Of a stretch of 64,000 bases of DNA, positions 1 through 64,000 are shown piece after piece. The translations under genes were made by a program, and so were the position numbers. The notes beneath the pieces were generated by a model. It had not been told where the DNA came from. It searched no databases and saw only the letters and a list, made by a program, of their open reading frames with translations. How positions within the stretch are numbered: the first letter of the stretch is position 1; each line of letters starts with the position of its first letter. The DNA is from Phytophthora quininea (lineage: Eukaryota; Oomycota; Peronosporomycetes; Peronosporales; Peronosporaceae), in NCBI GenBank assembly GCA_011947345.1, contig JAAVTG010000562.1:62001-126000 (forward strand), written 5' to 3'.

Positions 1-2160
1 CCTTTTTGTGCATGAGCTGCGCACTCTCGTAGTTTCTCCAACTTGTCGCTGATCTGCTCTGGGAACTCGCCTAGATCCACAAGCCGTTTCTGCTTGTCAT
101 CTAAGCAAAAGTCTAGCGGTGATACAGCTGGAAGCACACAGAATAGTTCGACTGGAGCATGGTTGCCCAACGATGGCACGGGTGTGTGGTTCAAGTTCGC
201 TTGCACTGCTGCCACAAAGTAGGTCCAGTCCTTGATGTCGACCTGGAACTCGAGACACATTGCCCTTAAGACTTGGATAATGTCCCTGTTCAGCCGCTCT
301 ATCGAGCCGTTTATCCATGGTGAGTATGCCAGAGTGAAACTTTGATTAGCATTGAGCCGTTTGCAAACCTCACGCACGACTTCATTCTTGAAATGCGACC
401 CATTGTCACTTATCCACACTTGAGGTGCACCAAATCTGCTATGCCAGTCCATAATCGCTTGTGCAGTTACAGCACTAGTCGGAACGACGCATGGAACCAG
501 CTCACAATAATGTGTAGCATCGTCTTTCATCACTAGCAGGTAGGAGTAGTTGCCGAATGATTTACCCAGATGCAAATAGTCCCAATGGAGTGCCTCATTT
601 CTTTGGCTGCTGCGGTATGTTTCAGCCCATGGACGCTGCACAATCCTTCCTCCCTTAACGTGATGGCATAGCAGGCAGCTACGAAGGAAAGCGTCCACTT
701 GCTCTCGGAGTCGAGTCACTAGAAAACGCTTCTGCATAATTTCCATCAGCGGATCACGACCGCGGTGTCCTTGCGGCCCGCAATGGGCGGTCACCAACAA
801 TCTCTGCACGATGCTGGAGTCGCCGTCAGGTATCCAGATGCAGCCGTCTTTTGTCCACAGGCCATCATCTTCTTGCTTAAGGCCGTTTGGTCTATCGGCG
901 ATGTGATGCTGCTGACTCGCTCGAATTGCTGCAACGTCTGGCCACTCAAAGCTGTCGTCACTAAAAGGACGAATCGGTGCTGGCTTGGGTTGACGCGCTG
1001 CTTCGCTGCCTCCGCTAGACTCAGGAGTTGGTACAGCTTCATCCGCCTCCCTTGTACGCTTGCGGCGCAGACGCTTAATGGCTACACTGGTCTCGTGTCG
1101 GCATCCAGCCCAGCGAGAGATCATGTCAGCCCAAACGTTCTTCACTCCCTCGATATGCTCGATTGAAAACCGATATTCCATGAGCTTCATGGACCAGCGT
1201 AACAACTTGCCTCTCACATGCTTTTTGATTTCTTGCGCAGGTGCGAAGAGATGGATGAGGTTCCTGTGATCGCAATACATGCGAAACCCTTTCGGTCTCA
1301 TCAGCAGGTACGAGAGTTTATCGCACGCCGTCACTATGGGGTAACCTTCTTTCTCGATGACACTCCAGTTTCGCTGTGCGCCCGTGAAGGTACCTCCCAT
1401 ACACACTAGCAACTCGTGGTCTTGTTCATGGATGGGTACGTTGGCTTTCCAGTCGATCACTTGCGTTACTATCACTGACCAGCCAATGTCACTTGCGTCT
1501 GTGATCAGGATAGTCTCTGCGTTAGGCTTGGGGAACGCTAGTACTGCACTACTAGCCAGTGCCTCCTTTAGTTTGTCAAAGGCTGCTACTTCACTTGGCG
1601 TCAGGGTGATTGGAATTCCACTAGCCACTCGCTTTGTCCGCTTTTTGGCCGACTTCATCACGAAATCAAACTTGTCCTGGAGAGGTTTCACTAGACGACC
1701 ATAGTCAATGATAGAAGTTCTCATCCAGTTTGTTGAGCAAATAAATTGCTGCAACTCACCCGCAGTCGATGGATACGGAAGTGCACGCAAAGCCGCAATT
1801 CTGGCTGGGTCAAGTCTGACCCCACTGCCATCGATAATTTTTCCGCACCACCTGACTTGCTTCTTGTACACGCACGACTTAGTGGCACTGAGCTTGAAGC
1901 CGAACTCGTTTACAAGAGTGAAGAGTTCTTGCAGCTTCTCCAAGTACTCATCCACAGACTTTGCGTACAACAGTAAATCATCTATCCAGACCAGTAAATG
2001 ATTGAACAGCAGAGAGGAAAAGCAACGCTCCATGGTTGCCTGAAAGTGCAAAGCTGCATCAGAACTGCCTTGCGGAACACGGCGTGGAGTGTAAATCTTT
2101 CTGTGTGTCATGTATGACAGGATCTCCTGCGATTCTTCATCGAGAGGCAGTTGCCAGTAG
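1..2160 (-). CDS. Gypsy-C pol, 3' part: RT C-terminus, RNase H, integrase (cut at both ends)
   Basis: Reading the minus strand from 2160 to 1 gives one Ty3/gypsy pol frame in which I saw no stop. It starts inside the RT palm, with a W-I-D-D box near 1977-1991 where most gypsy RTs have Y-x-D-D. The RT-type RNase H follows (about 1700-1150, with a C-D-H-R-N block), then a linker, an H2C2 zinc-binding module (about 790-630) and the integrase core, with the first Asp in H-W-D-Y near 580, the second in S-D-N-G near 400 and Glu in S-I-E-R-L near 310. The frame leaves the window at base 1. The 5' part lies at 33774-35981; Gypsy-A separates the two. It copies and integrates element DNA. No chromodomain is visible inside the window. 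Confidence 0.85.
2156..2160. repeat. Target-site duplication of Gypsy-A, left copy
   Basis: AGTAG directly before the 5' LTR. The same five bases follow the 3' LTR at 33774-33778. Removing Gypsy-A plus one copy restores an uninterrupted RT frame in Gypsy-C across the junction. Confidence 0.93.
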
Positions 2161-3773
2161 TGTGACGATGTGAATTGTGTTTTTCTATGGATCGCGCTGT
2201 GGAGAGTTTACATATGGAGTTTATTATGGAGCTAGTGTTGGATATTACGTTCAAGAGATGAAGAGATGTGCGATAAAACGTGTCGCTTGGGAGAAGGCGG
2301 GGGTGTGCTGTCTTACCAAGGATGGGCCGTCAAGACCAGGAAGTGCGCCCAAGAAAATGTGTTCTTGAAAGGCACACCCAAGAAATGGCGTGTCCTTGAA
2401 ATGCACGTTGAAGGGATCTCCGCTCTTGGAATGTACGCCCAAGGGCACATTGCTTTGAGCGTGAGTGCACGTTACGTCCTAGTCACCCCTCGTCCTTAAA
2501 CGGGTCGCCAAGAACCAAGGTATAAATTGCCACAGTGAAAGGTATTCCTGTGTGTAACCCGTCTCGCCTTGGCTAACCTCACGATGTGTGAGGCAAGGAC
2601 CTGTAAATCCCCAAGCTGCCCAAGTGACCCAAGAAGCACGGCTGCCGCCCAAGACCCAAGAAGTTCTTGGATGAACATTCCAAGGGTATATTTCTTGGGC
2701 GGCCATTTCTTCGATGGAGATTCTCTTGGATGGAGATTTCTTCGATGGAGATTCTCTCTTGGACGTGGATTCTGGCACTTAGCGAGAATTCGCATTCACC
2801 ATGGACCCAGTGGTTTGTACCCAGAATGTTTACGCCACAGATGATTTGAAGAGCGACGAACCCACGATAAGTGGCCGTCATCAAGTCAAGCATACTAAGA
2901 TCAAGACTAATTCGTATCCTAATGACTGCACCCAAGATCTGCGGAAGAGCTGCAGATCTACTAGCTATAAGAGATATCAATCAGAGAGTTCTTTTGCCCT
3001 GTACTGCACAAGCGCCAGTCGGTGCTCTTTGCGTGTTAGTGCTAGGTGACCTGCTGCTCCCCACCTGTTTGTTAAGTCCAATTGGGAGGGAGTCTAGGCG
3101 CCCGACCATTTCGTTTACTAGTTGGGCGTCTGTCTTGCAGGCCAACCCATTTCATATTAAAACTACGCTCAAGCGGCTGGATAGCAGTCGCCGCTTGAGT
3201 TTGCTTTGAGACTGCGTCTTACAACGTTCTGTATTGGGATTTGTATTGACTGATCTGTGTGTTCCTTCGATTGAAGGTGGTGCGCGTTCGCTGAACCAAG
3301 TCCAAGACTTTCCAGGTGTCTTGGGCGTTGGATTGAACCTGGTGTGAGACCCCCGACCAAGGGTCTATAAGAATAAGTGTCGGCTGTATATTTGCATAAG
3401 GATCTCTCTGTATATTGATTATCTGTGGTTGCTAGTTCTTCTTGAACTTGCAGTCCAAGAACCCTGTCTCTTCAACTGCCGCCCAAGGAAAGTGGGCTGC
3501 AGGGGAACGAATTGTGGGCAAACTAATCCATCTAACACTCTTTTGTGTCTTTGACTGTGAAAGGCCATCCGGTAGATTAAACGCGGAATCCAAGGGTCGA
3601 ACCTATAGGGATTCACGAGGTGCACACGCCAATCCTTCGACGGCAGTTCCAAGAACCGCCGCTGAAGGAGTTCACAACTGATCTCGGTTCACCAAGATCC
3701 TGGCCACGTTGCCACAGCCCGCGCTGTGCAACAACCACCCCTGGACGGAAAACATCACCAGAGTTCCGCCACA
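2161..3773 (+). repeat. Gypsy-A 5' LTR
   Basis: 1613 bp, starts TGTGACG and ends CGCCACA (imperfect terminal inverted repeat), matching 32161-33773 at over 99%. It contains a near-tandem unit rich in TTCTTCGATGGAGA near 2706-2775 and many CCAAG/CTTGG words. Several ORFs of up to 133 codons inside it look incidental. Confidence 0.95.
2521..2528 (+). promoter_or_regulatory. Possible TATA box in Gypsy-A LTR
   Basis: TATAAATT within the LTR, about 360 bp from its start, repeated in the 3' LTR near 32520. A weaker candidate is at about 3365 (TATAAG). Position alone suggests a U3 promoter; nothing else supports it. Confidence 0.35.
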
Positions 3774-3775
3774 GC

Positions 3776-3793
3776 TGGTGCGCGTGCCCGGAT
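3776..3793 (+). promoter_or_regulatory. Gypsy-A primer-binding site
   Basis: TGGTGCGCGTGCCCGGAT, two bases after the LTR end. Its complement reads as a tRNA 3' end: discriminator A plus CCA, a 7-nt acceptor strand and a 5-nt T-stem strand. I cannot name the tRNA. Confidence 0.6.
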
Positions 3794-3957
3794 TTCAGCA
3801 TCTTACCAGGACTGGACGCCCAAGACCAAGCTCACATGCCCCGGCTTCGACTTCGTCTCAGCCAGAGCCCGTGCTCTTCGACTTGCCGTCCAAGGATTTC
3901 ACCGGTCACTGATTGGATTACAGTGCGTCAACGTTCGTGACTCTCTGAACACTGCCA

Positions 3958-4392
3958 ATGGCGGAGGGAAGAGGTGGATCGAAGACTGCTCAGGATCGTG
4001 GTGATGGTGGTCGCGGTGAGGCGACCCGTCACTCTCGACGAGCGCAAGGATTTCCGGCGGACGAGGTTAAGGACCTCGACACGTTGGCGAGGGAAAATCG
4101 CCAGCGCAAGAAGGCCGCCAGAGACGCGGAGCGAGCGTCTGCCTTGGACGCAGATTCCTTGGACGTGGAATCTGCGCCGGCTCAAGAACAACCGGCTGTT
4201 GAACCTGACGTCGAGGACGAAATACCGTCTAAGACTGACGCTGAAGACAGCCCAAGCGGCGAGTCGGACCCCCAGGGTCAAGAAACTAACGTCCAAGACA
4301 GGCAAGTTCAAGACGCAAGTCTTGAGCGTGCCGCCCAGGCGTCATCAGGAGGCGCCGATATGGTTGAGCCCCGGCAGCGTCGAGAACTGTAA
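3958..4392 (+). CDS. Gypsy-A gag, N-terminal segment
   Basis: 144 codons starting at the first good ATG after the primer site. It is charged and low in hydrophobic residues, with repeated Leu-Asp-Val/Ala-Glu-Ser words and many Gln and Glu, like an extended disordered Gag N-terminus. The frame closes at a TAA at 4390. The next segment lies one frame back, and one extra C in the CCCC run at 4369-4372 would join them. A GTAAGT at 4389 mimics a splice donor, but no acceptor gives a workable frame or length. No known domain is recognised. Confidence 0.6.
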   Translation: MAEGRGGSKTAQDRGDGGRGEATRHSRRAQGFPADEVKDLDTLARENRQRKKAARDAERASALDADSLDVESAPAQEQPAVEPDVEDEIPSKTDAEDSPSGESDPQGQETNVQDRQVQDASLERAAQASSGGADMVEPRQRREL

Positions 4393-6731
4393 GTTTTCCG
4401 TCGCCGGAAGTCGGGGCAGAGTTGCCGGTGACGACACTTGCTGTCCGAGATGAGCGATCTAAGGAGCAAAGCGTCGGGTCAGCTGAAGATGCAATGGAGT
4501 CTCTGCCCTTGGATGAAGATACGGACGCTGACATGGAGTCTAAAGAGTCAGTCGAAGAAAAGGCCCTCGTTCCTCTTGGAAGTGCCGCTGAAGAAAAGGC
4601 GAGTCCTCAGGATCTCCGCCTAACAACTTCTGTTGGAACTGAGGATGAAGAAAAGTTTGCTGCGGATGCGCGAGCATACGTGGCGGACCAAGTGCGCAGG
4701 TGGGAAAGAACCCCTTCGGGGCCAGTAGTCCCTCCTGTCCTCAAGTACTCATGGCCGAACCCAAGAGCTGATGCGACTAAGTGGGTCGAATGTGTCGTGT
4801 TGACTTCGCACTTCTTCACTGAAAGGCTACGGACTGGGGATCCTGGTGCGACTTGGTTGGGGGACTTGCGTCCTGAGCGTTGGCATATGAGTCTCGCCCA
4901 AGACGTCTCCGCCATACAAGTCCCGGCCGAACGCTTCTCGTCTAGGGAGTGCGCTGCATTCGTGCAGACACTTCTCTTCGAGGCGGGTTTCAGGTTTGAG
5001 AACCTGGTTCCTGAATGGTATCGGAAGAACGCTTCGCGGGTGCCCTTGGATTGGGTTCGTTCGGTGGTGAATGAAGTCCAGGCTTACCTTGCCGCGGAAC
5101 TCGTTGAGTGGCGCCAGCTAAGTGCTGGAGTGGAGTGTCATGAAGTCAAGACTCTGCCCGGACCCGCGCCTTTGGACGCAGACAACGTGTTTATGGCGGA
5201 GGGGCAAGTCGCAGAAGTGGCCGCTGAAGAAAGCTCCGCCCAAGGACTCGGTTCCTTGGACGTAGAGATGACAATGGCGCCAGATGAAGTAGACTTGCTC
5301 GGTCAGGAGTTCGCTTGGCACTTCACGATGTCCGGACTGACGACTCGTCGGAGCCCGCATGATTCTATAGCGGAGAACTCTGCCCAAGAGCAATCCCTGG
5401 CGACGCCACCATCTAGGTCGGAGATGTCGCGAGGGACGTCCACCCAAGCGTCGAGCTTGGCCGCCGGAGTTCTTCGAATGACCATCCAAGATGGCCCTGG
5501 CCAGCGTCCGACGGCAGAAGTTCCAAGTTCTGTTGGACCTCATGCTTCTGACGAGTCGTGGCCGAGTGTCAACACGTCGCGCAATAGCTCGTCCTCCTCG
5601 TCCATGCCGGAAGCGGGGCAAGGCTCTTCGGCGCATATGCCCCGCCCAAGCCCAGGGGCGATGGTCTTCACCGCACGTACTGCAGGAGGTAGTGGATTTG
5701 GTGGCGGTGCCTACGGCGGCACTTTCACGCGTACGGATTACCCTCCGCAACCTACGATCGTAGAAGACCCCCGCTCTAGGACGTCCGATGCGAGAAGCCC
5801 ACCAAGCAGCCAAGGCCGACCTCCGCGAGAGGTTGGTCCGAACCACGCTGAAGGACTCCCCGCCTTGGATGTTGAGTCGAAGGATGAGTATCCACACAGG
5901 CCGGAGTCTACGCGTTCGGAACGCTCTCATCGCTCAGTGCGGTCGACCACGTCGAGGGCATCGCAAGTCGCGGTGAATATCCTGCACCAAGAACAGGAGG
6001 CCATGGCGAAAATGCGCCGTGAGACTGCTGAACATCTTGAAAGGCAGTCGAAGGAAAGTGAGCGCCTGCGGCAAGAGCTTCAAAATACGGTGAAGGAACA
6101 GCGCTATGAGATGCAACAGCAATTACAAGTTATGATGAACGCGCTGACCAAAACCGATTTAGCTCGCCGTGACGCCGAATCCCGTGCCCGCGTCGTCGAA
6201 GAACGCGCCGCTAGGGCGAAAGCCCGGGAAGTCAAGCCGGCTCCTCAACTTGACATCGAAGGACTTCTTCGCAAGGAGAGGGAGGCCGCTGAAGTCGACT
6301 GGGCAAACCTCGCCCAAGAGCGTGAGGCCATGTGGGCCGAGCGGGAGCGAGCGCGAGACGCCGAAGTCGAGGCGGAGCGCGCGATCTGGCTTGAACAGGC
6401 CACGCAGGCGATGGCGCAGCAGCTCTCCGATCAAGTGGCCGTGCAGGTGGCAGCCCTCCACCAGGAGGTCAATGCCGTCAAGCGTGAGCGCGCGGAAGAG
6501 CGCGAGACGGCGTCTAACTTGCAGAAGTTCCAGGCTGGCCAGATCCGGGATCTTCGGGCGACGTTGTCCCAAGTCCAACAGGCACGTGCGCCCCCTCACC
6601 CTCATTCGGCAACCGAGGTGAAGAAAGAGCGTGTGACTAACCCTCATTCAGCAACTTCAAGTGGCGTAATCAGGGGGCGTCTTTACCGCCCGCCCAATCC
6701 GCGCCAGCTGTCAGTGCGACAAGTACCTTGA
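4389..6731 (+). CDS. Gypsy-A gag, long coiled-coil segment
   Basis: About 770 codons in a single frame, opening by 4389 without a clear start and so probably continuous with the preceding segment. The first third has several W/F-rich blocks. The middle is Ser/Pro/Gly-rich. From about residue 500 to 740 it becomes a long Glu/Arg/Gln/Ala heptad-rich stretch typical of a coiled coil, suiting oligomerisation of the capsid precursor. Gags of ordinary gypsy elements lack such an extension. The frame ends at 6731; the next segment is one frame back, consistent with a lost base in the GGGGG run at about 6673-6677. Confidence 0.65.
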   Translation, partial: VSFPSPEVGAELPVTTLAVRDERSKEQSVGSAEDAMESLPLDEDTDADMESKESVEEKALVPLGSAAEEKASPQDLRLTTSVGTEDEEKFAADARAYVADQVRRWERTPSGPVVPPVLKYSWPNPRADATKWVECVVLTSHFFTERLRTGDPGATWLGDLRPERWHMSLAQDVSAIQVPAERFSSRECAAFVQTLLFEAGFRFENLVPEWYRKNASRVPLDWVRSVVNEVQAYLAAELVEWRQLSAGVECHEVKTLPGPAPLDADNVFMAEGQVAEVAAEESSAQGLGSLDVEMTMAPDEVDLLGQEFAWHFTMSGLTTRRSPHDSIAENSAQEQSLATPPSRSEMSRGTSTQASSLAAGVLRMTIQDGPGQRPTAEVPSSVGPHASDESWPSVNTSRNSSSSSSMPEAGQGSSAHMPRPSPGAMVFTARTAGGSGFGGGAYGGTFTRTDYPPQPTIVEDPRSRTSDARSPPSSQGRPPREVGPNHAEGLPALDVESKDEYPHRPESTRSERSHRSVRSTTSRASQVAVNILHQEQEAMAKMRRETAEHLERQSKESERLRQELQNTVKEQRYEMQQQLQVMMNALTKTDLARRDAESRARVVEERAARAKAREVKPAPQLDIEGLLRKEREAAEVDWANLAQEREAMWAERERARDAEVEAERAIWLEQATQAMAQQLSDQVAVQVAALHQEVNAVKRERAEERETASNLQKFQAGQIRDLRATLSQVQQARAPPHPHSATEVKKERVTNPHSATSSGVIRGRLYRPPNPRQLSVRQVP

Positions 6732-7024
6732 AGGTGCCAGCCACGGTGAAGCTCGAACCGACGTTGAAGACTGAGCCTAGTACTGCCGCCCAAGGGGCAT
6801 CATCCCAACAGAGACCTGCGCCGAAGAAAACGCCGCCCAAGGAGGAATCAAAGTGGCCGGCGCCCAAGAAAACTGCGTCGAAGAAGACCCCGTCGAAGAA
6901 AAGCAAGGGGCGTCCGGACTCTCCACCTTCGGATGGCAGTTCAAGCAGCAGCAGTTCCAGTGAGGATGACGACAGTGACGGGGCGACACAAGCTCCGGTG
7001 ACGATTCGGACAGTGACAGTCTAG
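6728..7024 (+). CDS. Gypsy-A gag, Lys/Pro and Ser-rich linker
   Basis: 98 codons overlapping the end of the previous frame. A basic Lys-Pro-Lys-Lys-Thr region is followed by a Ser run and an Asp/Ser stretch, so it is almost certainly disordered. It connects the coiled-coil part to the capsid domain. The frame shifts once more; adding one G to GGGG at about 6978-6981 continues the acidic Asp-Ser run into the next segment. Confidence 0.55.
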   Translation: MKVPATVKLEPTLKTEPSTAAQGASSQQRPAPKKTPPKEESKWPAPKKTASKKTPSKKSKGRPDSPPSDGSSSSSSSSEDDDSDGATQAPVTIRTVTV

Positions 7025-7035
7025 GCGAGGAGGAT

Positions 7036-7986
7036 ATGGCGCCTTCGACATCAACTTCAAGCAGCGGAGGAACTACGACAGTGTGGACCTACAGGCCCTA
7101 CATCGGCTTCGACGCGATTGAACGCTTTGACGAGAAGGAGGCTTTGTCTACCCGAGCTGGCTGGTGGGAACGTTTCTTGGACGTTGCCGCCCAAGGCCAA
7201 TGGTCTAACCACATGAAGATGCGCCAGCTCAAGAGTCGACTGTCTCCTGCGCTGCGGAACTGGCTGACGCAGTTACCGAAATCTGCGCGGAAGGACTGGA
7301 AGCGTTTTTCGAAGCTATTTCGAAAGATGTGGTGTAAGTCCAAGAAGCGGTACCGAGAACAGTACTACCTCATGCAGATGAACAAGTCGGAAACCGCACG
7401 CGAGTTTTACTACCGCTTGAACGCAGCTGCTACCAGAGCTGGAGTTCGTTATTTGTCTAGGGCGACCAGTCGAGAGAGACATATCCGTCGCTTCATCACG
7501 AAGTTGAAGGATTCAACGCTCAAGGTGGCCTTGCAGGGCTCGAGTTTTAAGAGCATGAAGCACTTGGAGCGTGCCTTGGACAGAGATGAAGACGTGTGGA
7601 GGGTTGATGACCACGACACTCCGTCGAGGCCTCGCGATTTCCGCGCGGACAACAACTACTCTCGCGACAAGTACAAGACTAGTCATCCAAGACGCGCGTA
7701 TGTATCCCAAGGAGCTGACTCTAGGGCGGAGGTCGAGGCCGAGAGGCACGTCACTTTTCAAGGAGGTGAGTTCGAAGGGGAGGTTTCGGCCCCTCTGAAG
7801 AAAACTCCGCCCAAGGATCCGCTGCTCAAGGAACGTACACTGAAGAGCCTGAGCCCGTGCAGCAAGCGTACCGTGCTGAAGGCATGGGACTCCGTCCTTC
7901 AGCACAGTTCAACAATGTGCGCCCAGCACCCCAACCACAGCGGCGTGAGAACCCTCACCGCAATGAGTTCTGCGAGAAGTGTATGA
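7036..7986 (+). CDS. Gypsy-A gag, capsid domain
   Basis: 316 codons. From about residue 40 to 145 it has the retrotransposon Gag capsid pattern: W-W-E-R-F, then L-R-N-W-L, W-K-R-F-S-K-L-F and a Y-Y-L-M-Q-M block followed by E-F-Y-Y-R-L. This domain builds the virus-like particle. The last ~60 codons look out of frame. A base lost in CCCC near 7790-7793 moves the true frame to the one that continues into the zinc knuckles. Confidence 0.8.
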   Translation: MAPSTSTSSSGGTTTVWTYRPYIGFDAIERFDEKEALSTRAGWWERFLDVAAQGQWSNHMKMRQLKSRLSPALRNWLTQLPKSARKDWKRFSKLFRKMWCKSKKRYREQYYLMQMNKSETAREFYYRLNAAATRAGVRYLSRATSRERHIRRFITKLKDSTLKVALQGSSFKSMKHLERALDRDEDVWRVDDHDTPSRPRDFRADNNYSRDKYKTSHPRRAYVSQGADSRAEVEAERHVTFQGGEFEGEVSAPLKKTPPKDPLLKERTLKSLSPCSKRTVLKAWDSVLQHSSTMCAQHPNHSGVRTLTAMSSARSV

Positions 7987-8254
7987 ATTGGGGGCACACC
8001 CCGACTCTTGCTGGAAGGAGGAGATCTGCGACCAGTGTGGAGATCGAGGTCATCCGACATGGCGCTGTTACAAGCGCAAGTGCTCTCTGTGTGGAAAGTA
8101 CCATCGCGACGGTCAGTGTGCGGAACTGAAGTTTGTCCAAGAAATGAAAGAACTCGCTCGCCGAGGTGCACTAAAGGACTTGCCCGAACATATCCAGAAG
8201 TATTTCTTGGATGTAAGTTCGAACAATCCTGGGGAAGAAACGTTAAACCACTAA
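7857..8254 (+). CDS. Gypsy-A gag, nucleocapsid with zinc knuckles
   Basis: Three CCHC-type knuckles in series. The first (about 7970-8010) is split by a frame change at the CCCC run near 8000. The second reads C-x2-C-x4-H-x4-C, and the third C-x2-C-x3-H-x4-C is slightly short. These bind the element RNA. The reading frame ends at 8252-8254 just after a slippery heptamer. Gypsy-B has the same last two knuckles and ends its Gag at the equivalent place, also on Leu-Asn. Confidence 0.8.
8242..8248 (+). promoter_or_regulatory. -1 ribosomal frameshift site, gag-pol border of Gypsy-A
   Basis: GTTAAAC placed as G TTA AAC in the Gag frame, with a stop one codon later (8252-8254). The -1 frame continues into pol sequence. 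GUUAAAC is a known natural slippery heptamer in some nidoviruses. The homologous place in Gypsy-B holds TTTAAAC. I did not identify a downstream pseudoknot by eye. Confidence 0.6.
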
Positions 8255-8490
8255 GCCCGCTGGATGGGGATCCAGAACGCGTCGGGCTCAAGAAACCCCA
8301 GGAATTGTGTGTCTTAGTGTACGTAGGCCCTGAGCTGAGGAGGAAGAGAAACCAAGATAACCAACAATGCATGACTACGATTCAAGATCCAACAACTGAC
8401 CCAAATTTGCGCTCAAGAAACCTAAGCTCAAGAGAGACTACGTTGATAGAAACGTACATTCAAGAGAACAAGAGCAAGATGGACCAGTAG
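8249..8490 (+). CDS. Gypsy-A pol, linker upstream of protease
   Basis: About 80 codons in the -1 frame after the slippery site. It is basic and hydrophilic with no recognised domain. It runs to a stop at 8488-8490, but the coding signal moves to the next frame near the CCC at 8400-8402, again one base back. Confidence 0.45.
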
Positions 8491-8879
8491 AATTCCAACT
8501 GTGTCCAGGAGAGCGATATGGTTGGTGGTCGGATCATGATGACAAGTCATCGAAGGACGTTGCCCTGGTGCATGGCGCTGTGAACAACTTCCGGATTCCA
8601 ATACTCTTGGATTCCGGCGCAACTGTGAGTATACTGAGTTACGACTTTGCGCGTAAGCTCGGACTCAGGCTCAAGTCGCGCGACACGATGAAAGTGTCAG
8701 GTCTGGGTGGGGTCCCCACCTACGTTACAGCGTGCGCCCAAGTCAAAGTCACTCTTGGATCAAGAGTTGTGTATGTCTTGGATCTACTTATCTCCAGTAT
8801 CGGCGAGGGGTGGATGTACTTCTTGGAATGGATTTCATGCACGCAGCTGGCATTCGGCTGTGTGTCCGTGGAGGCCTAG
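8400..8879 (+). CDS. Gypsy-A pol, aspartic protease (first part)
   Basis: Open from 8400. It contains a W-W motif at about 8521 (G-E-R-Y-G-W-W, matching G-E-R-L-G-W-W in Gypsy-B) and the catalytic L-L-D-S-G-A-T of a retropepsin-like protease at about 8605, followed by the usual flap-region hydrophobics. It matures the Gag-Pol precursor. The rest of the fold (V-D-V-L-L-G-M-D-F) lies one frame back, after a GGGG at about 8807-8810. Confidence 0.75.
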   Translation, partial: PKFALKKPKLKRDYVDRNVHSREQEQDGPVEFQLCPGERYGWWSDHDDKSSKDVALVHGAVNNFRIPILLDSGATVSILSYDFARKLGLRLKSRDTMKVSGLGGVPTYVTACAQVKVTLGSRVVYVLDLLISSIGEGWMYFLEWISCTQLAFGCVSVEA

Positions 8880-10081
8880 TTCAACTGCCAGATGAAGAAA
8901 CGGTGCTCATGCTTGGAGCTGCTGAGCGGCCGCCCAAGGCAAATTTCCCGGTGGTCCCTCGGAGAATGCTCTATCTCCGCCCAGGAGAGAACGCTATCGT
9001 GCGAGTGAATTATGGTATGTCGAACCCACAGCGTGACGTTGTGTGGGCTGGCCGAGGAGACCGCTGGGTGACGAAAATTATCTACGCGGCGCGCTCCTGG
9101 GCAGTCGGTGTCAAGGTGGTGAACGTCTCCGACCGGGATTTGTGGATCGAACCCGGGACGTCTCTGGCGCGAGTTGTAGAATTCGGCGAGTACCCGACAG
9201 GACGATTCGTGCGGTCAAGCAGTAGAAGGTATGCTCAGTGGCAACACCTCATCTATGAGAGTACAGTCTCGAAGGACAACCGCTTTCGACAGCGGAGGTT
9301 GAAGGCGCTCGCTGAGCGGGAACCGGTGGAGTTTGAATATCCTTGTGTTGATCGCCCAACGTACAAGTGGCCAACCAAGATTGTTCAGCGGCCTACCGAA
9401 GTCTCTGCCGAGGTTCGGCTAGCCCGTCTTCGAACTACGCTGGACGAATGCGCGACCAAATCAGTCGACGAAAGTTCCTCAACCAGCCGCCCAAGAAAAC
9501 TGGTCGATGCCGCGGTTCAGACGGAGTTTGAAGCGGACGTCCCAGTGAGTACAGAGCTGATTGAAGACGGTTCTGCCTTGGATCTAATGTCCAAGGGTGG
9601 TTATGACCCTTGTCAAGGGGCGTGTCGCGAAGGGGTAGAAGTTGTCAAACGTGAGCTGAAGGGCGACATTGATGTGACTAACTCTTCGATCGAAGTCTCT
9701 GCACCAAACGTTAGGTGTGAAGTTCAAGAGGATGACGTCTCGGATGAGCCTTCGAATGTAGATCCGGCAAGTGGCGAGGTGGAGTTTCCGATGCAGACTA
9801 TGATTGGTACACCGGTCGAAAAGCTCGAGCGTGAATATGCTCAGGTCATGCGAATCACCGCTGAAGAACTTGACCTTGAACCCGCCGTATACATACGTGA
9901 GGTTAGTGAGTTGATGGCCCAGCTTCGAGATGAACTGGCCATGCTCCCCGAGTTGGGGGACCTCAGCCCTGAATGCAACATTGAAGAAGCGGATGTCGGA
10001 GTGTCTGGTGCGACTACACCCGAGATGGATGAGCAGTTGAAGAAGATCCTTCGGCGGCATAAATCCATTTTCTTGGGCGAT
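8732..10081 (+). CDS. Gypsy-A pol, protease C-terminus and protease-RT linker
   Basis: The first ~25 codons are out of frame. From about 8812 it has the second retropepsin block (V-D-V-L-L-G-M-D-F) and then a ~400-residue region similar in layout to Gypsy-B, including the Y-A-Q-W-Q/Y-E-E-W-Q block and an acidic tail. It has no catalytic motif of its own. The true frame ends at 10081 where Gypsy-B is inserted; a few codons beyond belong to the Gypsy-B LTR. RT resumes at 24499. Confidence 0.7.
10078..10081. repeat. Target-site duplication of Gypsy-B, left copy
   Basis: CGAT before the Gypsy-B 5' LTR; repeated at 24495-24498. Confidence 0.85.
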
Positions 10082-11153
10082 TGTGGTAAAGCGATTTGCC
10101 TGGGAAACAGGGACGAGCCGTGAGGCATCGTGATGCGTGGCGAGGATTCGCTCACGGTCATTCCCAACGGAGTCTTCCCTGATTGGCTGGATTTTTAAGT
10201 CTGGCGAGGTCTCAATGGTCAGTCGGCGGGAATCACTTTTGTGGATTGAACCATTATGCCCAACGGAAGGCGCTGTGATTGGCCATTCCTCAGAATGTTC
10301 GGTGACACGTCGACGTCACCTTTTCCAACGGACAAAGATCCAGGCGACCCTTCCCAAGCCCCGGCGACGGTTGGGAGCCTCAGTGCCTGTTGGGAAAGCT
10401 CGTTGGCTACAGCTGGATCCTCGATGACTCTTGGGAGGGCTCGGTAGCAACGACCCGACCTCTCCGAAACCTCGGTGGCCAGTCTGAGAGCTCGGCGACG
10501 CTTCGGGGACCTCGGCGGTGGGTTCAGCGAGGTCGCAGTTAGGAAACGGATCATATTTCACTGCATATTTGTATGGAAAGTAGGATTTACATAAGCCCGA
10601 ATGGGCACTACATATACAGAACAGAATTTCCCCTCAAGCACACAAGGGCCAAGTCCGGCAGCGGAATCGTCTTCGGTACGTTGCGTCTGGATCCGCCCGT
10701 TTGAGCGGGTTATGTCTGTCGGTGGGCACGTTTATCCGTGAGGACAGTGCTCGCCCCTCGGCCAAGCCAAGAGTTTGTGGCAAGGTTGAGTGTGTATAGC
10801 GTGACGGCTGAATTGCCAGCGCTTGTGTTCGGGGTCGAGTGTTCTCCCCGCTTCTCTAAAGGTCACCGCAGGCTGAGACCTCGGTGGACTCGCAGTCGGC
10901 CTTAATTGGCTTTGGACCCTTCTGCTGTTGGGCCAGCGGGGTTTGGCGCGCTAGCGAGCTCGTGCTAGTGGCGTTTGTTTACTTGGGAAGTTTGCGTGGA
11001 CGGATCGCAAGACCAGTCAGTCCCGGTGCTAGGGCTGAATCTGGGTCTTCAGATTTGAGCCCCAACTCTCGTTGACCTTCCTGGTTGACGTATTGTTGTG
11101 GGTGGAGTCTATCCGTACTACCAACGAGTTTTCACGTGGAATCCTATACCACA
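10082..11153 (+). repeat. Gypsy-B 5' LTR
   Basis: 1072 bp, TGTGGTA...TACCACA. Rich in CTCGG/CCGAG words (for example near 10480-10540). Contains no convincing gene. Confidence 0.95.
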
Positions 11154-11155
11154 AC

Positions 11156-11173
11156 TGGTGCCGCGACCCGGGA
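11156..11173 (+). promoter_or_regulatory. Gypsy-B primer-binding site
   Basis: TGGTGCCGCGACCCGGGA, two bases after the LTR. Its complement has the CCA end, acceptor strand and T-stem strand of a tRNA. It differs from the Gypsy-A site, so the two elements seem to use different tRNA primers. Confidence 0.65.
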
Positions 11174-11255
11174 ACTGAGTGAGCCTTTGTGAACCGTCTG
11201 TGTAGACGTCCCAAGTTATCGAGCAAGAAGAAAACCAAGAAAACAAGTGAAGAAG

Positions 11256-11468
11256 ATGGCGAAAGGATCGAATGCGGTACCAGCGACCCCATCGACGGCC
11301 GGTGGAGTATCCACCGAGCATTCATCCGGTGATACGGCGCGTGTTGCGACTATCACCGAGCGCTCGGTGAGCTTTGAGGACTCGGAGGGGATCTGGACGC
11401 CAACGACAATGACCATGAGGATGTGGATAACGATGTTTACGAGGAGAAGGCCGCCGTGGCCGAAGTGA
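11256..11468 (+). CDS. Gypsy-B gag, N-terminus
   Basis: Starts at the ATG at 11256, the first suitable start after the primer site. About 45 codons of Ser/Thr/Ala-rich sequence look coding up to a GGGG at about 11386-11389, after which an acidic Asp/Asn stretch continues in the next frame. The last ~27 codons of this ORF are out of frame. No domain is recognised. Confidence 0.55.
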   Translation: MAKGSNAVPATPSTAGGVSTEHSSGDTARVATITERSVSFEDSEGIWTPTTMTMRMWITMFTRRRPPWPK

Positions 11469-12169
11469 GTGGAGTGACGCCGGAAGAACCAGTGTTGTCG
11501 TCTGGACGCAGCACGACACCAAGGATCACGCGTAACCTCGCTAACGAACTGGAAGCGGCGGGATCTGATCCCGATGAAGATGACTATGATGAAGTCGCCC
11601 CGGGCGTCAAAACCTCGGCGACGGCTGCAGCGCGACGCTCGGTGATGGCCGCGTCTCGACCGCCCATCAACGGCGACACGCCTGCAGCCAAACAAGTGTT
11701 CGAACGCTGCTTCGCTGCGATCGAGAAAGACCCGTGGATGCAGCTCTTTGCACCACATCCCACGCGCAGAGCTGACTGGCCGGCATTAGCTGATGAACTA
11801 CAATGGCCAGTCAACTCGATGACGACTAAACAGGTGGCCGAGGACACAGTCTCGATGCTTACTGCAATGGGACTGAAGACCATGGCCTACCCGTCGGAGT
11901 TAGCGCTGGAAGACTGGGAGCCAGCGGTGGCAGGGGCCACGCTGCACAAGTGGAAGAAGAAACTCCGTGAAGCCTTCGGAGTGGTCGGTATTAACATGGG
12001 AAAGCAGCCGGTTTCTCGTCCTGCCCGGAACATGAACGATCCGCGCAATATTCCGTTGCCTCAGACCCCGGGGAGGTCCAAGGTTTACGAAGGGGACAGT
12101 GACGAGGATTCTCCAAGAGTGTTTGCCTCCAAGAGGTATCGCCGTACTTCCAAGACTCTCATATGGTGA
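11423..12169 (+). CDS. Gypsy-B gag, middle segment
   Basis: About 248 codons with an acidic N-terminal part, a helical centre containing several Trp residues (about residues 95-190) and a basic tail. No recognised domain. It ends at a TGA overlapping the ATG of the next segment (12163), one frame back. I saw no long homopolymer here, so this border could be a real overlap. Confidence 0.6.
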   Translation: MDNDVYEEKAAVAEVSGVTPEEPVLSSGRSTTPRITRNLANELEAAGSDPDEDDYDEVAPGVKTSATAAARRSVMAASRPPINGDTPAAKQVFERCFAAIEKDPWMQLFAPHPTRRADWPALADELQWPVNSMTTKQVAEDTVSMLTAMGLKTMAYPSELALEDWEPAVAGATLHKWKKKLREAFGVVGINMGKQPVSRPARNMNDPRNIPLPQTPGRSKVYEGDSDEDSPRVFASKRYRRTSKTLIW

Positions 12170-12648
12170 CACCTCGCTCGACAGGTCGGACAAAGCGTCT
12201 GGAGCGAGAACTGGAAGATCGCCGAGCCTCGGTGGGTAGCAGGCAGCGTTCTGGACTACGCTCTGACCCACGCTCTCGGGCCACCGAGGATTCGCCACGG
12301 GTGCGTAACAACATGTGGAGTGACAACGAAGACAACGATGACCACAACGACCCTACTCACGAATTGACGAGACAAATACTGGCGCTTAGTACGATGAATG
12401 ACTCGGACCCTACACCGAGGCTTGAGGTGGCGACACATCGACCTCTCGATCGCATCACTCCGTTCAGAGGACAACGAGGCAAGAGCGAAAACTCACTGCA
12501 GTGGTTGCGTACATTTGTCTATGAGATGAACGGGACTCGGACGCCGTCGCACCAGTGGTGCACGCCGTTCGAGTTGAGTCTGCGCGAAGGAGCCATATAT
12601 TGGTTCAAGCAGCTCAAGAAGGACGTGCGCAAGGACTGGAAAAACTGA
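12163..12648 (+). CDS. Gypsy-B gag, start of capsid domain
   Basis: 161 codons. An Arg/Ser/Asp-rich start leads into a capsid pattern (L-Q-W-L-R-T-F, W-C-T-P-F-E-L, A-I-Y-W-F-K-Q-L, R-K-D-W-K). The frame stops inside the capsid domain after an AAAAA run (12643-12647). One further A would join it to the next segment, which carries the rest of the capsid. Confidence 0.75.
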   Translation: MVTPRSTGRTKRLERELEDRRASVGSRQRSGLRSDPRSRATEDSPRVRNNMWSDNEDNDDHNDPTHELTRQILALSTMNDSDPTPRLEVATHRPLDRITPFRGQRGKSENSLQWLRTFVYEMNGTRTPSHQWCTPFELSLREGAIYWFKQLKKDVRKDWKN

Positions 12649-13655
12649 GCGCAGCCTTCATTAGCTACTACTGCACGAACCATTCGCAAAGTGCCATGGA
12701 TCGCTACTTTGGTGCTCGGCGGGAGAAAAGTGAGCACCTCTGCGACTACCTCAATAGGCTGAATGGCTATGCTAAGGGAGCTCGAGTGAAGTTCGACAAC
12801 GGTGGACGCCACGGGAAGGAGCATATCCATAGGTTTCTAACCACGTGCGGAGACGACAAGTTGATGCGTGAGCTGTACGACCGCCAGATCACCGACACAC
12901 AAGAGTTGGAAGAGATTCTCCTCGATAAGCTCAAGGGCGAAGAGAAGATCCGGACTCGCGACGCGTCATCGAGGACTCGTGACGCCTCGTCAAGGTCGTC
13001 CAGGGCACGAGATGGTGAGCCTCGACGTGAATATCGCCGCAACGAGGATTCGTATGGGGGATTCAGTCGTCGAGACGATCGCCGCGATCGTCGCCGAGAG
13101 TACGACCACCGACGGGATGACTCGCGTAATGCCCCGAGAGTCACCCTCGCTGAAGCCTCGATGGATGACTTAATAGCCGAACTGGACGACCGGAAGTCCA
13201 ACGGACGTAGTAACGATGTCTGGAAGCCCCGCCGAAGTGACGAAAGTGAGGATGAAAGCTCGTTCGACGACTATCGGTACTATGACGAGAGCGACGACGA
13301 TTTCTCGTCAGACTGTGACCGACGCCTAGCCGCCGCTAACGACACGGAACGTCGTGCGGCAGCTGAAGGCACATATGGACGATCGGACCGTCGTCAGCAA
13401 AGAACTGATCACAACCGAGATTCCTCCAGAGAACGTCGCCCTCAGTACGGGCCGTGTGCCGCCTGCGGAGCCTCGGGGCACTCAGCCCACCGATGTTACC
13501 GACGTTGCAAGTTCTGCAAACAGGTCCATGACGTGGGCCAGTGCGAACTCTACCGCAACTTTCAAGACCTCGCCAAGTTCGTCCGCACGAAGGTCAGCAG
13601 TCAGGAGCTCCCAAACGAGCTCCAGACCGTCGTGCGCGAAGGTCATTTAAACTAG
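12555..13655 (+). CDS. Gypsy-B gag, capsid C-terminal half and zinc knuckles
   Basis: The coding part begins near 12648 with the second half of the capsid domain (Y-F-G-A-R-R-E-K-S-E-H-L-C-D-Y-L-N-R-L). An Arg/Asp/Ser-rich disordered stretch follows, then two knuckles near 13455-13550: C-x2-C-x4-H-x4-C and C-x2-C-x3-H-x4-C. The frame ends at TAG 13653-13655, immediately after a slippery heptamer. The product packages the element RNA. Confidence 0.8.
   Translation: MVHAVRVESARRSHILVQAAQEGRAQGLEKLSAAFISYYCTNHSQSAMDRYFGARREKSEHLCDYLNRLNGYAKGARVKFDNGGRHGKEHIHRFLTTCGDDKLMRELYDRQITDTQELEEILLDKLKGEEKIRTRDASSRTRDASSRSSRARDGEPRREYRRNEDSYGGFSRRDDRRDRRREYDHRRDDSRNAPRVTLAEASMDDLIAELDDRKSNGRSNDVWKPRRSDESEDESSFDDYRYYDESDDDFSSDCDRRLAAANDTERRAAAEGTYGRSDRRQQRTDHNRDSSRERRPQYGPCAACGASGHSAHRCYRRCKFCKQVHDVGQCELYRNFQDLAKFVRTKVSSQELPNELQTVVREGHLN
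13646..13652 (+). promoter_or_regulatory. -1 ribosomal frameshift site, gag-pol border of Gypsy-B
   Basis: TTTAAAC positioned as T TTA AAC in the Gag frame and followed at once by the Gag stop TAG. The -1 frame continues into the protease. UUUAAAC is the canonical coronavirus slippery site; slip geometry and adjacent stop are both right. Confidence 0.75.
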
Positions 13656-15043
13656 ACAGCTCGCCAACTATGACTGGGTTGGTCCCTATCGGGCTGCCAC
13701 AGTTAGCCGAACCAGCGATGGATGCGGACTGTATTTTCGCATTCGTGGGTGGCGGCGAATGGCCTTACGACAATGGTGATAAGCGTGACGCGATGGAAAG
13801 TGAAAGTGACAACGACGGAAACCTTGGTGGAGGTATATTAAGTGCCTATCGGAACCAAGGAACCACTAGCGGCTCCAACGAGGTTTCGTATGGCACAGAA
13901 GGATGGATAACCAGTGTGACGTGTAACGAGGCAAGACCGCTTCAGAAAGTACTGAAGCTATTACCTGGAGAACGACTGGGTTGGTGGTCGGCCAAGAAGT
14001 TCGACCGACGAATAAGGATGCGAGCGCTGGTCAAAGGCGCGCTGAACGACAACAGAACGAGGATACTCCTCGACACTGGCGCCAATGTTAGTGTGATCTC
14101 GGCGAGTTTTGCGCGGAAACTGCGGATACGTGATATCCAAGGTCATGGTCGCAGCATCGACGTGCAAGGAATAAATGAAGGCAAAGTATCAACAACTCGC
14201 CGAGCTCTGGTCAAGATTACTCTCGGATGGGATACTGTCTATGAGTTTGAGATTTGGATCATGCAGCACAACGCTGGCGTTGACGTGGTGCTCGGAACGG
14301 ACTTTATGATTCCGGCCGGAATCCGACTGGACTTGTTCAACAGTACCGCTCAACTGCCAAACGAGGTCATGATTCCCTTGATCAAGACCGCCAACATGAC
14401 AGCCGAAGACCGGATGAGTAGCCATTCATCTTATGGGCCCATTGAGGATTTGAATATCCCCGGACGGGAGCAGGCCTACTTCAAACTGCCCAGAAGACAG
14501 CACTCTGCGGAAACACATGACGTGTGGGTTAGGCGAACAACGGCCTGGGTACCAACGGTGACGACGTTTTGGCGGGGGCAACCAAGGGTAGTTCGGCTGA
14601 CAAACGTCACCGAGCAACTAACGAGTTGTCCTCGGCATTTTCCAGTGTTGCAGTTGGTTCCTGTTGGAGATTTGCCGAGGTTTCCTGGATACGTCAAGAT
14701 GACATCCAAGAAGTATGAGGAATGGCAAGTGCTAGCCTATGCAGAATCGAAAGACAGAAGTACGATGGAACGGGAACGGATCCTGTACGACAGATGGCTT
14801 GCTGCTCAACCCTCACCGGTCGAAAGACCAGCTTACTCCACACCTAAAGGAATCAGGGCACGTCCTGCCGAACTTTCCGCTGGAGACAATAGACAATTAA
14901 GCTGTGCTGAGCGTTGGGAAAAGATTTTTCGAAACGATGACAGCACGGCTCAAGAAAGCGACGAAAGCTCGGTGGACACCTCACATAGCATAGAAGCTCG
15001 GTGTGATGGTATTCCCTTCGATCCAGGGGACAACATGGGGTGA
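13653..15043 (+). CDS. Gypsy-B pol, protease and linker
   Basis: Open in the -1 frame from the slippery site. It has G-W-W near 13980 and the retropepsin motif L-L-D-T-G-A-N near 14068, with the second block V-D-V-V-L-G-T-D-F near 14283. After that comes a ~250-residue linker with no catalytic signature, like the equivalent part of Gypsy-A. The frame stops at 15043. A lost G in GGGG at 15036-15039 accounts for the shift to the next segment. Confidence 0.8.
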
Positions 15044-15849
15044 TGCTGACAGGCAAAACTACTGACGGACATGGATGCCCCAACGAGGTTTCGGGTAGAA
15101 GCGTAGCCCAGCTGGAACAAACCTTCGTCTCGGTCTTTCGAGGGTTGACAACGGAGGGAAATGCTACCCTGTCAGGGAAGAACGAGAACTCGTTCGAACA
15201 CCCGGCAAATGAGATCGGGTTGGAAGACTACGCTCACGAACTAGCGTTCCTTCCGGACCTCACCGAGGAGTCAACGACCGTGCTCGACTACGCAGGAGCG
15301 AACGTCGTTAACCCCGACCTGACAGCAGCCCAACAAAAACGGTTGGTCCAAGTGCTAAAGAAGCACGAGGGAATAATGATTAGCAGTGGGAACGCGCTGC
15401 CCCCGCCTGCCTATGGGGTGGTTTGTGATATCGACGTCCAAGGGCACGCTCCAATCAAGCAGAGAGCTCGACGAATACCGCTCAGACATCTCCGACAACT
15501 CTATGAGCTTCTGAAGGGACTCTTGAAGGCAGGCCTAATCGCATTCTCGGACAGTCCATGGGCCTCGCCGATTGTGATCGTACTGAAAAAGAACGGTCAA
15601 GATATTCGACTGTGCATCGATTACAAGATGGTAAATGCTGTAACGGCTATCATGGAGTACGCCATGCCTTTGGTGGACGACCTGCTGACGGATTTGGAGT
15701 GTTACCTTTGGTTTTGCTCGCTGGATGCTGCCAGCGGCTTCTGGGCCATAATGATGACTCTGAGAGCTCGGAAGGTCTCGGCGTTTGTTTGTGCCCTGGG
15801 TCATTTTGAATGGCTGCGAATGCCGTTCGGTCTAAAAACGCGCCGATGA
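15040..15849 (+). CDS. Gypsy-B pol, RT fingers and first palm part
   Basis: About 270 codons covering the N-terminal RT: W-A-S-P-I-V-I-V-L-K-K, R-L-C-I-D-Y-K, the first catalytic Asp in S-L-D-A-A-S-G-F-W, and M-P-F-G-L-K. It copies RNA to DNA. The frame stops just after the last motif. One extra A in the AAAAA run at about 15834-15838 continues it as N-A-P-M-I-Y-Q. Confidence 0.85.
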   Translation: MMLTGKTTDGHGCPNEVSGRSVAQLEQTFVSVFRGLTTEGNATLSGKNENSFEHPANEIGLEDYAHELAFLPDLTEESTTVLDYAGANVVNPDLTAAQQKRLVQVLKKHEGIMISSGNALPPPAYGVVCDIDVQGHAPIKQRARRIPLRHLRQLYELLKGLLKAGLIAFSDSPWASPIVIVLKKNGQDIRLCIDYKMVNAVTAIMEYAMPLVDDLLTDLECYLWFCSLDAASGFWAIMMTLRARKVSAFVCALGHFEWLRMPFGLKTRR

Positions 15850-16598
15850 TTTACCAGAGAATGATCGACAACGCCTTGTGGGGGTTTGTTCAGCCTAGAG
15901 GCGGATGGAAACACTACGCAAATCTGATGCGTGAGGCTGAAGAACAAGCTAAACTATGGCATAAAGGGTCCGACGAGGTTTCCCTCGTGCCGCCGAATTC
16001 TGGAACTGCACCTCGAACCAAGTTTGAGGCGGACCGTGAAACCTCGGTGGAAGCGGACCCTGTTCTGCAACTGATCAACAGCCCCGTTGCCAACATGTTT
16101 GCCCATGGAGAGATCGACGAGAGCTTGTTAGTGCCAGTCTTCGATCGACGATCATTTGTGGATGACATTTGCTTTGGTGGCGAGACTTTCGAGTCCTGCC
16201 TGGCCACTCTAGATCAACTGCTGACACGATTCACGGAATGCCGAATTAGTGTGAGTTTCACTAAAAGCATCTTTGCACAGTCGAAGGTGGACTTCTTGTC
16301 GCACGAAGTCTCAGCTAGGGGCATACAAGCCGACGCCAAGAAGATGAAAGCCATTACCGAGCTTTCCTTCCCTCAGACCAAGAAAGGGATGCAGTCGTTT
16401 CTCGGAGCCTTGAACTACTACAGTAGGTTCATCCAAGACTTCGCTGTTTACGGTGCAGCACTGTACCAGCTGAAGGATGACGACTTTGGCCCCAGGGGTG
16501 ACCTCTCTGCGGCTCAACGAGCTTTCACGGCGCTCAAGCAAAGGTCGCGGAAGCCCCAATTCTCCGGCACTTTGACCGATCGAAGCCTGTGCACGTGA
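15850..16598 (+). CDS. Gypsy-B pol, RT palm and thumb
   Basis: Contains the catalytic box F-V-D-D at 16155-16166 (Phe in place of the usual Tyr), preceded by a ~90-residue insertion rich in Glu/Lys that is also present in Gypsy-A. The thumb block F-L-G-A-L-N-Y-Y-S-R-F-I follows. The open frame starts at 15810, but residues before about 15838 are out of frame. It leaves the true frame near 16540, where one A seems missing. Confidence 0.85.
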
Positions 16599-19534
16599 TG
16601 CTGTTTGCTAATGAGTGGGCTCTAAGCACGACATTGATGCAAGAACACGACGGAAAGCTGCATCCGGTCCGATTCGCGGGACGAGTTCTCAAAGACAGTG
16701 AAATGAATTACCACCCCGCGGAGAAAGAGGTGTTGGCTCTGTTGCTATTACTGAAGGTGTGCTACACACAGCTAGCCGGCCGAGTGATTCACGTCTACAC
16801 GAGATTTTCCACTCTTGAATGGGTGCACAAGTCCAAATCATTGTTCGGACGGACAACCCAGTTTGCAGTGATGTTGTCGCCATGGCATTTAAAGATCGAA
16901 CGAGTCAAAGAGCGAGATTGTACCTTCACACAGTTGCTGCAGTCAACAATCACTAACTTCATGGATCTCGAAGATACGTTAGCTCCGATAGCTCCACCGA
17001 GCAAAGGCTCACCGATGATTCGGATGGACCCGAATTTGCTCTATGCGAAGTTGCCACGTGACTACAGAGGATTCGTTGTGTCATTTGACGGCTCAGCAAA
17101 GACGGAAAAGTATGGTGGCTATGGAAGCTGCTCTTGGATTGTGTGGAAATTACCGGAGTGGTCTATAGCGATCGCTGCGAACGCTTACCTATCGTCGACA
17201 ACGGTAAACATCGCTGAGTACACCGGCATGAACAATGGCGTCATAGCTGCCATTGAACAAGGTGCCGAGGATTTAGTAATCGTTGGCGACTCTAGACTCG
17301 CGATCCAGCAATCCCTAGGGGTGATCGCCTGCCGGAAAGAAGCTTTAATGGCACAGCTCAATCGGCACAAAGATTTGGTGGCAAAGCTAAAAACGGTGAA
17401 ATACTTGCACGTAGTACGAGAATACAACGCAGCAGCTGATTCACTAGCCACCGAGTCGTTGGAGACGAAAACAAGCCGAGTGATACTGGGCGAAGCACGA
17501 AAAGCCGAATTGACGGGGTTAAATCGAATTCAAGAGATGTTATACGCCCCTGAGGAACTGGAGCACGCTGAGATCTCTGTGATGACACGACAACAAGCGA
17601 AGTCTAAGCGGAAACGCGTTAGGTTTGCCAACGAGGTTCCATCAGATACAGATCAAGCTGCAACGAAGCCTCAAGGGACCACAGTAGAACCTAACGAGAC
17701 TTCGGGACACGCCGAAGCCCTGGCGCGGGGAGAAGAAACAACTCCTCATGAACCCTCAGTGGAGGAACTGGACCCTGTAGAAATCCAAGCCGAACGTCGC
17801 CGGCGCATCAGCAAGGCTCAAGATGAAGAGCTACGATGGAAAAACCTCAAGCTGGCGCTAAGAGGGTCTACGGAAGACTTACCCTATAAAGAAGCACGAG
17901 ATGCTCTCAAATGGGCTGATAACTTTGTGCTTTCTGAAGATAGTCTGCTCTACTACCTTGGGTCGAAACCTCGGTCGAGCCGAAACCCGCGAGAAGAGAC
18001 TAAGCTCCGGCTGGTCGTGCCCACAACGATGATTCAGGAAGTACTGCACACTTGCCACGACACGTTGGAAGGGGGTCACCAGGGCGTCACTCGGACATAC
18101 CACCGAGTCAAAGCAGACTTCTATTGGATCGGACTCTTTGCTGATGTGGAGAAGCATGTCAAATCGTGCCCCGATTGCTGCACCAGCAAAAGCCGACCAC
18201 AACTGAAGGGAATGTCACCAGGAAACGTCCTGGCCGACAGACCATTCCAAATTGTCTCCATGGATTTCGTTATCCCGCTACCGAAAAGCCGAAGTGGGAA
18301 CACTGCCTTGCTGCTGTTCCAATGCTCATTCACTGGATTTGTCATCGCCAAGGCAATGTCTGACACTTCCGCGATAAAGGTAGCTCAAGCTTTCGAAGAA
18401 TGTATCTACCGACGTTTCGGCGCGCCGTCACTGATTCGGCACGACAGAGACCCTCGCTTTATGAGCGAAGTCTTCCAGGTGTTCGCAGAAATGCTGCAAT
18501 CACGCTCCAGAGCCACTCTGAGTTATCGTCCGCAAGCAAACGGGCAACAGGAACGCTCGGTGAAGTCAGTAATGACTTCAGTCCGAGTGTACGTGGAAGA
18601 CCCGTTGCAACGAGACTGGGATGAAATCGCAGAACGATTAGTGTTTGCTATTAACAACTCGCAAGATACGACAAGGAAGGAGACTCCGTTCTACCTCGTT
18701 CATGGCTGGGACGCACAGTCAACAATGAAAGCAATGACAACATCCCTCCAACGAGGTCACAGCAGACAGTCTGACGCTTTAGCGTGGCGACGAGAAGTCA
18801 ATCGGCAACAAGAAATCGCTTTTGTCATGGCCAAGGACTACCAAGCGACCGAAAAGAAGCGCAGAGCTGATGAGCACAACAAGACACTCAGTCGGCTGGA
18901 AAAAGCTTCCAATCCTAGCCAGAATGATAATGAAACCTCGGTGACCTCATCACGTAGTGGAAGCAGTCCAGACGATCGGCACTCTCGGCCACCGAGGTCT
19001 CCGTTCACAGAAGGGAGCCGGGTGTGGCTCTACATGGAACGGGTGAAGCCGGGTCTCGTCAAGAAGTTAGCGCATCGGTGGCACGGCCCTTTCCGCATCA
19101 AGCGCAAGGTCGAGGACTTTGCTTTCGAGTTAGAGCTCCCCGATCGAAGTGGATACCGATTCTATCCGGTGGTGCACATCTCTCGGCTCAAAGCAGTAAA
19201 CGAGTTCTCGGATCGACCGACGACTCGACTAGCCCTTGGGGTGACGGACGACACTCGCCTGGACTTTGACGAGGAATTGCTACCCGAAGATAGTTGGGAA
19301 CCTGACCAAGTAACTGGTGAATACGAGGTGGAAGCAATCCTCGGCGATCGAATGCCCTTGTCAACATCGACTGGACGCTCCGTGCGTGAGTTCCAAGTAA
19401 AGTGGGTCGGCTATGATGAACCCACGTGGGAACCAATGGCAAACCTGTCCTGCGGCGGACTCTTGTTTGATTATTTGCGCAGAAAGAAAAGCGACCAGCG
19501 TCTTCAGATGGTGCAGGTCGCTGATGAGGAATGA
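16589..19534 (+). CDS. Gypsy-B pol, RNase H, second RNase H, integrase, chromodomain
   Basis: 981 codons. Residues about 1-90 are the RT-linked RNase H (H-P-A-E-K-E-V-L-A-L-L). Residues about 160-300 are a second RNase H of archaeal-like type with ordered acids: S-F-D-G-S-A (~166), A-E-Y-T-G (~209), G-D-S-R-L-A (~232), A-A-D-S-L-A (~281). Then an acidic linker, the H2C2 module (~487-528) and the integrase core with Asp ~557 (M-D-F-V), Asp ~617 (R-H-D-R-D-P) and Glu ~653 (Q-Q-E-R). The end (~910-957) is a chromodomain (Y-E-V-E-A-I-L and V-K-W-V-G-Y). The chromodomain suggests targeting to modified histones. This segment has no breaks. Confidence 0.92.
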   Translation: MHVMLFANEWALSTTLMQEHDGKLHPVRFAGRVLKDSEMNYHPAEKEVLALLLLLKVCYTQLAGRVIHVYTRFSTLEWVHKSKSLFGRTTQFAVMLSPWHLKIERVKERDCTFTQLLQSTITNFMDLEDTLAPIAPPSKGSPMIRMDPNLLYAKLPRDYRGFVVSFDGSAKTEKYGGYGSCSWIVWKLPEWSIAIAANAYLSSTTVNIAEYTGMNNGVIAAIEQGAEDLVIVGDSRLAIQQSLGVIACRKEALMAQLNRHKDLVAKLKTVKYLHVVREYNAAADSLATESLETKTSRVILGEARKAELTGLNRIQEMLYAPEELEHAEISVMTRQQAKSKRKRVRFANEVPSDTDQAATKPQGTTVEPNETSGHAEALARGEETTPHEPSVEELDPVEIQAERRRRISKAQDEELRWKNLKLALRGSTEDLPYKEARDALKWADNFVLSEDSLLYYLGSKPRSSRNPREETKLRLVVPTTMIQEVLHTCHDTLEGGHQGVTRTYHRVKADFYWIGLFADVEKHVKSCPDCCTSKSRPQLKGMSPGNVLADRPFQIVSMDFVIPLPKSRSGNTALLLFQCSFTGFVIAKAMSDTSAIKVAQAFEECIYRRFGAPSLIRHDRDPRFMSEVFQVFAEMLQSRSRATLSYRPQANGQQERSVKSVMTSVRVYVEDPLQRDWDEIAERLVFAINNSQDTTRKETPFYLVHGWDAQSTMKAMTTSLQRGHSRQSDALAWRREVNRQQEIAFVMAKDYQATEKKRRADEHNKTLSRLEKASNPSQNDNETSVTSSRSGSSPDDRHSRPPRSPFTEGSRVWLYMERVKPGLVKKLAHRWHGPFRIKRKVEDFAFELELPDRSGYRFYPVVHISRLKAVNEFSDRPTTRLALGVTDDTRLDFDEELLPEDSWEPDQVTGEYEVEAILGDRMPLSTSTGRSVREFQVKWVGYDEPTWEPMANLSCGGLLFDYLRRKKSDQRLQMVQVADEE

Positions 19535-19811
19535 AACCTCGGTGGAATTACCGGCAGCAACCAGATCACGTAAGAGTTATCTGGCTATGTCTGTCGAGGA
19601 TTGAACTGACGACGGGACGGTGCAACCCGTCGCTACAGACGAAAAAAGCTATTGCACCAACAACCCTGCATGTTACATCGATGAACGTGAAAATGATTAC
19701 AAGGAATAAAGTTGCAAGAAAAGAAAACACTACGACACGACCAGCTCCGCTTAAAACCCTCGGTAGATGCACTATGAGCTGAAGCATGAAGAAACACACA
19801 CAAAACTCAGG
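19535..19811. other. Gap between pol and opposite-strand gene of Gypsy-B
   Basis: 277 bp between the converging ends of pol and the opposite-strand gene. It should hold both 3' UTRs. I see no clear polyadenylation signal and no other feature. Confidence 0.4.
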
Positions 19812-21233
19812 TCAACGAGCCTGCTCAGCCCCATTCACGTCAGCAGCAGCTTGCGCCAGCACAGCGAGTTGAGAACCATCTGCTGCTGGTGGCGAGTCGT
19901 TGGCTTCAGATTCTGAGTCCGACGCGAGGCGAGAACTCGGTGGGGTGACCATCTCGTCTCTCCAAGTGTCCTCAGCAATATCCTGTATTGCTGGGTCGAC
20001 TGAGATTACCGCATTCACCTTGGAAGCCGATTTGCGCCGAGGAATAAATGGCGTAACCTCCGATGCATTACACGGGAAGAACGTGGTGTTGAACGGATGA
20101 AGATGTGGAGCATTGACCCAGCCGCAACGCCAAGGCTCGCGCTGGTCGATACCGGCCACTTCAAGAGTCCAATCTGGGACAGCAGGGAACCACAGCAACT
20201 GCTCCACGGGGTAATGCAGCATCGACGGCTCGAAAATATATTCGGGAACAGGCTGGTGCCCATCAGGGCCATCAACGAACCAATACCACAGCTTCCTGGG
20301 GATCTGCAGGCGAAGCCGATCTGCTCTCTTACCTCGAGCCTTCGAATACTTTGCCCATTCGTCACGGGATGACAGGACAAGAGCAGCAAGGTCGTCCGAA
20401 TCAGGGTGACCGCTCTCGACCGAAACCTCGCCAGGAAGAGACTTCGAATCCAACTGCTGTTCCAGCATGCGGAAGTAATTCTCCACACATCGGTCGTGAA
20501 TCCAGTGCGAGCGTTCCCAGAGAGCGAAGCCGAGATCTGCCTTGGGTCCATATCCGCGCACAGCTCGCCACACATTTTTAATCTGGAGCATCATGTCCTT
20601 GGAACGGGTGGAAATATTGCTGTCAGGATTAAAGTCCGTTGTGTCGAACAGAGAAGCGTTCTCAGGAAGCCGTCGGCGGAGGATCTGCCACGGATGATTC
20701 CGATGAGTGTAGTTTGCGAATGCCTTAATGCCCTTAGCATCACACGGGACCATGGCGTCGCCCGAGACAGCATGAGGTGTCGTAACATTCAACATCCTCC
20801 ACCAACATTCCTGGGCCCCGGGCCTGTGGAACGTCATGTCAATAAACTTGTTGCTCCAGGTGGGGAGCGGCCCAGAAGGACGAACCAGTGGAGGAACGCC
20901 ACCGGTAACCAAAGGCAAGGCTGGAACAGGAGTCACCGAGCTCGAATTCCCCACAGGTCTCTGGCCAAAAGTGGCCACGACCTCGGTACGCGGTCCGAGC
21001 CGCCGCAGCCGAGTTGGGGGCACCGGAGGAGAGGTCGACGAGGGCTCGTTGGCGGAATCTGGCAGAGAATTGGCCACAGCCGGAACTGGGGTGGTCCAAC
21101 GAGGACTCCACTGCTGAGCCAGCCGAGGTATTTTGAGCACTGGGAACGGGATCGAGAATTCGTGCTGCATCAGTCTCCACGATATCCAAGTCTTCCTCGA
21201 ACATCTCGTCGATTTCCCGACGGCGCTGCACAT
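19812..21233 (-). CDS. Gypsy-B opposite-strand gene, C-terminal part
   Basis: Function unknown. The coding signal starts within about 20990-21230, where the frame changes by +1 from the upstream exon; I could not decide between an intron and an extra base. A Pro/Ser-rich stretch leads to a Trp-rich folded region. It shares, in the same order, motifs with the Gypsy-A opposite-strand gene: I-x-A-[FY]-x-N-x-T followed by P-W (~20690-20735), W-E-x-[ST]-H-W-[IV] (~20495-20525), I-F-E-(E)-P-[SA]-M (~20220-20250) and [IL]-D-x-R-[ED]-P-x-R (~20120-20145). No enzyme signature is seen. It converges on pol from the 3' LTR side. Confidence 0.7.
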   Translation of the reverse strand: MCSAVGKSTRCSRKTWISWRLMQHEFSIPFPVLKIPRLAQQWSPRWTTPVPAVANSLPDSANEPSSTSPPVPPTRLRRLGPRTEVVATFGQRPVGNSSSVTPVPALPLVTGGVPPLVRPSGPLPTWSNKFIDMTFHRPGAQECWWRMLNVTTPHAVSGDAMVPCDAKGIKAFANYTHRNHPWQILRRRLPENASLFDTTDFNPDSNISTRSKDMMLQIKNVWRAVRGYGPKADLGFALWERSHWIHDRCVENYFRMLEQQLDSKSLPGEVSVESGHPDSDDLAALVLSSRDEWAKYSKARGKRADRLRLQIPRKLWYWFVDGPDGHQPVPEYIFEPSMLHYPVEQLLWFPAVPDWTLEVAGIDQREPWRCGWVNAPHLHPFNTTFFPCNASEVTPFIPRRKSASKVNAVISVDPAIQDIAEDTWRDEMVTPPSSRLASDSESEANDSPPAADGSQLAVLAQAAADVNGAEQAR

Positions 21234-22262
21234 CGAGATCGTCGTGGGTGTCGGGCTCGTTGCCGACAGTCAGAGTAGACGAACTGCCGGCGGGATCACT
21301 TGGAGGCCCCACCGATCTTTTGTCGATTTCGCGGGAAGTCTTCGAGGCAGAAGAGGAAGACCGACGAGAACTCGTTGACGACTCAAGTTCCACGGGAACT
21401 GCTCCAGCGACCTCCACAGTGCCCAACGAAGACTCTGCCTGCGACGGTCCGGAAGAGAGGTCGATCACCACAGGGGCAGTCCTCGACATAGTGAATCCAT
21501 CGTCATCAATACCGAGATAATCGTCATCGTCTGCAGCCTCCTGCTGCTGATACAGCGAGCCCCTCTGAACTGCACGACGAGAGGCCCCTCGCGAAGGTGT
21601 GCCTCGGCGGGAAGAGCTTGGAGGGACTGGCGGTGACGGATGAGAGCTCGCTGGACTCAGTCGAGTGCTTGCATCAGCCGACGAGCTGGAAAGCGGAGTC
21701 CCTTGGACGTTAGATTCCGTAGGCGTCGACGGTAGCGAGTCATCTTGGCTGTCGTTAAACCACTGTGGTGGAGAACTCGTCGCAGGACGCGACACAGGTG
21801 AAGCAGGCCCTGGAGAAGCCTTGTGGGAAGCAGCCTTGCAGGACTTGTGACCAGGAGATCGAAGCCGGCGACGCTTTGGCCCTCTTTTCCATGCCTGTGG
21901 TTTGTGGAGACCCCGTCGGGATGAAGTCTCGACAGCTGCCGAGGTTTCAGGCTCCGAGTCGGAGTCACCAAGACCAGCCTCTGCCATTGACAGAGCCAAA
22001 CAACCAACAGATGACGAAACCTCGGTGGCTGCTGGAAGGGAGTCCCCACGAGCAGATGAGCTCGGAGGAGGGTCCTGGTCGAGTTGACGCAGCCGCTTGT
22101 GTGCGTTCTTGTGCTTCTTCTTGTGGACTGACTGGGCGGCATCCTCAGCTAGCTTGGACTTCTCAAACGCAGTCCGCGCTGTTGACTGTAGCGCCGAGAG
22201 GCGTGTAAACTCGGCGGAACTAAGTCCCAGCGTAGACCAGTCCAATTCCTCCGCTAGCAGAC
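20839..22262 (-). CDS. Gypsy-B opposite-strand gene, exon 2, middle part
   Basis: Follows a 60-nt intron. The first residues (L-L-A-E-E-L-D-W-S-T-L-G) line up with a block in the Gypsy-A gene with identical spacing of Asp, Leu, Trp, Leu and Gly. The rest is Ser/Pro/Arg/Asp-rich and probably disordered, with a basic Lys/Arg-rich patch (possible nuclear localisation signal) around 21840-21900. The useful frame ends before about 20990; the remaining codons to 20839 are likely out of frame. Confidence 0.65.
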
Positions 22263-22322
22263 CTTAAAACATTGACGAGGAGTCAGATTATGTTGGAGAC
22301 AAGGACAGCAACGAGGCCTTAC
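22263..22322 (-). other. Intron in Gypsy-B opposite-strand gene
   Basis: 60 nt on the minus strand, starting GTAAGG after G-A-A-G and ending TTTTAAG, with CTGAC as a possible branch site. Removal joins the two exons in frame at a Gly codon. The size fits the host introns seen at 55128-56791. It could be removed only from a minus-strand transcript, so it supports real transcription of that strand. Confidence 0.75.
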
Positions 22323-23268
22323 CTTCCATGACCTTGACGAGAGTGTCGGCGTCTAACTGCCGATCTTGGACGTGAGACCGAAGAATTGCATTGGCATGAG
22401 AGAGTTTAGAGACGCGCCGCTGGAGATCTTCAATGCGAAGCTCACGCTGACGATCCAACGCAGACCCTGGAGCCGACGACGCGGACAGCAAAGAATGCAG
22501 ACGGGCTTCGGTCTTGGAATTCTCGGCGATCTTCCCTTTGAAGACCTCACGCTCACGCCGGATCTGTCGCTCTTGTTCATGGATAGACTTGTCGCGCGCT
22601 TCAATCTGAAGCCTCAGCGAGTTCTCGGTGTCCGTCACGCGCGCCAACTTCTCGTCCATTACCTTCAGCTTTGAACCAAGTGAGGCGATGGTGTGTTCTT
22701 GGGAACGGAGCTGTCGCTTGAGATGCTCCACCTCGGCCGTCGCATGTGATGCAATCAGCCGCGCGTTCTCCTTCAGGCCGATCTCGGTGTTCAGTGAGCG
22801 TTGAACGGCGGCCACCCTCGCGCGCGCGGCCTCCGAGTCCGCCTTAAGGCGACCCACCAGGTTGTCGAGGTCAACCGGAGGAATGACCCCAGACACGGAC
22901 TGCGCACAGACTTCAGCGAGGTTTCCGGCGCGCTCCAGGGCAGCTTCAAAGGCTCGATCCCCGACGGCTGGAGGATGAATAGCTTGGCGCAACACAGTCT
23001 TGGTCACCTGCGCAAGCTTGGCATCCAAGGATACCGCGAAGCCATTCAACGACGACTCCACCGAGCTCTTGACAAGTTCAACGAGCGCCCCACGATGAAT
23101 CTGCGTCGGGTTAGCGGGAGCTGCACGAGCCGCCGCAGGCGCAGATGAGGTCACCGCGGCCATCGAACGGGTCCCTGGGCCAGAAGAAGCTGCACAGGAA
23201 CTGGATGGAGCTGACTGAGTAGTCGACGAGACCTCGGCCGCCTCGGCACGATCCTGCGAGGAAGACAT
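22323..23268 (-). CDS. Gypsy-B opposite-strand gene, exon 1 (coiled coil)
   Basis: Starts at the ATG at 23268 (Met-Ser-Ser-Ser-Gln), 155 bp from the 3' LTR; an ORF extension to 23343 lacks coding character. A Ser/Ala-rich start is followed by about 200 residues with strong heptad pattern (Leu/Ala with Glu, Arg, Lys), a clear coiled coil. It ends in L-D-A-D-T-L-V-K-V-M-E at the splice donor. The architecture (disordered start, coiled coil, D-x-L...W block, Trp-rich end) is the same as in Gypsy-A. Confidence 0.72.
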
Positions 23269-23410
23269 CGAGTCAGCCAAACCAGTCAAACGCCTACAGC
23301 TTCGAGCCACCCACCAACATCGCGATGCGAGGTGCAGAAGCAACGAGCAACCGTGTCAACGCGAGCGAAGGCAGATGTCCAGACGCTCGCCGATCGGGAG
23401 GTTCGCGTCG

Positions 23411-23423
23411 GGCCAGGGGCAGT
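23411..23423 (+). promoter_or_regulatory. Purine-rich tract before Gypsy-B 3' LTR
   Basis: GGCCAGGGGCAGT abuts the LTR, the place of the polypurine tract that primes plus-strand synthesis. It is short and interrupted by pyrimidines. Confidence 0.45.
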
Positions 23424-24494
23424 TGTGGTAAAGCGATTTGCCTGGGAAACAGGGACGAGCCGTGAGGCATCGTGATGCGTGGCGAGGATTCGCTCACGGT
23501 CATTCCCAACGGAGTCTTCCCTGATTGGCTGGATTTTTAAGTCTGGCGAGGTCTCAATGGTCAGTCGGCGGGAATCACTTTTGTGGATTGAACCATTATG
23601 CCCAACGGAAGGCGCTGTGATTGGCCATTCCTCAGAATGTTCGGTGACACGTCGACGTCACCTTTCCAACGGACAAAGATCCAGGCGACCCTTCCCAAGC
23701 CCCGGCGACGGTTGGGAGCCTCAGTGCCTGTTGGGAAAGCTCGTTGGCTACAGCTGGATCCTCGATGACTCTTGGGAGGGCTCGGTAGCAACGACCCGAC
23801 CTCTCCGAAACCTCGGTGGCCAGTCTGAGAGCTCGGCGACGCTTCGGGGACCTCGGCGGTGGGTTCAGCGAGGTCGCAGTTAGGAAACGGATCATATTTC
23901 ACTGCATATTTGTATGGAAAGTAGGATTTACATAAGCCCGAATGGGCACTACATATACAGAACAGAATTTCCCCTCAAGCACACAAGGGCCAAGTCCGGC
24001 AGCGGAATCGTCTTCGGTACGTTGCGTCTGGATCCGCCCGTTTGAGCGGGTTATGTCTGTCGGTGGGCACGTTTATCCGTGAGGACAGTGCTCGCCCCTC
24101 GGCCAAGCCAAGAGTTTGTGGCAAGGTTGAGTGTGTATAGCGTGACGGCTGAATTGCCAGCGCTTGTGTTCGGGGTCGAGTGTTCTCCCCGCTTCTCTAA
24201 AGGTCACCGCAGGCTGAGACCTCGGTGGACTCGCAGTCGGCCTTAATTGGCTTTGGACCCTTCTGCTGTTGGGCCAGCGAGGTTTGGCGCGCTAGCGAGC
24301 TCGTGCTAGTGGCGTTTGTTTACTTGGGAAGTTTGCGTGGACGGATCGCAAGACCAGTCAGTCCCGGTGCTAGGGCTGAATCTGGGTCTTCAGATTCGAG
24401 CCCCAACTCTCGTTGACCTTCCTGGTTGACGTATTGTTGTGGGTGGAGTCTATCCGTACTACCAACGAGTTTTCACGTGGAATCCTATACCACA
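23424..24494 (+). repeat. Gypsy-B 3' LTR
   Basis: 1071 bp, matching the 5' copy apart from about three changes (a T-run near 23663, G/A near 24282, T/C near 24398). Confidence 0.95.
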
Positions 24495-24498
24495 CGAT
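24495..24498. repeat. Target-site duplication of Gypsy-B, right copy
   Basis: CGAT right after the Gypsy-B 3' LTR; pairs with 10078-10081. Confidence 0.85.
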
Positions 24499-24823
24499 GG
24501 TAACGCCGCTCCAGCACCTGCCCGTGGACGTTGTCTGCGACTTGGATGTCGGCGACGCCAAGCCCGTTGCACAGCGTGCGAGGCAAGTGGCACCGCACCT
24601 GTTGGTCAAAGTCTATGACCTACTGAAGAAACTTCTTGAAACTGGGTTGATAGAATTCTCCGAGTCGCCCTGGGCGTCACCCATCGTGATCGTACTCAAG
24701 AAGAATGGGGTGGACATCAGGATGTGTATCGATTACCGTCTGGTCAACAGTTTCATCAAGCTGTCTAGCTACCCGCTACCCTTGATCGACGATTTGTTGA
24801 TCGGCTTCGAGGCAGCGATGTAG
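24499..24823 (+). CDS. Gypsy-A pol, RT N-terminal part
   Basis: Gypsy-A coding sequence resumes after Gypsy-B. Gly-Asn-Ala lines up with the same residues in Gypsy-B; then V-V-C-D-L-D-V, W-A-S-P-I-V-I-V-L-K-K and R-M-C-I-D-Y-R. One base seems extra near 24529 compared with Gypsy-B. The frame ends at a TAG (24821-24823) exactly where Gypsy-B has Trp (L-W-F-C-S-L-D), so a single TGG-to-TAG change is likely. The frame stays open beyond it. Confidence 0.8.
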
Positions 24824-24826
24824 TTC

Positions 24827-25123
24827 ATGTCCTTGGATATGGCGAGCGGCTTTTGGGCGATCTTGATGACAGAGAGAGCGAAGTTGATTTCAGCGTTCAT
24901 CTGTCCCTTTGGTCATTTCCAGTGGATACGCATGCCTTTCGGGTTGAAGAACGCCCCTTTGATTTACCAATGTGTGATCAACAATTGTTTGTGGGGTTTG
25001 TTCGATTATCTGCTGAAGAAGAAGTTCATGTGGATCCAGAAGTGTTGGACTTCCTGGGCTTGGATGGTAGGTCGAAGGATATGTCAGTTGTTGAGCCCGC
25101 GCTCAAGACCGTGCCAGCTTTGA
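24827..25123 (+). CDS. Gypsy-A pol, RT catalytic part A
   Basis: Same frame as the previous segment, after the TAG. It contains the first catalytic Asp (S-L-D-M-A-S-G-F-W) and M-P-F-G-L-K-N-A-P. It leaves the true frame at GGGG 24993-24996 (after N-N-C-L-W-G); the codons after that to 25123 are out of frame. Confidence 0.8.
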   Translation: MSLDMASGFWAILMTERAKLISAFICPFGHFQWIRMPFGLKNAPLIYQCVINNCLWGLFDYLLKKKFMWIQKCWTSWAWMVGRRICQLLSPRSRPCQL

Positions 25124-26478
25124 CTGAAGTCATGACAGTCTTCCAACGCAATATCCCGATGCCGAGTCATCTGGGTCCAGTACTGGGGCGTAGTTCTTAT
25201 ATTGACGATATCGCTCACGGAGCTCCGACATGGGACCGGTTGTGCGAGGACCTGGATGCGCTGCTGTACAGACTGCGGTACTGGCGGATCTCAGTTAGTC
25301 TGCCGAAGAGTGAGTTTGGTAAGCTGATCATCCCGTACCTTTCGCACGAGATCAGCGCTGAAGAAATTAGGGCTACGCCGAAGATCGCCAAGGGCGTCCA
25401 GGAGCTGCCCTTCCCGTCGACGCTGAAGGGCGTGCAGTCCTTCCTCGGAAGCCTGAACTATTACAATAAGTTCATCGAAGACTTGCCTGTTATAGCGGCA
25501 GTCCTGTACGAATTGAGTGATGAACAGGTACGTTCGGGGAGAAACCTCGCGCGTGCAAAGGAAGCATTCGAGTTGCTCAAGCGGAAGATTACTTCAACAC
25601 CGCTTCTAAGGCACCCAGATCGAACTCGTCAGTTTGTGGTCATACCCCACGCGAATCCTTGGGCGGCAAGTGCCGTCCTTGGACAGGAGTATGAAGGAAT
25701 AGTCCAACCTGTACGATTTACTGGCCGTGTGCTGAACGAGTTCGAAGTGAGGTACCACCTAGCGGAGAAAGAGGTGATCGCCATATTGCGCGTCCTAGAA
25801 CTGTTCAGACCGCTCATTCATGGCACAGGATTCCCCGTCGTGGTGTACACCCGCTATTCTGTGTTGAAGTGGCTGTTGGCTTCGAATACTGCTGATGGAC
25901 GTCACCTCAAATGGGGACTGGAATTGTCTAAGTGGTCTTTGGAACTCCGCCGAACGCAACATGATGAAGATGGGTTGGCCGCCATTTTAGGAGCGGGCAT
26001 CACTCCACGTGAGTCGTTGGATGAAGTTGCTGAGAACCTTGTCCCTGCCAAGGGCGTGTCAAGGCGCCGCCCCCATCAGTGTAGAGATGTTGGATATCAG
26101 TTTCAAGGGAGTGGTTCTGTCGTTCGATGGTGCGGCCAAGACCTCGACCAGACAGGGAGTTGCGGATGTATTCTATGGCAGCTCCCTGGATGGCGTGTTC
26201 TGATTGCGCATGGATTTATCCTGGAGGACGTCACGGTGAACGACGCTGAGTACAATGGACTGTTAAAGGGATTGACCCTAGCTGTTGAGCGCGGGGTCGA
26301 AGAATTGGTAGTGGTTGGCGATTCTAGGATTGTCATCCAACAAGCTCAAGGCCTGATCAACTGCAATCAACCTAACTTGCAACGTCGTCTAGCCGAGTAT
26401 GAAGTACTGAAACTGAAGTTCAAGAGGCTGGATTTGGTTCACGTCAAAGGGATTACAACCAAGCCGCTGATTACCTGA
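24997..26478 (+). CDS. Gypsy-A pol, RT palm/thumb, RNase H and second RNase H
   Basis: True coding from 24997. Catalytic box Y-I-D-D at 25198-25209, thumb block F-L-G-S-L-N-Y-Y-N-K-F-I near 25442, RT-linked RNase H (about 25640-25880, H-L-A-E-K-E-V). An archaeal-like second RNase H follows: D in S-F-D-G-A-A (~26121, read in the +1 frame of 26009-26203), E in A-E-Y-N-G (~26248), D in G-D-S-R-I (~26320) and D in A-A-D-Y-L (~26468, read in the next frame). The frame shifts near 26071 (CCCCC), near 26155 (GGG) and near 26450. Confidence 0.85.
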   Translation, partial: FVRLSAEEEVHVDPEVLDFLGLDGRSKDMSVVEPALKTVPALTEVMTVFQRNIPMPSHLGPVLGRSSYIDDIAHGAPTWDRLCEDLDALLYRLRYWRISVSLPKSEFGKLIIPYLSHEISAEEIRATPKIAKGVQELPFPSTLKGVQSFLGSLNYYNKFIEDLPVIAAVLYELSDEQVRSGRNLARAKEAFELLKRKITSTPLLRHPDRTRQFVVIPHANPWAASAVLGQEYEGIVQPVRFTGRVLNEFEVRYHLAEKEVIAILRVLELFRPLIHGTGFPVVVYTRYSVLKWLLASNTADGRHLKWGLELSKWSLELRRTQHDEDGLAAILGAGITPRESLDEVAENLVPAKGVSRRRPHQCRDVGYQFQGSGSVVRWCGQDLDQTGSCGCILWQLPGWRVLIAHGFILEDVTVNDAEYNGLLKGLTLAVERGVEELVVVGDSRIVIQQAQGLINCNQPNLQRRLAEYEVLKLKFKRLDLVHVKGITTKPLIT

Positions 26479-28406
26479 CGTCGAAGACGCTACTAGCTGG
26501 ACGGTCGGGTGAGATCACTGAGCTGGAAGAGCTTGCTCATTTGCAGGTAGTGTCGAAGTTGCCAGAGAAGTTGATGAAGCCAGCTGAAATCCCTGAATCT
26601 GACGCTCAAAGTGAGGCGCCCTTGGGTGGAGAAAATGTTGCCGCCCAAGAAACAGACCCCATGTCCAATGCTGCCAAGGTGATGGCTGCTGTGACCCGTG
26701 CTCGAGCTCGGGAAGAAGGAGAACGACCTACACCGAAAAGCCCACTTGAAGCCCAAGATGAGAGGTGGCGACGAATCAAGGCGCATCAGGACGGAGACGT
26801 CCAGATTGCGCAGATCAAGAAATTCTTGGCTGGGGACTTGGAAGATTTCTCCAAGGCCCAAGCCCGGAAGATCGCTAAAGGCGCCGATCAATACGTCTTG
26901 GACTCAAGGGATGTGCTCTATCGGCTAAGTGCTCCAACTCGTAATCGACCACGCGACAGAAACTTGGAACCAAGACTGGTAGTGCCGGAATCTCTTCGAA
27001 TTGATATCCTACACTATGCCCATGAAGATTTCCAGGGCGGCCATCAAGGTATCACACGCACGTACGAGAAACTCCGGTCTGAGTTCTTTTGGACGCGGAT
27101 GTACTCGGATGTCGAAAAGTTCGTCAAAGAGTGTGTGGACTGTGCGTCAGCCAAGGGGCGACCGCCGAACCCAGGTCCTTCGCCTGGTAACATCGAGCCG
27201 AGTCGGCCCTTCGAAGTCGTTTCAATGGATTTTGTCACTCACCTACCCAAGTCCGACCGCGGCAATACATTCTTGCTGCTGTTTCAGGACACCTTTTCCG
27301 GGTTCGTGATGTGCAAACCGATGAGTACGACCACCGCCCAAGACGTCGCCGAAGCATACGAAGAATGTGTGTTCAAGAGATTTGGCGCGTCTTCGATGAT
27401 CCGTCATGACCAGGACCCTCGCTTCATGAGCGAGGTTTTCACCAAGTTCCGTGAGCTCTTGGGCAGCAAGCAGAGGGCAACTCTTGCCTACCGCCCACAG
27501 GCCAATGGCCAACAAGAGCGCTCAGGACAGACAGTCATTCGGAGCATCCGAGCGTACGTCGCTGAAGCCGACCAAAGTGACTGGGACGACCACGCTGAAA
27601 GGCTGATGTTCGCGCTGAACACTTCCTTCGACGCGGTTCGCCTGGATACACCATTCTACTTGGTCCACGGATGGGACGCTCAAGGCACGCTTTCTGCTAT
27701 GCTTGGGCCGAAGCCCTCAGGTTTCTTCGAACTCAGCGCCTACGAATGGCGTCGTAAGATGCAGCGTGACTATAGCTACGCTAGGGCTTGTGCTGAAGAT
27801 TTGCAGAAGGAAGCCAAGGAACGACGCTCAAGAGGACAGACCCAAGCTTGGAACGAGTTGTCTGATCGCTTGAAAAGTGGTTTCAGAGAAGGTGACGCAG
27901 TCTGGCTGTACATACCTAAGGTCCTACCGGGACTGAGCCGAAAGCTTGCTCATCTGTGGCACGGGCCGTTCCGCATCGAAGAAATTCACGATGACTTCAG
28001 AGTCAAGTTGAAGGTTTCCGACACTGGTTACCGAGTGAATCCTTGGGTCCACATCAGCCGATTGAAACCCAGGGCGTTATTTCCTAAGCGCCCTACAGCG
28101 GAGATTTCTGTGAGTGACGAGGATGACTTTGATGCTGAACTGTTGCCTGAAGACAGCTGGGAACCCGATGCCCAAAACGACGAATATGAAGTCGAAGAAA
28201 TTTTGGACATGAGGTGGAAACGGCAAACGCGCAATTCCAAGCGTGTTCGCGAGTACAATGTCAAGTGGAAGGGTTACACCGAAACAGACTGGTTACCCGC
28301 TTCGCAGTTGAACTGTGGTGCTCTCCTGTATGAGTTTCATAAAGGAGCGAGGTCTAGAGCTCGCTTTGAAGCCATGCAAGCTGGGGATGATCACCCAAGA
28401 GAATAG
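26479..28406 (+). CDS. Gypsy-A pol, integrase and chromodomain
   Basis: More than 620 unbroken codons. Linker, H2C2 module (27013-27145), integrase core with Asp in M-D-F-V (~27226), Asp in R-H-D-Q-D-P (~27407) and Glu in Q-Q-E-R-S (~27512). C-terminal chromodomain at 28185-28300 (Y-E-V-E-E-I-L, V-K-W-K-G-Y) as in chromovirus-type Ty3/gypsy elements. It inserts the cDNA; the chromodomain probably steers it to heterochromatin. Ends at TAG 28404-28406. Confidence 0.92.
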
Positions 28407-28851
28407 CGTCTTCGACGAACGTCTTTTGAGCGCAGATCGACGGAAGTGTGAACCGACTGGTATTGTTTTGAAACTGACTTTGTAATTGTGGCCCATTGGG
28501 CTAAAAGGATGGTGAGCTTCTGTTGAAAGGAGGCTGTGAGAGTGGTGGCGATAACTTGAAGAGCTGTCGGTGAAGGCGGTGTGGAGTTGTTGAAATGTGC
28601 ATCGAAGGATGAGTGAGGTGTTCTTGAAATCGCGCTGTGCGCACACATCGATTGAGGTGTTAGTGGGTCGCCGCTGGACGCTGGAAACCCTTCGGTGCTA
28701 AGGCGAAGTTGCACAAGTGTTGGGACTGATGTCGAAGGCAACCGAGTAGCAGATGACATTTATTCTTGGTGTTAGAGCGACGCTACGATATGCAGTTGAA
28801 GCCGTGACTTCGAGGAAGTGCGCCCAAGAGCACGCACAGAAAATGTTGAGC
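28407..28851. other. Gap between pol and opposite-strand gene of Gypsy-A
   Basis: 445 bp with short ORFs on both strands that do not resemble anything and lack Gypsy-B counterparts. Probably the joint 3' UTR region of pol and the converging opposite-strand gene. Confidence 0.4.
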
Positions 28852-29131
28852 TCACAGTTGTTGCCCGGGAACGAAGTTCTTGCATCGGCGCGGAGACCCG
28901 ATCACCTTGAGGTTCTTGGGGGCACGCTCAAGGCGCTGTCGATCGCCCTCGAAAGTTGCACCTTGCACCCGCATTGGGTCGCGCCAGTCTAAGGCCAGGA
29001 GTTGCTTTCTCAGCGTGAACGGTAGCCCAGTTTCGGGGTCATCCACGCGAGGATCCGCCCAAATCCAGTGGCAACACTGGGCCGGGACCACCCACATGGC
29101 GGGTTCTTCGAAGATCGTTGAAGGGCACCCT
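28852..29131 (-). CDS. Gypsy-A opposite-strand gene, C-terminal end
   Basis: Frame open from about 29131 to the TGA at 28852. It contains the motifs I-F-E-E-P-A-M (~29095-29125) and L-D-W-R-D-P-M-R (~28975-28998) that are matched in the Gypsy-B gene, ending with P-R-R before the C-terminus in both. It is separated from the preceding part by a one-base shift, most simply a G lost from GGG at 29132-29134. Function unknown. Confidence 0.65.
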
Positions 29132-30019
29132 GGCGTCTTGAGTAGCTTCTTGGCGCGGTGCGCTGCTGGCGGATGAATGAGTCGTGGCGTATTTTGCGAT
29201 CCTCGTACAAGTCCTTGGATCGCCTGTCCAACCTCGCCTGTTCCTTGCTGACTGGACGCGGTGGAGACGCTGGCTTAGGCGGAGTCTTCTTGGACTTGAG
29301 TTTCTTGGGCGTGACCTTCTTGGGCGGAGCTTTGCTGCCTAAGTCGATGGTGACCCAGTGAGTCATCTCCCACCACGCCATAGAATTGACCTTCATAAAC
29401 TGGATGTACGTTCGAATGGCGTTCTGGACCTTCGACGGCAAAGGTGACACATCGTGGAAGTAGAAGATCGTTGTCCGATCCTCAAACATCTTCGTCCAAG
29501 GTTCTTTGGCGGCCTTGCTAGTGAGATTCTCGTAGGCGTCGATATCCCAACGGCCCACCCACTGAAAGATGTGTGACTTGAGCGGCCGATACGCGGGGAA
29601 GCCCGGTGTCTGACCAGTCTTGTCGCCGTAGAAGACCATGCTGGCACCGTAGTAGCGGAAGGATGACGTGGTCTCTGGATTAACGTCTTCAATCAGCGCG
29701 AGTTGGGCGATTGTCAGATCCTTGAACGGGATCCGAGCAAGTCGCGAAGGAATCTTCCGCGGAGTCGCTTCCCCTTCGTTTAGGCCTTCGTCGGACTTAC
29801 GCTTCTTAGACGGCGGGGTCTTCGAGTGCTCACGACGATGGCGCTTCGACCCCGGGCTCTTGGATCGACTTTTCAAAGGCTTGCGATCCGAGTCCTCAGA
29901 GTCATCGGACGACTCCGAGCGTAGAGGTGTCGCGACATCTTCGCTGACGAGCTTCTCCTTGTCGTAGTCGTTGTCGTCCTGGTCGTCCGTGCGCTCTTGA
30001 GCGTCCTCGTAGTCCGAGT
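29010..30019 (-). CDS. Gypsy-A opposite-strand gene, Trp-rich domain
   Basis: The frame opens near 30019 with an acidic Asp/Glu stretch, then a Lys/Arg/Ser-rich basic region, then a folded-looking part with I-D-A-Y-E-N-L-T...P-W (~29497-29553) and W-E-M-T-H-W-V (~29345-29370). A Lys-Pro-rich linker (P-K-K repeats) follows. The codons from about 29130 to 29010 are probably out of frame. The upstream frame is joined if one base is added to the CCCC at 30020-30023. Homologous by ordered motifs to 19812-21233. Confidence 0.68.
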
Positions 30020-32104
30020 CCCCTTGTCATCACTATCGTTGGAACTCAGTTCCAAGACCTCGTATGAGTCGTCCGCTAAGGAATCCAAGCTAGGCCATTG
30101 CGGGGGCCGTTCACCACGCTGGCGGAAGCCTTCGAGCATACGGTCCGCTTCTAAGAATAGCGACTCCGGGACATGGCGAGTCCACGGTGTCTCATCCAGC
30201 ATGCCGTGGAACATGGCACTGCACAGCATCCTCTTGATGTCTACGTTGTAGAACAGCGTGTGCGCCGGCTCGTCCGTTGCCAGCTTGAGTAGAGCGTCGT
30301 CGAAGTCAAATCCTGCGATCAGCAGCGCTTGGATGTCACGCCGAAGGTCCTTGAACACGTATGGCCCAGTGATAGCCCTGCAAGCTTCAGTCAAGGTGCG
30401 CTTCGGCGGGCACGAGACGTCCAGACCACGCTGTGGGACTGGGGTATGATTGCTTGGACGAGAACTGATGGCTTCATCGAAGACCGTATCCAAAGACCGC
30501 GCCGCCCGAGACTTTCCGTTGCGAGGCTTGTCGAGTGCCGCCAAAGGATCTTGGACTGGCAGGTTCTTGGATGTGGTGTCGAAGAGACCCTCCGTCAAGT
30601 CGTCCTCGCCCTTTGACTCCTCGTCGACCGTGTCCAAGGATGCAGGCCGGGTGTACTCTGGTGGGCGGGACTTGTCGTCAGGCGTGATCACGGAGATGAA
30701 GGTGCCGGCCTTGCTACCTGGCATGGTCTGGTCGGCAAAGTGCTGAAACAGACGCCCAAGACGAACCCAATTGCCTTGGATCTCGGCGTGCTCTTGAAGG
30801 AAAGCCATCAGCGCGTCCGGGTTGAACGACTTTTCCTTCAGCTCGCGCTGGAGGCTCTTGATGTGGTCCACCGCCGCGGTTAATTGCTGGCTTGTTTCTT
30901 CAGCGTGCGCTGTGTAGTGAGAGACCTCCTTCTGGAACGAAGCTTCGGCGTCCAAGAAGTCCTCTTTCAGCCGACGTTCCCGGGCCTCGCCTTCGGCGGC
31001 AACCCGCGAGATCCGGTGCTGCCAGTAAGTCTCCATGGCCGTCCACTCGCGACGCATGGCTTCATTCTCGGACTGCAAGTCCAAACGTTCGTGAAGTGCC
31101 CACTCGTCATGGTCTTCGTCGTCCAAGGCCGCCTTCAACTGACGATGCTTGGACAGTAAGCGCCTGATGATCGACATCGTGTTGAAAGTGCGCGCAGCAA
31201 AGTTCTCCTCGCGGAAGTGCATCAGGAGGGGTGCAAACTCCCGACGCATCGCGGTAGAATTCAGCACGGTCTCCAGTTGGCTGTACGTCAGCGGTCCTTG
31301 GGGCCGAATCGTCAGCAGGTGGTCTTGGATGTTAGTTCCAAGGATCTCTTGCAAGTCTGCGACGTCTTCGTCCGAGAGATCCTCGAACCCGAGCATGGCC
31401 TGGAGACCGCCGAACCCTTCCTGGATAATGGCGTCCCCACGGAGGGCGTCCAACGTCGCAGGAACCCCGACGAAACGAAGAGTTCCGTCGAACCCATACT
31501 CTGGCGGCCGCGTCCAGGAAGCTGGGGCCACACCCGCAGGAACAGCAGGCGCGCCGGACACAGGGATGAGCCGCGAGAGGGAGCGCTCGACGTACTCTGC
31601 GCCGTTGACCCAGGTGCTGGGGCCGCGAGGAGTCGCCAGGGTACTGCCCGAAGATATGGGCAAGGGGTACCCACATTTTGGGTACTCTCCCTTCCCCTGC
31701 GCGTCCCCACGCCCGGCAGTAGGCTGCGCGTCCTCCGCGTCCTCCTCTTCCTCCTCTTGGTCTTCCTCGGCCTCTTCCTCCTCCTCTTGGTCGTCCTCGT
31801 CGTCGTCCGCACCCTTGGAGACGTCGTGGTCGTCCAGCGAGGCGTTGTCGACCTTAGGTGGAGTGCGCTCCGTCGTTGCCTGGTCGGTGGTGGCCCCCGT
31901 TTGGCCCTCGCTTGAAAGGCTGCCCATGATGCGCGCTACTTGGGCGATTTCTGAATGATCGCCTAAGAAGGAATTGTTGAGCGACGTTTTGATGTTCTTT
32001 GACCCGACAGTTGGAGTTGGTCCAGATGAGAAAGGACGCAGAAAGCTCCCGATCTGAGGAAGTCGCATGAAAGTGCGCTGAGTGTTGTTGATGGATCCTG
32101 ACAT
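29873..32104 (-). CDS. Gypsy-A opposite-strand gene, N-terminal and coiled-coil part
   Basis: I place the start at the ATG at 32104 (Met-Ser-Gly-Ser-Ile); the ORF opens earlier (32254) but inside the LTR. In order: Ser/Thr-rich start, a long Asp/Glu run (~31735-31820), a compact region with two conserved-looking L-x-D blocks, a coiled coil (~30900-31150), the F-N-P-D-A-L...W-V-R-L-G block (~30740-30830) matched in Gypsy-B, and a C-terminal domain ending in D-S-Y-E-V-L-E-L. The last ~48 codons (Arg/Thr-rich) are out of frame. It is the largest unassigned protein in the window. Confidence 0.72.
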   Translation of the reverse strand: MSGSINNTQRTFMRLPQIGSFLRPFSSGPTPTVGSKNIKTSLNNSFLGDHSEIAQVARIMGSLSSEGQTGATTDQATTERTPPKVDNASLDDHDVSKGADDDEDDQEEEEEAEEDQEEEEEDAEDAQPTAGRGDAQGKGEYPKCGYPLPISSGSTLATPRGPSTWVNGAEYVERSLSRLIPVSGAPAVPAGVAPASWTRPPEYGFDGTLRFVGVPATLDALRGDAIIQEGFGGLQAMLGFEDLSDEDVADLQEILGTNIQDHLLTIRPQGPLTYSQLETVLNSTAMRREFAPLLMHFREENFAARTFNTMSIIRRLLSKHRQLKAALDDEDHDEWALHERLDLQSENEAMRREWTAMETYWQHRISRVAAEGEARERRLKEDFLDAEASFQKEVSHYTAHAEETSQQLTAAVDHIKSLQRELKEKSFNPDALMAFLQEHAEIQGNWVRLGRLFQHFADQTMPGSKAGTFISVITPDDKSRPPEYTRPASLDTVDEESKGEDDLTEGLFDTTSKNLPVQDPLAALDKPRNGKSRAARSLDTVFDEAISSRPSNHTPVPQRGLDVSCPPKRTLTEACRAITGPYVFKDLRRDIQALLIAGFDFDDALLKLATDEPAHTLFYNVDIKRMLCSAMFHGMLDETPWTRHVPESLFLEADRMLEGFRQRGERPPQWPSLDSLADDSYEVLELSSNDSDDKGTRTTRTLKSARTTRTTTTTTRRSSSAKMSRHLYARSRPMTLRTRIASL

Positions 32105-32147
32105 GGTTGCCGCCTTGGAAGTAAATTCCGCTGTGGCCAGCCATGAC

Positions 32148-32160
32148 CGGAAGGGGCGGT
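32148..32160 (+). promoter_or_regulatory. Purine-rich tract before Gypsy-A 3' LTR
   Basis: CCGGAAGGGGCGGT next to the LTR start is the likely polypurine tract. Confidence 0.5.
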
Positions 32161-33773
32161 TGTGACGATGTGAATTGTGTTTTTCTATGGATCGCGCTGT
32201 GGAGAGTTTACATATGGAGTTTATTATGGAGCTAGTGTTGGATATTACGTTCAAGAGATGAAGAGATGTGCGATAAAACGTGTCGCTTGGGAGAAGGCGG
32301 GGTGTGCTGTCTTACCAAGGATGGGCCCTCAAGACCAGGAAGTGCGCCCAAGAAAATGTGTTCTTGAAAGGCACACCCAAGAAATGGCGTGTCCTTGAAA
32401 TGCACGTTGAAGGGATCTCCGCTCTTGGAATGTACGCCCAAGGGCACATTGCTTTGAGCGTGAGTGCACGTTACGTCCTAGTCACCCCTCGTCCTTAAAC
32501 GGGTCGCCAAGAACCAAGGTATAAATTGCCACAGTGAAAGGTATTCCTGTGTGCAACCCGTCTCGCCTTGGCTAACCTCACGATGTGTGAGGCAAGGACC
32601 TGTAAATCCCCAAGCTGCCCAAGTGACCCAAGAAGCACGGCTGCCGCCCAAGACCCAAGAAGTTCTTGGATGAACATTCCAAGGGTATATTTCTTGGGCG
32701 GCCATTTCTTCGATGGAGATTCTCTTGGATGGAGATTTCTTCGATGGAGATTCTCTCTTGGACGTGGATTCTGGCACTTAGCGAGAATTCGCATTCACCA
32801 TGGACCCAGTGGTTTGTACCCAGAATGTTTACGCCACAGATGATTTGAAGAGCGACGAACCCACGATAAGTGGCCGTCATCAAGTCAAGCATACTAAGAT
32901 CAAGACTAATTCGTATCCTAATGACTGCACCCAAGATCTGCGGAAGAGCTGCAGATCTACTAGCTATAAGAGATATCAATCAGAGAGTTCTTTTGCCCTG
33001 TACTGCACAAGCGCCAGTCGGTGCTCTTTGCGTGTTAGTGCTAGGTGACCTGCTGCTCCCCACCTGTTTGTTAAGTCCAATTGGGAGGGAGTCTAGGCGC
33101 CCCGACCATTTCGTTTACTAGTTGGGCGTCTGTCTTGCAGGCCAACCCATTTCATATTAAAACTACGCTCAAGCGGCTGGATAGCAGTCGCCGCTTGAGT
33201 TTGCTTTGAGACTGCGTCTTACAACGTTCTGTATTGGGATTTGTATTGACTGATCTGTGTGTTCCTTCGATTGAAGGTGGTGCGCGTTCGCTGAACCAAG
33301 TCCAAGACTTTCCAGGTGTCTTGGGCGTTGGATTGAACCTGGTGTGAGACCCCCGACCAAGGGTCTATAAGAATAAGTGTCGGCTGTATATTTGCATAAG
33401 GATCTCTCTGTATATTGATTATCTGTGGTTGCTAGTTCTTCTTGAACTTGCAGTCCAAGAACCCCGTCTCTTCAACTGCCGCCCAAGGAAAGTGGGCTGC
33501 AGGGGAACGAATTGTGGGCAAACTAATCCATCTAACACTCTTTTGTGTCTTTGACTGTGAAAGGCCATCCGGTAGATTAAACGCGGAATCCAAGGGTCGA
33601 ACCTATAGGGATTCACGAGGTGCACACGCCAATCCTTCGACGGCAGTTCCAAGAACCGCCGCTGAAGGAGTTCACAACTGATCTCGGTTCACCAAGATCC
33701 TGGCCACGTTGCCACAGCCCGCGCTGTGCAACAACCACCCCTGGACGGAAAACATCACCAGAGTTCCGCCACA
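32161..33773 (+). repeat. Gypsy-A 3' LTR
   Basis: Second copy of the 1613-bp LTR. Differences from the 5' copy include one G fewer near 32303 and one C more near 33100. The opposite-strand gene of Gypsy-A starts 57 bp outside it, so its promoter, if it has its own, would lie in or next to this LTR. Confidence 0.95.
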
Positions 33774-33778
33774 AGTAG
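33774..33778. repeat. Target-site duplication of Gypsy-A, right copy
   Basis: AGTAG directly after the 3' LTR; pairs with 2156-2160. Confidence 0.93.
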
Positions 33779-34227
33779 CCTCGTATGAAGTCAAACAGCC
33801 CGAAAAATAAACACCCAGCCACTCGCTCCAAGTCCACGTCCAGATTAGGCATCGTGCCCGCGAGAGGTTCGACCTGAGCATTCACAGGTTTGTAGTCCGT
33901 CGTTTGTCGGAACTCATTAGATCCTCCCGCCTTCTTCACTGGTAGCGCAGCACACGCCCACCGTGACTCACGGTTCTCGTACACCCATCCCAGGCTGACC
34001 AACGTGTCGTTAAAGTCATCAAGAAATCGCTGAAGTTCAGGTGGGTACTTCCTCGCTTTGGTCTTGTACGGCTTAGCACCAGGCTTAAGCCTTATCTTCA
34101 GCGGCGGTACTTTAGTTGGCGGGTCGTCCCCCAGTTTCACACGCCAAATGTCATGCATGAAGATCACTGTCCGCAAACGATCAACTTTGTCAGTTGGGAA
34201 TCCTTCATCCAACGCCCTTGTGATCAT
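33774..34227 (-). CDS. Gypsy-C pol, RT N-terminal part
   Basis: Begins at ATG 34227, overlapping the protease stop by ATGA. Contains L-K-P-G-A-K-P-Y, W-A-C-A-A-L-P-V-K-K and F-R-Q-T-T-D-Y-K-P-V-N, typical RT fingers and palm blocks, and breaks at F-D-F-I-R-G-Y where Gypsy-A is inserted. The ORF continues 160 bp into the Gypsy-A LTR by chance (to 33613). The remainder of the RT is at 1-2160. Confidence 0.85.
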
Positions 34228-34742
34228 CTTCTCAACGGCACACTCTCATCATCATCATTCCTGCTAACAGCAGGGTCATCCTCGATGTCATCGTCGTCAT
34301 TGTTGTCTGACGAGGCCAGCATTTCAAGCTGCCTGTCAACATCGATGCCGAGCATGCTCAGTACATCACGACCGAGCAGAAATTCTCCATCTTGACCATC
34401 CACAACTAAACACTCCACCGGAGAGTAGATGTTGACTGGTCCCGCCGCTGTCCTCAGCGACAACTGCAAATACACAACTTCATTCACATCCAAAGCACGC
34501 CCTCCAACCAGTTCACACTTTATTGGCTGGCGCAGCTTCACCACTTCAATATCATCTCCATCGAGCCTTGCCACATCAAACCTGGATATGCACGACTTGA
34601 ACGCTCCGCTATCCGCACAGTAAGGCAATTCCAGCTTGTCGTTCACTCGCACAATTGGTTGTTCCTCAGGCAGGCACATCCTAATTCTCCGAAGGCGTGC
34701 GTTGCCTCCCACGATGAAAAGGCTGCTTGCGCTGGGTAACAC
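34224..34742 (-). CDS. Gypsy-C aspartic protease
   Basis: 172 codons with the active-site D-S-G-A in a hydrophobic setting (~34605-34620) and a second block F-L-L-G-R-D-V-L (~34370). It ends in an acidic tail. Size and motifs fit a retropepsin-type protease. It overlaps the Gag frame upstream and the RT start downstream, so expression probably relies on frameshifting or re-initiation, unless bases are missing. Confidence 0.75.
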   Translation of the reverse strand: MLPSASSLFIVGGNARLRRIRMCLPEEQPIVRVNDKLELPYCADSGAFKSCISRFDVARLDGDDIEVVKLRQPIKCELVGGRALDVNEVVYLQLSLRTAAGPVNIYSPVECLVVDGQDGEFLLGRDVLSMLGIDVDRQLEMLASSDNNDDDDIEDDPAVSRNDDDESVPLRR

Positions 34743-35166
34743 TGCGGCTTGAAGTGTTTGTTGTGTTTTCCACTCGAGGGCAGTCCCTCACGTGGTGTTC
34801 ACCACCACAATTGAAGCAACCCCGTTGGTAGCTGCTCCGACTCTGTTTTCGGCCACCGTCGCTCTTTTCGACGTGACGCCGAACATTTCGTCCTTGAACG
34901 TTGTCAGGTTCTTTGCTCTGGATCTGGCGTTTGCGAGTAGCAGAAGGGTTGAACTTAGCAGTGTTATCGTTGTTCTGCTTTTGCTTTCCACCTTTAGTTC
35001 GCACAGCTCGATCAATCTTCTCCTGGTCCAGAGCCTGTTCCATGATGAGCTTGAACAACTCAGGTACACTCGACTTGGCTCCTTGAGCACGAAAGTCGAT
35101 CTCGTTCTTCACGCATTTCTTAAGACGTGCTGGCAACGAGTTGATCAAGACCTTACACTTCTTTTT
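34681..35166 (-). CDS. Gypsy-C gag, C-terminal part with zinc knuckle
   Basis: Coding from about 35166 after a frame change at an AAAAA-type run (35162-35167). Helical capsid remnant (L-I-N-S-L-P-A-R-L), basic linker, then one knuckle C-F-N-C-G-G-E-H-H-V-R-D-C near 34790. Ends at 34681. Confidence 0.75.
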   Translation of the reverse strand, partial: KKKCKVLINSLPARLKKCVKNEIDFRAQGAKSSVPELFKLIMEQALDQEKIDRAVRTKGGKQKQNNDNTAKFNPSATRKRQIQSKEPDNVQGRNVRRHVEKSDGGRKQSRSSYQRGCFNCGGEHHVRDCPRVENTTNTSSRSVTQRKQPFHRGRQRTPSEN

Positions 35167-35981
35167 AAACCCTCTTCGGATTTGAAAAGTCCCACTAGTC
35201 CATTGGTACGGATGACCGTGTTGCAATTGTGAAAATAATTCAGCACCTGGGCCTCGACATCGCCTTGAGTCTCGTCCATTACCAGTTCACGCTTGAACAG
35301 CTCTTCAATGTTTGGCAGGGTGCGGTTCTTGAAGCTCTCAACAGTCTTCATCACCCAGTCCCAAAGGAAGTCTTCAGTCAGATCCTCCTTGTCAATCTCC
35401 CAAGACACTTCACACAGCGTATCCAACAGAGACTCATCAAACGAGTTGCGAACACTGGTCATGACGACCTCGACGTCTTCACCAGTGTTCTTGCAACGGG
35501 CCTTGATCGCCTCCTCGTACTCGAGGCGCAAATCAAGCCACTTCGCCATCCCATCATGAGAGACATCGATCACTTTTGGCGCAGTGACGAAGGTGAATAT
35601 TGGCTGAGGCACGATTGGGTAGCTCCCAACCGCCATGCCGTTCGTCGCTTCACCGGTTTGCCTAGCAGCTTGTACGCTGGGCTCTTCGTCGTCCAGTTGA
35701 CGTGTTGTTCGCCTGTTGGACGCCGCTCTTCTTCCTCTTGCAGCTCTTCCATTTCCTCGACCACGACCTTGCCCTTGGCCGCGCACCCCTGTCGCAGACA
35801 AATCTTGCACGGCTGTGGCTGCAGGTGCAGGTGTCGGTGGTGAACTGCTCACATTCTCTTCTTGGATGCTCTCTAAACGAGTCGATCGTCTAGGGCGCAG
35901 AGTTCGTTCCGAAGCAGTCGCACTTGCCGTCGTCACGGCGTCGTTGACAGGAGAGTCGTTGTTGGTCGCGGATGCTGCCAT
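35145..35981 (-). CDS. Gypsy-C gag, N-terminal part
   Basis: 278 codons from the ATG at 35981. Ala/Ser/Thr-rich start, an Arg/Gly-rich stretch (~35740-35780) that could bind RNA, then an acidic helical part (W-L-D-L-R-L-E-Y-E-E-A, F-L-W-D-W-V-M-K-T-V) resembling a capsid. It breaks near 35165. Confidence 0.7.
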   Translation of the reverse strand: MAASATNNDSPVNDAVTTASATASERTLRPRRSTRLESIQEENVSSSPPTPAPAATAVQDLSATGVRGQGQGRGRGNGRAARGRRAASNRRTTRQLDDEEPSVQAARQTGEATNGMAVGSYPIVPQPIFTFVTAPKVIDVSHDGMAKWLDLRLEYEEAIKARCKNTGEDVEVVMTSVRNSFDESLLDTLCEVSWEIDKEDLTEDFLWDWVMKTVESFKNRTLPNIEELFKRELVMDETQGDVEAQVLNYFHNCNTVIRTNGLVGLFKSEEGLKRSVRS

Positions 35982-35998
35982 CTTGTCTTAGAACCTTG

Positions 35999-36534
35999 GT
36001 TACTAAAGTTAACTTTGTAGTAGGTCCACGGGAACACGTATTAGAGAAGCTGGTGGCTTCCTTGGACCCTTGCTTGTATTTGGTCGATTCAGAAGTGAGT
36101 ACGTCTAGCTAACTGAGAGCCCTCTCTCCATGGAGGCGCTCTAGTATCGTCCTCAACAGATCCTAGCTACTCTACCACCAGCTCGGCTTCGGTGTCTGAT
36201 CCTAAGCCCGGTGAGTGAGTCATGTATTGTACATGAGCCCACTACAGGCGGCAGCCAAACGTAGGTGTCCGAGTTCTACTGCGGTAGTTTCGGCGGAGTC
36301 AGTTCAACAGAGCTCTCATTCAGTCTTTCGCTGCGCCGGCGCAACGAGCCTCCAGCGACAAGATCAAGCGCGTGCAGACCTCGAACGTCTCGGCCCAAGC
36401 GCAATTTTTTACACCCACCACTCCACTGCCTTGGGGGCCTCAGTTTGTCTAGCTACGCGAGACACTCTGAGACTAGCCTCATTAACCGATGAATGAGCAG
36501 CTCTGCCCCCCACATGGCTTCTTGTAGAGAACAA
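35999..36534. other. Unassigned stretch, may include Gypsy-C 5' LTR
   Basis: 536 bp without a convincing gene. It is directly upstream of the Gypsy-C gag start, so part is probably its leader and LTR. No second copy exists here to define the ends. At 36535 the copy of the DNAJC11-like gene's 3' region begins. Confidence 0.35.
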
Positions 36535-36983
36535 AGGAAATGATGGAGTTGTCCACAATTCTCCATGCTGGCATCTAAACAGAAAATCCCAAACCTCCTG
36601 CATTCGTCTAACAAAATCCCAACTGCCGGTCTATCGAGCAATCAGTACACGCTCCCTACAGCACCCATGGCCTGGGCGTACCGCGACGGCAACCTAACAA
36701 CCTGATCATCGTCAAAGGTGGCTTCGAACACCAAACCATCGTAGGCATAACGCACGTCGTTGCAAAAACAAAGTTAGAGGCACTTAGTGGTCACATCTAC
36801 AACACAAACTCTTACAGCAAAGGCTTGACGGCAAAGTTCGTCGGTGATCGAGCATCAGCGATGGTCTGGCCTTCGCCGACACATGGGTTGTAGAATCCCA
36901 GCAGACCAGCCTTGGATGACGACGACAACTCCAGTGTTCCATCCTGCACATGCTTGTTAGCTAGCCATCCATCCCTTAAATAA
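36535..36983 (-). pseudogene. 3' fragment of a DNAJC11-like gene (partial duplicate)
   Basis: Matches the 3' part of the gene at 55010-57063: last exon with stop at 36642-36644, the penultimate exon, and half of the preceding intron up to the copia insertion at 36983. The rest of that intron and ~45 nt of the exon before it lie beyond the copia at 41752-41809. The acceptor AG of the last intron is changed (CAG to CAA near 36765), so it could not be spliced normally. No 5' part is present. It is a dead partial copy. Confidence 0.8.
36979..36983. repeat. Target-site duplication of left copia element
   Basis: TAAGG, repeated at 41747-41751. The intact gene has a single TAAGG at the matching intron position (near 55351). 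Confidence 0.9.
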
Positions 36984-37175
36984 GGAATAACGATTGCGCG
37001 TGTACTTGACGATGCAAAATGGAAAGTGATCATGTTAGTTAAGACTTCCTGCTACTCGCTAGCCTATGAGCTATTCTAGAACATTCGGAGCCTCACCACA
37101 CAAATCCTCTGCTGTGCGAGTTGCTGCTGTCCTGTCCGTGCAGATTGTAGCAAATCGTCTTCTAGAACTTCGACA
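36984..37175 (-). repeat. Left copia element, 3' LTR
   Basis: 192 bp; on the minus strand starts TGTCGAAG and ends CGTTATT. Near-identical to 41557-41746. The right-hand end lacks the usual CA. Confidence 0.88.
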
Positions 37176-37241
37176 CTCCCCTCAACTCGCACTCTGAAGT
37201 GTAGAGCTTGTGATACCACTCGCCTCACGAAGTTTCACTAG

Positions 37242-38008
37242 TTACGGCGTTGGAATCGCTTTGGTAAGATAGTCGGCCAGCTGATCATTCGACGGTACGT
37301 GCTCCAGCTTAATGTTACCCGCTTCAACATGATCTCTGACGAAGTGTGCACGAAGGTCAATGTGTTTCGCTCGCGGCGTGTATCCATGATTTGTCGCGAT
37401 GCTGATGGCCGACTGGTTATCTAGGTAGATCGTTGACGCACTACGAAGCTTGAATCCCATTTCGGTAAGCAAATACCGAAGCCAAATTACTTCTTGAGCC
37501 GCTAGTGCTAATGCCACGTATTCCGCCTCTGCAGATGGCAAGGCAGCTGTAGGTTGCCGCTTACTCTTGTACACGACAGGCCCTCCTCCAAGCATCAGTA
37601 GCACACCAGACGTAGAGCGACGACTTCCTTTATCACCGCCCCAATTTGCGTCAGCAAAGGTCTGTAGTGAGAAACGAGCCGAACGCTGAAACAAGATCCC
37701 ATGAGAAATTGTACCTTTGAGGTACTTGAGCACCCGAACTGCAGCACACCAGTGCATTTCACGAGGCTGCTCGAGGAACTGGGACAGAGTAGATAGAGAA
37801 GCACTAATGTCCGGTCTTGTAGCGTTAGCGATGTAGAGAAGAGATCCAATCAGCTCACGATACTCGGTGCGGTTGCGGTGATCATCGTGTGAGTCGTCAG
37901 GAGTTAAATCTTGACCTAGAACCATAGGGTTTCGAACAGGATTGCATCCATGCAGACCAAATTTCTCCAGCATCTTTGCAATGAACTGCGTCTGCCTGAG
38001 CAAAAGCT
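37242..38008 (-). CDS. Left copia: RT end and RNase H
   Basis: About 250 codons. R-Q-T-Q-F-I, then Y-R-E-L-I-G-S-L-L-Y-I, the RNase H region with A-D-A-N-W-G-G-D, A-E-A-E-Y-V-A-L, D-N-Q-S-A-I and a C-terminal L-A-D-Y-L-T-K block, the usual copia pol end. Same product as 53544-54310. Upstream frame is lost at CCCC 38009-38012. Confidence 0.9.
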
Positions 38009-38012
38009 CCCC

Positions 38013-39178
38013 TTCTCCGCTGCATACTGAATCTCCATGCCCAGCACGTATCGAGCTTCTCCAAGCGACTTCAGCGTGAAGTGTTCAGCAAGTTCGTCAC
38101 GAATTTTGTCAGCTATCTCGTCACTCTTGCATCCAATTAGGAGATCGTCCACATACAAGATAATGAAGACCGGCGAGCTGGGTTTCCCACTCTGGTGCCT
38201 GACAAACAAGCATGGATCAGCACGACACTGCACAAATCCCATCGAAATGAACACCGATCGGATTTTCTTGTACCAAACCGCAGCAGCCTGTTTCAGGCCA
38301 TACAAACTGCGTCTCAACTTGCACACCATGCCCTCAGGAATATTCACGCCCAGCGGCGGAGCCATGTACACATCTTCTTCCAGATCTCCATTAAGAAATG
38401 CGGTCTCGACGTCGAACTGGCGGATGATCAAACCCAAGTTGCAACACACCGCAAGGAACACCCGAATGGTGTTTGTACTGGCCACTGGAGAGTAGGTGCT
38501 GAAGTAGTCAATTCCACGCGTCTGCAGGTACCCAAGAGCGACTAAGCGAGCCTTGTAGCGTACGATTTGTCCTTTCTCATCAAACCTATGCGCGAAAACC
38601 CATTTGAACCCGATAACTTTGACTCCTGGTGGTCGACGAACCACATCCCACGTGTGATTTTTAATGTGAGCTCGGATTTCCCGCCTAATTGCCTCTTTCC
38701 ACTGCTGAGATTCTGGTGACGACATCGCTTCAGCGTAACTTTGCGGTACATCTGTCGCCGCCAGCGCGATTTCATACTCGTCAACTCGCTGCCGCTTAGG
38801 TTCGGGTTCATCAGTGTCACTACCACTCCGAGTTGTAGTTGCAGGCGCATCCGACAGCAAAGGAACGCCACTTTTAGGGTTAGGATCATCACCATTAGTG
38901 AGTAGCCGTGGAGCGGTATACGAAAGCGACTGAGGTTTTGTAGATCCACCACTAAAGACCAGCTGATCGCCACTTGAGTCAGTGAAATAGCGGGCGTTTT
39001 GTGGGACCAATGCTGATTCCTCGCGTGTAGCTTGTTGAATTCGAGGAACACTGGAAGTTGCCGTAATACGGGGTACACGTGGAACCGAACTCGCGGTTAT
39101 TTGACGAACCGTCTCGCGTGGCATCAAGGTAGCAGTACCTGTACGTTCATCAGCGATATGAGCGGGATGTTGTGGCAT
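38013..39178 (-). CDS. Left copia: reverse transcriptase
   Basis: RT with W-K-E-A-I-R-R-E-I, the K-A-R-L-V-A-L-G block, V-E-T-A-F-L-N-G-D, Y-G-L-K-Q-A and the catalytic Y-V-D-D near 38150. Upstream of it is a ~130-residue hydrophilic linker. The frame joins the integrase part if one base is added in CCCC 39217-39220. Confidence 0.9.
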
Positions 39179-40867
39179 GACGGCAGGTGTTTCGATGCCT
39201 TGAATCTCTCTCCTCTCCCCTCAATCGGGACGACTGCCGACACTTGCTTCTCACGGGGTTCAACCAGGTCTACTTCCATGTCCACGGCGACATCATCCGC
39301 TGTCTCATCAATCTCCATGGCCTCAGCGCTTGGGTTTGATGGATTGTCATCACTAGTGTGCTTCGTACCCATGTCGTCACCGTCAAAAGTACCAACCAAC
39401 TTATTGTTAGCACGGCCTTCGTCAAGAATCACGTCGCGATATCCAGAGGCAGCTCGCTCATCTAGCACAATCGATCGCGACGTTACTAGGCGTTCATCAT
39501 CCAGATCCCACACACGATATGCCTTCGAAGTTTCAGCGTACCCAAGAAACAAGCAGAGGTGCGCTTTCGCGTCTAGTTTTGTCCGCTTCACCTTGTCAAT
39601 GTGAACGAACCCTTTTGCACCAAACACTCGCAGATAGTCCAGCACTGGTTTGGATCCAGTAAGAACCTCAAATGGACTCACACCAGGTCGAGCCGTATTC
39701 GGTATTCTGTTGACGAGGTGCACCGCGGTCATGATAGCTTCTCCCCACCATTTACGCTCAACTTGCATGCCGTGCAGCATCGATCGCGCCATCTCTGTGA
39801 TGGTTCTGTTCATACGCTCTGCAAGACCGTTTTGCTGCGGAGAGTACGGTGCCGTCGTCTGGTGAACAATTCCGTGCTTCACGCAAAACGAGTTCAATCG
39901 CTTGTTGACGTACTCGCCACCGTTGTCACTCCTCAAACACTTCACTCGCCGTCCATACTGGGTAGCCACTAACGCGAAATACTCCTCGAACTTGTCAAAT
40001 ACCACAGCCTTGTTGGGAATCAAGTACACATGAACAAATCTCGTGAAGTCATCGATGAAGGTGAGCATGTAGCGTGCTCCACCCTTCGACACAGGCTTAA
40101 TAGGGCCCATGACATCGGAATGCACGATCTCGAACGGCTGAGACGTCTTCACTTCGCTGCCAGACCGGTGCGCAAACGGACTTGTCGACATCTTCCCGCT
40201 GGCACAACCTCCACAAATGCCATCGTCTTGTCGTGGAAGTTCCGGCACACCATCACATGCAGCGCAAATCAATTTCAACTTGGTATCCGACACGTGACCA
40301 AGTCGTGCGTGCCACAACGCACTATCCGCTTCGCTCTTTCGTTTCACGACCGCCTCAAGAGCCTCTTCTTGTCCTTCCTGCTGTACATTCCAAGCAAACA
40401 ACTTGCCCTCCTTCCGGATCACAGCCATCACATTTCCATTCATCACTAGTGTGGCCTTACCGTGCTCAAACTGCACTAGAACTCCACGAGCAGTCAATGC
40501 AGGCACCGACACAAGTCTTCTATCCAGCATGGGCACATACAAAACGTCCGTTAAACTCACTTTTGACCCATTCTGAAGCGCAAATCGCACCGTTCCGCAT
40601 CCTTTTGCAGCTAGACGCTCTCCAGTCGCTGCTGTAATTGTAATCGGTGACGCCAACTCTCGAAATTCATCAAAATCGCCGCGTTCACCAGTCATGTGGC
40701 AGCTGGCGCCGCTGTCCAGCAACCAGGTCTTGCGCGTTGTAGTCGTCTCACACGTCGCAGAAAACACAAATTCATCTCCATCATCTCGCGTCTTCTTCAC
40801 AGGGCAATCCACTTGTTTGTGGCCGTTCTGTCCACGCTCAAAACACTTTCCAGGGAAGGTACCGCGG
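39124..40867 (-). CDS. Left copia: protease and integrase
   Basis: Protease site L-L-D-S-G-A-S-C-H-M (~40700), pre-integrase block L-W-H-A-R-L-G-H, integrase core with Asp in H-S-D-V-M-G, Asp in R-S-D-N-G-G-E and Glu in N-G-L-A-E-R-M-N. Unbroken here, whereas the right copy has a one-base loss at its integrase end. The last ~20 codons below 39217 are out of frame. Confidence 0.9.
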
Positions 40868-41552
40868 TTTTCCCACCATTCCAGCGATTGCCACCTCGGC
40901 CTCGACCACGGCCGCGTCCACGTCCACGGTAGCCTCCACGACCACCTCCTCGTTGTGCAGTTGCCTTGAACGCCGTCTCCTTTTGCTCTCGCTTCTGCAA
41001 CGTCTCAAACTCGCGACGGAGCATCTCCTTTGCATCCAGTAGTGTCGTCTCGCTTTGCGTCTCAATGATACGCACCATAGCATCATATTCGGAAGGGAGG
41101 CTGCCGAGCAGGATTGCCATCTTCTCGTCCTCGTTCACGTTGTCACCGGCAGCACTAACTTTCAGGCAAAGTTCATTAAAATTCAGCATGTGCTCCATCA
41201 GGTTCGCTCCACTCTCCATCGCAAACTCGTGCAGCTGCTTTCGGAGCTGCACTCGGTTATGCAGGCTTTTCTTAGAGAAGAAGTTCTTCAGCGTCTCCCA
41301 CGCATCATTCGCCGTCTTGCACTCTCTCACCATTGACTGGTACGTAGGTGAGAGCATTTTCACGAGCACAGCCAGAGCCTTCATATCTTCGACTTTCCAC
41401 CTGGGATCATCCCGTTGCACCGCCGACTCTGACTTCACCTCAATGTGCTCCAAGAGGTCCTTGCGCGCAAGCGCCATACGGGCGCAGAATTCCCACATGA
41501 AGTAGTTCTCGTCCGTGAGGACGTCGTTCGGGCCCGGCGTCGTTGGGCTCAT
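40797..41552 (-). CDS. Left copia: gag
   Basis: Starts at ATG 41552 (M-S-P-T-T-P-G) just inside the primer site. UBN2-type Gag with W-E-T-L-K-N-F-F and L-G-S-L-P-S-E-Y-D, then an Arg/Gly-rich stretch. One A fewer than in the right copy (TTTT at 40868-40871 on the plus strand) shifts the frame just before the knuckle. Confidence 0.88.
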   Translation of the reverse strand: MSPTTPGPNDVLTDENYFMWEFCARMALARKDLLEHIEVKSESAVQRDDPRWKVEDMKALAVLVKMLSPTYQSMVRECKTANDAWETLKNFFSKKSLHNRVQLRKQLHEFAMESGANLMEHMLNFNELCLKVSAAGDNVNEDEKMAILLGSLPSEYDAMVRIIETQSETTLLDAKEMLRREFETLQKREQKETAFKATAQRGGGRGGYRGRGRGRGRGRGGNRWNGGKTAVPSLESVLSVDRTATNKWIAL

Positions 41553-41556
41553 AACC

Positions 41557-41746
41557 AATAACGATTGCGCGTGTACTTGACGATGCAAAATGGAAAGTGA
41601 TCATGTTAGTTAAGACTTCCTGCTACTCGCTAGCCTATGAGCTATTGTAGAATACTCGAAGCCTCACCACACAAACCCTCTGCTGTGCGAGTTGCTGCTG
41701 TCCTGTCCGTGCAGATTGTAGCAAATCGTCTTCTAGAACTTCGACA
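41557..41746 (-). repeat. Left copia element, 5' LTR
   Basis: 190 bp; adjacent on the minus strand is GGTTATGAGCCCAA, the primer site. Confidence 0.88.
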
Positions 41747-41751
41747 TAAGG
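41747..41751. repeat. Target-site duplication of left copia element, second copy
   Basis: TAAGG; pairs with 36979-36983. Confidence 0.9.
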
Positions 41752-41809
41752 AACGCAGTGACCATACCTTGACAAAGAACTGAAGTGGAACCGTGACATC
41801 GATCCACTT
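41752..41809 (-). pseudogene. DNAJC11-like gene scrap, left arm
   Basis: Half intron with its GTATGG donor and ~45 nt of exon (W-I-D-V-T-V-P-L-Q-F-F-V-K), collinear with the copy at 36535-36983 once the copia is removed. Similarity to the intact gene stops at ATCCACTT. Confidence 0.8.
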
Positions 41810-41816
41810 ATGCAGG

Positions 41817-42055
41817 GCCTCCTGGTGGTCCAGTGGGTTGTGTATACAACTCACGAAGTTCATCCCTCCGGTTGGGGTTCGAGTCCCTGCGGGGGCTGCC
41901 GGGCCGAGGGCCTACAGAAAACAGAAGAAGGGAAATGATTAACTTCGCATTCAAATATCCCATTCAAATTCAATCATCATTCAACAGATCAGATTTCAGA
42001 ATAGCAAATACCCCCCTCCCCAACCATAAGAACAACCAGGAAACAAGTTAAGCAT
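41817..42055 (+). repeat. tRNA-derived SINE, copy 1
   Basis: Begins GGCCTCCTGGTGGTCCAGTG. A-box-like TGGTCCAGTGGG and B-box GGTTCGAGTCC stand at the usual pol III promoter spacing, followed by a non-tRNA body ending near CAGGAAACAAGTTAAG. The acceptor stem does not pair, so it is not a tRNA gene. Other copies at 49505-49743 (minus), 62125-62225 and 62585-62812 (minus). Confidence 0.7.
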
Positions 42056-42092
42056 CTGAATCAACTCAAATCGGAGGGATCGGTGTTGACCC

Positions 42093-42296
42093 TGTTGAGG
42101 ATTTGCCGCTGATCTGCTCTGTCGCAGACAGTACAAGGCAACTCGCAAGACAAGAGTGTTGATATCGAAGCTCCCAGAGTTCTAGAACAGTGCTTCTGTA
42201 GGTGCTAGATTAGGAAGGCATGCTCTGCACGCTTTCATCACAATGGTCACTTTTCATTCTGCACTGCAACGATCAAGAGCCCTTCCATTTGTTAGT
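42093..42296 (+). repeat. Solo LTR, left arm
   Basis: 204 bp starting TGTTGAGG and ending GTTAGT. Flanks GACCC and GAGCC are a one-mismatch target duplication; the right-arm copy has GAGCC on both sides. Confidence 0.75.
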
Positions 42297-42741
42297 GAGC
42301 CTTCCCAGCGGAAGCTGGAGCGAAGAGCACGACCGCCATAATGATCGCGAGGGTGCGAGCAGGCATCGGACAATATCCATTGTATATGGATTGTTGCCGA
42401 GACGCTCGACTCAATCAATATTGGAACAATGTCAATTTCCTGGGAAAACAATTGCAATGCATCGATCTAATTGTGTATCTTCTCGTTGAAGTGTCTGTGA
42501 GGCCTCGTTCAACGAGTTGGCAGAGGCATACATAACCACGTCTGCGGTCTCGAGGTACGAGGAAGTGGGAGAGCACGAGCGAGGTTTTTTGCTGGACGAC
42601 GGCACGCTCCAGCTCACACTTTGAACCCCACAACAGCCCCGCATCGAACCCCTCCGCTAACCACGCTACTATCGCAGGCAGTCTCGTCTCGAATCACTCC
42701 GCGCAAGCCTGTTCTACCAACGATGTCGGTCAGCTCGGCGT

Positions 42742-43230
42742 TTGCTCCCCAAGCCTCCAGAAGAAACCAGCACTATCCATCGGCTTTTGCGCTCCACAGG
42801 AGAGGAATCGATTGATTCTGGTAGCGCTTGTGTCTCCACAGAGCCCAGCACCAAGCGCAAACACAGAAAATCTGAATCGACCCGCCCAGGCACTTTAGAA
42901 GAAGCCTCTAGTGTTCGTTCACCAAGGTCTGCAAGTCCGAGTGGTGTACGGCGAAACGAAGCAGCAGTCGCGCCTACCATCAGACGCCGCAGATCACCCG
43001 GAGAACTCAAAGCAGCTATCGAAGAGAGATCCAAGGCCAGAGAGGAAGACCGCTCGAAATACATCGATTTGGCTTGGCTTCCAGCTACCTCCGTCGAGGT
43101 GGAACGACTGTTCTCGGCAGTGAAGTGCATGCTTGGATATATGCGGAAGCGAATGAGTGCGGAGACGCTCGAGTCAATCCTCTCCTTGAGGAATAACTGG
43201 AATCTTGTTGCGAACGAAATCATCTCGTAG
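42742..43230 (+). pseudogene. hAT transposase C-terminal fragment, left arm
   Basis: 162 codons. The last ~60 residues fit the hAT dimerisation domain (L-P-A-T-S-V-E-V-E-R-L-F-S-A-V, R-M-S-A-E-T-L-E-S-I-L-S-L-R-N-N-W). The Ser/Arg-rich part before it is not diagnostic. No N-terminal catalytic region is present, so it cannot work alone. The right-arm copy (48332-48815) is broken near 48660. Confidence 0.75.
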
Positions 43231-43512
43231 GCAGAGAGGGTAGCATGAGAAAATAGCGAAGTAGAGGCTGAAGAGCACGATTAGCTACGAGTAGAAGTTG
43301 CTAGCTGCCATTACGATCCTGGCAATATTGGACGAGGTCGCCACAATCAATATTGTGGAGAACATTTTTACAATGTAACAATGCCAATGTTTTTTTTCCG
43401 ATCCCTGGGGTGCGAGAGCGCACGCATGGTGTCTTGTCTGGGAGCTATCTGGATAGTGACGGCTTCTATTAGATGCGCGGTCACTCAGAAAGGCGTAACG
43501 CAAAATGGCTCA

Positions 43513-44013
43513 GTGCTGAACAGCGAGTGCTCATCAACCGAGATCCCGACACGAACAGCCGTCCACCGGGATCTGCAGGTGTATGTTTCTTCCCCGCGGT
43601 AGGCAACAAGATTACGAGACACGGTCTAGTAGACTGTTGAGGCACGTGAGCCCAAGGTCAGTCACGCTGATAGTCAACTCGATTCTCAAGCGCTACTGTC
43701 TTAAAGAAAAAAATACCGCGGTCGATCAGGGGGAATAATGATTAACTACATTGTTATCAGGACTTCTCAAATTGCCGCGGTCGATCAAGGAGTTGCACCG
43801 ATCGCTGCGGTTTTGGAGCGGCGTTTACGAAGTAGCTTTTCTGCTGTACGCAACATTGTCTACTGGACATTGTCTCGCAATCTTGTTGCCCATCGTGGGA
43901 AAGATCTTGACCAGGGAATACCATTCCGTTACCCGCTCCAGGCTGTTCGAGGCGATATGTTTTATATGTTTGTTTAGGATCTCGGTGGTTGGTGAGCACT
44001 CGCTGTTCAGCAC
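43513..44013 (+). mobile_element. Fold-back (MITE-like) element, left arm
   Basis: Ends carry inverted GTGCTGAACAGCGAGTGCTC. The similarity extends inwards in imperfect form (GGCAACAAGATT[AG]CGAGACA on one side and its complement on the other), so most of the ~500 bp is stem. The centre has paired GCGGTCGATCA words. No coding capacity and no obvious target duplication. Confidence 0.55.
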
Positions 44014-44309
44014 ACGAGGATGCCACTGAGCAAGTTTGCGTAGGCTTCTACTTTACTGCCAGTGGATGGGTTTGGAGGACCATGACTGCTTATCCAGGCG
44101 GCAGGAAGCACTAGAGCCAGCTACTTACGGGTTACACGAGTGGTTCCTTGTGCTGCAGCTGTGTCTGCCCATCGCTGCGTGAAATCCACATTGCTTTTTC
44201 AGGAAGCGGAGACCTCGCCCAGTTCCAATTGTTTTTCTTCACGTGATTTGAGGACATCATTCATCAATTTGCTGGACAGCACCCAACACTCTCGTGCTAA
44301 CTACCGACC

Positions 44310-44668
44310 ATGCGTGGGCTCTACCTCGTGGCGGTCTTTATGGCCGTGCTCCTCGCTACAGCTTTTGCTGGGAATGTTGAGCACCGTTCGCTCAGAGCCG
44401 TTGAAGACGACACCACCGAAGAGAGAGCATCAGGGATAGCTTGCAGAACAAGCTTCAACATGTCGACGCCAAGCTCCGTACCAAGTTTGAAGAAGGCAAG
44501 GCTAAGCTGGTGCATCCCATAAAGGTAATCAAACAGGATATCAGAGTTTACAAGGCGCTTAAGGACGGCGAAAATCACGACGATATCCTCACCAGCATGG
44601 GCGCCAAATTCACGCACACAGACTACTATGGTAACAAAGTTTTCAGTGAAAGGACCCGATTTGGATAA
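44310..44668 (+). pseudogene. RxLR-EER effector-like gene, left arm (frame broken)
   Basis: Begins with a 20-21 residue signal peptide, R-S-L-R at residues 26-29 and E-E-R at 37-39, the host-targeting signature of oomycete secreted effectors. Relative to the right-arm copy one G is missing at about 44424, right after the EER, so the remaining frame (44441-44668) is separated. The N-terminal part is almost identical to 46851-47237 but the C-terminal part differs widely in sequence and length. Whether the loss is real or a read error is open. Confidence 0.75.
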
Positions 44669-44836
44669 GGTTCGACAGGCTGCGTCAGATCTACAACCTC
44701 AGGCATCCACTATAAGGGTAACGAGCGCTGGGTTATCGCTATAATGATGTAGTGCTGCCATCGTTTCTTGTTTCTTTTTTCTTGGCGTTTTGTTTCATGA
44801 CTGCGTAAGACCCCACACGGGTTGGAGTACAGGGCC

Positions 44837-45518
44837 GACTGATGCCAGCGTGGCGCTCAACGTTGTCTTCGTCACCATGGCCACAGCTTCAATTTCAGTT
44901 CCGAGTCCAAGCTTTGCGGCTAGTGTCGATACCGTCTCAATCTTGGCGGGAACAACGTCCGCTTCTCGCGGTTTATTGGCTGGACGAACTTCTTGTGTGA
45001 GCTTCGGCGCCATGTGAATAAAGTCTGTGTTTTTACAATCATTTTCAAGAAACCATGTATTTTGCCTGGGCTGTTTTGAAAAACCCACGAAGGACCCATG
45101 CATGTCGACGAATGTAGCATTTGTTAGTTATTTGGACTGTAAAATACGTGAAATGTCGCTTGTGGCGCGCCACAGGCAACATCCACTTGGGTGGCTTGAT
45201 TTATCTAGGGATTAACAATAACAGAGATTTCACCGCCGTAGTGTGCAGGGACTTTCAAGAGTTTATAGTTGAAGTTGCGAGTTGGCAGGATTCACCAGCT
45301 GGGGAAAATACGCTGGGTTTTCACTGTTTTTGAGCGACTATGCGAGCTGGGAATGAGCTCGCGAGCTCATTGCTAAGAGTGTTCTTGAATTGTTGCTTGC
45401 TATTTGATTTGCTGGGTTTTCACCCTCTTGTGGACGACACGAACGTAACTCTCACGGAGGTAGAGTAGAATAGAATTTGATTACCTAGTTATGTGGATTT
45501 CTCGTAAGTGGCTAAACT
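44837..45518. other. Spacer of the inverted repeat, first part
   Basis: Unique sequence between the arms. A minus-strand ORF at 44795-45103 (102 codons, Ala/Val/Thr-rich) has no recognised domain. The rest has no coding signal. Confidence 0.35.
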
Positions 45519-45968
45519 CTAAGGCATCACATCGAGGTCGGCAAGCGGTTCATTCTCGTGGAATCCAGACGCGGTTGTTTTCCGATAATCGTTCATCATG
45601 TGCAGCAGGCTCGTTAAATTCCAGCCTGTGTAACGTTTGAACGAGTTCCGACTTGTGTTTCCGGATATTTTTGAATTGTCATACATGAGTTGGCAGTGGG
45701 TCTTGAACGAGTTCTTCACTCCATCGATACTGGGAGCGTCCACTTGTATGTCTCGAAGGACAATATCATTTCGCAGATGCCAGATAGCACGGGGTACAAT
45801 TGCTGTGTGGACTTGCCACAAGAGCAATAAAACTTTCCATTGTGATCTCCAAGATCTCCTAGCATCGTGTGATTCCAGCAATAAGAGTAGTTTCCAACTT
45901 AGCGGTCCCACAAAAGCTTTACGCCATGGGACCATAAGGACTGCCACATTGCCCCGAGGCCTCGACAG
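45519..45968 (-). mobile_element. LINE 3'-end fragment (minus)
   Basis: The ORF of 142 codons resembles the C-terminus of the plus-strand LINE fragment next to it: L-L-L-L-W-[KQ]-V-x-T-A-I-V and W-[RH]-L-R-N-D-I, then F-K-x-H-Y/C. Only the last part of a non-LTR retrotransposon. Confidence 0.6.
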
Positions 45969-45974
45969 CTGACT

Positions 45975-46500
45975 GTGGGCTCGCGGCTTTACTTTCTAAC
46001 ATCACTGGACCCAAACATTCAACAAGGTGTTCGTCCTACGTGTCAAGCTATCGAAACGGTTGAGCACTGCTTTTATACGTGCCCAGCCTTGAAAGAAATG
46101 TGGCGCCAAGTGTGGGCTCCGTGGTCATCAGCCTTCCGACCATCTCTAAGCTGGCGGCTGTTGCTTTTCCAAAGCTCCAAGATATCCGCACAAGGTGGAG
46201 AGAGAAGCAAAAGAATTGCTGCTTCTTTGGAAAGTGCAAACTGCTATTGTTTTCCACGCCACATGGAGATTGCGAAACGACATTCATTTCCGTGAGACGG
46301 AGGCAGAAATGCCTAACGTTGTTAATCTGCAAAGTTCCTTTAAGATGCACTACCAATTCATTTACCAGCATGCGACGGATCTTCATTGCGATTCCTCAGC
46401 GATTGCAGAACTAGTCCGGCGATTGGGGTTTGATCCTCCGAAGGACATTCTTCTAGAACGGCCGCAGGGTATTTGGATCCCGCGAGTTTAGCTGAATTCT
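45975..46500 (+). mobile_element. LINE 3'-end fragment (plus)
   Basis: Starts with a zinc-binding block typical of the end of non-LTR RT proteins (C-Q-A-I-E-T-V-E-H-C-F-Y-T-C-P). It continues in the next frame (46195-46491) to the C-terminus I-W-I-P-R-V, and has a close copy at 63124-63640. RT core and endonuclease are missing. The 5' end abuts the opposite LINE fragment. Confidence 0.7.
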
Positions 46501-46850
46501 GCGAATGGATTCTTGATTAGATAGATTATCTAAGCTACACCTTCCAGACGAGAGAATCCGCTAACTAGTTAATCAAATCATTTCAACTCAACTCTCTCTT
46601 CACTAGCGATGCGATTCGGAGGGATCGCCAGCCGTGGCGAAGGTCGCGGAGAGTACAGACCCTGCGTTCTTCTGGAGACGAAACAGATGATCGTGGCCAC
46701 GAACCAAAACGACTGGTTAACAAAGGCCCTGTACTCCAACCCGTTTGGGCTCTTACGCAGTCATGAAACAAAACGCCAAGAAAAGAAACAAGAAACGGTG
46801 GCAGCACTTCAGCAAGTATCATTATAGCGATAACCCAGCGCTCGTCACCC

Positions 46851-47237
46851 TTATAGTGGATTCATGATTTTGTAGAGCCGCAACACCTTGTTGAACCTCA
46901 GCCACTTCGGGTCCTTGTCGCTGTAAAATTTGTTACCATTGCGGTGGGTGTACGTGACTTTAGCGCCCATGCCGGCGAGGATATCGTCGTGATTTTCGCC
47001 GTCCTTAAGCGCCTTGTACACGTCGACATACTCTTTGAGTTTCACATTGAATCGGTCCATCTTGGTCTTGAGCTTGGCGTCGATATGTTGAAGCTTGTTC
47101 CGCAAGATACCCCTGATGCCTCTCTCTTCGGTGGTGTCGTCTTCAACGGCTCTGAGCGAACGGTGCTCAACACTCCCAGCAAAAGCTGTAGCGAGGAGCA
47201 CGGCCATAAAGACCGCCACGAGGTAGAGCCCACGCAT
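46851..47237 (-). CDS. RxLR-EER effector-like secreted protein, right arm (intact)
   Basis: 128 codons from ATG 47237 to the stop at 46851. Hydrophobic signal peptide (residues 1-21, ending A-F-A-G), R-S-L-R at 26-29, E-E-R at 37-39, then a ~90-residue helical effector part with Y-K-A-L-K-D-G-E-N-H-D-D-I-L, a block shared with the paralogues at 60545 and 61596. Such proteins are secreted by the oomycete and act inside host plant cells; the target cannot be inferred. It lies in the right arm of the inverted repeat, paired with the broken copy at 44310. Confidence 0.88.
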   Translation of the reverse strand: MRGLYLVAVFMAVLLATAFAGSVEHRSLRAVEDDTTEERGIRGILRNKLQHIDAKLKTKMDRFNVKLKEYVDVYKALKDGENHDDILAGMGAKVTYTHRNGNKFYSDKDPKWLRFNKVLRLYKIMNPL

Positions 47238-47543
47238 GGTCGGTAGTTAGCACGAGAGTGTTGGGTGCTGTCCAGCAAATTGATGAATGATGTCCTCAAA
47301 TCACGTGAAGAAAAACAATTGGAACTGGGCGAGGTCTCCGCTTCCTGAAAAAGCAATGTGGATTTCACGCAGCGATGGGCAGACACAGCTGCAGCACAAG
47401 GAACCACTCGTGTAACCCGTAAGTAGCTGGCTCTAGTGCTTCCTGCCGCCCGGATCAGATAAGATAAGCAGTCATGGTCCTCCAAACCCATCCACTGGCA
47501 GTAAAGTAGAAGCCTACGCAAACTTGCTCAGTGGCATCCTCGT

Positions 47544-48043
47544 GTGCTGAACAGCGAGTGCTCACCAACCACCGAGATCCTAAACAAACATATAAAACAT
47601 ATCGCCTCGAACAGCCTGGAGCGGGTAACGGAATGGTATTCCCTGGTCAAGATCTTTCCCACGATGGGCAACAAGATTGCGAGACAATGTCCAGTAGACA
47701 ATGTTGCGTACAGCAGAAAAGCTACTTCGTAAACGCCGCTCCAAAACCGCAGCGATCGGTGCAACTCCTTGATCGACCGCGGCAATTTGAGAAGTCCTGA
47801 TAACAATGTAGTTAATCATTATTCCCCCTGATCGACCGCGGTATTTTTTTCTTTAAGACAGTAGCGCTTGAGAATCGAGTTGACTATCAGCGTGACTGAC
47901 CTTGGGCTCACGTGCCTCAACAGTCTACTAGACCGTGTCTCGTAATCTTGTTGCCTACCGCGGGAAGAAACATACACCTGCAGATCCCGGTGGACGGCTG
48001 TTCGTGTCGGGATCTCGGTTGATGAGCACTCGCTGTTCAGCAC
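47544..48043 (-). mobile_element. Fold-back (MITE-like) element, right arm
   Basis: Reverse copy of 43513-44013. Confidence 0.55.
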
Positions 48044-48331
48044 TGAGCCATTTTGCGTTACGCCTTTCTGAGTGACCGCGCATCTAATAGAAGCCGTCAC
48101 TATCCAGATAGCTCCCAGACAAGACACCATGCGTGCGCTCTCGCACCCCAGGGATCGGAAAAAAACATTGGCATTGTTACATTGTAAAAATGTTCTCCAC
48201 AATATTGATTGTGGCGACCTCGTCCAATATTGCCAGGATCGTAATGGCAGCTAGCAACTTCTACTCGTAGCTAATCGTGCTCTTCAGCCTCTACTTCGCT
48301 ATTTTCTCATGCTACCCTCTCTGCCTACGAG

Positions 48332-48815
48332 ATGATTTCGTTCGCAACAAGATTCCAGTTATTCCTCAAGGAGAGGATTGACTCGAGCGTCTCCGCACTC
48401 ATTCGCTTCCGCATATATCCAAGCATGCACTTCACTGCCGAGAACAGTCGTTCCACCTCGACGGAGGTAGCTGGAAGCCAAGCCAAATCGATGTATTTCG
48501 AGCGGTCTTCCTCTCTGGCCTTGGATCTCTCTTCGATAGCTGCTTTGAGTTCTCCGGGTGATCTGCGGCGTCTGATGGTAGGCGCGACTGCTGCTTCGTT
48601 TCGCCGTACACCACTCGGACTTGCAGACCTTGGTGAACGAACACTAGAGGCTTCTTCTCTAAAGTGCCTGGGCGGGTCGATTCAGATTTTCTGTGTTTGC
48701 GCTTGGTGCTGGGCTCTGTGGAGACACAAGCGCTACCAGAATCAATCGATTCCTCTCCTGTGGAGCGCAAAAGCCGATGGATAGTGCTGGTTTCTTCTGG
48801 AGGCTTGGGGAGCAA
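48332..48815 (-). pseudogene. hAT transposase C-terminal fragment, right arm
   Basis: Reverse copy of 42742-43230 with a small length change near 48660 that shifts the frame ahead of the dimerisation domain. Confidence 0.72.
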
Positions 48816-49262
48816 ACGCCGAGCTGACCGACATCGTTGGTAGAACAGGCTTGCGCGGAGTGATTCGAGACGAGACTGCCTGCGATAGTAGCGTGGTTAG
48901 CGGAGGGGTTCGATGCGGGGCTGTTGTGGGGGTTCAAAAGTGTGAGCTGGAGCGTGCCGTCGTCCAGCAAAAAACCTCGCTCGTGCTCTCCCACTTCCTC
49001 GTACCTCGAGACCGCAGACGTGGTTATGTATGCCTCTGCCAACTCGTTGAACGAGGCCTCACAGACACTTCAACGAGAAGATACACAATTAGATCGATGC
49101 ATTGCAATTGTTTTCCCAGGAAATTGACATTGTTCCAATATTGATTGAGTCGAGCGTCTCGGCAACAATCCATATACAATGGATATTGTCCGATGCCTGC
49201 TCGCACCCTCGCGATCATTATGGCGGTCGTGCTCTTCGCTCCAGCTTCCGCTGGGAAGGCTC

Positions 49263-49466
49263 ACTAACAAATGGAAGGGCTCTTGATCGTTGCAGTGCAG
49301 AATGAAAAGTGACCATTGTGATGAAAGCGTGCAGAGCATGCCTTCCTAATCTAGCACCTACAGAAGCACTGTTCTAGAACTCTGGGAGCTTCGATATCAA
49401 CACTCTTGTCTTGCGAGTTGCCTTGTACTGTCTGCGACAGAGCAGATCAGCGGCAAATCCTCAACA
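49263..49466 (-). repeat. Solo LTR, right arm
   Basis: Reverse copy of 42093-42296, with a perfect 5-bp duplication (GGCTC on the plus strand at 49258-49262 and 49467-49471). Confidence 0.78.
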
Positions 49467-49504
49467 GGCTCAACACCGATCCCTCCGATTTGAGTTGATT
49501 CAGA

Positions 49505-49743
49505 TGCTTAACTTGTTTCCTGGTTGTTCTTATGGTTGGGGAGGGGGTATTTGCTATTCTGAAATCTGATCTGTTGAATGATGATTGAATTTGAATGGGA
49601 TATTTGAATGCGAAGTTAATCATTTCCCTTCTTCTGTTTTCTGTAGGCCCTCGGCCCGGCAGCCCCCGCAGGGACTCGAACCCCAACCGGAGGGATGAAC
49701 TTCGTGAGTTGTATACACAACCCACTGGACCACCAGGAGGCCC
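49505..49743 (-). repeat. tRNA-derived SINE, copy 2 (right arm)
   Basis: Reverse copy of 41817-42055 inside the inverted repeat. Confidence 0.7.
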
Positions 49744-49749
49744 TGCATA

Positions 49750-49811
49750 AGTGGATCGATGTCACGGTTCCACTTCAGTTCTTTGTCAAGGTATGGTCAC
49801 TGCGTTCCTTA
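49750..49811 (+). pseudogene. DNAJC11-like gene scrap, right arm
   Basis: Reverse copy of 41752-41809, ending with the CCTTA that precedes the right copia LTR. The downstream half of the gene fragment is absent on this side. Confidence 0.78.
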
Positions 49812-50001
49812 TGTCGAAGTTCTAGAAGACGATTTGCTACAATCTGCACGGACAGGACAGCAGCAACTCGCACAGCAGAGGGTTTGTGTGGTGAGGCTTC
49901 GAGTATTCTACAATAGCTCATAGGCTAGCGAGTAGCAGGAAGTCTTAACTAACATGATCACTTTCCATTTTGCATCGTCAAGTACACGCGCAATCGTTAT
50001 T
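49812..50001 (+). repeat. Right copia element, 5' LTR
   Basis: 190 bp, TGTCGAAG...CGTTATT. Confidence 0.9.
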
Positions 50002-50015
50002 GGTTATGAGCCCAA
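50002..50015 (+). promoter_or_regulatory. Copia primer-binding site (initiator-tRNA half-molecule type)
   Basis: GGTTATGAGCCCAA next to the LTR resembles the Drosophila copia site, which pairs with the anticodon-side end of a cleaved initiator Met-tRNA and not with a tRNA 3' end. The CAT complementary to the anticodon loop is inside it. Confidence 0.65.
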
Positions 50016-51960
50016 CGACGCCGGGCCCGAACGACGTCCTCACGGACGAGAACTACTTCATGTGGGAATTCTGCGCCCGTATGGCGCTTGCGCGCAAGGA
50101 CCTCTTGGAGCACATTGAGGTGAAGTCAGAGTCGGCGGTGCAACGGGATGATCCCAGGTGGAAAGTCGAAGATATGAAGGCTCTGGCTGTGCTCGTGAAA
50201 ATGCTCTCACCTACGTACCAGTCAATGGTGAGAGAGTGCAAGACGGCGAATGATGCGTGGGAGACGCTGAAGAACTTCTTCTCTAAGAAAAGCCTGCATA
50301 ACCGAGTGCAGCTCCGAAAGCAGCTGCACGAGTTTGCGATGGAGAGTGGAGCGAACCTGATGGAGCACATGCTGAATTTTGATGAACTTTGCCTGAAAGT
50401 TAGTGCTGCCGGTGACAACGTGAGCGAGGACGAGAAGATGGCAATCCTGCTCGGCAGCCTCCCTTCCGAATATGATGCTATGGTGCGTATCATTGAGACG
50501 CAAAGCGAGACGACACTACTGGATGCAAAGGAGATGCTCCGTCGCGAGTTTGAGACGTTGCAGAAGCGAGAGCAAAAGGAGACGGCGTTCAAGGCAACTG
50601 CACAACGAGGAGGTGGTCGTGGAGGCTACCGTGGACGCGGCCGTGGTCGAGGCCGAGGTGGCAATCGCTGGAATGGTGGGAAAAACCGCGGTACCTTCCC
50701 TGGAAAGTGTTTTGAGCGTGGACAGAACGGCCACAAACAAGTGGATTGCCCTGTGAAGAAGACGCGAGATGATGGAGATGAATTTGTGTTTTCTGCGACG
50801 TGTGAGACGACTACAACGCGCAAGACCTGGTTGCTGGACAGCGGCGCCAGCTGCCACATGACTGGTGAACGCGGCGATTTTGATGAATTTCGAGAGTTGG
50901 CGTCACCGATTACAATTACAGCAGCGACTGGAGAGCGTCTAGCTGCAAGAGGATGCGGAACGGTGCGATTTGCGCTTCAGAATGGGTCAAAAGTGAGTTT
51001 GACGGACATTTTGTATGTGCCCATGCTGGATAGAAGACTTGTGTCGGTGCCTGCATTGACTGCTCGTGGAGTTCTAGTGCAGTTTGAGCACGGTAAGGCC
51101 ACACTAGTGATGAATGGAAATGTGGTGGCTGTGATCCGGAAGGAGGGCAAGTTGTTTGCTTGGAATGTACAGCAGGAAGGACAAGAAGAGGCTCTTGAGG
51201 CGGTCGTGAAGCGAAAGAGTGAAGCGGATAGTGCGTTGTGGCACGCACGACTTGGCCACGTGTCGGATACCAAGTTGAAATTGATTTGCGCTACATGTGA
51301 TGGTGTGCCAGAACTTCCTCGACAAGATGATGGCATTTGTGGAGGTTGTGCCTGCGGGAAGATGTCGACAAGTCCGTTTGCGCACCGGTCTGGCAGTGAA
51401 GTGAAGACGTCTCAGCCGTTCGAGATCGTGCATTCCGATGTCATGGGCCCTATTAAGCCTGTGTCGAAGGGTGGAGCACGCTACATGCTCACCTTCATCG
51501 ATGACTTCACGAGATTTGTTCATGTGTACTTGATTCCCAACAAGGCTGTGGTATTTGACAAGTTCGAGGAGTATTTCGCGTTAGTGGCTACCCAGTATGG
51601 ACGGCGAGTGAAGTGTTTGAGGAGTGACAACGGTGGCGAGTACGTCAACAAGCGATTGAACTCATTTTGCGTGAAGCACGGAATTGTTCACCAGACGACG
51701 GCACCGTACTCTCCGCAGCAAAACGGTCTTGCAGAGCGTATGAACAGAACCATCACAGAGATGGCGCGATCGATGCTGCACGGCATGCAAGTTGAGCGTA
51801 AATGGTGGGGAGAAGCTATCATGACCGCGGTGCACCTCGTCAACAGAATACCGAATACGGCTCGACCTGGTGTGAGTCCATTTGAGGTTCTTACTGGATC
51901 CAAACCAGTGCTGGACTATCTGCGAGTGTTTGGTGCAAAGGGTTCGTTCACATTGACAAG
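50006..51960 (+). CDS. Right copia: gag, protease and integrase
   Basis: Starts at ATG 50006. The single frame covers UBN2-type Gag, Arg/Gly-rich stretch, knuckle-like C-F-E-R-G-Q-N-G-H-K-Q-V-D-C in which the second Cys is Arg, protease L-L-D-S-G-A-S-C-H-M (~50845), pre-integrase L-W-H-A-R-L-G-H (~51235), and the integrase core D/D/E as in the left copy. It is broken near 51937, where the left copy has one A more. Confidence 0.92.
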
Positions 51961-52428
51961 GTGAAGCGGACAAAACTAGACGCGAAAGCGCACCTCTGCT
52001 TGTTTCTTGGGTACGCTGAAACTTCGAAGGCATATCGTGTGTGGGATCTGGATGATGAACGCCTAGTAACGTCGCGATCGATTGTGCTAGATGAGCGAGC
52101 TGCCTCTGGATATCGCGACGTGATTCTTGACGAAGGCCGTGCTAACAATAAGTTGGTTGGTACTTTTGACGGTGACGACATGGGTACGAAGCACACTAGT
52201 GATGACAATCCATCAAACCCAAGCGCTGAGGCCATGGAGATTGATGAGACAGCGGATGATGTCGCCGTGGACATGGAAGTAGACCTGGTTGAACCCCGTG
52301 AGAAGCAAGTGTCGGCAGTCGTCCCGATTGAGGGGAGAGGAGAGAGATTCAAGGCATCGAAACACCTGCCGTCATGCCACAACATCCCGCTCATATCGCT
52401 GATGAACGTACAGGTACTGCTACCTTGA
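51961..52428 (+). CDS. Right copia: integrase end and linker
   Basis: 155 codons. C-terminal integrase block (L-D-A-K-A-H-L-C-L-F-L-G-Y), then an acidic linker to RT. Codons after about 52335 are out of frame because one G seems missing from GGGG 52332-52335, as in the left copy. Confidence 0.85.
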   Translation: MKRTKLDAKAHLCLFLGYAETSKAYRVWDLDDERLVTSRSIVLDERAASGYRDVILDEGRANNKLVGTFDGDDMGTKHTSDDNPSNPSAEAMEIDETADDVAVDMEVDLVEPREKQVSAVVPIEGRGERFKASKHLPSCHNIPLISLMNVQVLLP

Positions 52429-53543
52429 TGCCACGCGAGACGGTTCGTCAAATAACCGCGAGTTCGGTTCCACGTGTACCCCGTATTACGGCAACTTCCA
52501 GTGTTCCTCGAATTCAACAAGCTACACGCGAGGAATCAGCATTGGTCCCACAAAACGCCCGCTATTTCACTGACTCAAGTGGCGATCAGCTGGTCTTTAG
52601 TGGTGGATCTACAAAACCTCAGTCGCTTTCGTATACCGCTCCACGGCTACTCACTAATGGTGATGATCCTAACCCTAAAAGTGGCGTTCCTTTGCTGTCG
52701 GATGCGCCTGCAACTACAACTCGGAGTGGTAGTGACACTGATGAACCCGAACCTAAGCGGCAGCGAGTTGACGAGTATGAAATCGCGCTGGCGGCGACAG
52801 ATGTACCGCAAAGTTACGCTGAAGCGATGTCGTCACCAGAATCTCAGCAGTGGAAAGAGGCAATTAGGCGGGAAATCCGAGCTCACATTAAAAATCACAC
52901 GTGGGATGTGGTTCGTCGACCACCAGGAGTCAAAGTTATCGGGTTCAAATGGGTTTTCGCGCATAAGTTTGACGAGAAAGGACAAATCGTACGCTACAAG
53001 GCTCGCTTAGTCGCTCTTGGGTACCTGCAGACGCGTGGAATTGACTACTTCAGCACCTACTCTCCAGTGGCCAGTACAAACACCATTCGGGTGTTCCTTG
53101 CGGTGTGTTGCAACTTGGGTTTGATCATCCGCCAGTTCAACGTCGAGACCGCATTTCTTAATGGAGATCTGGAAGAAGATATGTACATGGCTCCGCCGCT
53201 GGGCGTGAATATTCCTGAGGGCATGGTGTGCAAGTTGAGACGCAGTTTGTATGGCCTGAAACAGGCTGCTGCGGTTTGGTACAAGAAAATCCGATCGGTG
53301 TTCATTTCGATGGGATTTGTGCAGTGTCGTGCTGATCCATGCTTGTTTGTCAGGCACCAGAGTGGGAAACCCAGCTCGCCGGTCTTCATTATCTTGTATG
53401 TGGACGATCTCCTAATTGGATGCAAGAGTGACGAGATAGCTGACAAAATTCGTGACGAACTTGCTGAACACTTCACGCTGAAGTCGCTTGGAGAAGCTCG
53501 ATACGTGCTGGGCATGGAGATTCAGTATGCAGCGGAGAAGGGG
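52374..53543 (+). CDS. Right copia: reverse transcriptase
   Basis: RT with the same blocks as the left copy; catalytic Y-V-D-D near 53398-53409. An N-terminal Arg/Ser/Thr-rich linker precedes it. Leaves frame at GGGG 53540-53543. Confidence 0.92.
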
Positions 53544-54310
53544 AGCTTTTGCTCAGGCAGACGCAGTTCATTGCAAAGATGCTGGAGAAATTTGGTCTGC
53601 ATGGATGCAATCCTGTTCGAAACCCTATGGTTCTAGGTCAAGATTTAACTCCTGACGACTCACACGATGATCACCGCAACCGCACCGAGTATCGTGAGCT
53701 GATTGGATCTCTTCTCTACATCGCTAACGCTACAAGACCGGACATTAGTGCTTCTCTATCTACTCTGTCCCAGTTCCTCGAGCAGCCTCGTGAAATGCAC
53801 TGGTGTGCTGCAGTTCGGGTGCTCAAGTACCTCAAAGGTACAATTTCTCATGGGATCTTGTTTCAGCGTTCGGCTCGTTTCTCACTACAGACCTTTGCTG
53901 ACGCAAATTGGGGCGGTGATAAAGGAAGTCGTCGCTCTACGTCTGGTGTGCTACTGATGCTTGGAGGAGGGCCTGTCGTGTACAAGAGTAAGCGGCAACC
54001 TACAGCTGCCTTGCCATCTGCAGAGGCGGAATACGTGGCATTAGCACTAGCGGCTCAAGAAGTAATTTGGCTTCGGTATTTGCTTACCGAAATGGGATTC
54101 AAGCTTCGTAGTGCGTCAACGATCTACCTAGATAACCAGTCGGCCATCAGCATCGCGACAAATCATGGATACACGCCGCGAGCGAAACACATTGACCTTC
54201 GTGCACACTTCGTCAGAGATCATGTTGAAGCGGGTAACATTAAGCTGGAGCACGTACCGTCGAATGATCAGCTGGCCGACTATCTTACCAAAGCGATTCC
54301 AACGCCGTAA
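53544..54310 (+). CDS. Right copia: RT end and RNase H
   Basis: RNase H with A-D-A-N-W-G-G-D, A-E-A-E-Y-V-A-L and D-N-Q-S-A-I; ends with the stop at 54308-54310, 66 bp before the 3' LTR. Complete. Confidence 0.92.
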
Positions 54311-54376
54311 CTAGTGAAACTTCGTGAGGCGAGTGGTATCACAAGCTCTACACTTCAGAGTGCGAGTTGAGGGGAG

Positions 54377-54566
54377 TGTCGAAGTTCTAGAAGACGATTT
54401 GCTGCAATCTGCACGGACAGGACAGCAGCAACTCGCACAGCAGAGGATTTGTGTGGTGAGGCTTCGAATGTTCTAGAATAGCTCATAGGCTAGCGAGTAG
54501 CAGGAAGTCTTAACTAACATGATCACTTTCCATTTTGCATCGTCAAGTACACGCGCAATCGTTATT
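54377..54566 (+). repeat. Right copia element, 3' LTR
   Basis: 190 bp; preceded by the purine run GAGGGGAG (54369-54376), the likely polypurine tract. Confidence 0.9.
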
Positions 54567-54900
54567 CAATAAACTGTACGACATGACGAGCTCGAAAGTG
54601 AAAAAGTATGTGAAGGTACTCGAGAACATAAAGAAGGGCATCTACTCTAGATTTTCGCGATAGAAAGTTGTTCATGAGCTGCCTCGTCATTAATGGACTA
54701 TGTGTATTACAGTTTCATGCACTGCGTGCATGTGCGAGTTGTGCGTGGTGTGTATATTTTATCAAGCAGGTAAATCATCCTCTGATATAGACAAGATCGC
54801 GGGTTTGAATTGATGCTGGTAAGATGGTTGAACTGAAGCTGAAGCTGCCTTAGTCATGTTGTCTCGTTATTTTTCTGACGAAAGGAACTCTTTTGAAGTA
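54567..54900. other. Orphan stretch between inverted repeat and DNAJC11-like gene
   Basis: Begins exactly at the LTR edge. The first ~95 bp read as the end of a coding region in one frame (N-K-L-Y-D-M...K-K-Y-V-K-V-L-E-N-I-K-K-G, stop at 54660-54662); it could be the tail of another gene in which a copia once sat. The rest has no coding signal and leads into the 3' UTR of the J-protein gene. Confidence 0.4.
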
Positions 54901-55009
54901 CGATGAAATGATGGAGTTATTCACAACTTTCCATGCTGGCATCTAAACAGAAAATCCCAAACCTCCTGCATTCGTCTAACAAAATCCCAACTGCCGGTCT
55001 ATCGAGCAA

Positions 55010-57063
55010 TCAGTACACGCTCCCTACAGCACCCATGGCCTGGGCGTACCGCGACGGCAAACTAACAACCTGATCGTCGTCAAAGGTGGCTTCGAACACC
55101 AAACCATCGTAGGCATAACGCACGTAGCTGCAAAAACAAAGTTAGAGGCACTTAGAGTGGTCACATCTACAACACAAACTCTTACAGCAAAGGTTTGACG
55201 GCAAAGTTCGTCGGTGATCGAGCATCAGCGATGGTCTGGCCTTCGCCGACACATGGGTTGTAGAATCCCAGCAGACCAGCCTTGGATGACGACGATAACT
55301 CCAGTGTTCCATCCTGCACATGCTTGTTAGCTAGCCATCCATCCCTTAAATAAGGAACGCAGTGACCATACCTTGACAAAGAACTGAAGTGGAACCGTGA
55401 CATCGATCCACTTCTGCTCCAACAGTTCGGTATCTGCCTCCTGCTGCTCCGCGCTATCTCCACTACCGATCTCCGTCTCGTCGCTACTGAAGTCTCGCTC
55501 CCTCATGGCTTGCAGTGCAGCGTCCAGATTATCTCCCTGTGTCTCTCGTGAGTCAGAGCTCGACGGATTCTTGCCGTATCGAGCTACTAGCACTACCAGA
55601 CCCTTTCCGTCCTCTCGCTTTCGCTCCTGCTCCATTTTCTCCTTTGCGCATCGAAGCATCAGCTTCTGCTGTTCTAAAGCACCGCGTCGAGCCGACGTCA
55701 AGTATTGCACACGCATGTCATGGCGGCGCTCCAGTTCCAGTCGACGCTTGCGCTCCAGCGCAGGCTTGACGAGCTGCGTCACAATACCAGCGACCACAAA
55801 CGGCGACGTGGCAGCGCAAAACGTTGCGAACGCTGACTGCGCCGAGTACGGAGACAAGAAGATCGGCATCACGAAGCGGACGCTGCCTCGGGTGAAGCCC
55901 ACACGTAGCGTCACACCTGCCCGTGCAAGCAGCACGCCAAGGGCTAGTCGAGTCCGATTGGAAATCTCGCGACTGGCTCCTGCCACTACCGTCAAACCAC
56001 TCGCTAGTCCTGCCTTAAGCGACAACTTCGCTGTCGTCGCGGCCATCAACGCCCGACGGCATTGGAGCGATACATTCGGTCCACCACGACCCACAGCGAC
56101 TGCTGCAGTAGCATTGTACGTCCCTGTGTCCTGACTTAACGACCCCGACAGACCGTCTCGCGTGCTCCACATCATGGCTCCATGAAGCTGCGGCATCAGC
56201 ATTTGATTGGCGCCCATGGAGATGTCTAGGCCATTGTCGTCCAGCTCTGGGATGAGCATGAACACCGTGTGCGGCGACACTGGCTGGCTGATCTGACAGT
56301 GCAGTTTCGGGCCCAGCCCAACTCACTCGTCAGTGTGAATGATGGGATACTCGGATCGAACGATGTATGGGCCAACTGCGCCGTAAAGCTGCCCATGCCC
56401 AGCCCTTTCTTGTCGTACATGTAGCCGCCCAAAGTCAACGCAGTATTGCGGGACAATGGGAATGAAGTCCGTTGGTGGATCGTCATCTCCGTGCGGTCTA
56501 CATATCTCGCTCCACTGTGGAATAAACTGCGAAGACCTTGCATTGGAGCCTGCACAAAGTCCGACGCGTCCACGTGCATGGACATCTCGCTAAAAGAGGA
56601 AAATTGGGCTTCTAGAACTTGCTGGTTCATGCGGCGCATAATCTTCTCCACATAGCGCTGCACTTCGTCCGACGTCTTCAGATGAGCCCCACTGCATGTT
56701 TGTTGGCGGCTCCATCCTGCTCCAGAGCGTGCACGCCCTAAAAAATCAACATGAGTATCTGCTTCAGGCTGTTTGTAGAATCTAGAGTTACCTTTTCCCC
56801 GTAAATGTCGTAAACACGGCGCTTGACTGGATCAAAAGAACTTTGTACGCTCTATCTAGTACCGCGTACTGCGAGTTAGCCGCCGCCACCAGCGCCGCGT
56901 TGCCGTCGCGTCTTGGGTGCCGGTCCGGGTGGAACTCTCTGGAGAGCGCGAGAAAGCGCGCGCGGATCTCGTCGCCGCTCGCGTCCCTCGCCACGCCCAG
57001 CAGCGCGTAGTAGTCGCGCTCGAACTGCCGCCAGTACGCGGCCTCACCATCCGCGTCGTTCAT
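55010..57063 (-). CDS. DNAJC11-like J-domain protein (four exons)
   Basis: Start ATG 57063 (M-N-D-A-D-G), stop 55010-55012. Exons: 57063-56792, 56738-55372, 55313-55186, 55127-55010. Exon 1 is a J domain (D-Y-Y-A-L-L-G-V, the catalytic H-P-D loop, A-Y-K-V-L). Exon 2 is a long middle region with a predicted amphipathic part and a Lys/Arg/Glu helix. The end (P-L-Q-F-F-V-K, then K-A-G-L-L-G-F-Y-N-P) is the DUF3395 domain of DNAJC11. DNAJC11 is a mitochondrial membrane protein linked to cristae organisation; the same role here is inferred. One-base losses at about 56834, 56687 and 56309 break the frame; for a housekeeping gene read error is the simplest cause. Confidence 0.85.
55128..55185 (-). 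other. Intron 3 of DNAJC11-like gene
   Basis: 58 nt, GTAAGA...TTTTTGCAG, with CTAAC as branch site. Removal gives L-L-Y-V-R-Y-A-Y-D-G. The duplicate at 36535-36983 has lost the AG. Confidence 0.85.
55314..55371 (-). other. Intron 2 of DNAJC11-like gene
   Basis: 58 nt, GTATGG...ATGTGCAG, branch-like CTAAC. Removal joins F-F-V-K to D-G-T-L-E-L in frame. In the duplicate a copia is inserted in this intron. Confidence 0.85.
56739..56791 (-). other. Intron 1 of DNAJC11-like gene
   Basis: 53 nt, GTAACT...TTTTTTAG; joins G-E-K to G-V-H-A-L-E, the normal end of a DNAJC11 J domain. Confidence 0.8.
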
Positions 57064-57666
57064 TTTTAGAATTATGTGGGCCATCTGGCGCCGTTCATTT
57101 TTAAAGAAAAATCCAACAAATAAAAACTTGACGATCATAACTTTGATTTTGAAGCACATTTCCTGGGCAATGCGTCGATCGTTTTCGCTGACCAACGATC
57201 GCTCTTCGTCGCTGTCGAGGATGATACTGGAGGGCGAGTAGAAGGTTTGGGACGACTAGAAGGTCGATATCAAAGATAAAGGGGCCAGGATGAATAGCCA
57301 ATTCAAGTTGGCTCAATCCTGGCCAGGACCATCGATGCCAAGGGTGTCAAAATCTACAACGTGCACGACTCGCGAGTGGAGAAGGTCGACAACATACTGG
57401 CGGTGCTTCGCTTACAGGCCGCCAGAAGGGCGCCAGGAAGTGAGCGAATCATCGGTTCGACGAAGGTAATCCGAAGACGACAGTCCTCTGCCAGAGGACT
57501 CCTCTGGTTGAGATCTCTTGGAATGGAGTTGAGAATTAAGTTCCGTTCAGCACTTGCTGTAGCTAATCAAATCGCATTTAAATCGACACTCGAGGGCTCA
57601 TTGTTGTTTCGCTTTATGCTTTACGCTTTAGTCTTGCCATGGCAATGGTTGGCACAAACGTTAGCT
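57064..57666. other. Intergenic stretch upstream of the J-protein gene
   Basis: Holds the divergent upstream region of the J-protein gene. A plus-strand ORF from 57361 (~60 codons of plausible composition, V-K-I-Y-N-V-H-D-S just before it) has no recognised domain and then runs antisense into the effector gene; I do not call it. Confidence 0.35.
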
Positions 57667-58062
57667 TCACCACTTGTCCTCCTTAAAGTGAACATGCTCA
57701 GACAAATATTCGTACTTCTGTACCACCGGGTCCTTCGGATTGAAGGTCTTGTCACCCTTCGCATCGGTGGACAACGGTTTGACCTTCAACCTCGTGAGAA
57801 CCGAACTTTTACTTTCACCCCTCTTGATCGAACTGATAATCTCGGCGTTAATCCGGCGGTCTGCGTTGGCGGCTGTGATCATGCTTCTGACATTCGCATT
57901 CATCACTTTGATCTTGTCATTCAAACGGCTGAACATGTTGCTGTTCTGTCGTTCTTCAGCGTCGTCATCGTCCGTGACTCGAAGTAAGCGTTGATCGACC
58001 TTGGCGGTCGCCGTGGCTAAGAACACGACCATGGCAACGGTCAGAAGGTAGAACATGCGCAT
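57667..58062 (-). CDS. RxLR-EER effector-like secreted protein
   Basis: 131 codons, start ATG 58062, uninterrupted. Signal peptide 1-20 (M-R-M-F-Y-L-L-T-V-A), R-L-L-R at 25-28, an Asp run and E-E-R at 36-38. The ~90-residue C-terminal part is helical and ends with N-P-K-D-P-V, similar in place to Y-D-P-[KR]-[DN]-P in the paralogues. Secreted virulence factor by family; target unknown. Diverged from the 46851 type. Confidence 0.87.
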   Translation of the reverse strand: MRMFYLLTVAMVVFLATATAKVDQRLLRVTDDDDAEERQNSNMFSRLNDKIKVMNANVRSMITAANADRRINAEIISSIKRGESKSSVLTRLKVKPLSTDAKGDKTFNPKDPVVQKYEYLSEHVHFKEDKW

Positions 58063-58476
58063 GGCGCTTGAAAGAAAGTGGTGGTCGCTGGAAAATTGAG
58101 AAGTGACTGATCATGTCAATGCTCATGAGCGGCTCGCAGGGACTCAATAGGATCCACTAAACTTTCATAAATACCCCTCCCACCGATCTCGGATCAGATC
58201 AGCGCAGTCTTAATGAAGCCACGCTTTTATCGATGCGAGGTCGGTGGCTGAAACGCGTGCAGTACTGTTATTCCCACGAATCTATCAACTGTTTGTGTCC
58301 TTGAAAAGAAACCGTAAACTGACAAATGTTTTGACCGAGGCAAGAAGGTCGTAAACAAACTACCTTTTTCAGTGCTGTTAACCTCCCCAGCGCAAGATAA
58401 ATGAGTGCCACGGCAGCAAACGTGGAAATGCACCAGTCGCCAATTTGCCGGACACCACTTAAGGCTCTCTTCTACC

Positions 58477-58844
58477 ATGCGCGCGTTTCACCTCCTGCTC
58501 ACTGTTGTGCTCTTCATGACGACTTTTGCTGAGAATGTCGAGCAACGATCCCTCCAAGTCGGTGACAACAACAATACCGAAGAGAGAGGCATCACAGATG
58601 TTATGAGCGGTATAAAGGCTAAGCTCCTAGCCGCCAAGGCGAAAATCAACCAGGGATGAATGAAAACAAGATTTACCGCATGATCAAGCAAGGCGAAGAC
58701 CAAGACACGATATTCGCCAAAATGGGCGTTGATCCGGTGTTCATCGATGTAGAAGGCAGAAAGTACTACGACCCAAGGAACCCGCTGGTGCAGAGCTACG
58801 ACGATAGTTTTATCTACCTCAACCCCCAGGAGAATGCTAATTGA
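58477..58844 (+). pseudogene. RxLR-like (R-S-L-Q) EER effector gene, frame broken
   Basis: Start ATG 58477. Signal peptide 1-18, R-S-L-Q at 24-27 (Gln in place of the last Arg) and E-E-R at 35-37. The frame stops at 58659; the C-terminal part (58656-58844) is one frame back and carries the family blocks D-Q-D-T-I-F and Y-Y-D-P-R-N-P. The shift lies at a GGG (about 58653-58655). It may be a complete gene if the base is a read error. Confidence 0.75.
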
Positions 58845-58859
58845 GCCGTTTTCTCTGTA

Positions 58860-60384
58860 TGCGAACGAGTGTTGGAGCTCGAACTTGAATAACTGCGGTC
58901 ACAATGTGCAAGATTTGGCTAGAGTGGTGCTTGACTATTTCCTAAGATAAAAACATATTCAAGCGAAAGCTGCTGGTGCCTCCGTCCATAAATTCATGAC
59001 ATCATAGTTTGGACGGCAAAAAAACCACGGGAATCGCTCCAGTGTCGACCCTGAAAGTTTTGACGAAAGAAATAAAAGGTTTCTTTTGTTTTGCGATCGC
59101 TCTTGCCGCCCGCAACTACGGAATGTTGTTAGTTTGACCAATAAACAAAGCGTGATCCCAACAGCCTGCTGCAATACATTTTAAAGCAAGCCCGCCATTT
59201 ACGATCTCGTCGAACCCGATGCTTTGCTCAGTTATTGCTAATATACGTCGATCCTGGAAACTCTTCCAGCCGGGGCTCTTGTGCTTGTACTGCTTGTCGT
59301 TGGCAAAAATAATTCCGGTCTCACCCCATGTTCACATGGATCGTATCTTGGTATTTTCCTGCCTCAATCACGCCGACGATCTTTGCTGTGGAGAATGCGG
59401 AATCGAGAAGTTTTTGATGGATGATGTATCGATATGTATACAAAGCAGCAAGTTTGGTTAAACGAGCAGCAGAATTTCAATTAGGAGCGATCATAAGAGC
59501 AAGATCTGATGCATGAAGGAATAGCTAACAAGGGGTGGGCTATGGCACAATGCTATAACGTACTCAAACGCATCAAGCAGGGAGAACGACCGATATTCTT
59601 ACGGCAGTGGGATATTCAAATATATTGTAAACGAGCACAAACAAAGACGACTTGGACCGGGGGCTAGATATTGCTGGGAGACTACGACAAGAGCTTGCAA
59701 TATCCATACGCAGCCGGAACAGCAGGAAATGGGCCAAGCTTGAACGACGTCGTCCGCAAGAAGGTGCAACAAGCAAAAGGGCAACTATCAAGATGAGTAC
59801 GTTTAGGAACGGCTCAAGTTCACTTGAGAAGTGCACAGCCAATTCAGAAAAAAATATTAGCAGCGACAGCCAAGGAAGGCGCCTTAAAGGAGGCAAATGC
59901 AGTATCATGGACAATCAGCAGGAAGAAAGATGCATCGGGTGTCATAAAGCTGATTCAAAAATTTGAGATACAGTGGTCACAACCACTTCCAGCCCAACTC
60001 AGGAGATGATTCAACAACAGCTACAGCGACACGGAACACGGCATCCCAAGACAAAAGTGAAGCAAACAGGAAGCATTAGGCAAAGCCTACAGAAATATCA
60101 GGAATCTATTAGAGATAACAAATAATAGAGGACCTATGAACCACCACAATCACGCCGACGATCTGGGTGATCTTGGTTCCAATGAGTCGTCGTTGAAAAC
60201 TCGGAGGGACCATTGCTCTGCGAACGTTGTGGCGGTCTTTTACGCCCGCTGTCCGCAAGGTTATGTAGATTATAGATACTGCGTTCTTCTGAATATAAAG
60301 TAGATGATAGTTAACAAATGTCCTTTACGTTTTAGCTCTTACGCAGATGCGAAACAAAACCATCAAGAAAGGAAACAAGAAATT
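58860..60384. other. Intergenic stretch without supported gene
   Basis: About 1.5 kb. Short ORFs at 59219-59461 and 59652-60009 have no recognised domain and contain neighbouring stops when read in other frames, so they may be old element debris. 60205-60320 vaguely resembles 46617-46690. Confidence 0.4.
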
Positions 60385-60455
60385 CAACACATCAGATTTC
60401 AGAATAGTAAATACCCCCAACCATAAGAACAACCAGGAAACAAGTTAAGTATCTG
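60385..60455 (+). repeat. SINE tail fragment
   Basis: Matches only the last ~70 bp of the SINE body (CAGATTTCAGAATAGTAAAT ... CAGGAAACAAGTTAAG). The tRNA-like head is missing. Confidence 0.6.
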
Positions 60456-60544
60456 AACCAACTCGAAAGGAACAAGAAATGACGGCAGCACTACTGCAAG
60501 TATCATTATATCGATAACCCCGAGCGCTCATTACCCTACTGCAT

Positions 60545-60976
60545 TTAGTGGATACCGTTGTCGAGGTTGTAGAGCTTGAACAGCTTGTTAAATCTCTGCC
60601 AACCGGGGTCCTTTGGGTCGTAGAATTTGTTACCAACCTCGTCGATGTGCGTGAATTTGACGCCCATGCCGGCGAGGATCTCGTCGTGATCTTCGCCCCT
60701 TTGCAACGCCTTATAAACGTTGATATCCTCTTTGATTTTATTCTTGCCTGCCACTAGCTTGGCCTTGGTTCCTTTGAGCTTGGTCTGGACTTTTCCGAGC
60801 TTGGCGTCGACTTGCTGTAGCTTGCTCCTCGCAGAATCGATGATTCCTCTCTCTTCGATGCTGTCGTTTCCAGCAGCTCTGAGTGAGCGTTGAGCAATAT
60901 TCCCAACAGCAGCTGTAGTGAGGAGCACGGCCATACAGACCGCCACGACGTAGAGCCCACGCATGACTATTAGCAC
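60545..60976 (-). CDS. RxLR-EER effector-like secreted protein
   Basis: 143 codons from 60976. The fifth codon (ATG 60964, M-R-G-L-Y) is the better start because it begins the family signal peptide. From it: signal peptide 1-21, R-S-L-R at 26-29, E-E-R at 37-39. Lys-rich helical middle, then V-Y-K-A-L-Q-R-G-E-D-H-D-E-I-L and Y-D-P-K-D-P-G-W as in its paralogues. Intact. Secreted; host target unknown. Confidence 0.88.
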   Translation of the reverse strand: MLIVMRGLYVVAVCMAVLLTTAAVGNIAQRSLRAAGNDSIEERGIIDSARSKLQQVDAKLGKVQTKLKGTKAKLVAGKNKIKEDINVYKALQRGEDHDEILAGMGVKFTHIDEVGNKFYDPKDPGWQRFNKLFKLYNLDNGIH

Positions 60977-61595
60977 AAGAGGGTCGGGTGATGTCTAGCA
61001 AATTAGCGAGTGATGTCCTTAAACCACTTGAGAAAACCACTGAAGTCTCCACGGTGTGCAGACACAGCTGCAGTACAAGGAAGAGTTCTTTTAATCAGCT
61101 GGCTTTAGCACTTCTAACGTCCAGGACCATAAGATAAACAGTCATAATCCCTCCTGGAATAGCCCGGAACCTGCATTCATGACCAGGGAGGGATCTGTAG
61201 TGGATGATTATGGTAGTTTGATGGCAAAGACTCTTTGTGGAATGGAGTTCGACGTTTCCAGTGGCGAAGCAGAAACTGTTTGGTGCATGCATCTCCCCAT
61301 ACAACGCGTTCTTCAAAGCATCTGTATAAATTACCGTAATCCTTATGTGCTTCCAGACGTTGGTTCACTGCTGAATTGACCAATGGAAACTCTTGAAAAT
61401 AGGTATGACCAAAATGTCATACAAAGACTAGGTCAAAACGAAGATAAGTGATTGGGAATATATAATATGGCTGTCTGGAAGCACATAAGGATTGCGGTAA
61501 CGCGTCATCATGATATCCGAAAGTCTTGAGTTGACAACCGACATCTCACTCACTCTGCGACTTCCCCAGCAGAACGTGCACCGGCCTATCAACTC
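60977..61595. other. Intergenic stretch between two effector genes
   Basis: About 620 bp between divergent effector genes, so it should hold both promoters. It contains CTTATGTGCTTCCAGA near 61343 and its inverted counterpart near 61477, suggesting a small inverted repeat. No coding signal. Confidence 0.4.
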
Positions 61596-62029
61596 ATGCG
61601 TGGGCTCTACCTTTTGACCATTCTCTTGGTCGTGCTCTTCGCGTCCTCTTGTGCCGACAATATCGAGCAACGATCGCTCCGCGTTGCTGTCGAAGATGAC
61701 ACGGAAGAGAGAGGAGTCCGCGACGTTCTGAACAGTCTGAAGACCAAGGTAAAGGGCAAGTACCAATCGACCAAAATGAGCCTGAAAAACCTGAAGATCA
61801 AGCTCATGGCCAAGTACAAGGCCGCCAAGACGAACGCCAAAGAGGCCTGGAGCGACATCAAGATCTACAACGCGCTTCGGAAGGGAAAGGACCAAGACGA
61901 AATTCTTACCAAAATGGGGTCAAGCCGTCGTTTGTCGACTCGCAGGGCACCAAGTTCTACGACCCGAAGGACCCGCTCTGGCAGAAGTTCGACAAGGTGT
62001 ACAGAGAAGCCTACCCCAATGGACTCTAG
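61596..62029 (+). pseudogene. RxLR-EER effector-like gene, frame broken near the end
   Basis: Start ATG 61596 (M-R-G-L-Y-L-L). Signal peptide 1-20, R-S-L-R at 26-29, E-E-R at 37-39, a Lys-rich helical middle and the Y-N-A-L-R-K-G-K-D-Q-D-E-I-L block. At GGGG 61916-61919 the frame changes; the family's final block lies in the -1 frame and closes at TAG 62027-62029. The unshifted frame runs on to 62342 through a SINE and has no coding character there. A one-base read error could explain it. Confidence 0.8.
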
Positions 62030-62124
62030 AGCTTGCCACAGAAGTGAACCACAACATTTTTTTCAATGCGTTCACACTTTTGTTAAAACAAATAAAACAG
62101 AGCGCGCTTCTTCCGTTGGACTTG

Positions 62125-62225
62125 GGCCTCCTGGTGGTCCAGTGGGTTGCGTATACAACTCACAAAATTCATCCCTCCGGTTGGGGTTCGAGTCCCTGCG
62201 GGGCTGCCGGGCCGCTAGCCATCCC
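62125..62225 (+). repeat. tRNA-derived SINE head, copy 3
   Basis: GGCCTCCTGGTGGTCCAGTG through B box GGTTCGAGTCC; diverges after GCTGCCGGGCCG, so only the head is present. Directly downstream of the 61596 effector. Confidence 0.65.
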
Positions 62226-62584
62226 AGAAATATCTTGTCGAGTGGCAGAAAAATATCGGGTGCGCCTATAGTTAATAGTAGCACTGTAGGAAGTACTGTA
62301 TACCGGACAATTCGCGATGGAGTATCCGATCGCCAGTATTGAGCAAGTAACTAAAATGTCGAAAACAAACCCCTATCGTCGATCAGAGAATTTGTATCTC
62401 ATTTGGAATTTTCGATGCCGGACGATTACGATCATTTTCTGTTACCACTCCGTTCAACATCTTGATCCTCTCTGGTTGTCATAATGCTGTATATGTAGCT
62501 GGTATCGAATGCATTTTTTCGGAAATTAGTCTTATCAAAGACGAACATCATGCTCTTTTCTAAGTTGAGTAACTTGCTTCCTGG
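62226..62584. other. No supported feature
   Basis: About 360 bp with no coding signal or recognised repeat. Confidence 0.3.
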
Positions 62585-62812
62585 TTGTTCATATGGTTTG
62601 GGGGGTCTTAGATATTCTGAAATCTGATCTGTTGAATGATGATTGAATTTGAATGGGATATTTGAATGTATAGTTTATCTTTTCCTTTCTTCTGGATGTT
62701 TTCTGTAGGCCCTCGGCCCGGCAGCCCCCGCAGGGACTCGAACCCCAACCGGAAGGATGAACTTCGTGAGTTGTACACACAATTCACTGGACCACCACGA
62801 GACCCCAAGCTC
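62585..62812 (-). repeat. tRNA-derived SINE, copy 4
   Basis: Full-length on the minus strand: GGTCTCGTGGTGGTCCAGTG head, B box, body, and tail CAGGAAGCAAGTTA. Confidence 0.7.
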
Positions 62813-63123
62813 TTTTGTAAGTAATGCACCCAATTCAAGTGAGTGATACTTTCACTAGTACGATACTACTACGCTTGTACGCGAAGCTACTCTCCAGTCT
62901 TGCTACCATGATTTCCTCTGCGTCCACATCGTAGTTGGGGGCAAAGTCATATACTTTGCTTCAGATTGTCCCGTGGGCGTGGTGAGGCGGGATAGTCCGC
63001 GACGAAAAAGCGGGGTGAGGCTGAAGTCTACTTTTCAATTGCTGGCGGAGGTTTCTGTTCTAACTTCGGAGCCTCCCGTCCCGGAGAACGAATCGTCCCT
63101 TATCGGTCTGATCCCAATACCTT
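62813..63123. other. No supported feature
   Basis: About 310 bp; a plus-strand ORF from 62973 is not recognised and runs into the LINE fragment out of frame. Confidence 0.3.
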
Positions 63124-63735
63124 TAAGCTGCTATGGTGGCAAAAAGAATTGTTACTTTTTTGGAAAGTGCAAACTGCTATGTTTTGCACGCCACATGGAG
63201 ACTGCGAAATGACATTCATTTCCGTGAGACGGAGGCAAAAATGGCTAACGTCGCTAATCTGGAAAGTTCCTTTAAGATGCACTACCACTAACAAATGGAA
63301 GGGCTCTTGATCGTTGCAGTGCAGGATGAAAAGTGACCATTGTGATGAAAGCGTGCAGAGCATGCCTTCCTAATCTAGCACCTACAGAAGCACCGTTCTA
63401 GAACTCTGGAAGCATCGATATCAACACTCTTGTCTTGCGAGTTGCCTTGTACTGTCTGCGACAGAGCAGATCAGCGGCAAATCCTCAACACTACCAACTC
63501 GTTTACCAGCATGCGACGGATCTCCTTTACGACTGCTCACTGATTGCAGAACTAGTCCGGCGATTGGGGTTTGATTCCCCGAAGGGAATTCTTTTAGAAC
63601 GGCCGCAGAGTATTTGGATCCCGCGAGTTTAGCTGAATTCTGCGAATGGATTCTTGATTAGATAGATTGTCTAAGCTACACCTTCCAGACGAGAGAATCC
63701 ACTAACTAGTTAATCAAATCATTTCAACTCAACTT
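63124..63735 (+). mobile_element. LINE 3'-end fragment, interrupted by solo LTR
   Basis: Nearly the same sequence as 46190-46600 on both sides of the solo LTR at 63287-63490, including the C-terminal coding block I-W-I-P-R-V and the 3' UTR up to TTTCAACTCAACTTT. Confidence 0.72.
63287..63490 (-). repeat. Solo LTR, third copy
   Basis: Same 204-bp LTR, inserted in a LINE 3' end with target duplication CTACC at 63282-63286 and 63491-63495. Confidence 0.8.
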
Positions 63736-63911
63736 TAAGCTGCTATTGACGTCAGACTTGTCGCTACCATTCCATGAACAACGAACTCGTTAACTCCTCA
63801 ACCACAAAAAGGCGCAGATCAAAACCGATTGGGCTGTAAACACAAATTGATAGGCGCTGATCATCTCGCGTTTGATTCCTCTTGAATTTCAGGCAAGCAA
63901 ATTACGGTCAG
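63736..63911. other. No supported feature
   Basis: Short stretch between the LINE end and the cut effector-like gene; nothing recognised. Confidence 0.3.
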
Positions 63912-64000
63912 TTAGCGCTGATAGCCAACGCTGTCCGGGTCAAAGAACGTGGTGCCCTTGGAATCGAAGAATTAATGTTTAACTCCAGGATCGTGTCTTG
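63912..64000 (-). pseudogene. C-terminal end of an RxLR-family effector gene, cut by the window
   Basis: The minus strand from 64000 shows D-T-I-L, then in another frame F-D-S-K-G-T-T-F-F-D-P-D-S ending at TAA 63912-63914. These are the order and spacing of the last blocks in the paralogues at 58477, 60545 and 61596. The frame changes between the two blocks, so it is either decayed or missing a base. Signal peptide and RxLR would lie outside the window. Confidence 0.55.

Follow-up and report, generated by a model that had tools for sequence, protein, structure and literature searches.

The window analysed here, a 64,000-nucleotide stretch of Phytophthora quininea DNA (contig positions 62001-126000), contains two Ty3/Gypsy retrotransposons, A and B, one nested within the other (Table 1). 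The LTRs of A are 99.7% identical and the element has AGTAG on both flanks; the LTR matches of B are 99.5% identical and have CGAT on both sides (flanks read by eye), indicating that B jumped into A. Both pol genes encode a dual RNase H (RT_RNaseH plus RVT_3 in Pfam) and, after the integrase, a chromodomain (PF00385) that scores above the Pfam cut-off. This combination is described as the mark of the oomycete Gypsy group Chronos (PMC5348765), and A and B are assigned to the Chronos type on the architecture of their pol domains. Each also carries a long minus-strand gene that faces pol and lies between it and the 3′ LTR, as had been predicted for 28852-32104 in A and 19812-23268 in B.

Table 1. 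Features of elements A and B in the window (positions are those of the window).
Feature	Position	Strand	Remarks
Element A, with B nested within	2161..33773		Ty3/Gypsy; LTRs 2161-3773 and 32161-33773
Element B, inserted in pol of A	10075..24494		Ty3/Gypsy; LTR matches 10075-11153 and 23417-24494
Pol of A, 3′ part (two open stretches)	24853..28406	+	RNase H, RVT_3, H2C2, integrase, chromodomain
Pol of B, 3′ part	16589..19534	+	RNase H, second RNase H, H2C2, integrase, chromodomain
3′ LTR of A	32161..33773		Presumed antisense promoter site
3′ LTR of B	23417..24494		Presumed antisense promoter site
Antisense gene of A, first open stretch	29873..32104	-	From ATG
Antisense gene of A, second open stretch	29010..30026	-	Other frame than the first
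Antisense gene of A, third open stretch	28852..29274	-	Ends at stop
A, conserved C-terminal Trp-rich domain, first part	29160..29747	-	
Antisense gene of B, exon 1	22323..23268	-	Disordered start, coiled coil
B intron	22263..22322	-	60 nt, phase-1 GT-AG, same site in B relatives
Antisense gene of B, exon 2	20839..22262	-	Open until frame break
Antisense gene of B, final open stretch	19812..21269	-	Ends at stop
B, conserved C-terminal Trp-rich domain	20010..20849	-	280 aa

In A the antisense start codon lies 57 nt from the edge of the LTR at 32161, and in B approximately 149 nt from that of its own LTR, where the match begins at 23417. In both elements the interval from pol to the 3′ LTR has its longest open frame on the antisense strand (761 aa in A and 485 aa in B), and both lengths exceed the maximum among 300 dinucleotide shuffles (407 and 350 aa, respectively). 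The original prediction of one long gene per element stands as regards the long minus-strand gene, but each window copy consists of three open stretches. Near 30020 and 29150 in A and near 21090 in B the frame is interrupted where the window copy differs by one base from its sister copies elsewhere in the genome, which leaves neither copy intact; a relative in family A (L038) is a single uninterrupted frame of 963 aa. The stop that separates the first open stretch of B from the second was considered as a lesion, a reading rejected because a 60-nt intron (22263-22322) accounts for it.

This intron falls between the first and second bases of a Gly codon and is present in four B copies. Seven loci of B′ relatives have a 70-nt intron at the same codon and in the same phase, the B″ relative C204 has one of 71 nt, and in another B″ copy (C312) the acceptor AG is lost, as judged by eye. 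Lineage C likewise has a phase-1 intron, located 3′ of the coiled coil, with a length of 69-70 nt at three loci (C266, C474 and C753) and 73 nt at a fourth (C858), and the introns of this lineage contain a TACTAAC or TACTAAT box. Overall, the lengths span 60-73 nt and leave remainders of 0, 1 and 2 when divided by three, such that the exons stay in register only via splicing. Between sub-lineages the intron sequences are 52-63% identical (raw identity in a gapped alignment), and the introns of B and C have stayed in position despite changes in both letters and length. Family A has no intron at the corresponding place, L038 being one frame. The phase-1 GT-AG introns in the antisense gene of lineages B and C are new here; no antisense ORFs with introns were found in the literature searched, in which subscription journals are mostly uncovered. 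Their conservation predicts a spliced antisense mRNA.

A search of the 87.2 Mb genome with four pieces of the antisense proteins gave 66, 45, 26 and 39 matches, many of them 30-40% identical, and from these together with the stretches behind other pol loci five lineage sets (A-E) were built. Profiles of the C-terminal domain (about 250 residues) were made from 15 sequences with frames open as they stand, leaving out L037, one L050 piece and the C753 pieces. In profile-profile comparison the similarity of A and B alone is significant if moderate (E 4.2e-4, probability 34), and it is stronger with bridging lineages: A+E against B gives E 4.4e-6 (probability 87), A+C+D+E against B 6e-6, and A+E against B+C+D 1.1e-7. 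Other pairs range widely (A against E 5.1e-24; A against C+D 1.7e-6; A+E against C+D 3e-7; C+D against B 0.0069; E against C+D 0.0024). No column shuffle matched the observed scores (0 of 40 per pair), and E values in the controls, run with profiles reversed and with ten decoy proteins, were 0.32-0.9. The B profile had been cut down to its conserved part after weak values were obtained with it untrimmed (0.015 against C+D and 0.0022 against E); an earlier untrimmed comparison of A with B gave E 6.5e-4, with 0 of 60 shuffles as good. An hmmsearch with a model of A+C+D+E picked up two B′ copies at no better than E 0.011 and 0.013, and the B frame of the window was not among its hits. B is thus the most distant member, linked to A by the profile-profile comparison. 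Judged by these profiles, the antisense proteins of A, B and three further lineages in this genome are homologous, extending the relationship first proposed for A and B. The occurrence of the gene in five lineages rules out a single recent capture.

Several landmarks are common to the lineages, namely PW, [AF]xWE-x-x-H, a run of R-x-x-R, EP or DP, and D-x-x-[DE]-P-x-R. Of the Trp-rich matches that had been noted between the two window copies, W-E-x-[ST]-H-W recurs in their relatives, as do the EP motif and [LI]-D-x-x-[DE]-P-x-R. A block of identically spaced D, L, W, L and G, noted at the same time, does not survive as a signature: the spacing is present in both window copies (in B only after removal of the intron), but by eye W and G vary among the B relatives and D, the first L and G among those of A, and the spacing may be a coincidence.

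The predicted layout of the protein is a disordered start, a coiled coil at least in B, basic patches that differ between lineages, and the Trp-rich C-terminal domain. A coiled coil had been expected in both proteins. It holds for B, in which none of 500 shuffles equalled the heptad periodicity, and weakly for E (18/500) and C (31/500), but not for A, where 71 of 500 shuffles did so and the best score falls at another segment; the value for its relative L038 is 440/500.

No known family was recognised, in agreement with the original prediction. Pfam scans of 12 antisense frames gave no domain above cut-off, and specifically no DNA-binding, bZIP, TRP28 or gag-like domain. Searches of PDB sequences gave no relative at E values up to 5, and those of viral contigs gave eight pattern matches, none confirmed, though these sources, like Pfam and the protein collection that follows, may hold few oomycetes. 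In a collection of 5.8 billion proteins, which does not include the query's own genome and in which absence is therefore weak evidence, the 963-aa relative yielded 7,993 candidates and the A+E domain alignment 5,622, none at E 0.001. A PF04195 search of the genome found no match, its control being silent as well. The AlphaFold model of the B domain alone has a pLDDT of 32.7, which is not a confident structure. An oomycete initiator consensus has 18 matches where 9.6 are expected, none of them in the LTRs of A and B.

When all 223 antisense and 187 pol matches listed were clustered, 65 of the 69 listed related pol clusters had a convergent antisense-gene cluster within 4 kb. Counted the other way, 65 of 98 antisense clusters had a convergent pol and none of the 98 a listed pol there on the same strand. 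Because only the best pol candidates were scored (the best 71 of 942 and the best 47 of 1,149), the pol set is biased towards A- and B-like elements, and the 33 antisense clusters without pol are no proof of free-standing genes. A first count, using a partial pol list and leaving out lineage C, gave 54 of 75 antisense clusters.

Selection on the protein, as had been proposed, is apparent in two ways. First, a dN/dS ratio was obtained for 28 of 32 pairs and is below 1 in 26 of these; it is 0.5 or less in 22 pairs, 0.53-0.91 in four, and above 1 in two, both very close pairs, with dS saturated in many of the distant pairs. Second, differences are in excess at third positions in all eight pairs hand-chosen from the same 32 (p from 0.0047 to 8e-15). 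The opposite-strand frames across the 10 stretches checked contain 2 to 33 stops each and none is open. Identities between A and its sub-lineages are 75-85% for integrase, 37-56% for gag and 27-53% for the antisense protein, depending on the piece, and on these figures the antisense protein evolves at the pace of gag or somewhat faster.

We propose that this is a conserved accessory gene of Chronos-type elements whose product would be an HBZ-like nuclear regulator of its own element, a reading that we place at a probability of roughly 0.45. We infer that the spliced antisense mRNA would arise from a promoter inside the 3′ LTR or close to it. In the sense RNA used for copying the element the splice signals run backwards, such that introns would survive transposition, which would explain their persistence. 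The protein would then enter the nucleus as a dimer and adjust the sense transcription of its own element in trans, as HBZ of HTLV-1 does; the promoter, nuclear and regulatory steps are the conjectural part of this scheme. Several observations speak against this scheme: there is no recognised domain, no confident structure and no initiator match in the LTRs, the coiled coil is unsupported in A, the basic patches are variable, the hmmsearch reaches B poorly, and family A lacks an intron of this kind.

Two other roles are unlikely though worth weighing. The protein could be a silencing suppressor that protects the element from host silencing through small RNAs or chromatin. Its fast change (27-53% identity against 75-85% for integrase) would suit an arms race, and in P. 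infestans both sense and antisense small RNAs are reported over Gypsy elements (PMC3522703), but gag changes nearly as fast (37-56%) and the Pfam scans of 12 frames revealed no RNA-binding or suppressor motif. With similarly low probability, it could accompany the integrase complex as an integration or nuclear-import factor, aiding nuclear entry or site choice. Such a role has been suggested by reviewers for plant antisense ORFs (PMC7264820), and the presence of the gene behind 65 of 69 listed pol clusters would be in keeping with it; however, integrase already carries a chromodomain, and production from a separate antisense mRNA gives the protein no tie to the particle. A particle protein acting as structural or scaffold partner of gag seems decidedly improbable, notwithstanding the coiled coil of B and rates of change similar to those of gag, since the Pfam scans found no gag-like domain and proteins of this kind usually come from the sense RNA together with gag. 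Least credible of all is that there is no protein role, with open frames due to chance or an antisense RNA that is itself regulatory: a GC content of 57-58% makes open frames likelier, neither window copy is intact and dN/dS is above 1 in two close pairs, but frames longer than in all 300 shuffles, the third-position excess, homology in one frame across lineages and the conserved introns argue against it and rule out chance open frames.

A broader and rather doubtful extension is that a spliced antisense gene is standard in Chronos, and that lineages with a dual RNase H (Tat/Retand, Chronos and HTLV-like retroviruses) separately gained 3′ antisense genes for nuclear proteins. Were this true, the second RNase H and the antisense gene would be linked parts of one retrovirus-like lifestyle, for which each lineage invented a new protein family. 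The introns offer a simple signature of antisense transcription and splicing in stranded RNA and, if the family is widespread, some lineage-specific hypothetical proteins of oomycetes might, at a guess, be members.

The pol of A and B matches that of Chronos (PMC5348765) in being of the Ty3/Gypsy kind, in its dual RNase H and in the chromodomain that follows the integrase, but the published scheme has two ORFs, and A and B carry the antisense gene besides; the word 'antisense' is absent from the text of that paper. No oomycete counterpart was found in the literature searched, which includes PMC5348765, PMC10508981 and PMC3522703 and leaves subscription journals mostly uncovered. Elsewhere, antisense ORFs are described in the same place in the plant elements Retand, Grande and RIRE2 and in fungal Boty (PMC11963269, PMC7264820), bearing out the suggested parallel with plant Tat/Retand elements. 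Plant antisense genes behind pol are known, although their function is not (PMC7264820, PMC11963269); the Grande gene23 protein is reported to be nuclear and to have its own antisense promoter (PMC7264820). The A- and B-type frames differ from the Retand/Tat genes in having no match to TRP28 (PF04195) in the Pfam scans of 12 frames, in belonging to another host kingdom, in accompanying a chromodomain, and in their conserved introns, none being mentioned for Retand/Tat in the available text of PMC11963269 and PMC7264820. Boty of Botrytis (PMC7264820) is likewise non-plant and has its antisense ORF between pol and the 3′ LTR, but it is a fungal element, likened to A and B by ORF position alone. 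HBZ of HTLV-1 (PMC1459196, PMC3185765) is likewise encoded antisense, at the 3′ end of an LTR element; its mRNA begins within the 3′ LTR and undergoes splicing (PMC1459196), the splicing being predicted here too from the conserved intron signals, and its coiled-coil-type dimer region may be compared with the coiled coil found at least in B. Unlike HBZ, the proteins described here have no bZIP match and are several times longer, and HTLV-1 is an animal retrovirus. In layout the gene comes closest to HBZ and to Grande gene23, and its product may function as either of these does; we claim no membership in the HBZ or gene23 protein families and regard the antisense gene as a probable parallel to those of Retand and Grande. 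With its unrelated protein, its conserved introns and a dual RNase H convergent with that of plant Tat, it would make this parallel testable in another kingdom.

Genome-wide clustering of the listed antisense-gene matches leaves 33 of the 98 clusters with no listed pol close by, and these may be decayed copies, copies with an unscored pol, or free-standing genes. Loss of the acceptor of the conserved intron in L050, a copy of the B-related sub-lineage B'', is as expected for a decaying copy.

Two further kinds of frame accompany the Gypsy elements A and B. Pfam recognises no gag domain above its cut-off in the gag-like ORF of A, although the genome contains 106 places related to this ORF. The sense ORF upstream of it matches nothing in Pfam and is possibly an additional gene or an extension of gag; a shorter one is present in B.

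Outside these elements lies a long inverted repeat, either a large palindrome or an effect of assembly, with a Copia-type element present in both arms. A frame that matches DNAJC11 and lies next to repeats is probably a host gene or a piece of one.

Coordinates of the features (window positions unless a contig is named)
Feature	Position	Strand	Remarks
Inverted repeat, two arms	36985-44836 and 46725-54567		about 7.9 kb; arms 98.2% identical
Copia-type element of one arm	36980-41746		196-nt end repeats; gag_2, integrase and RVT_2 domains
Gag-like ORF of A	7036-7986		
ORF upstream of A gag	4422-6731	sense	769 aa
Shorter ORF in B	11423-12169	sense	
Antisense-gene matches without listed pol nearby	G000:C543:1195477-1198572; C129:100307-102103; also C67, C514, C764		among the 33 clusters
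Conserved-intron acceptor AG lost	L050 (C312), near 1104	minus	B'' copy
DNAJC11-like frame	55327-56280	minus	matches to C-terminal domain and beta-barrel
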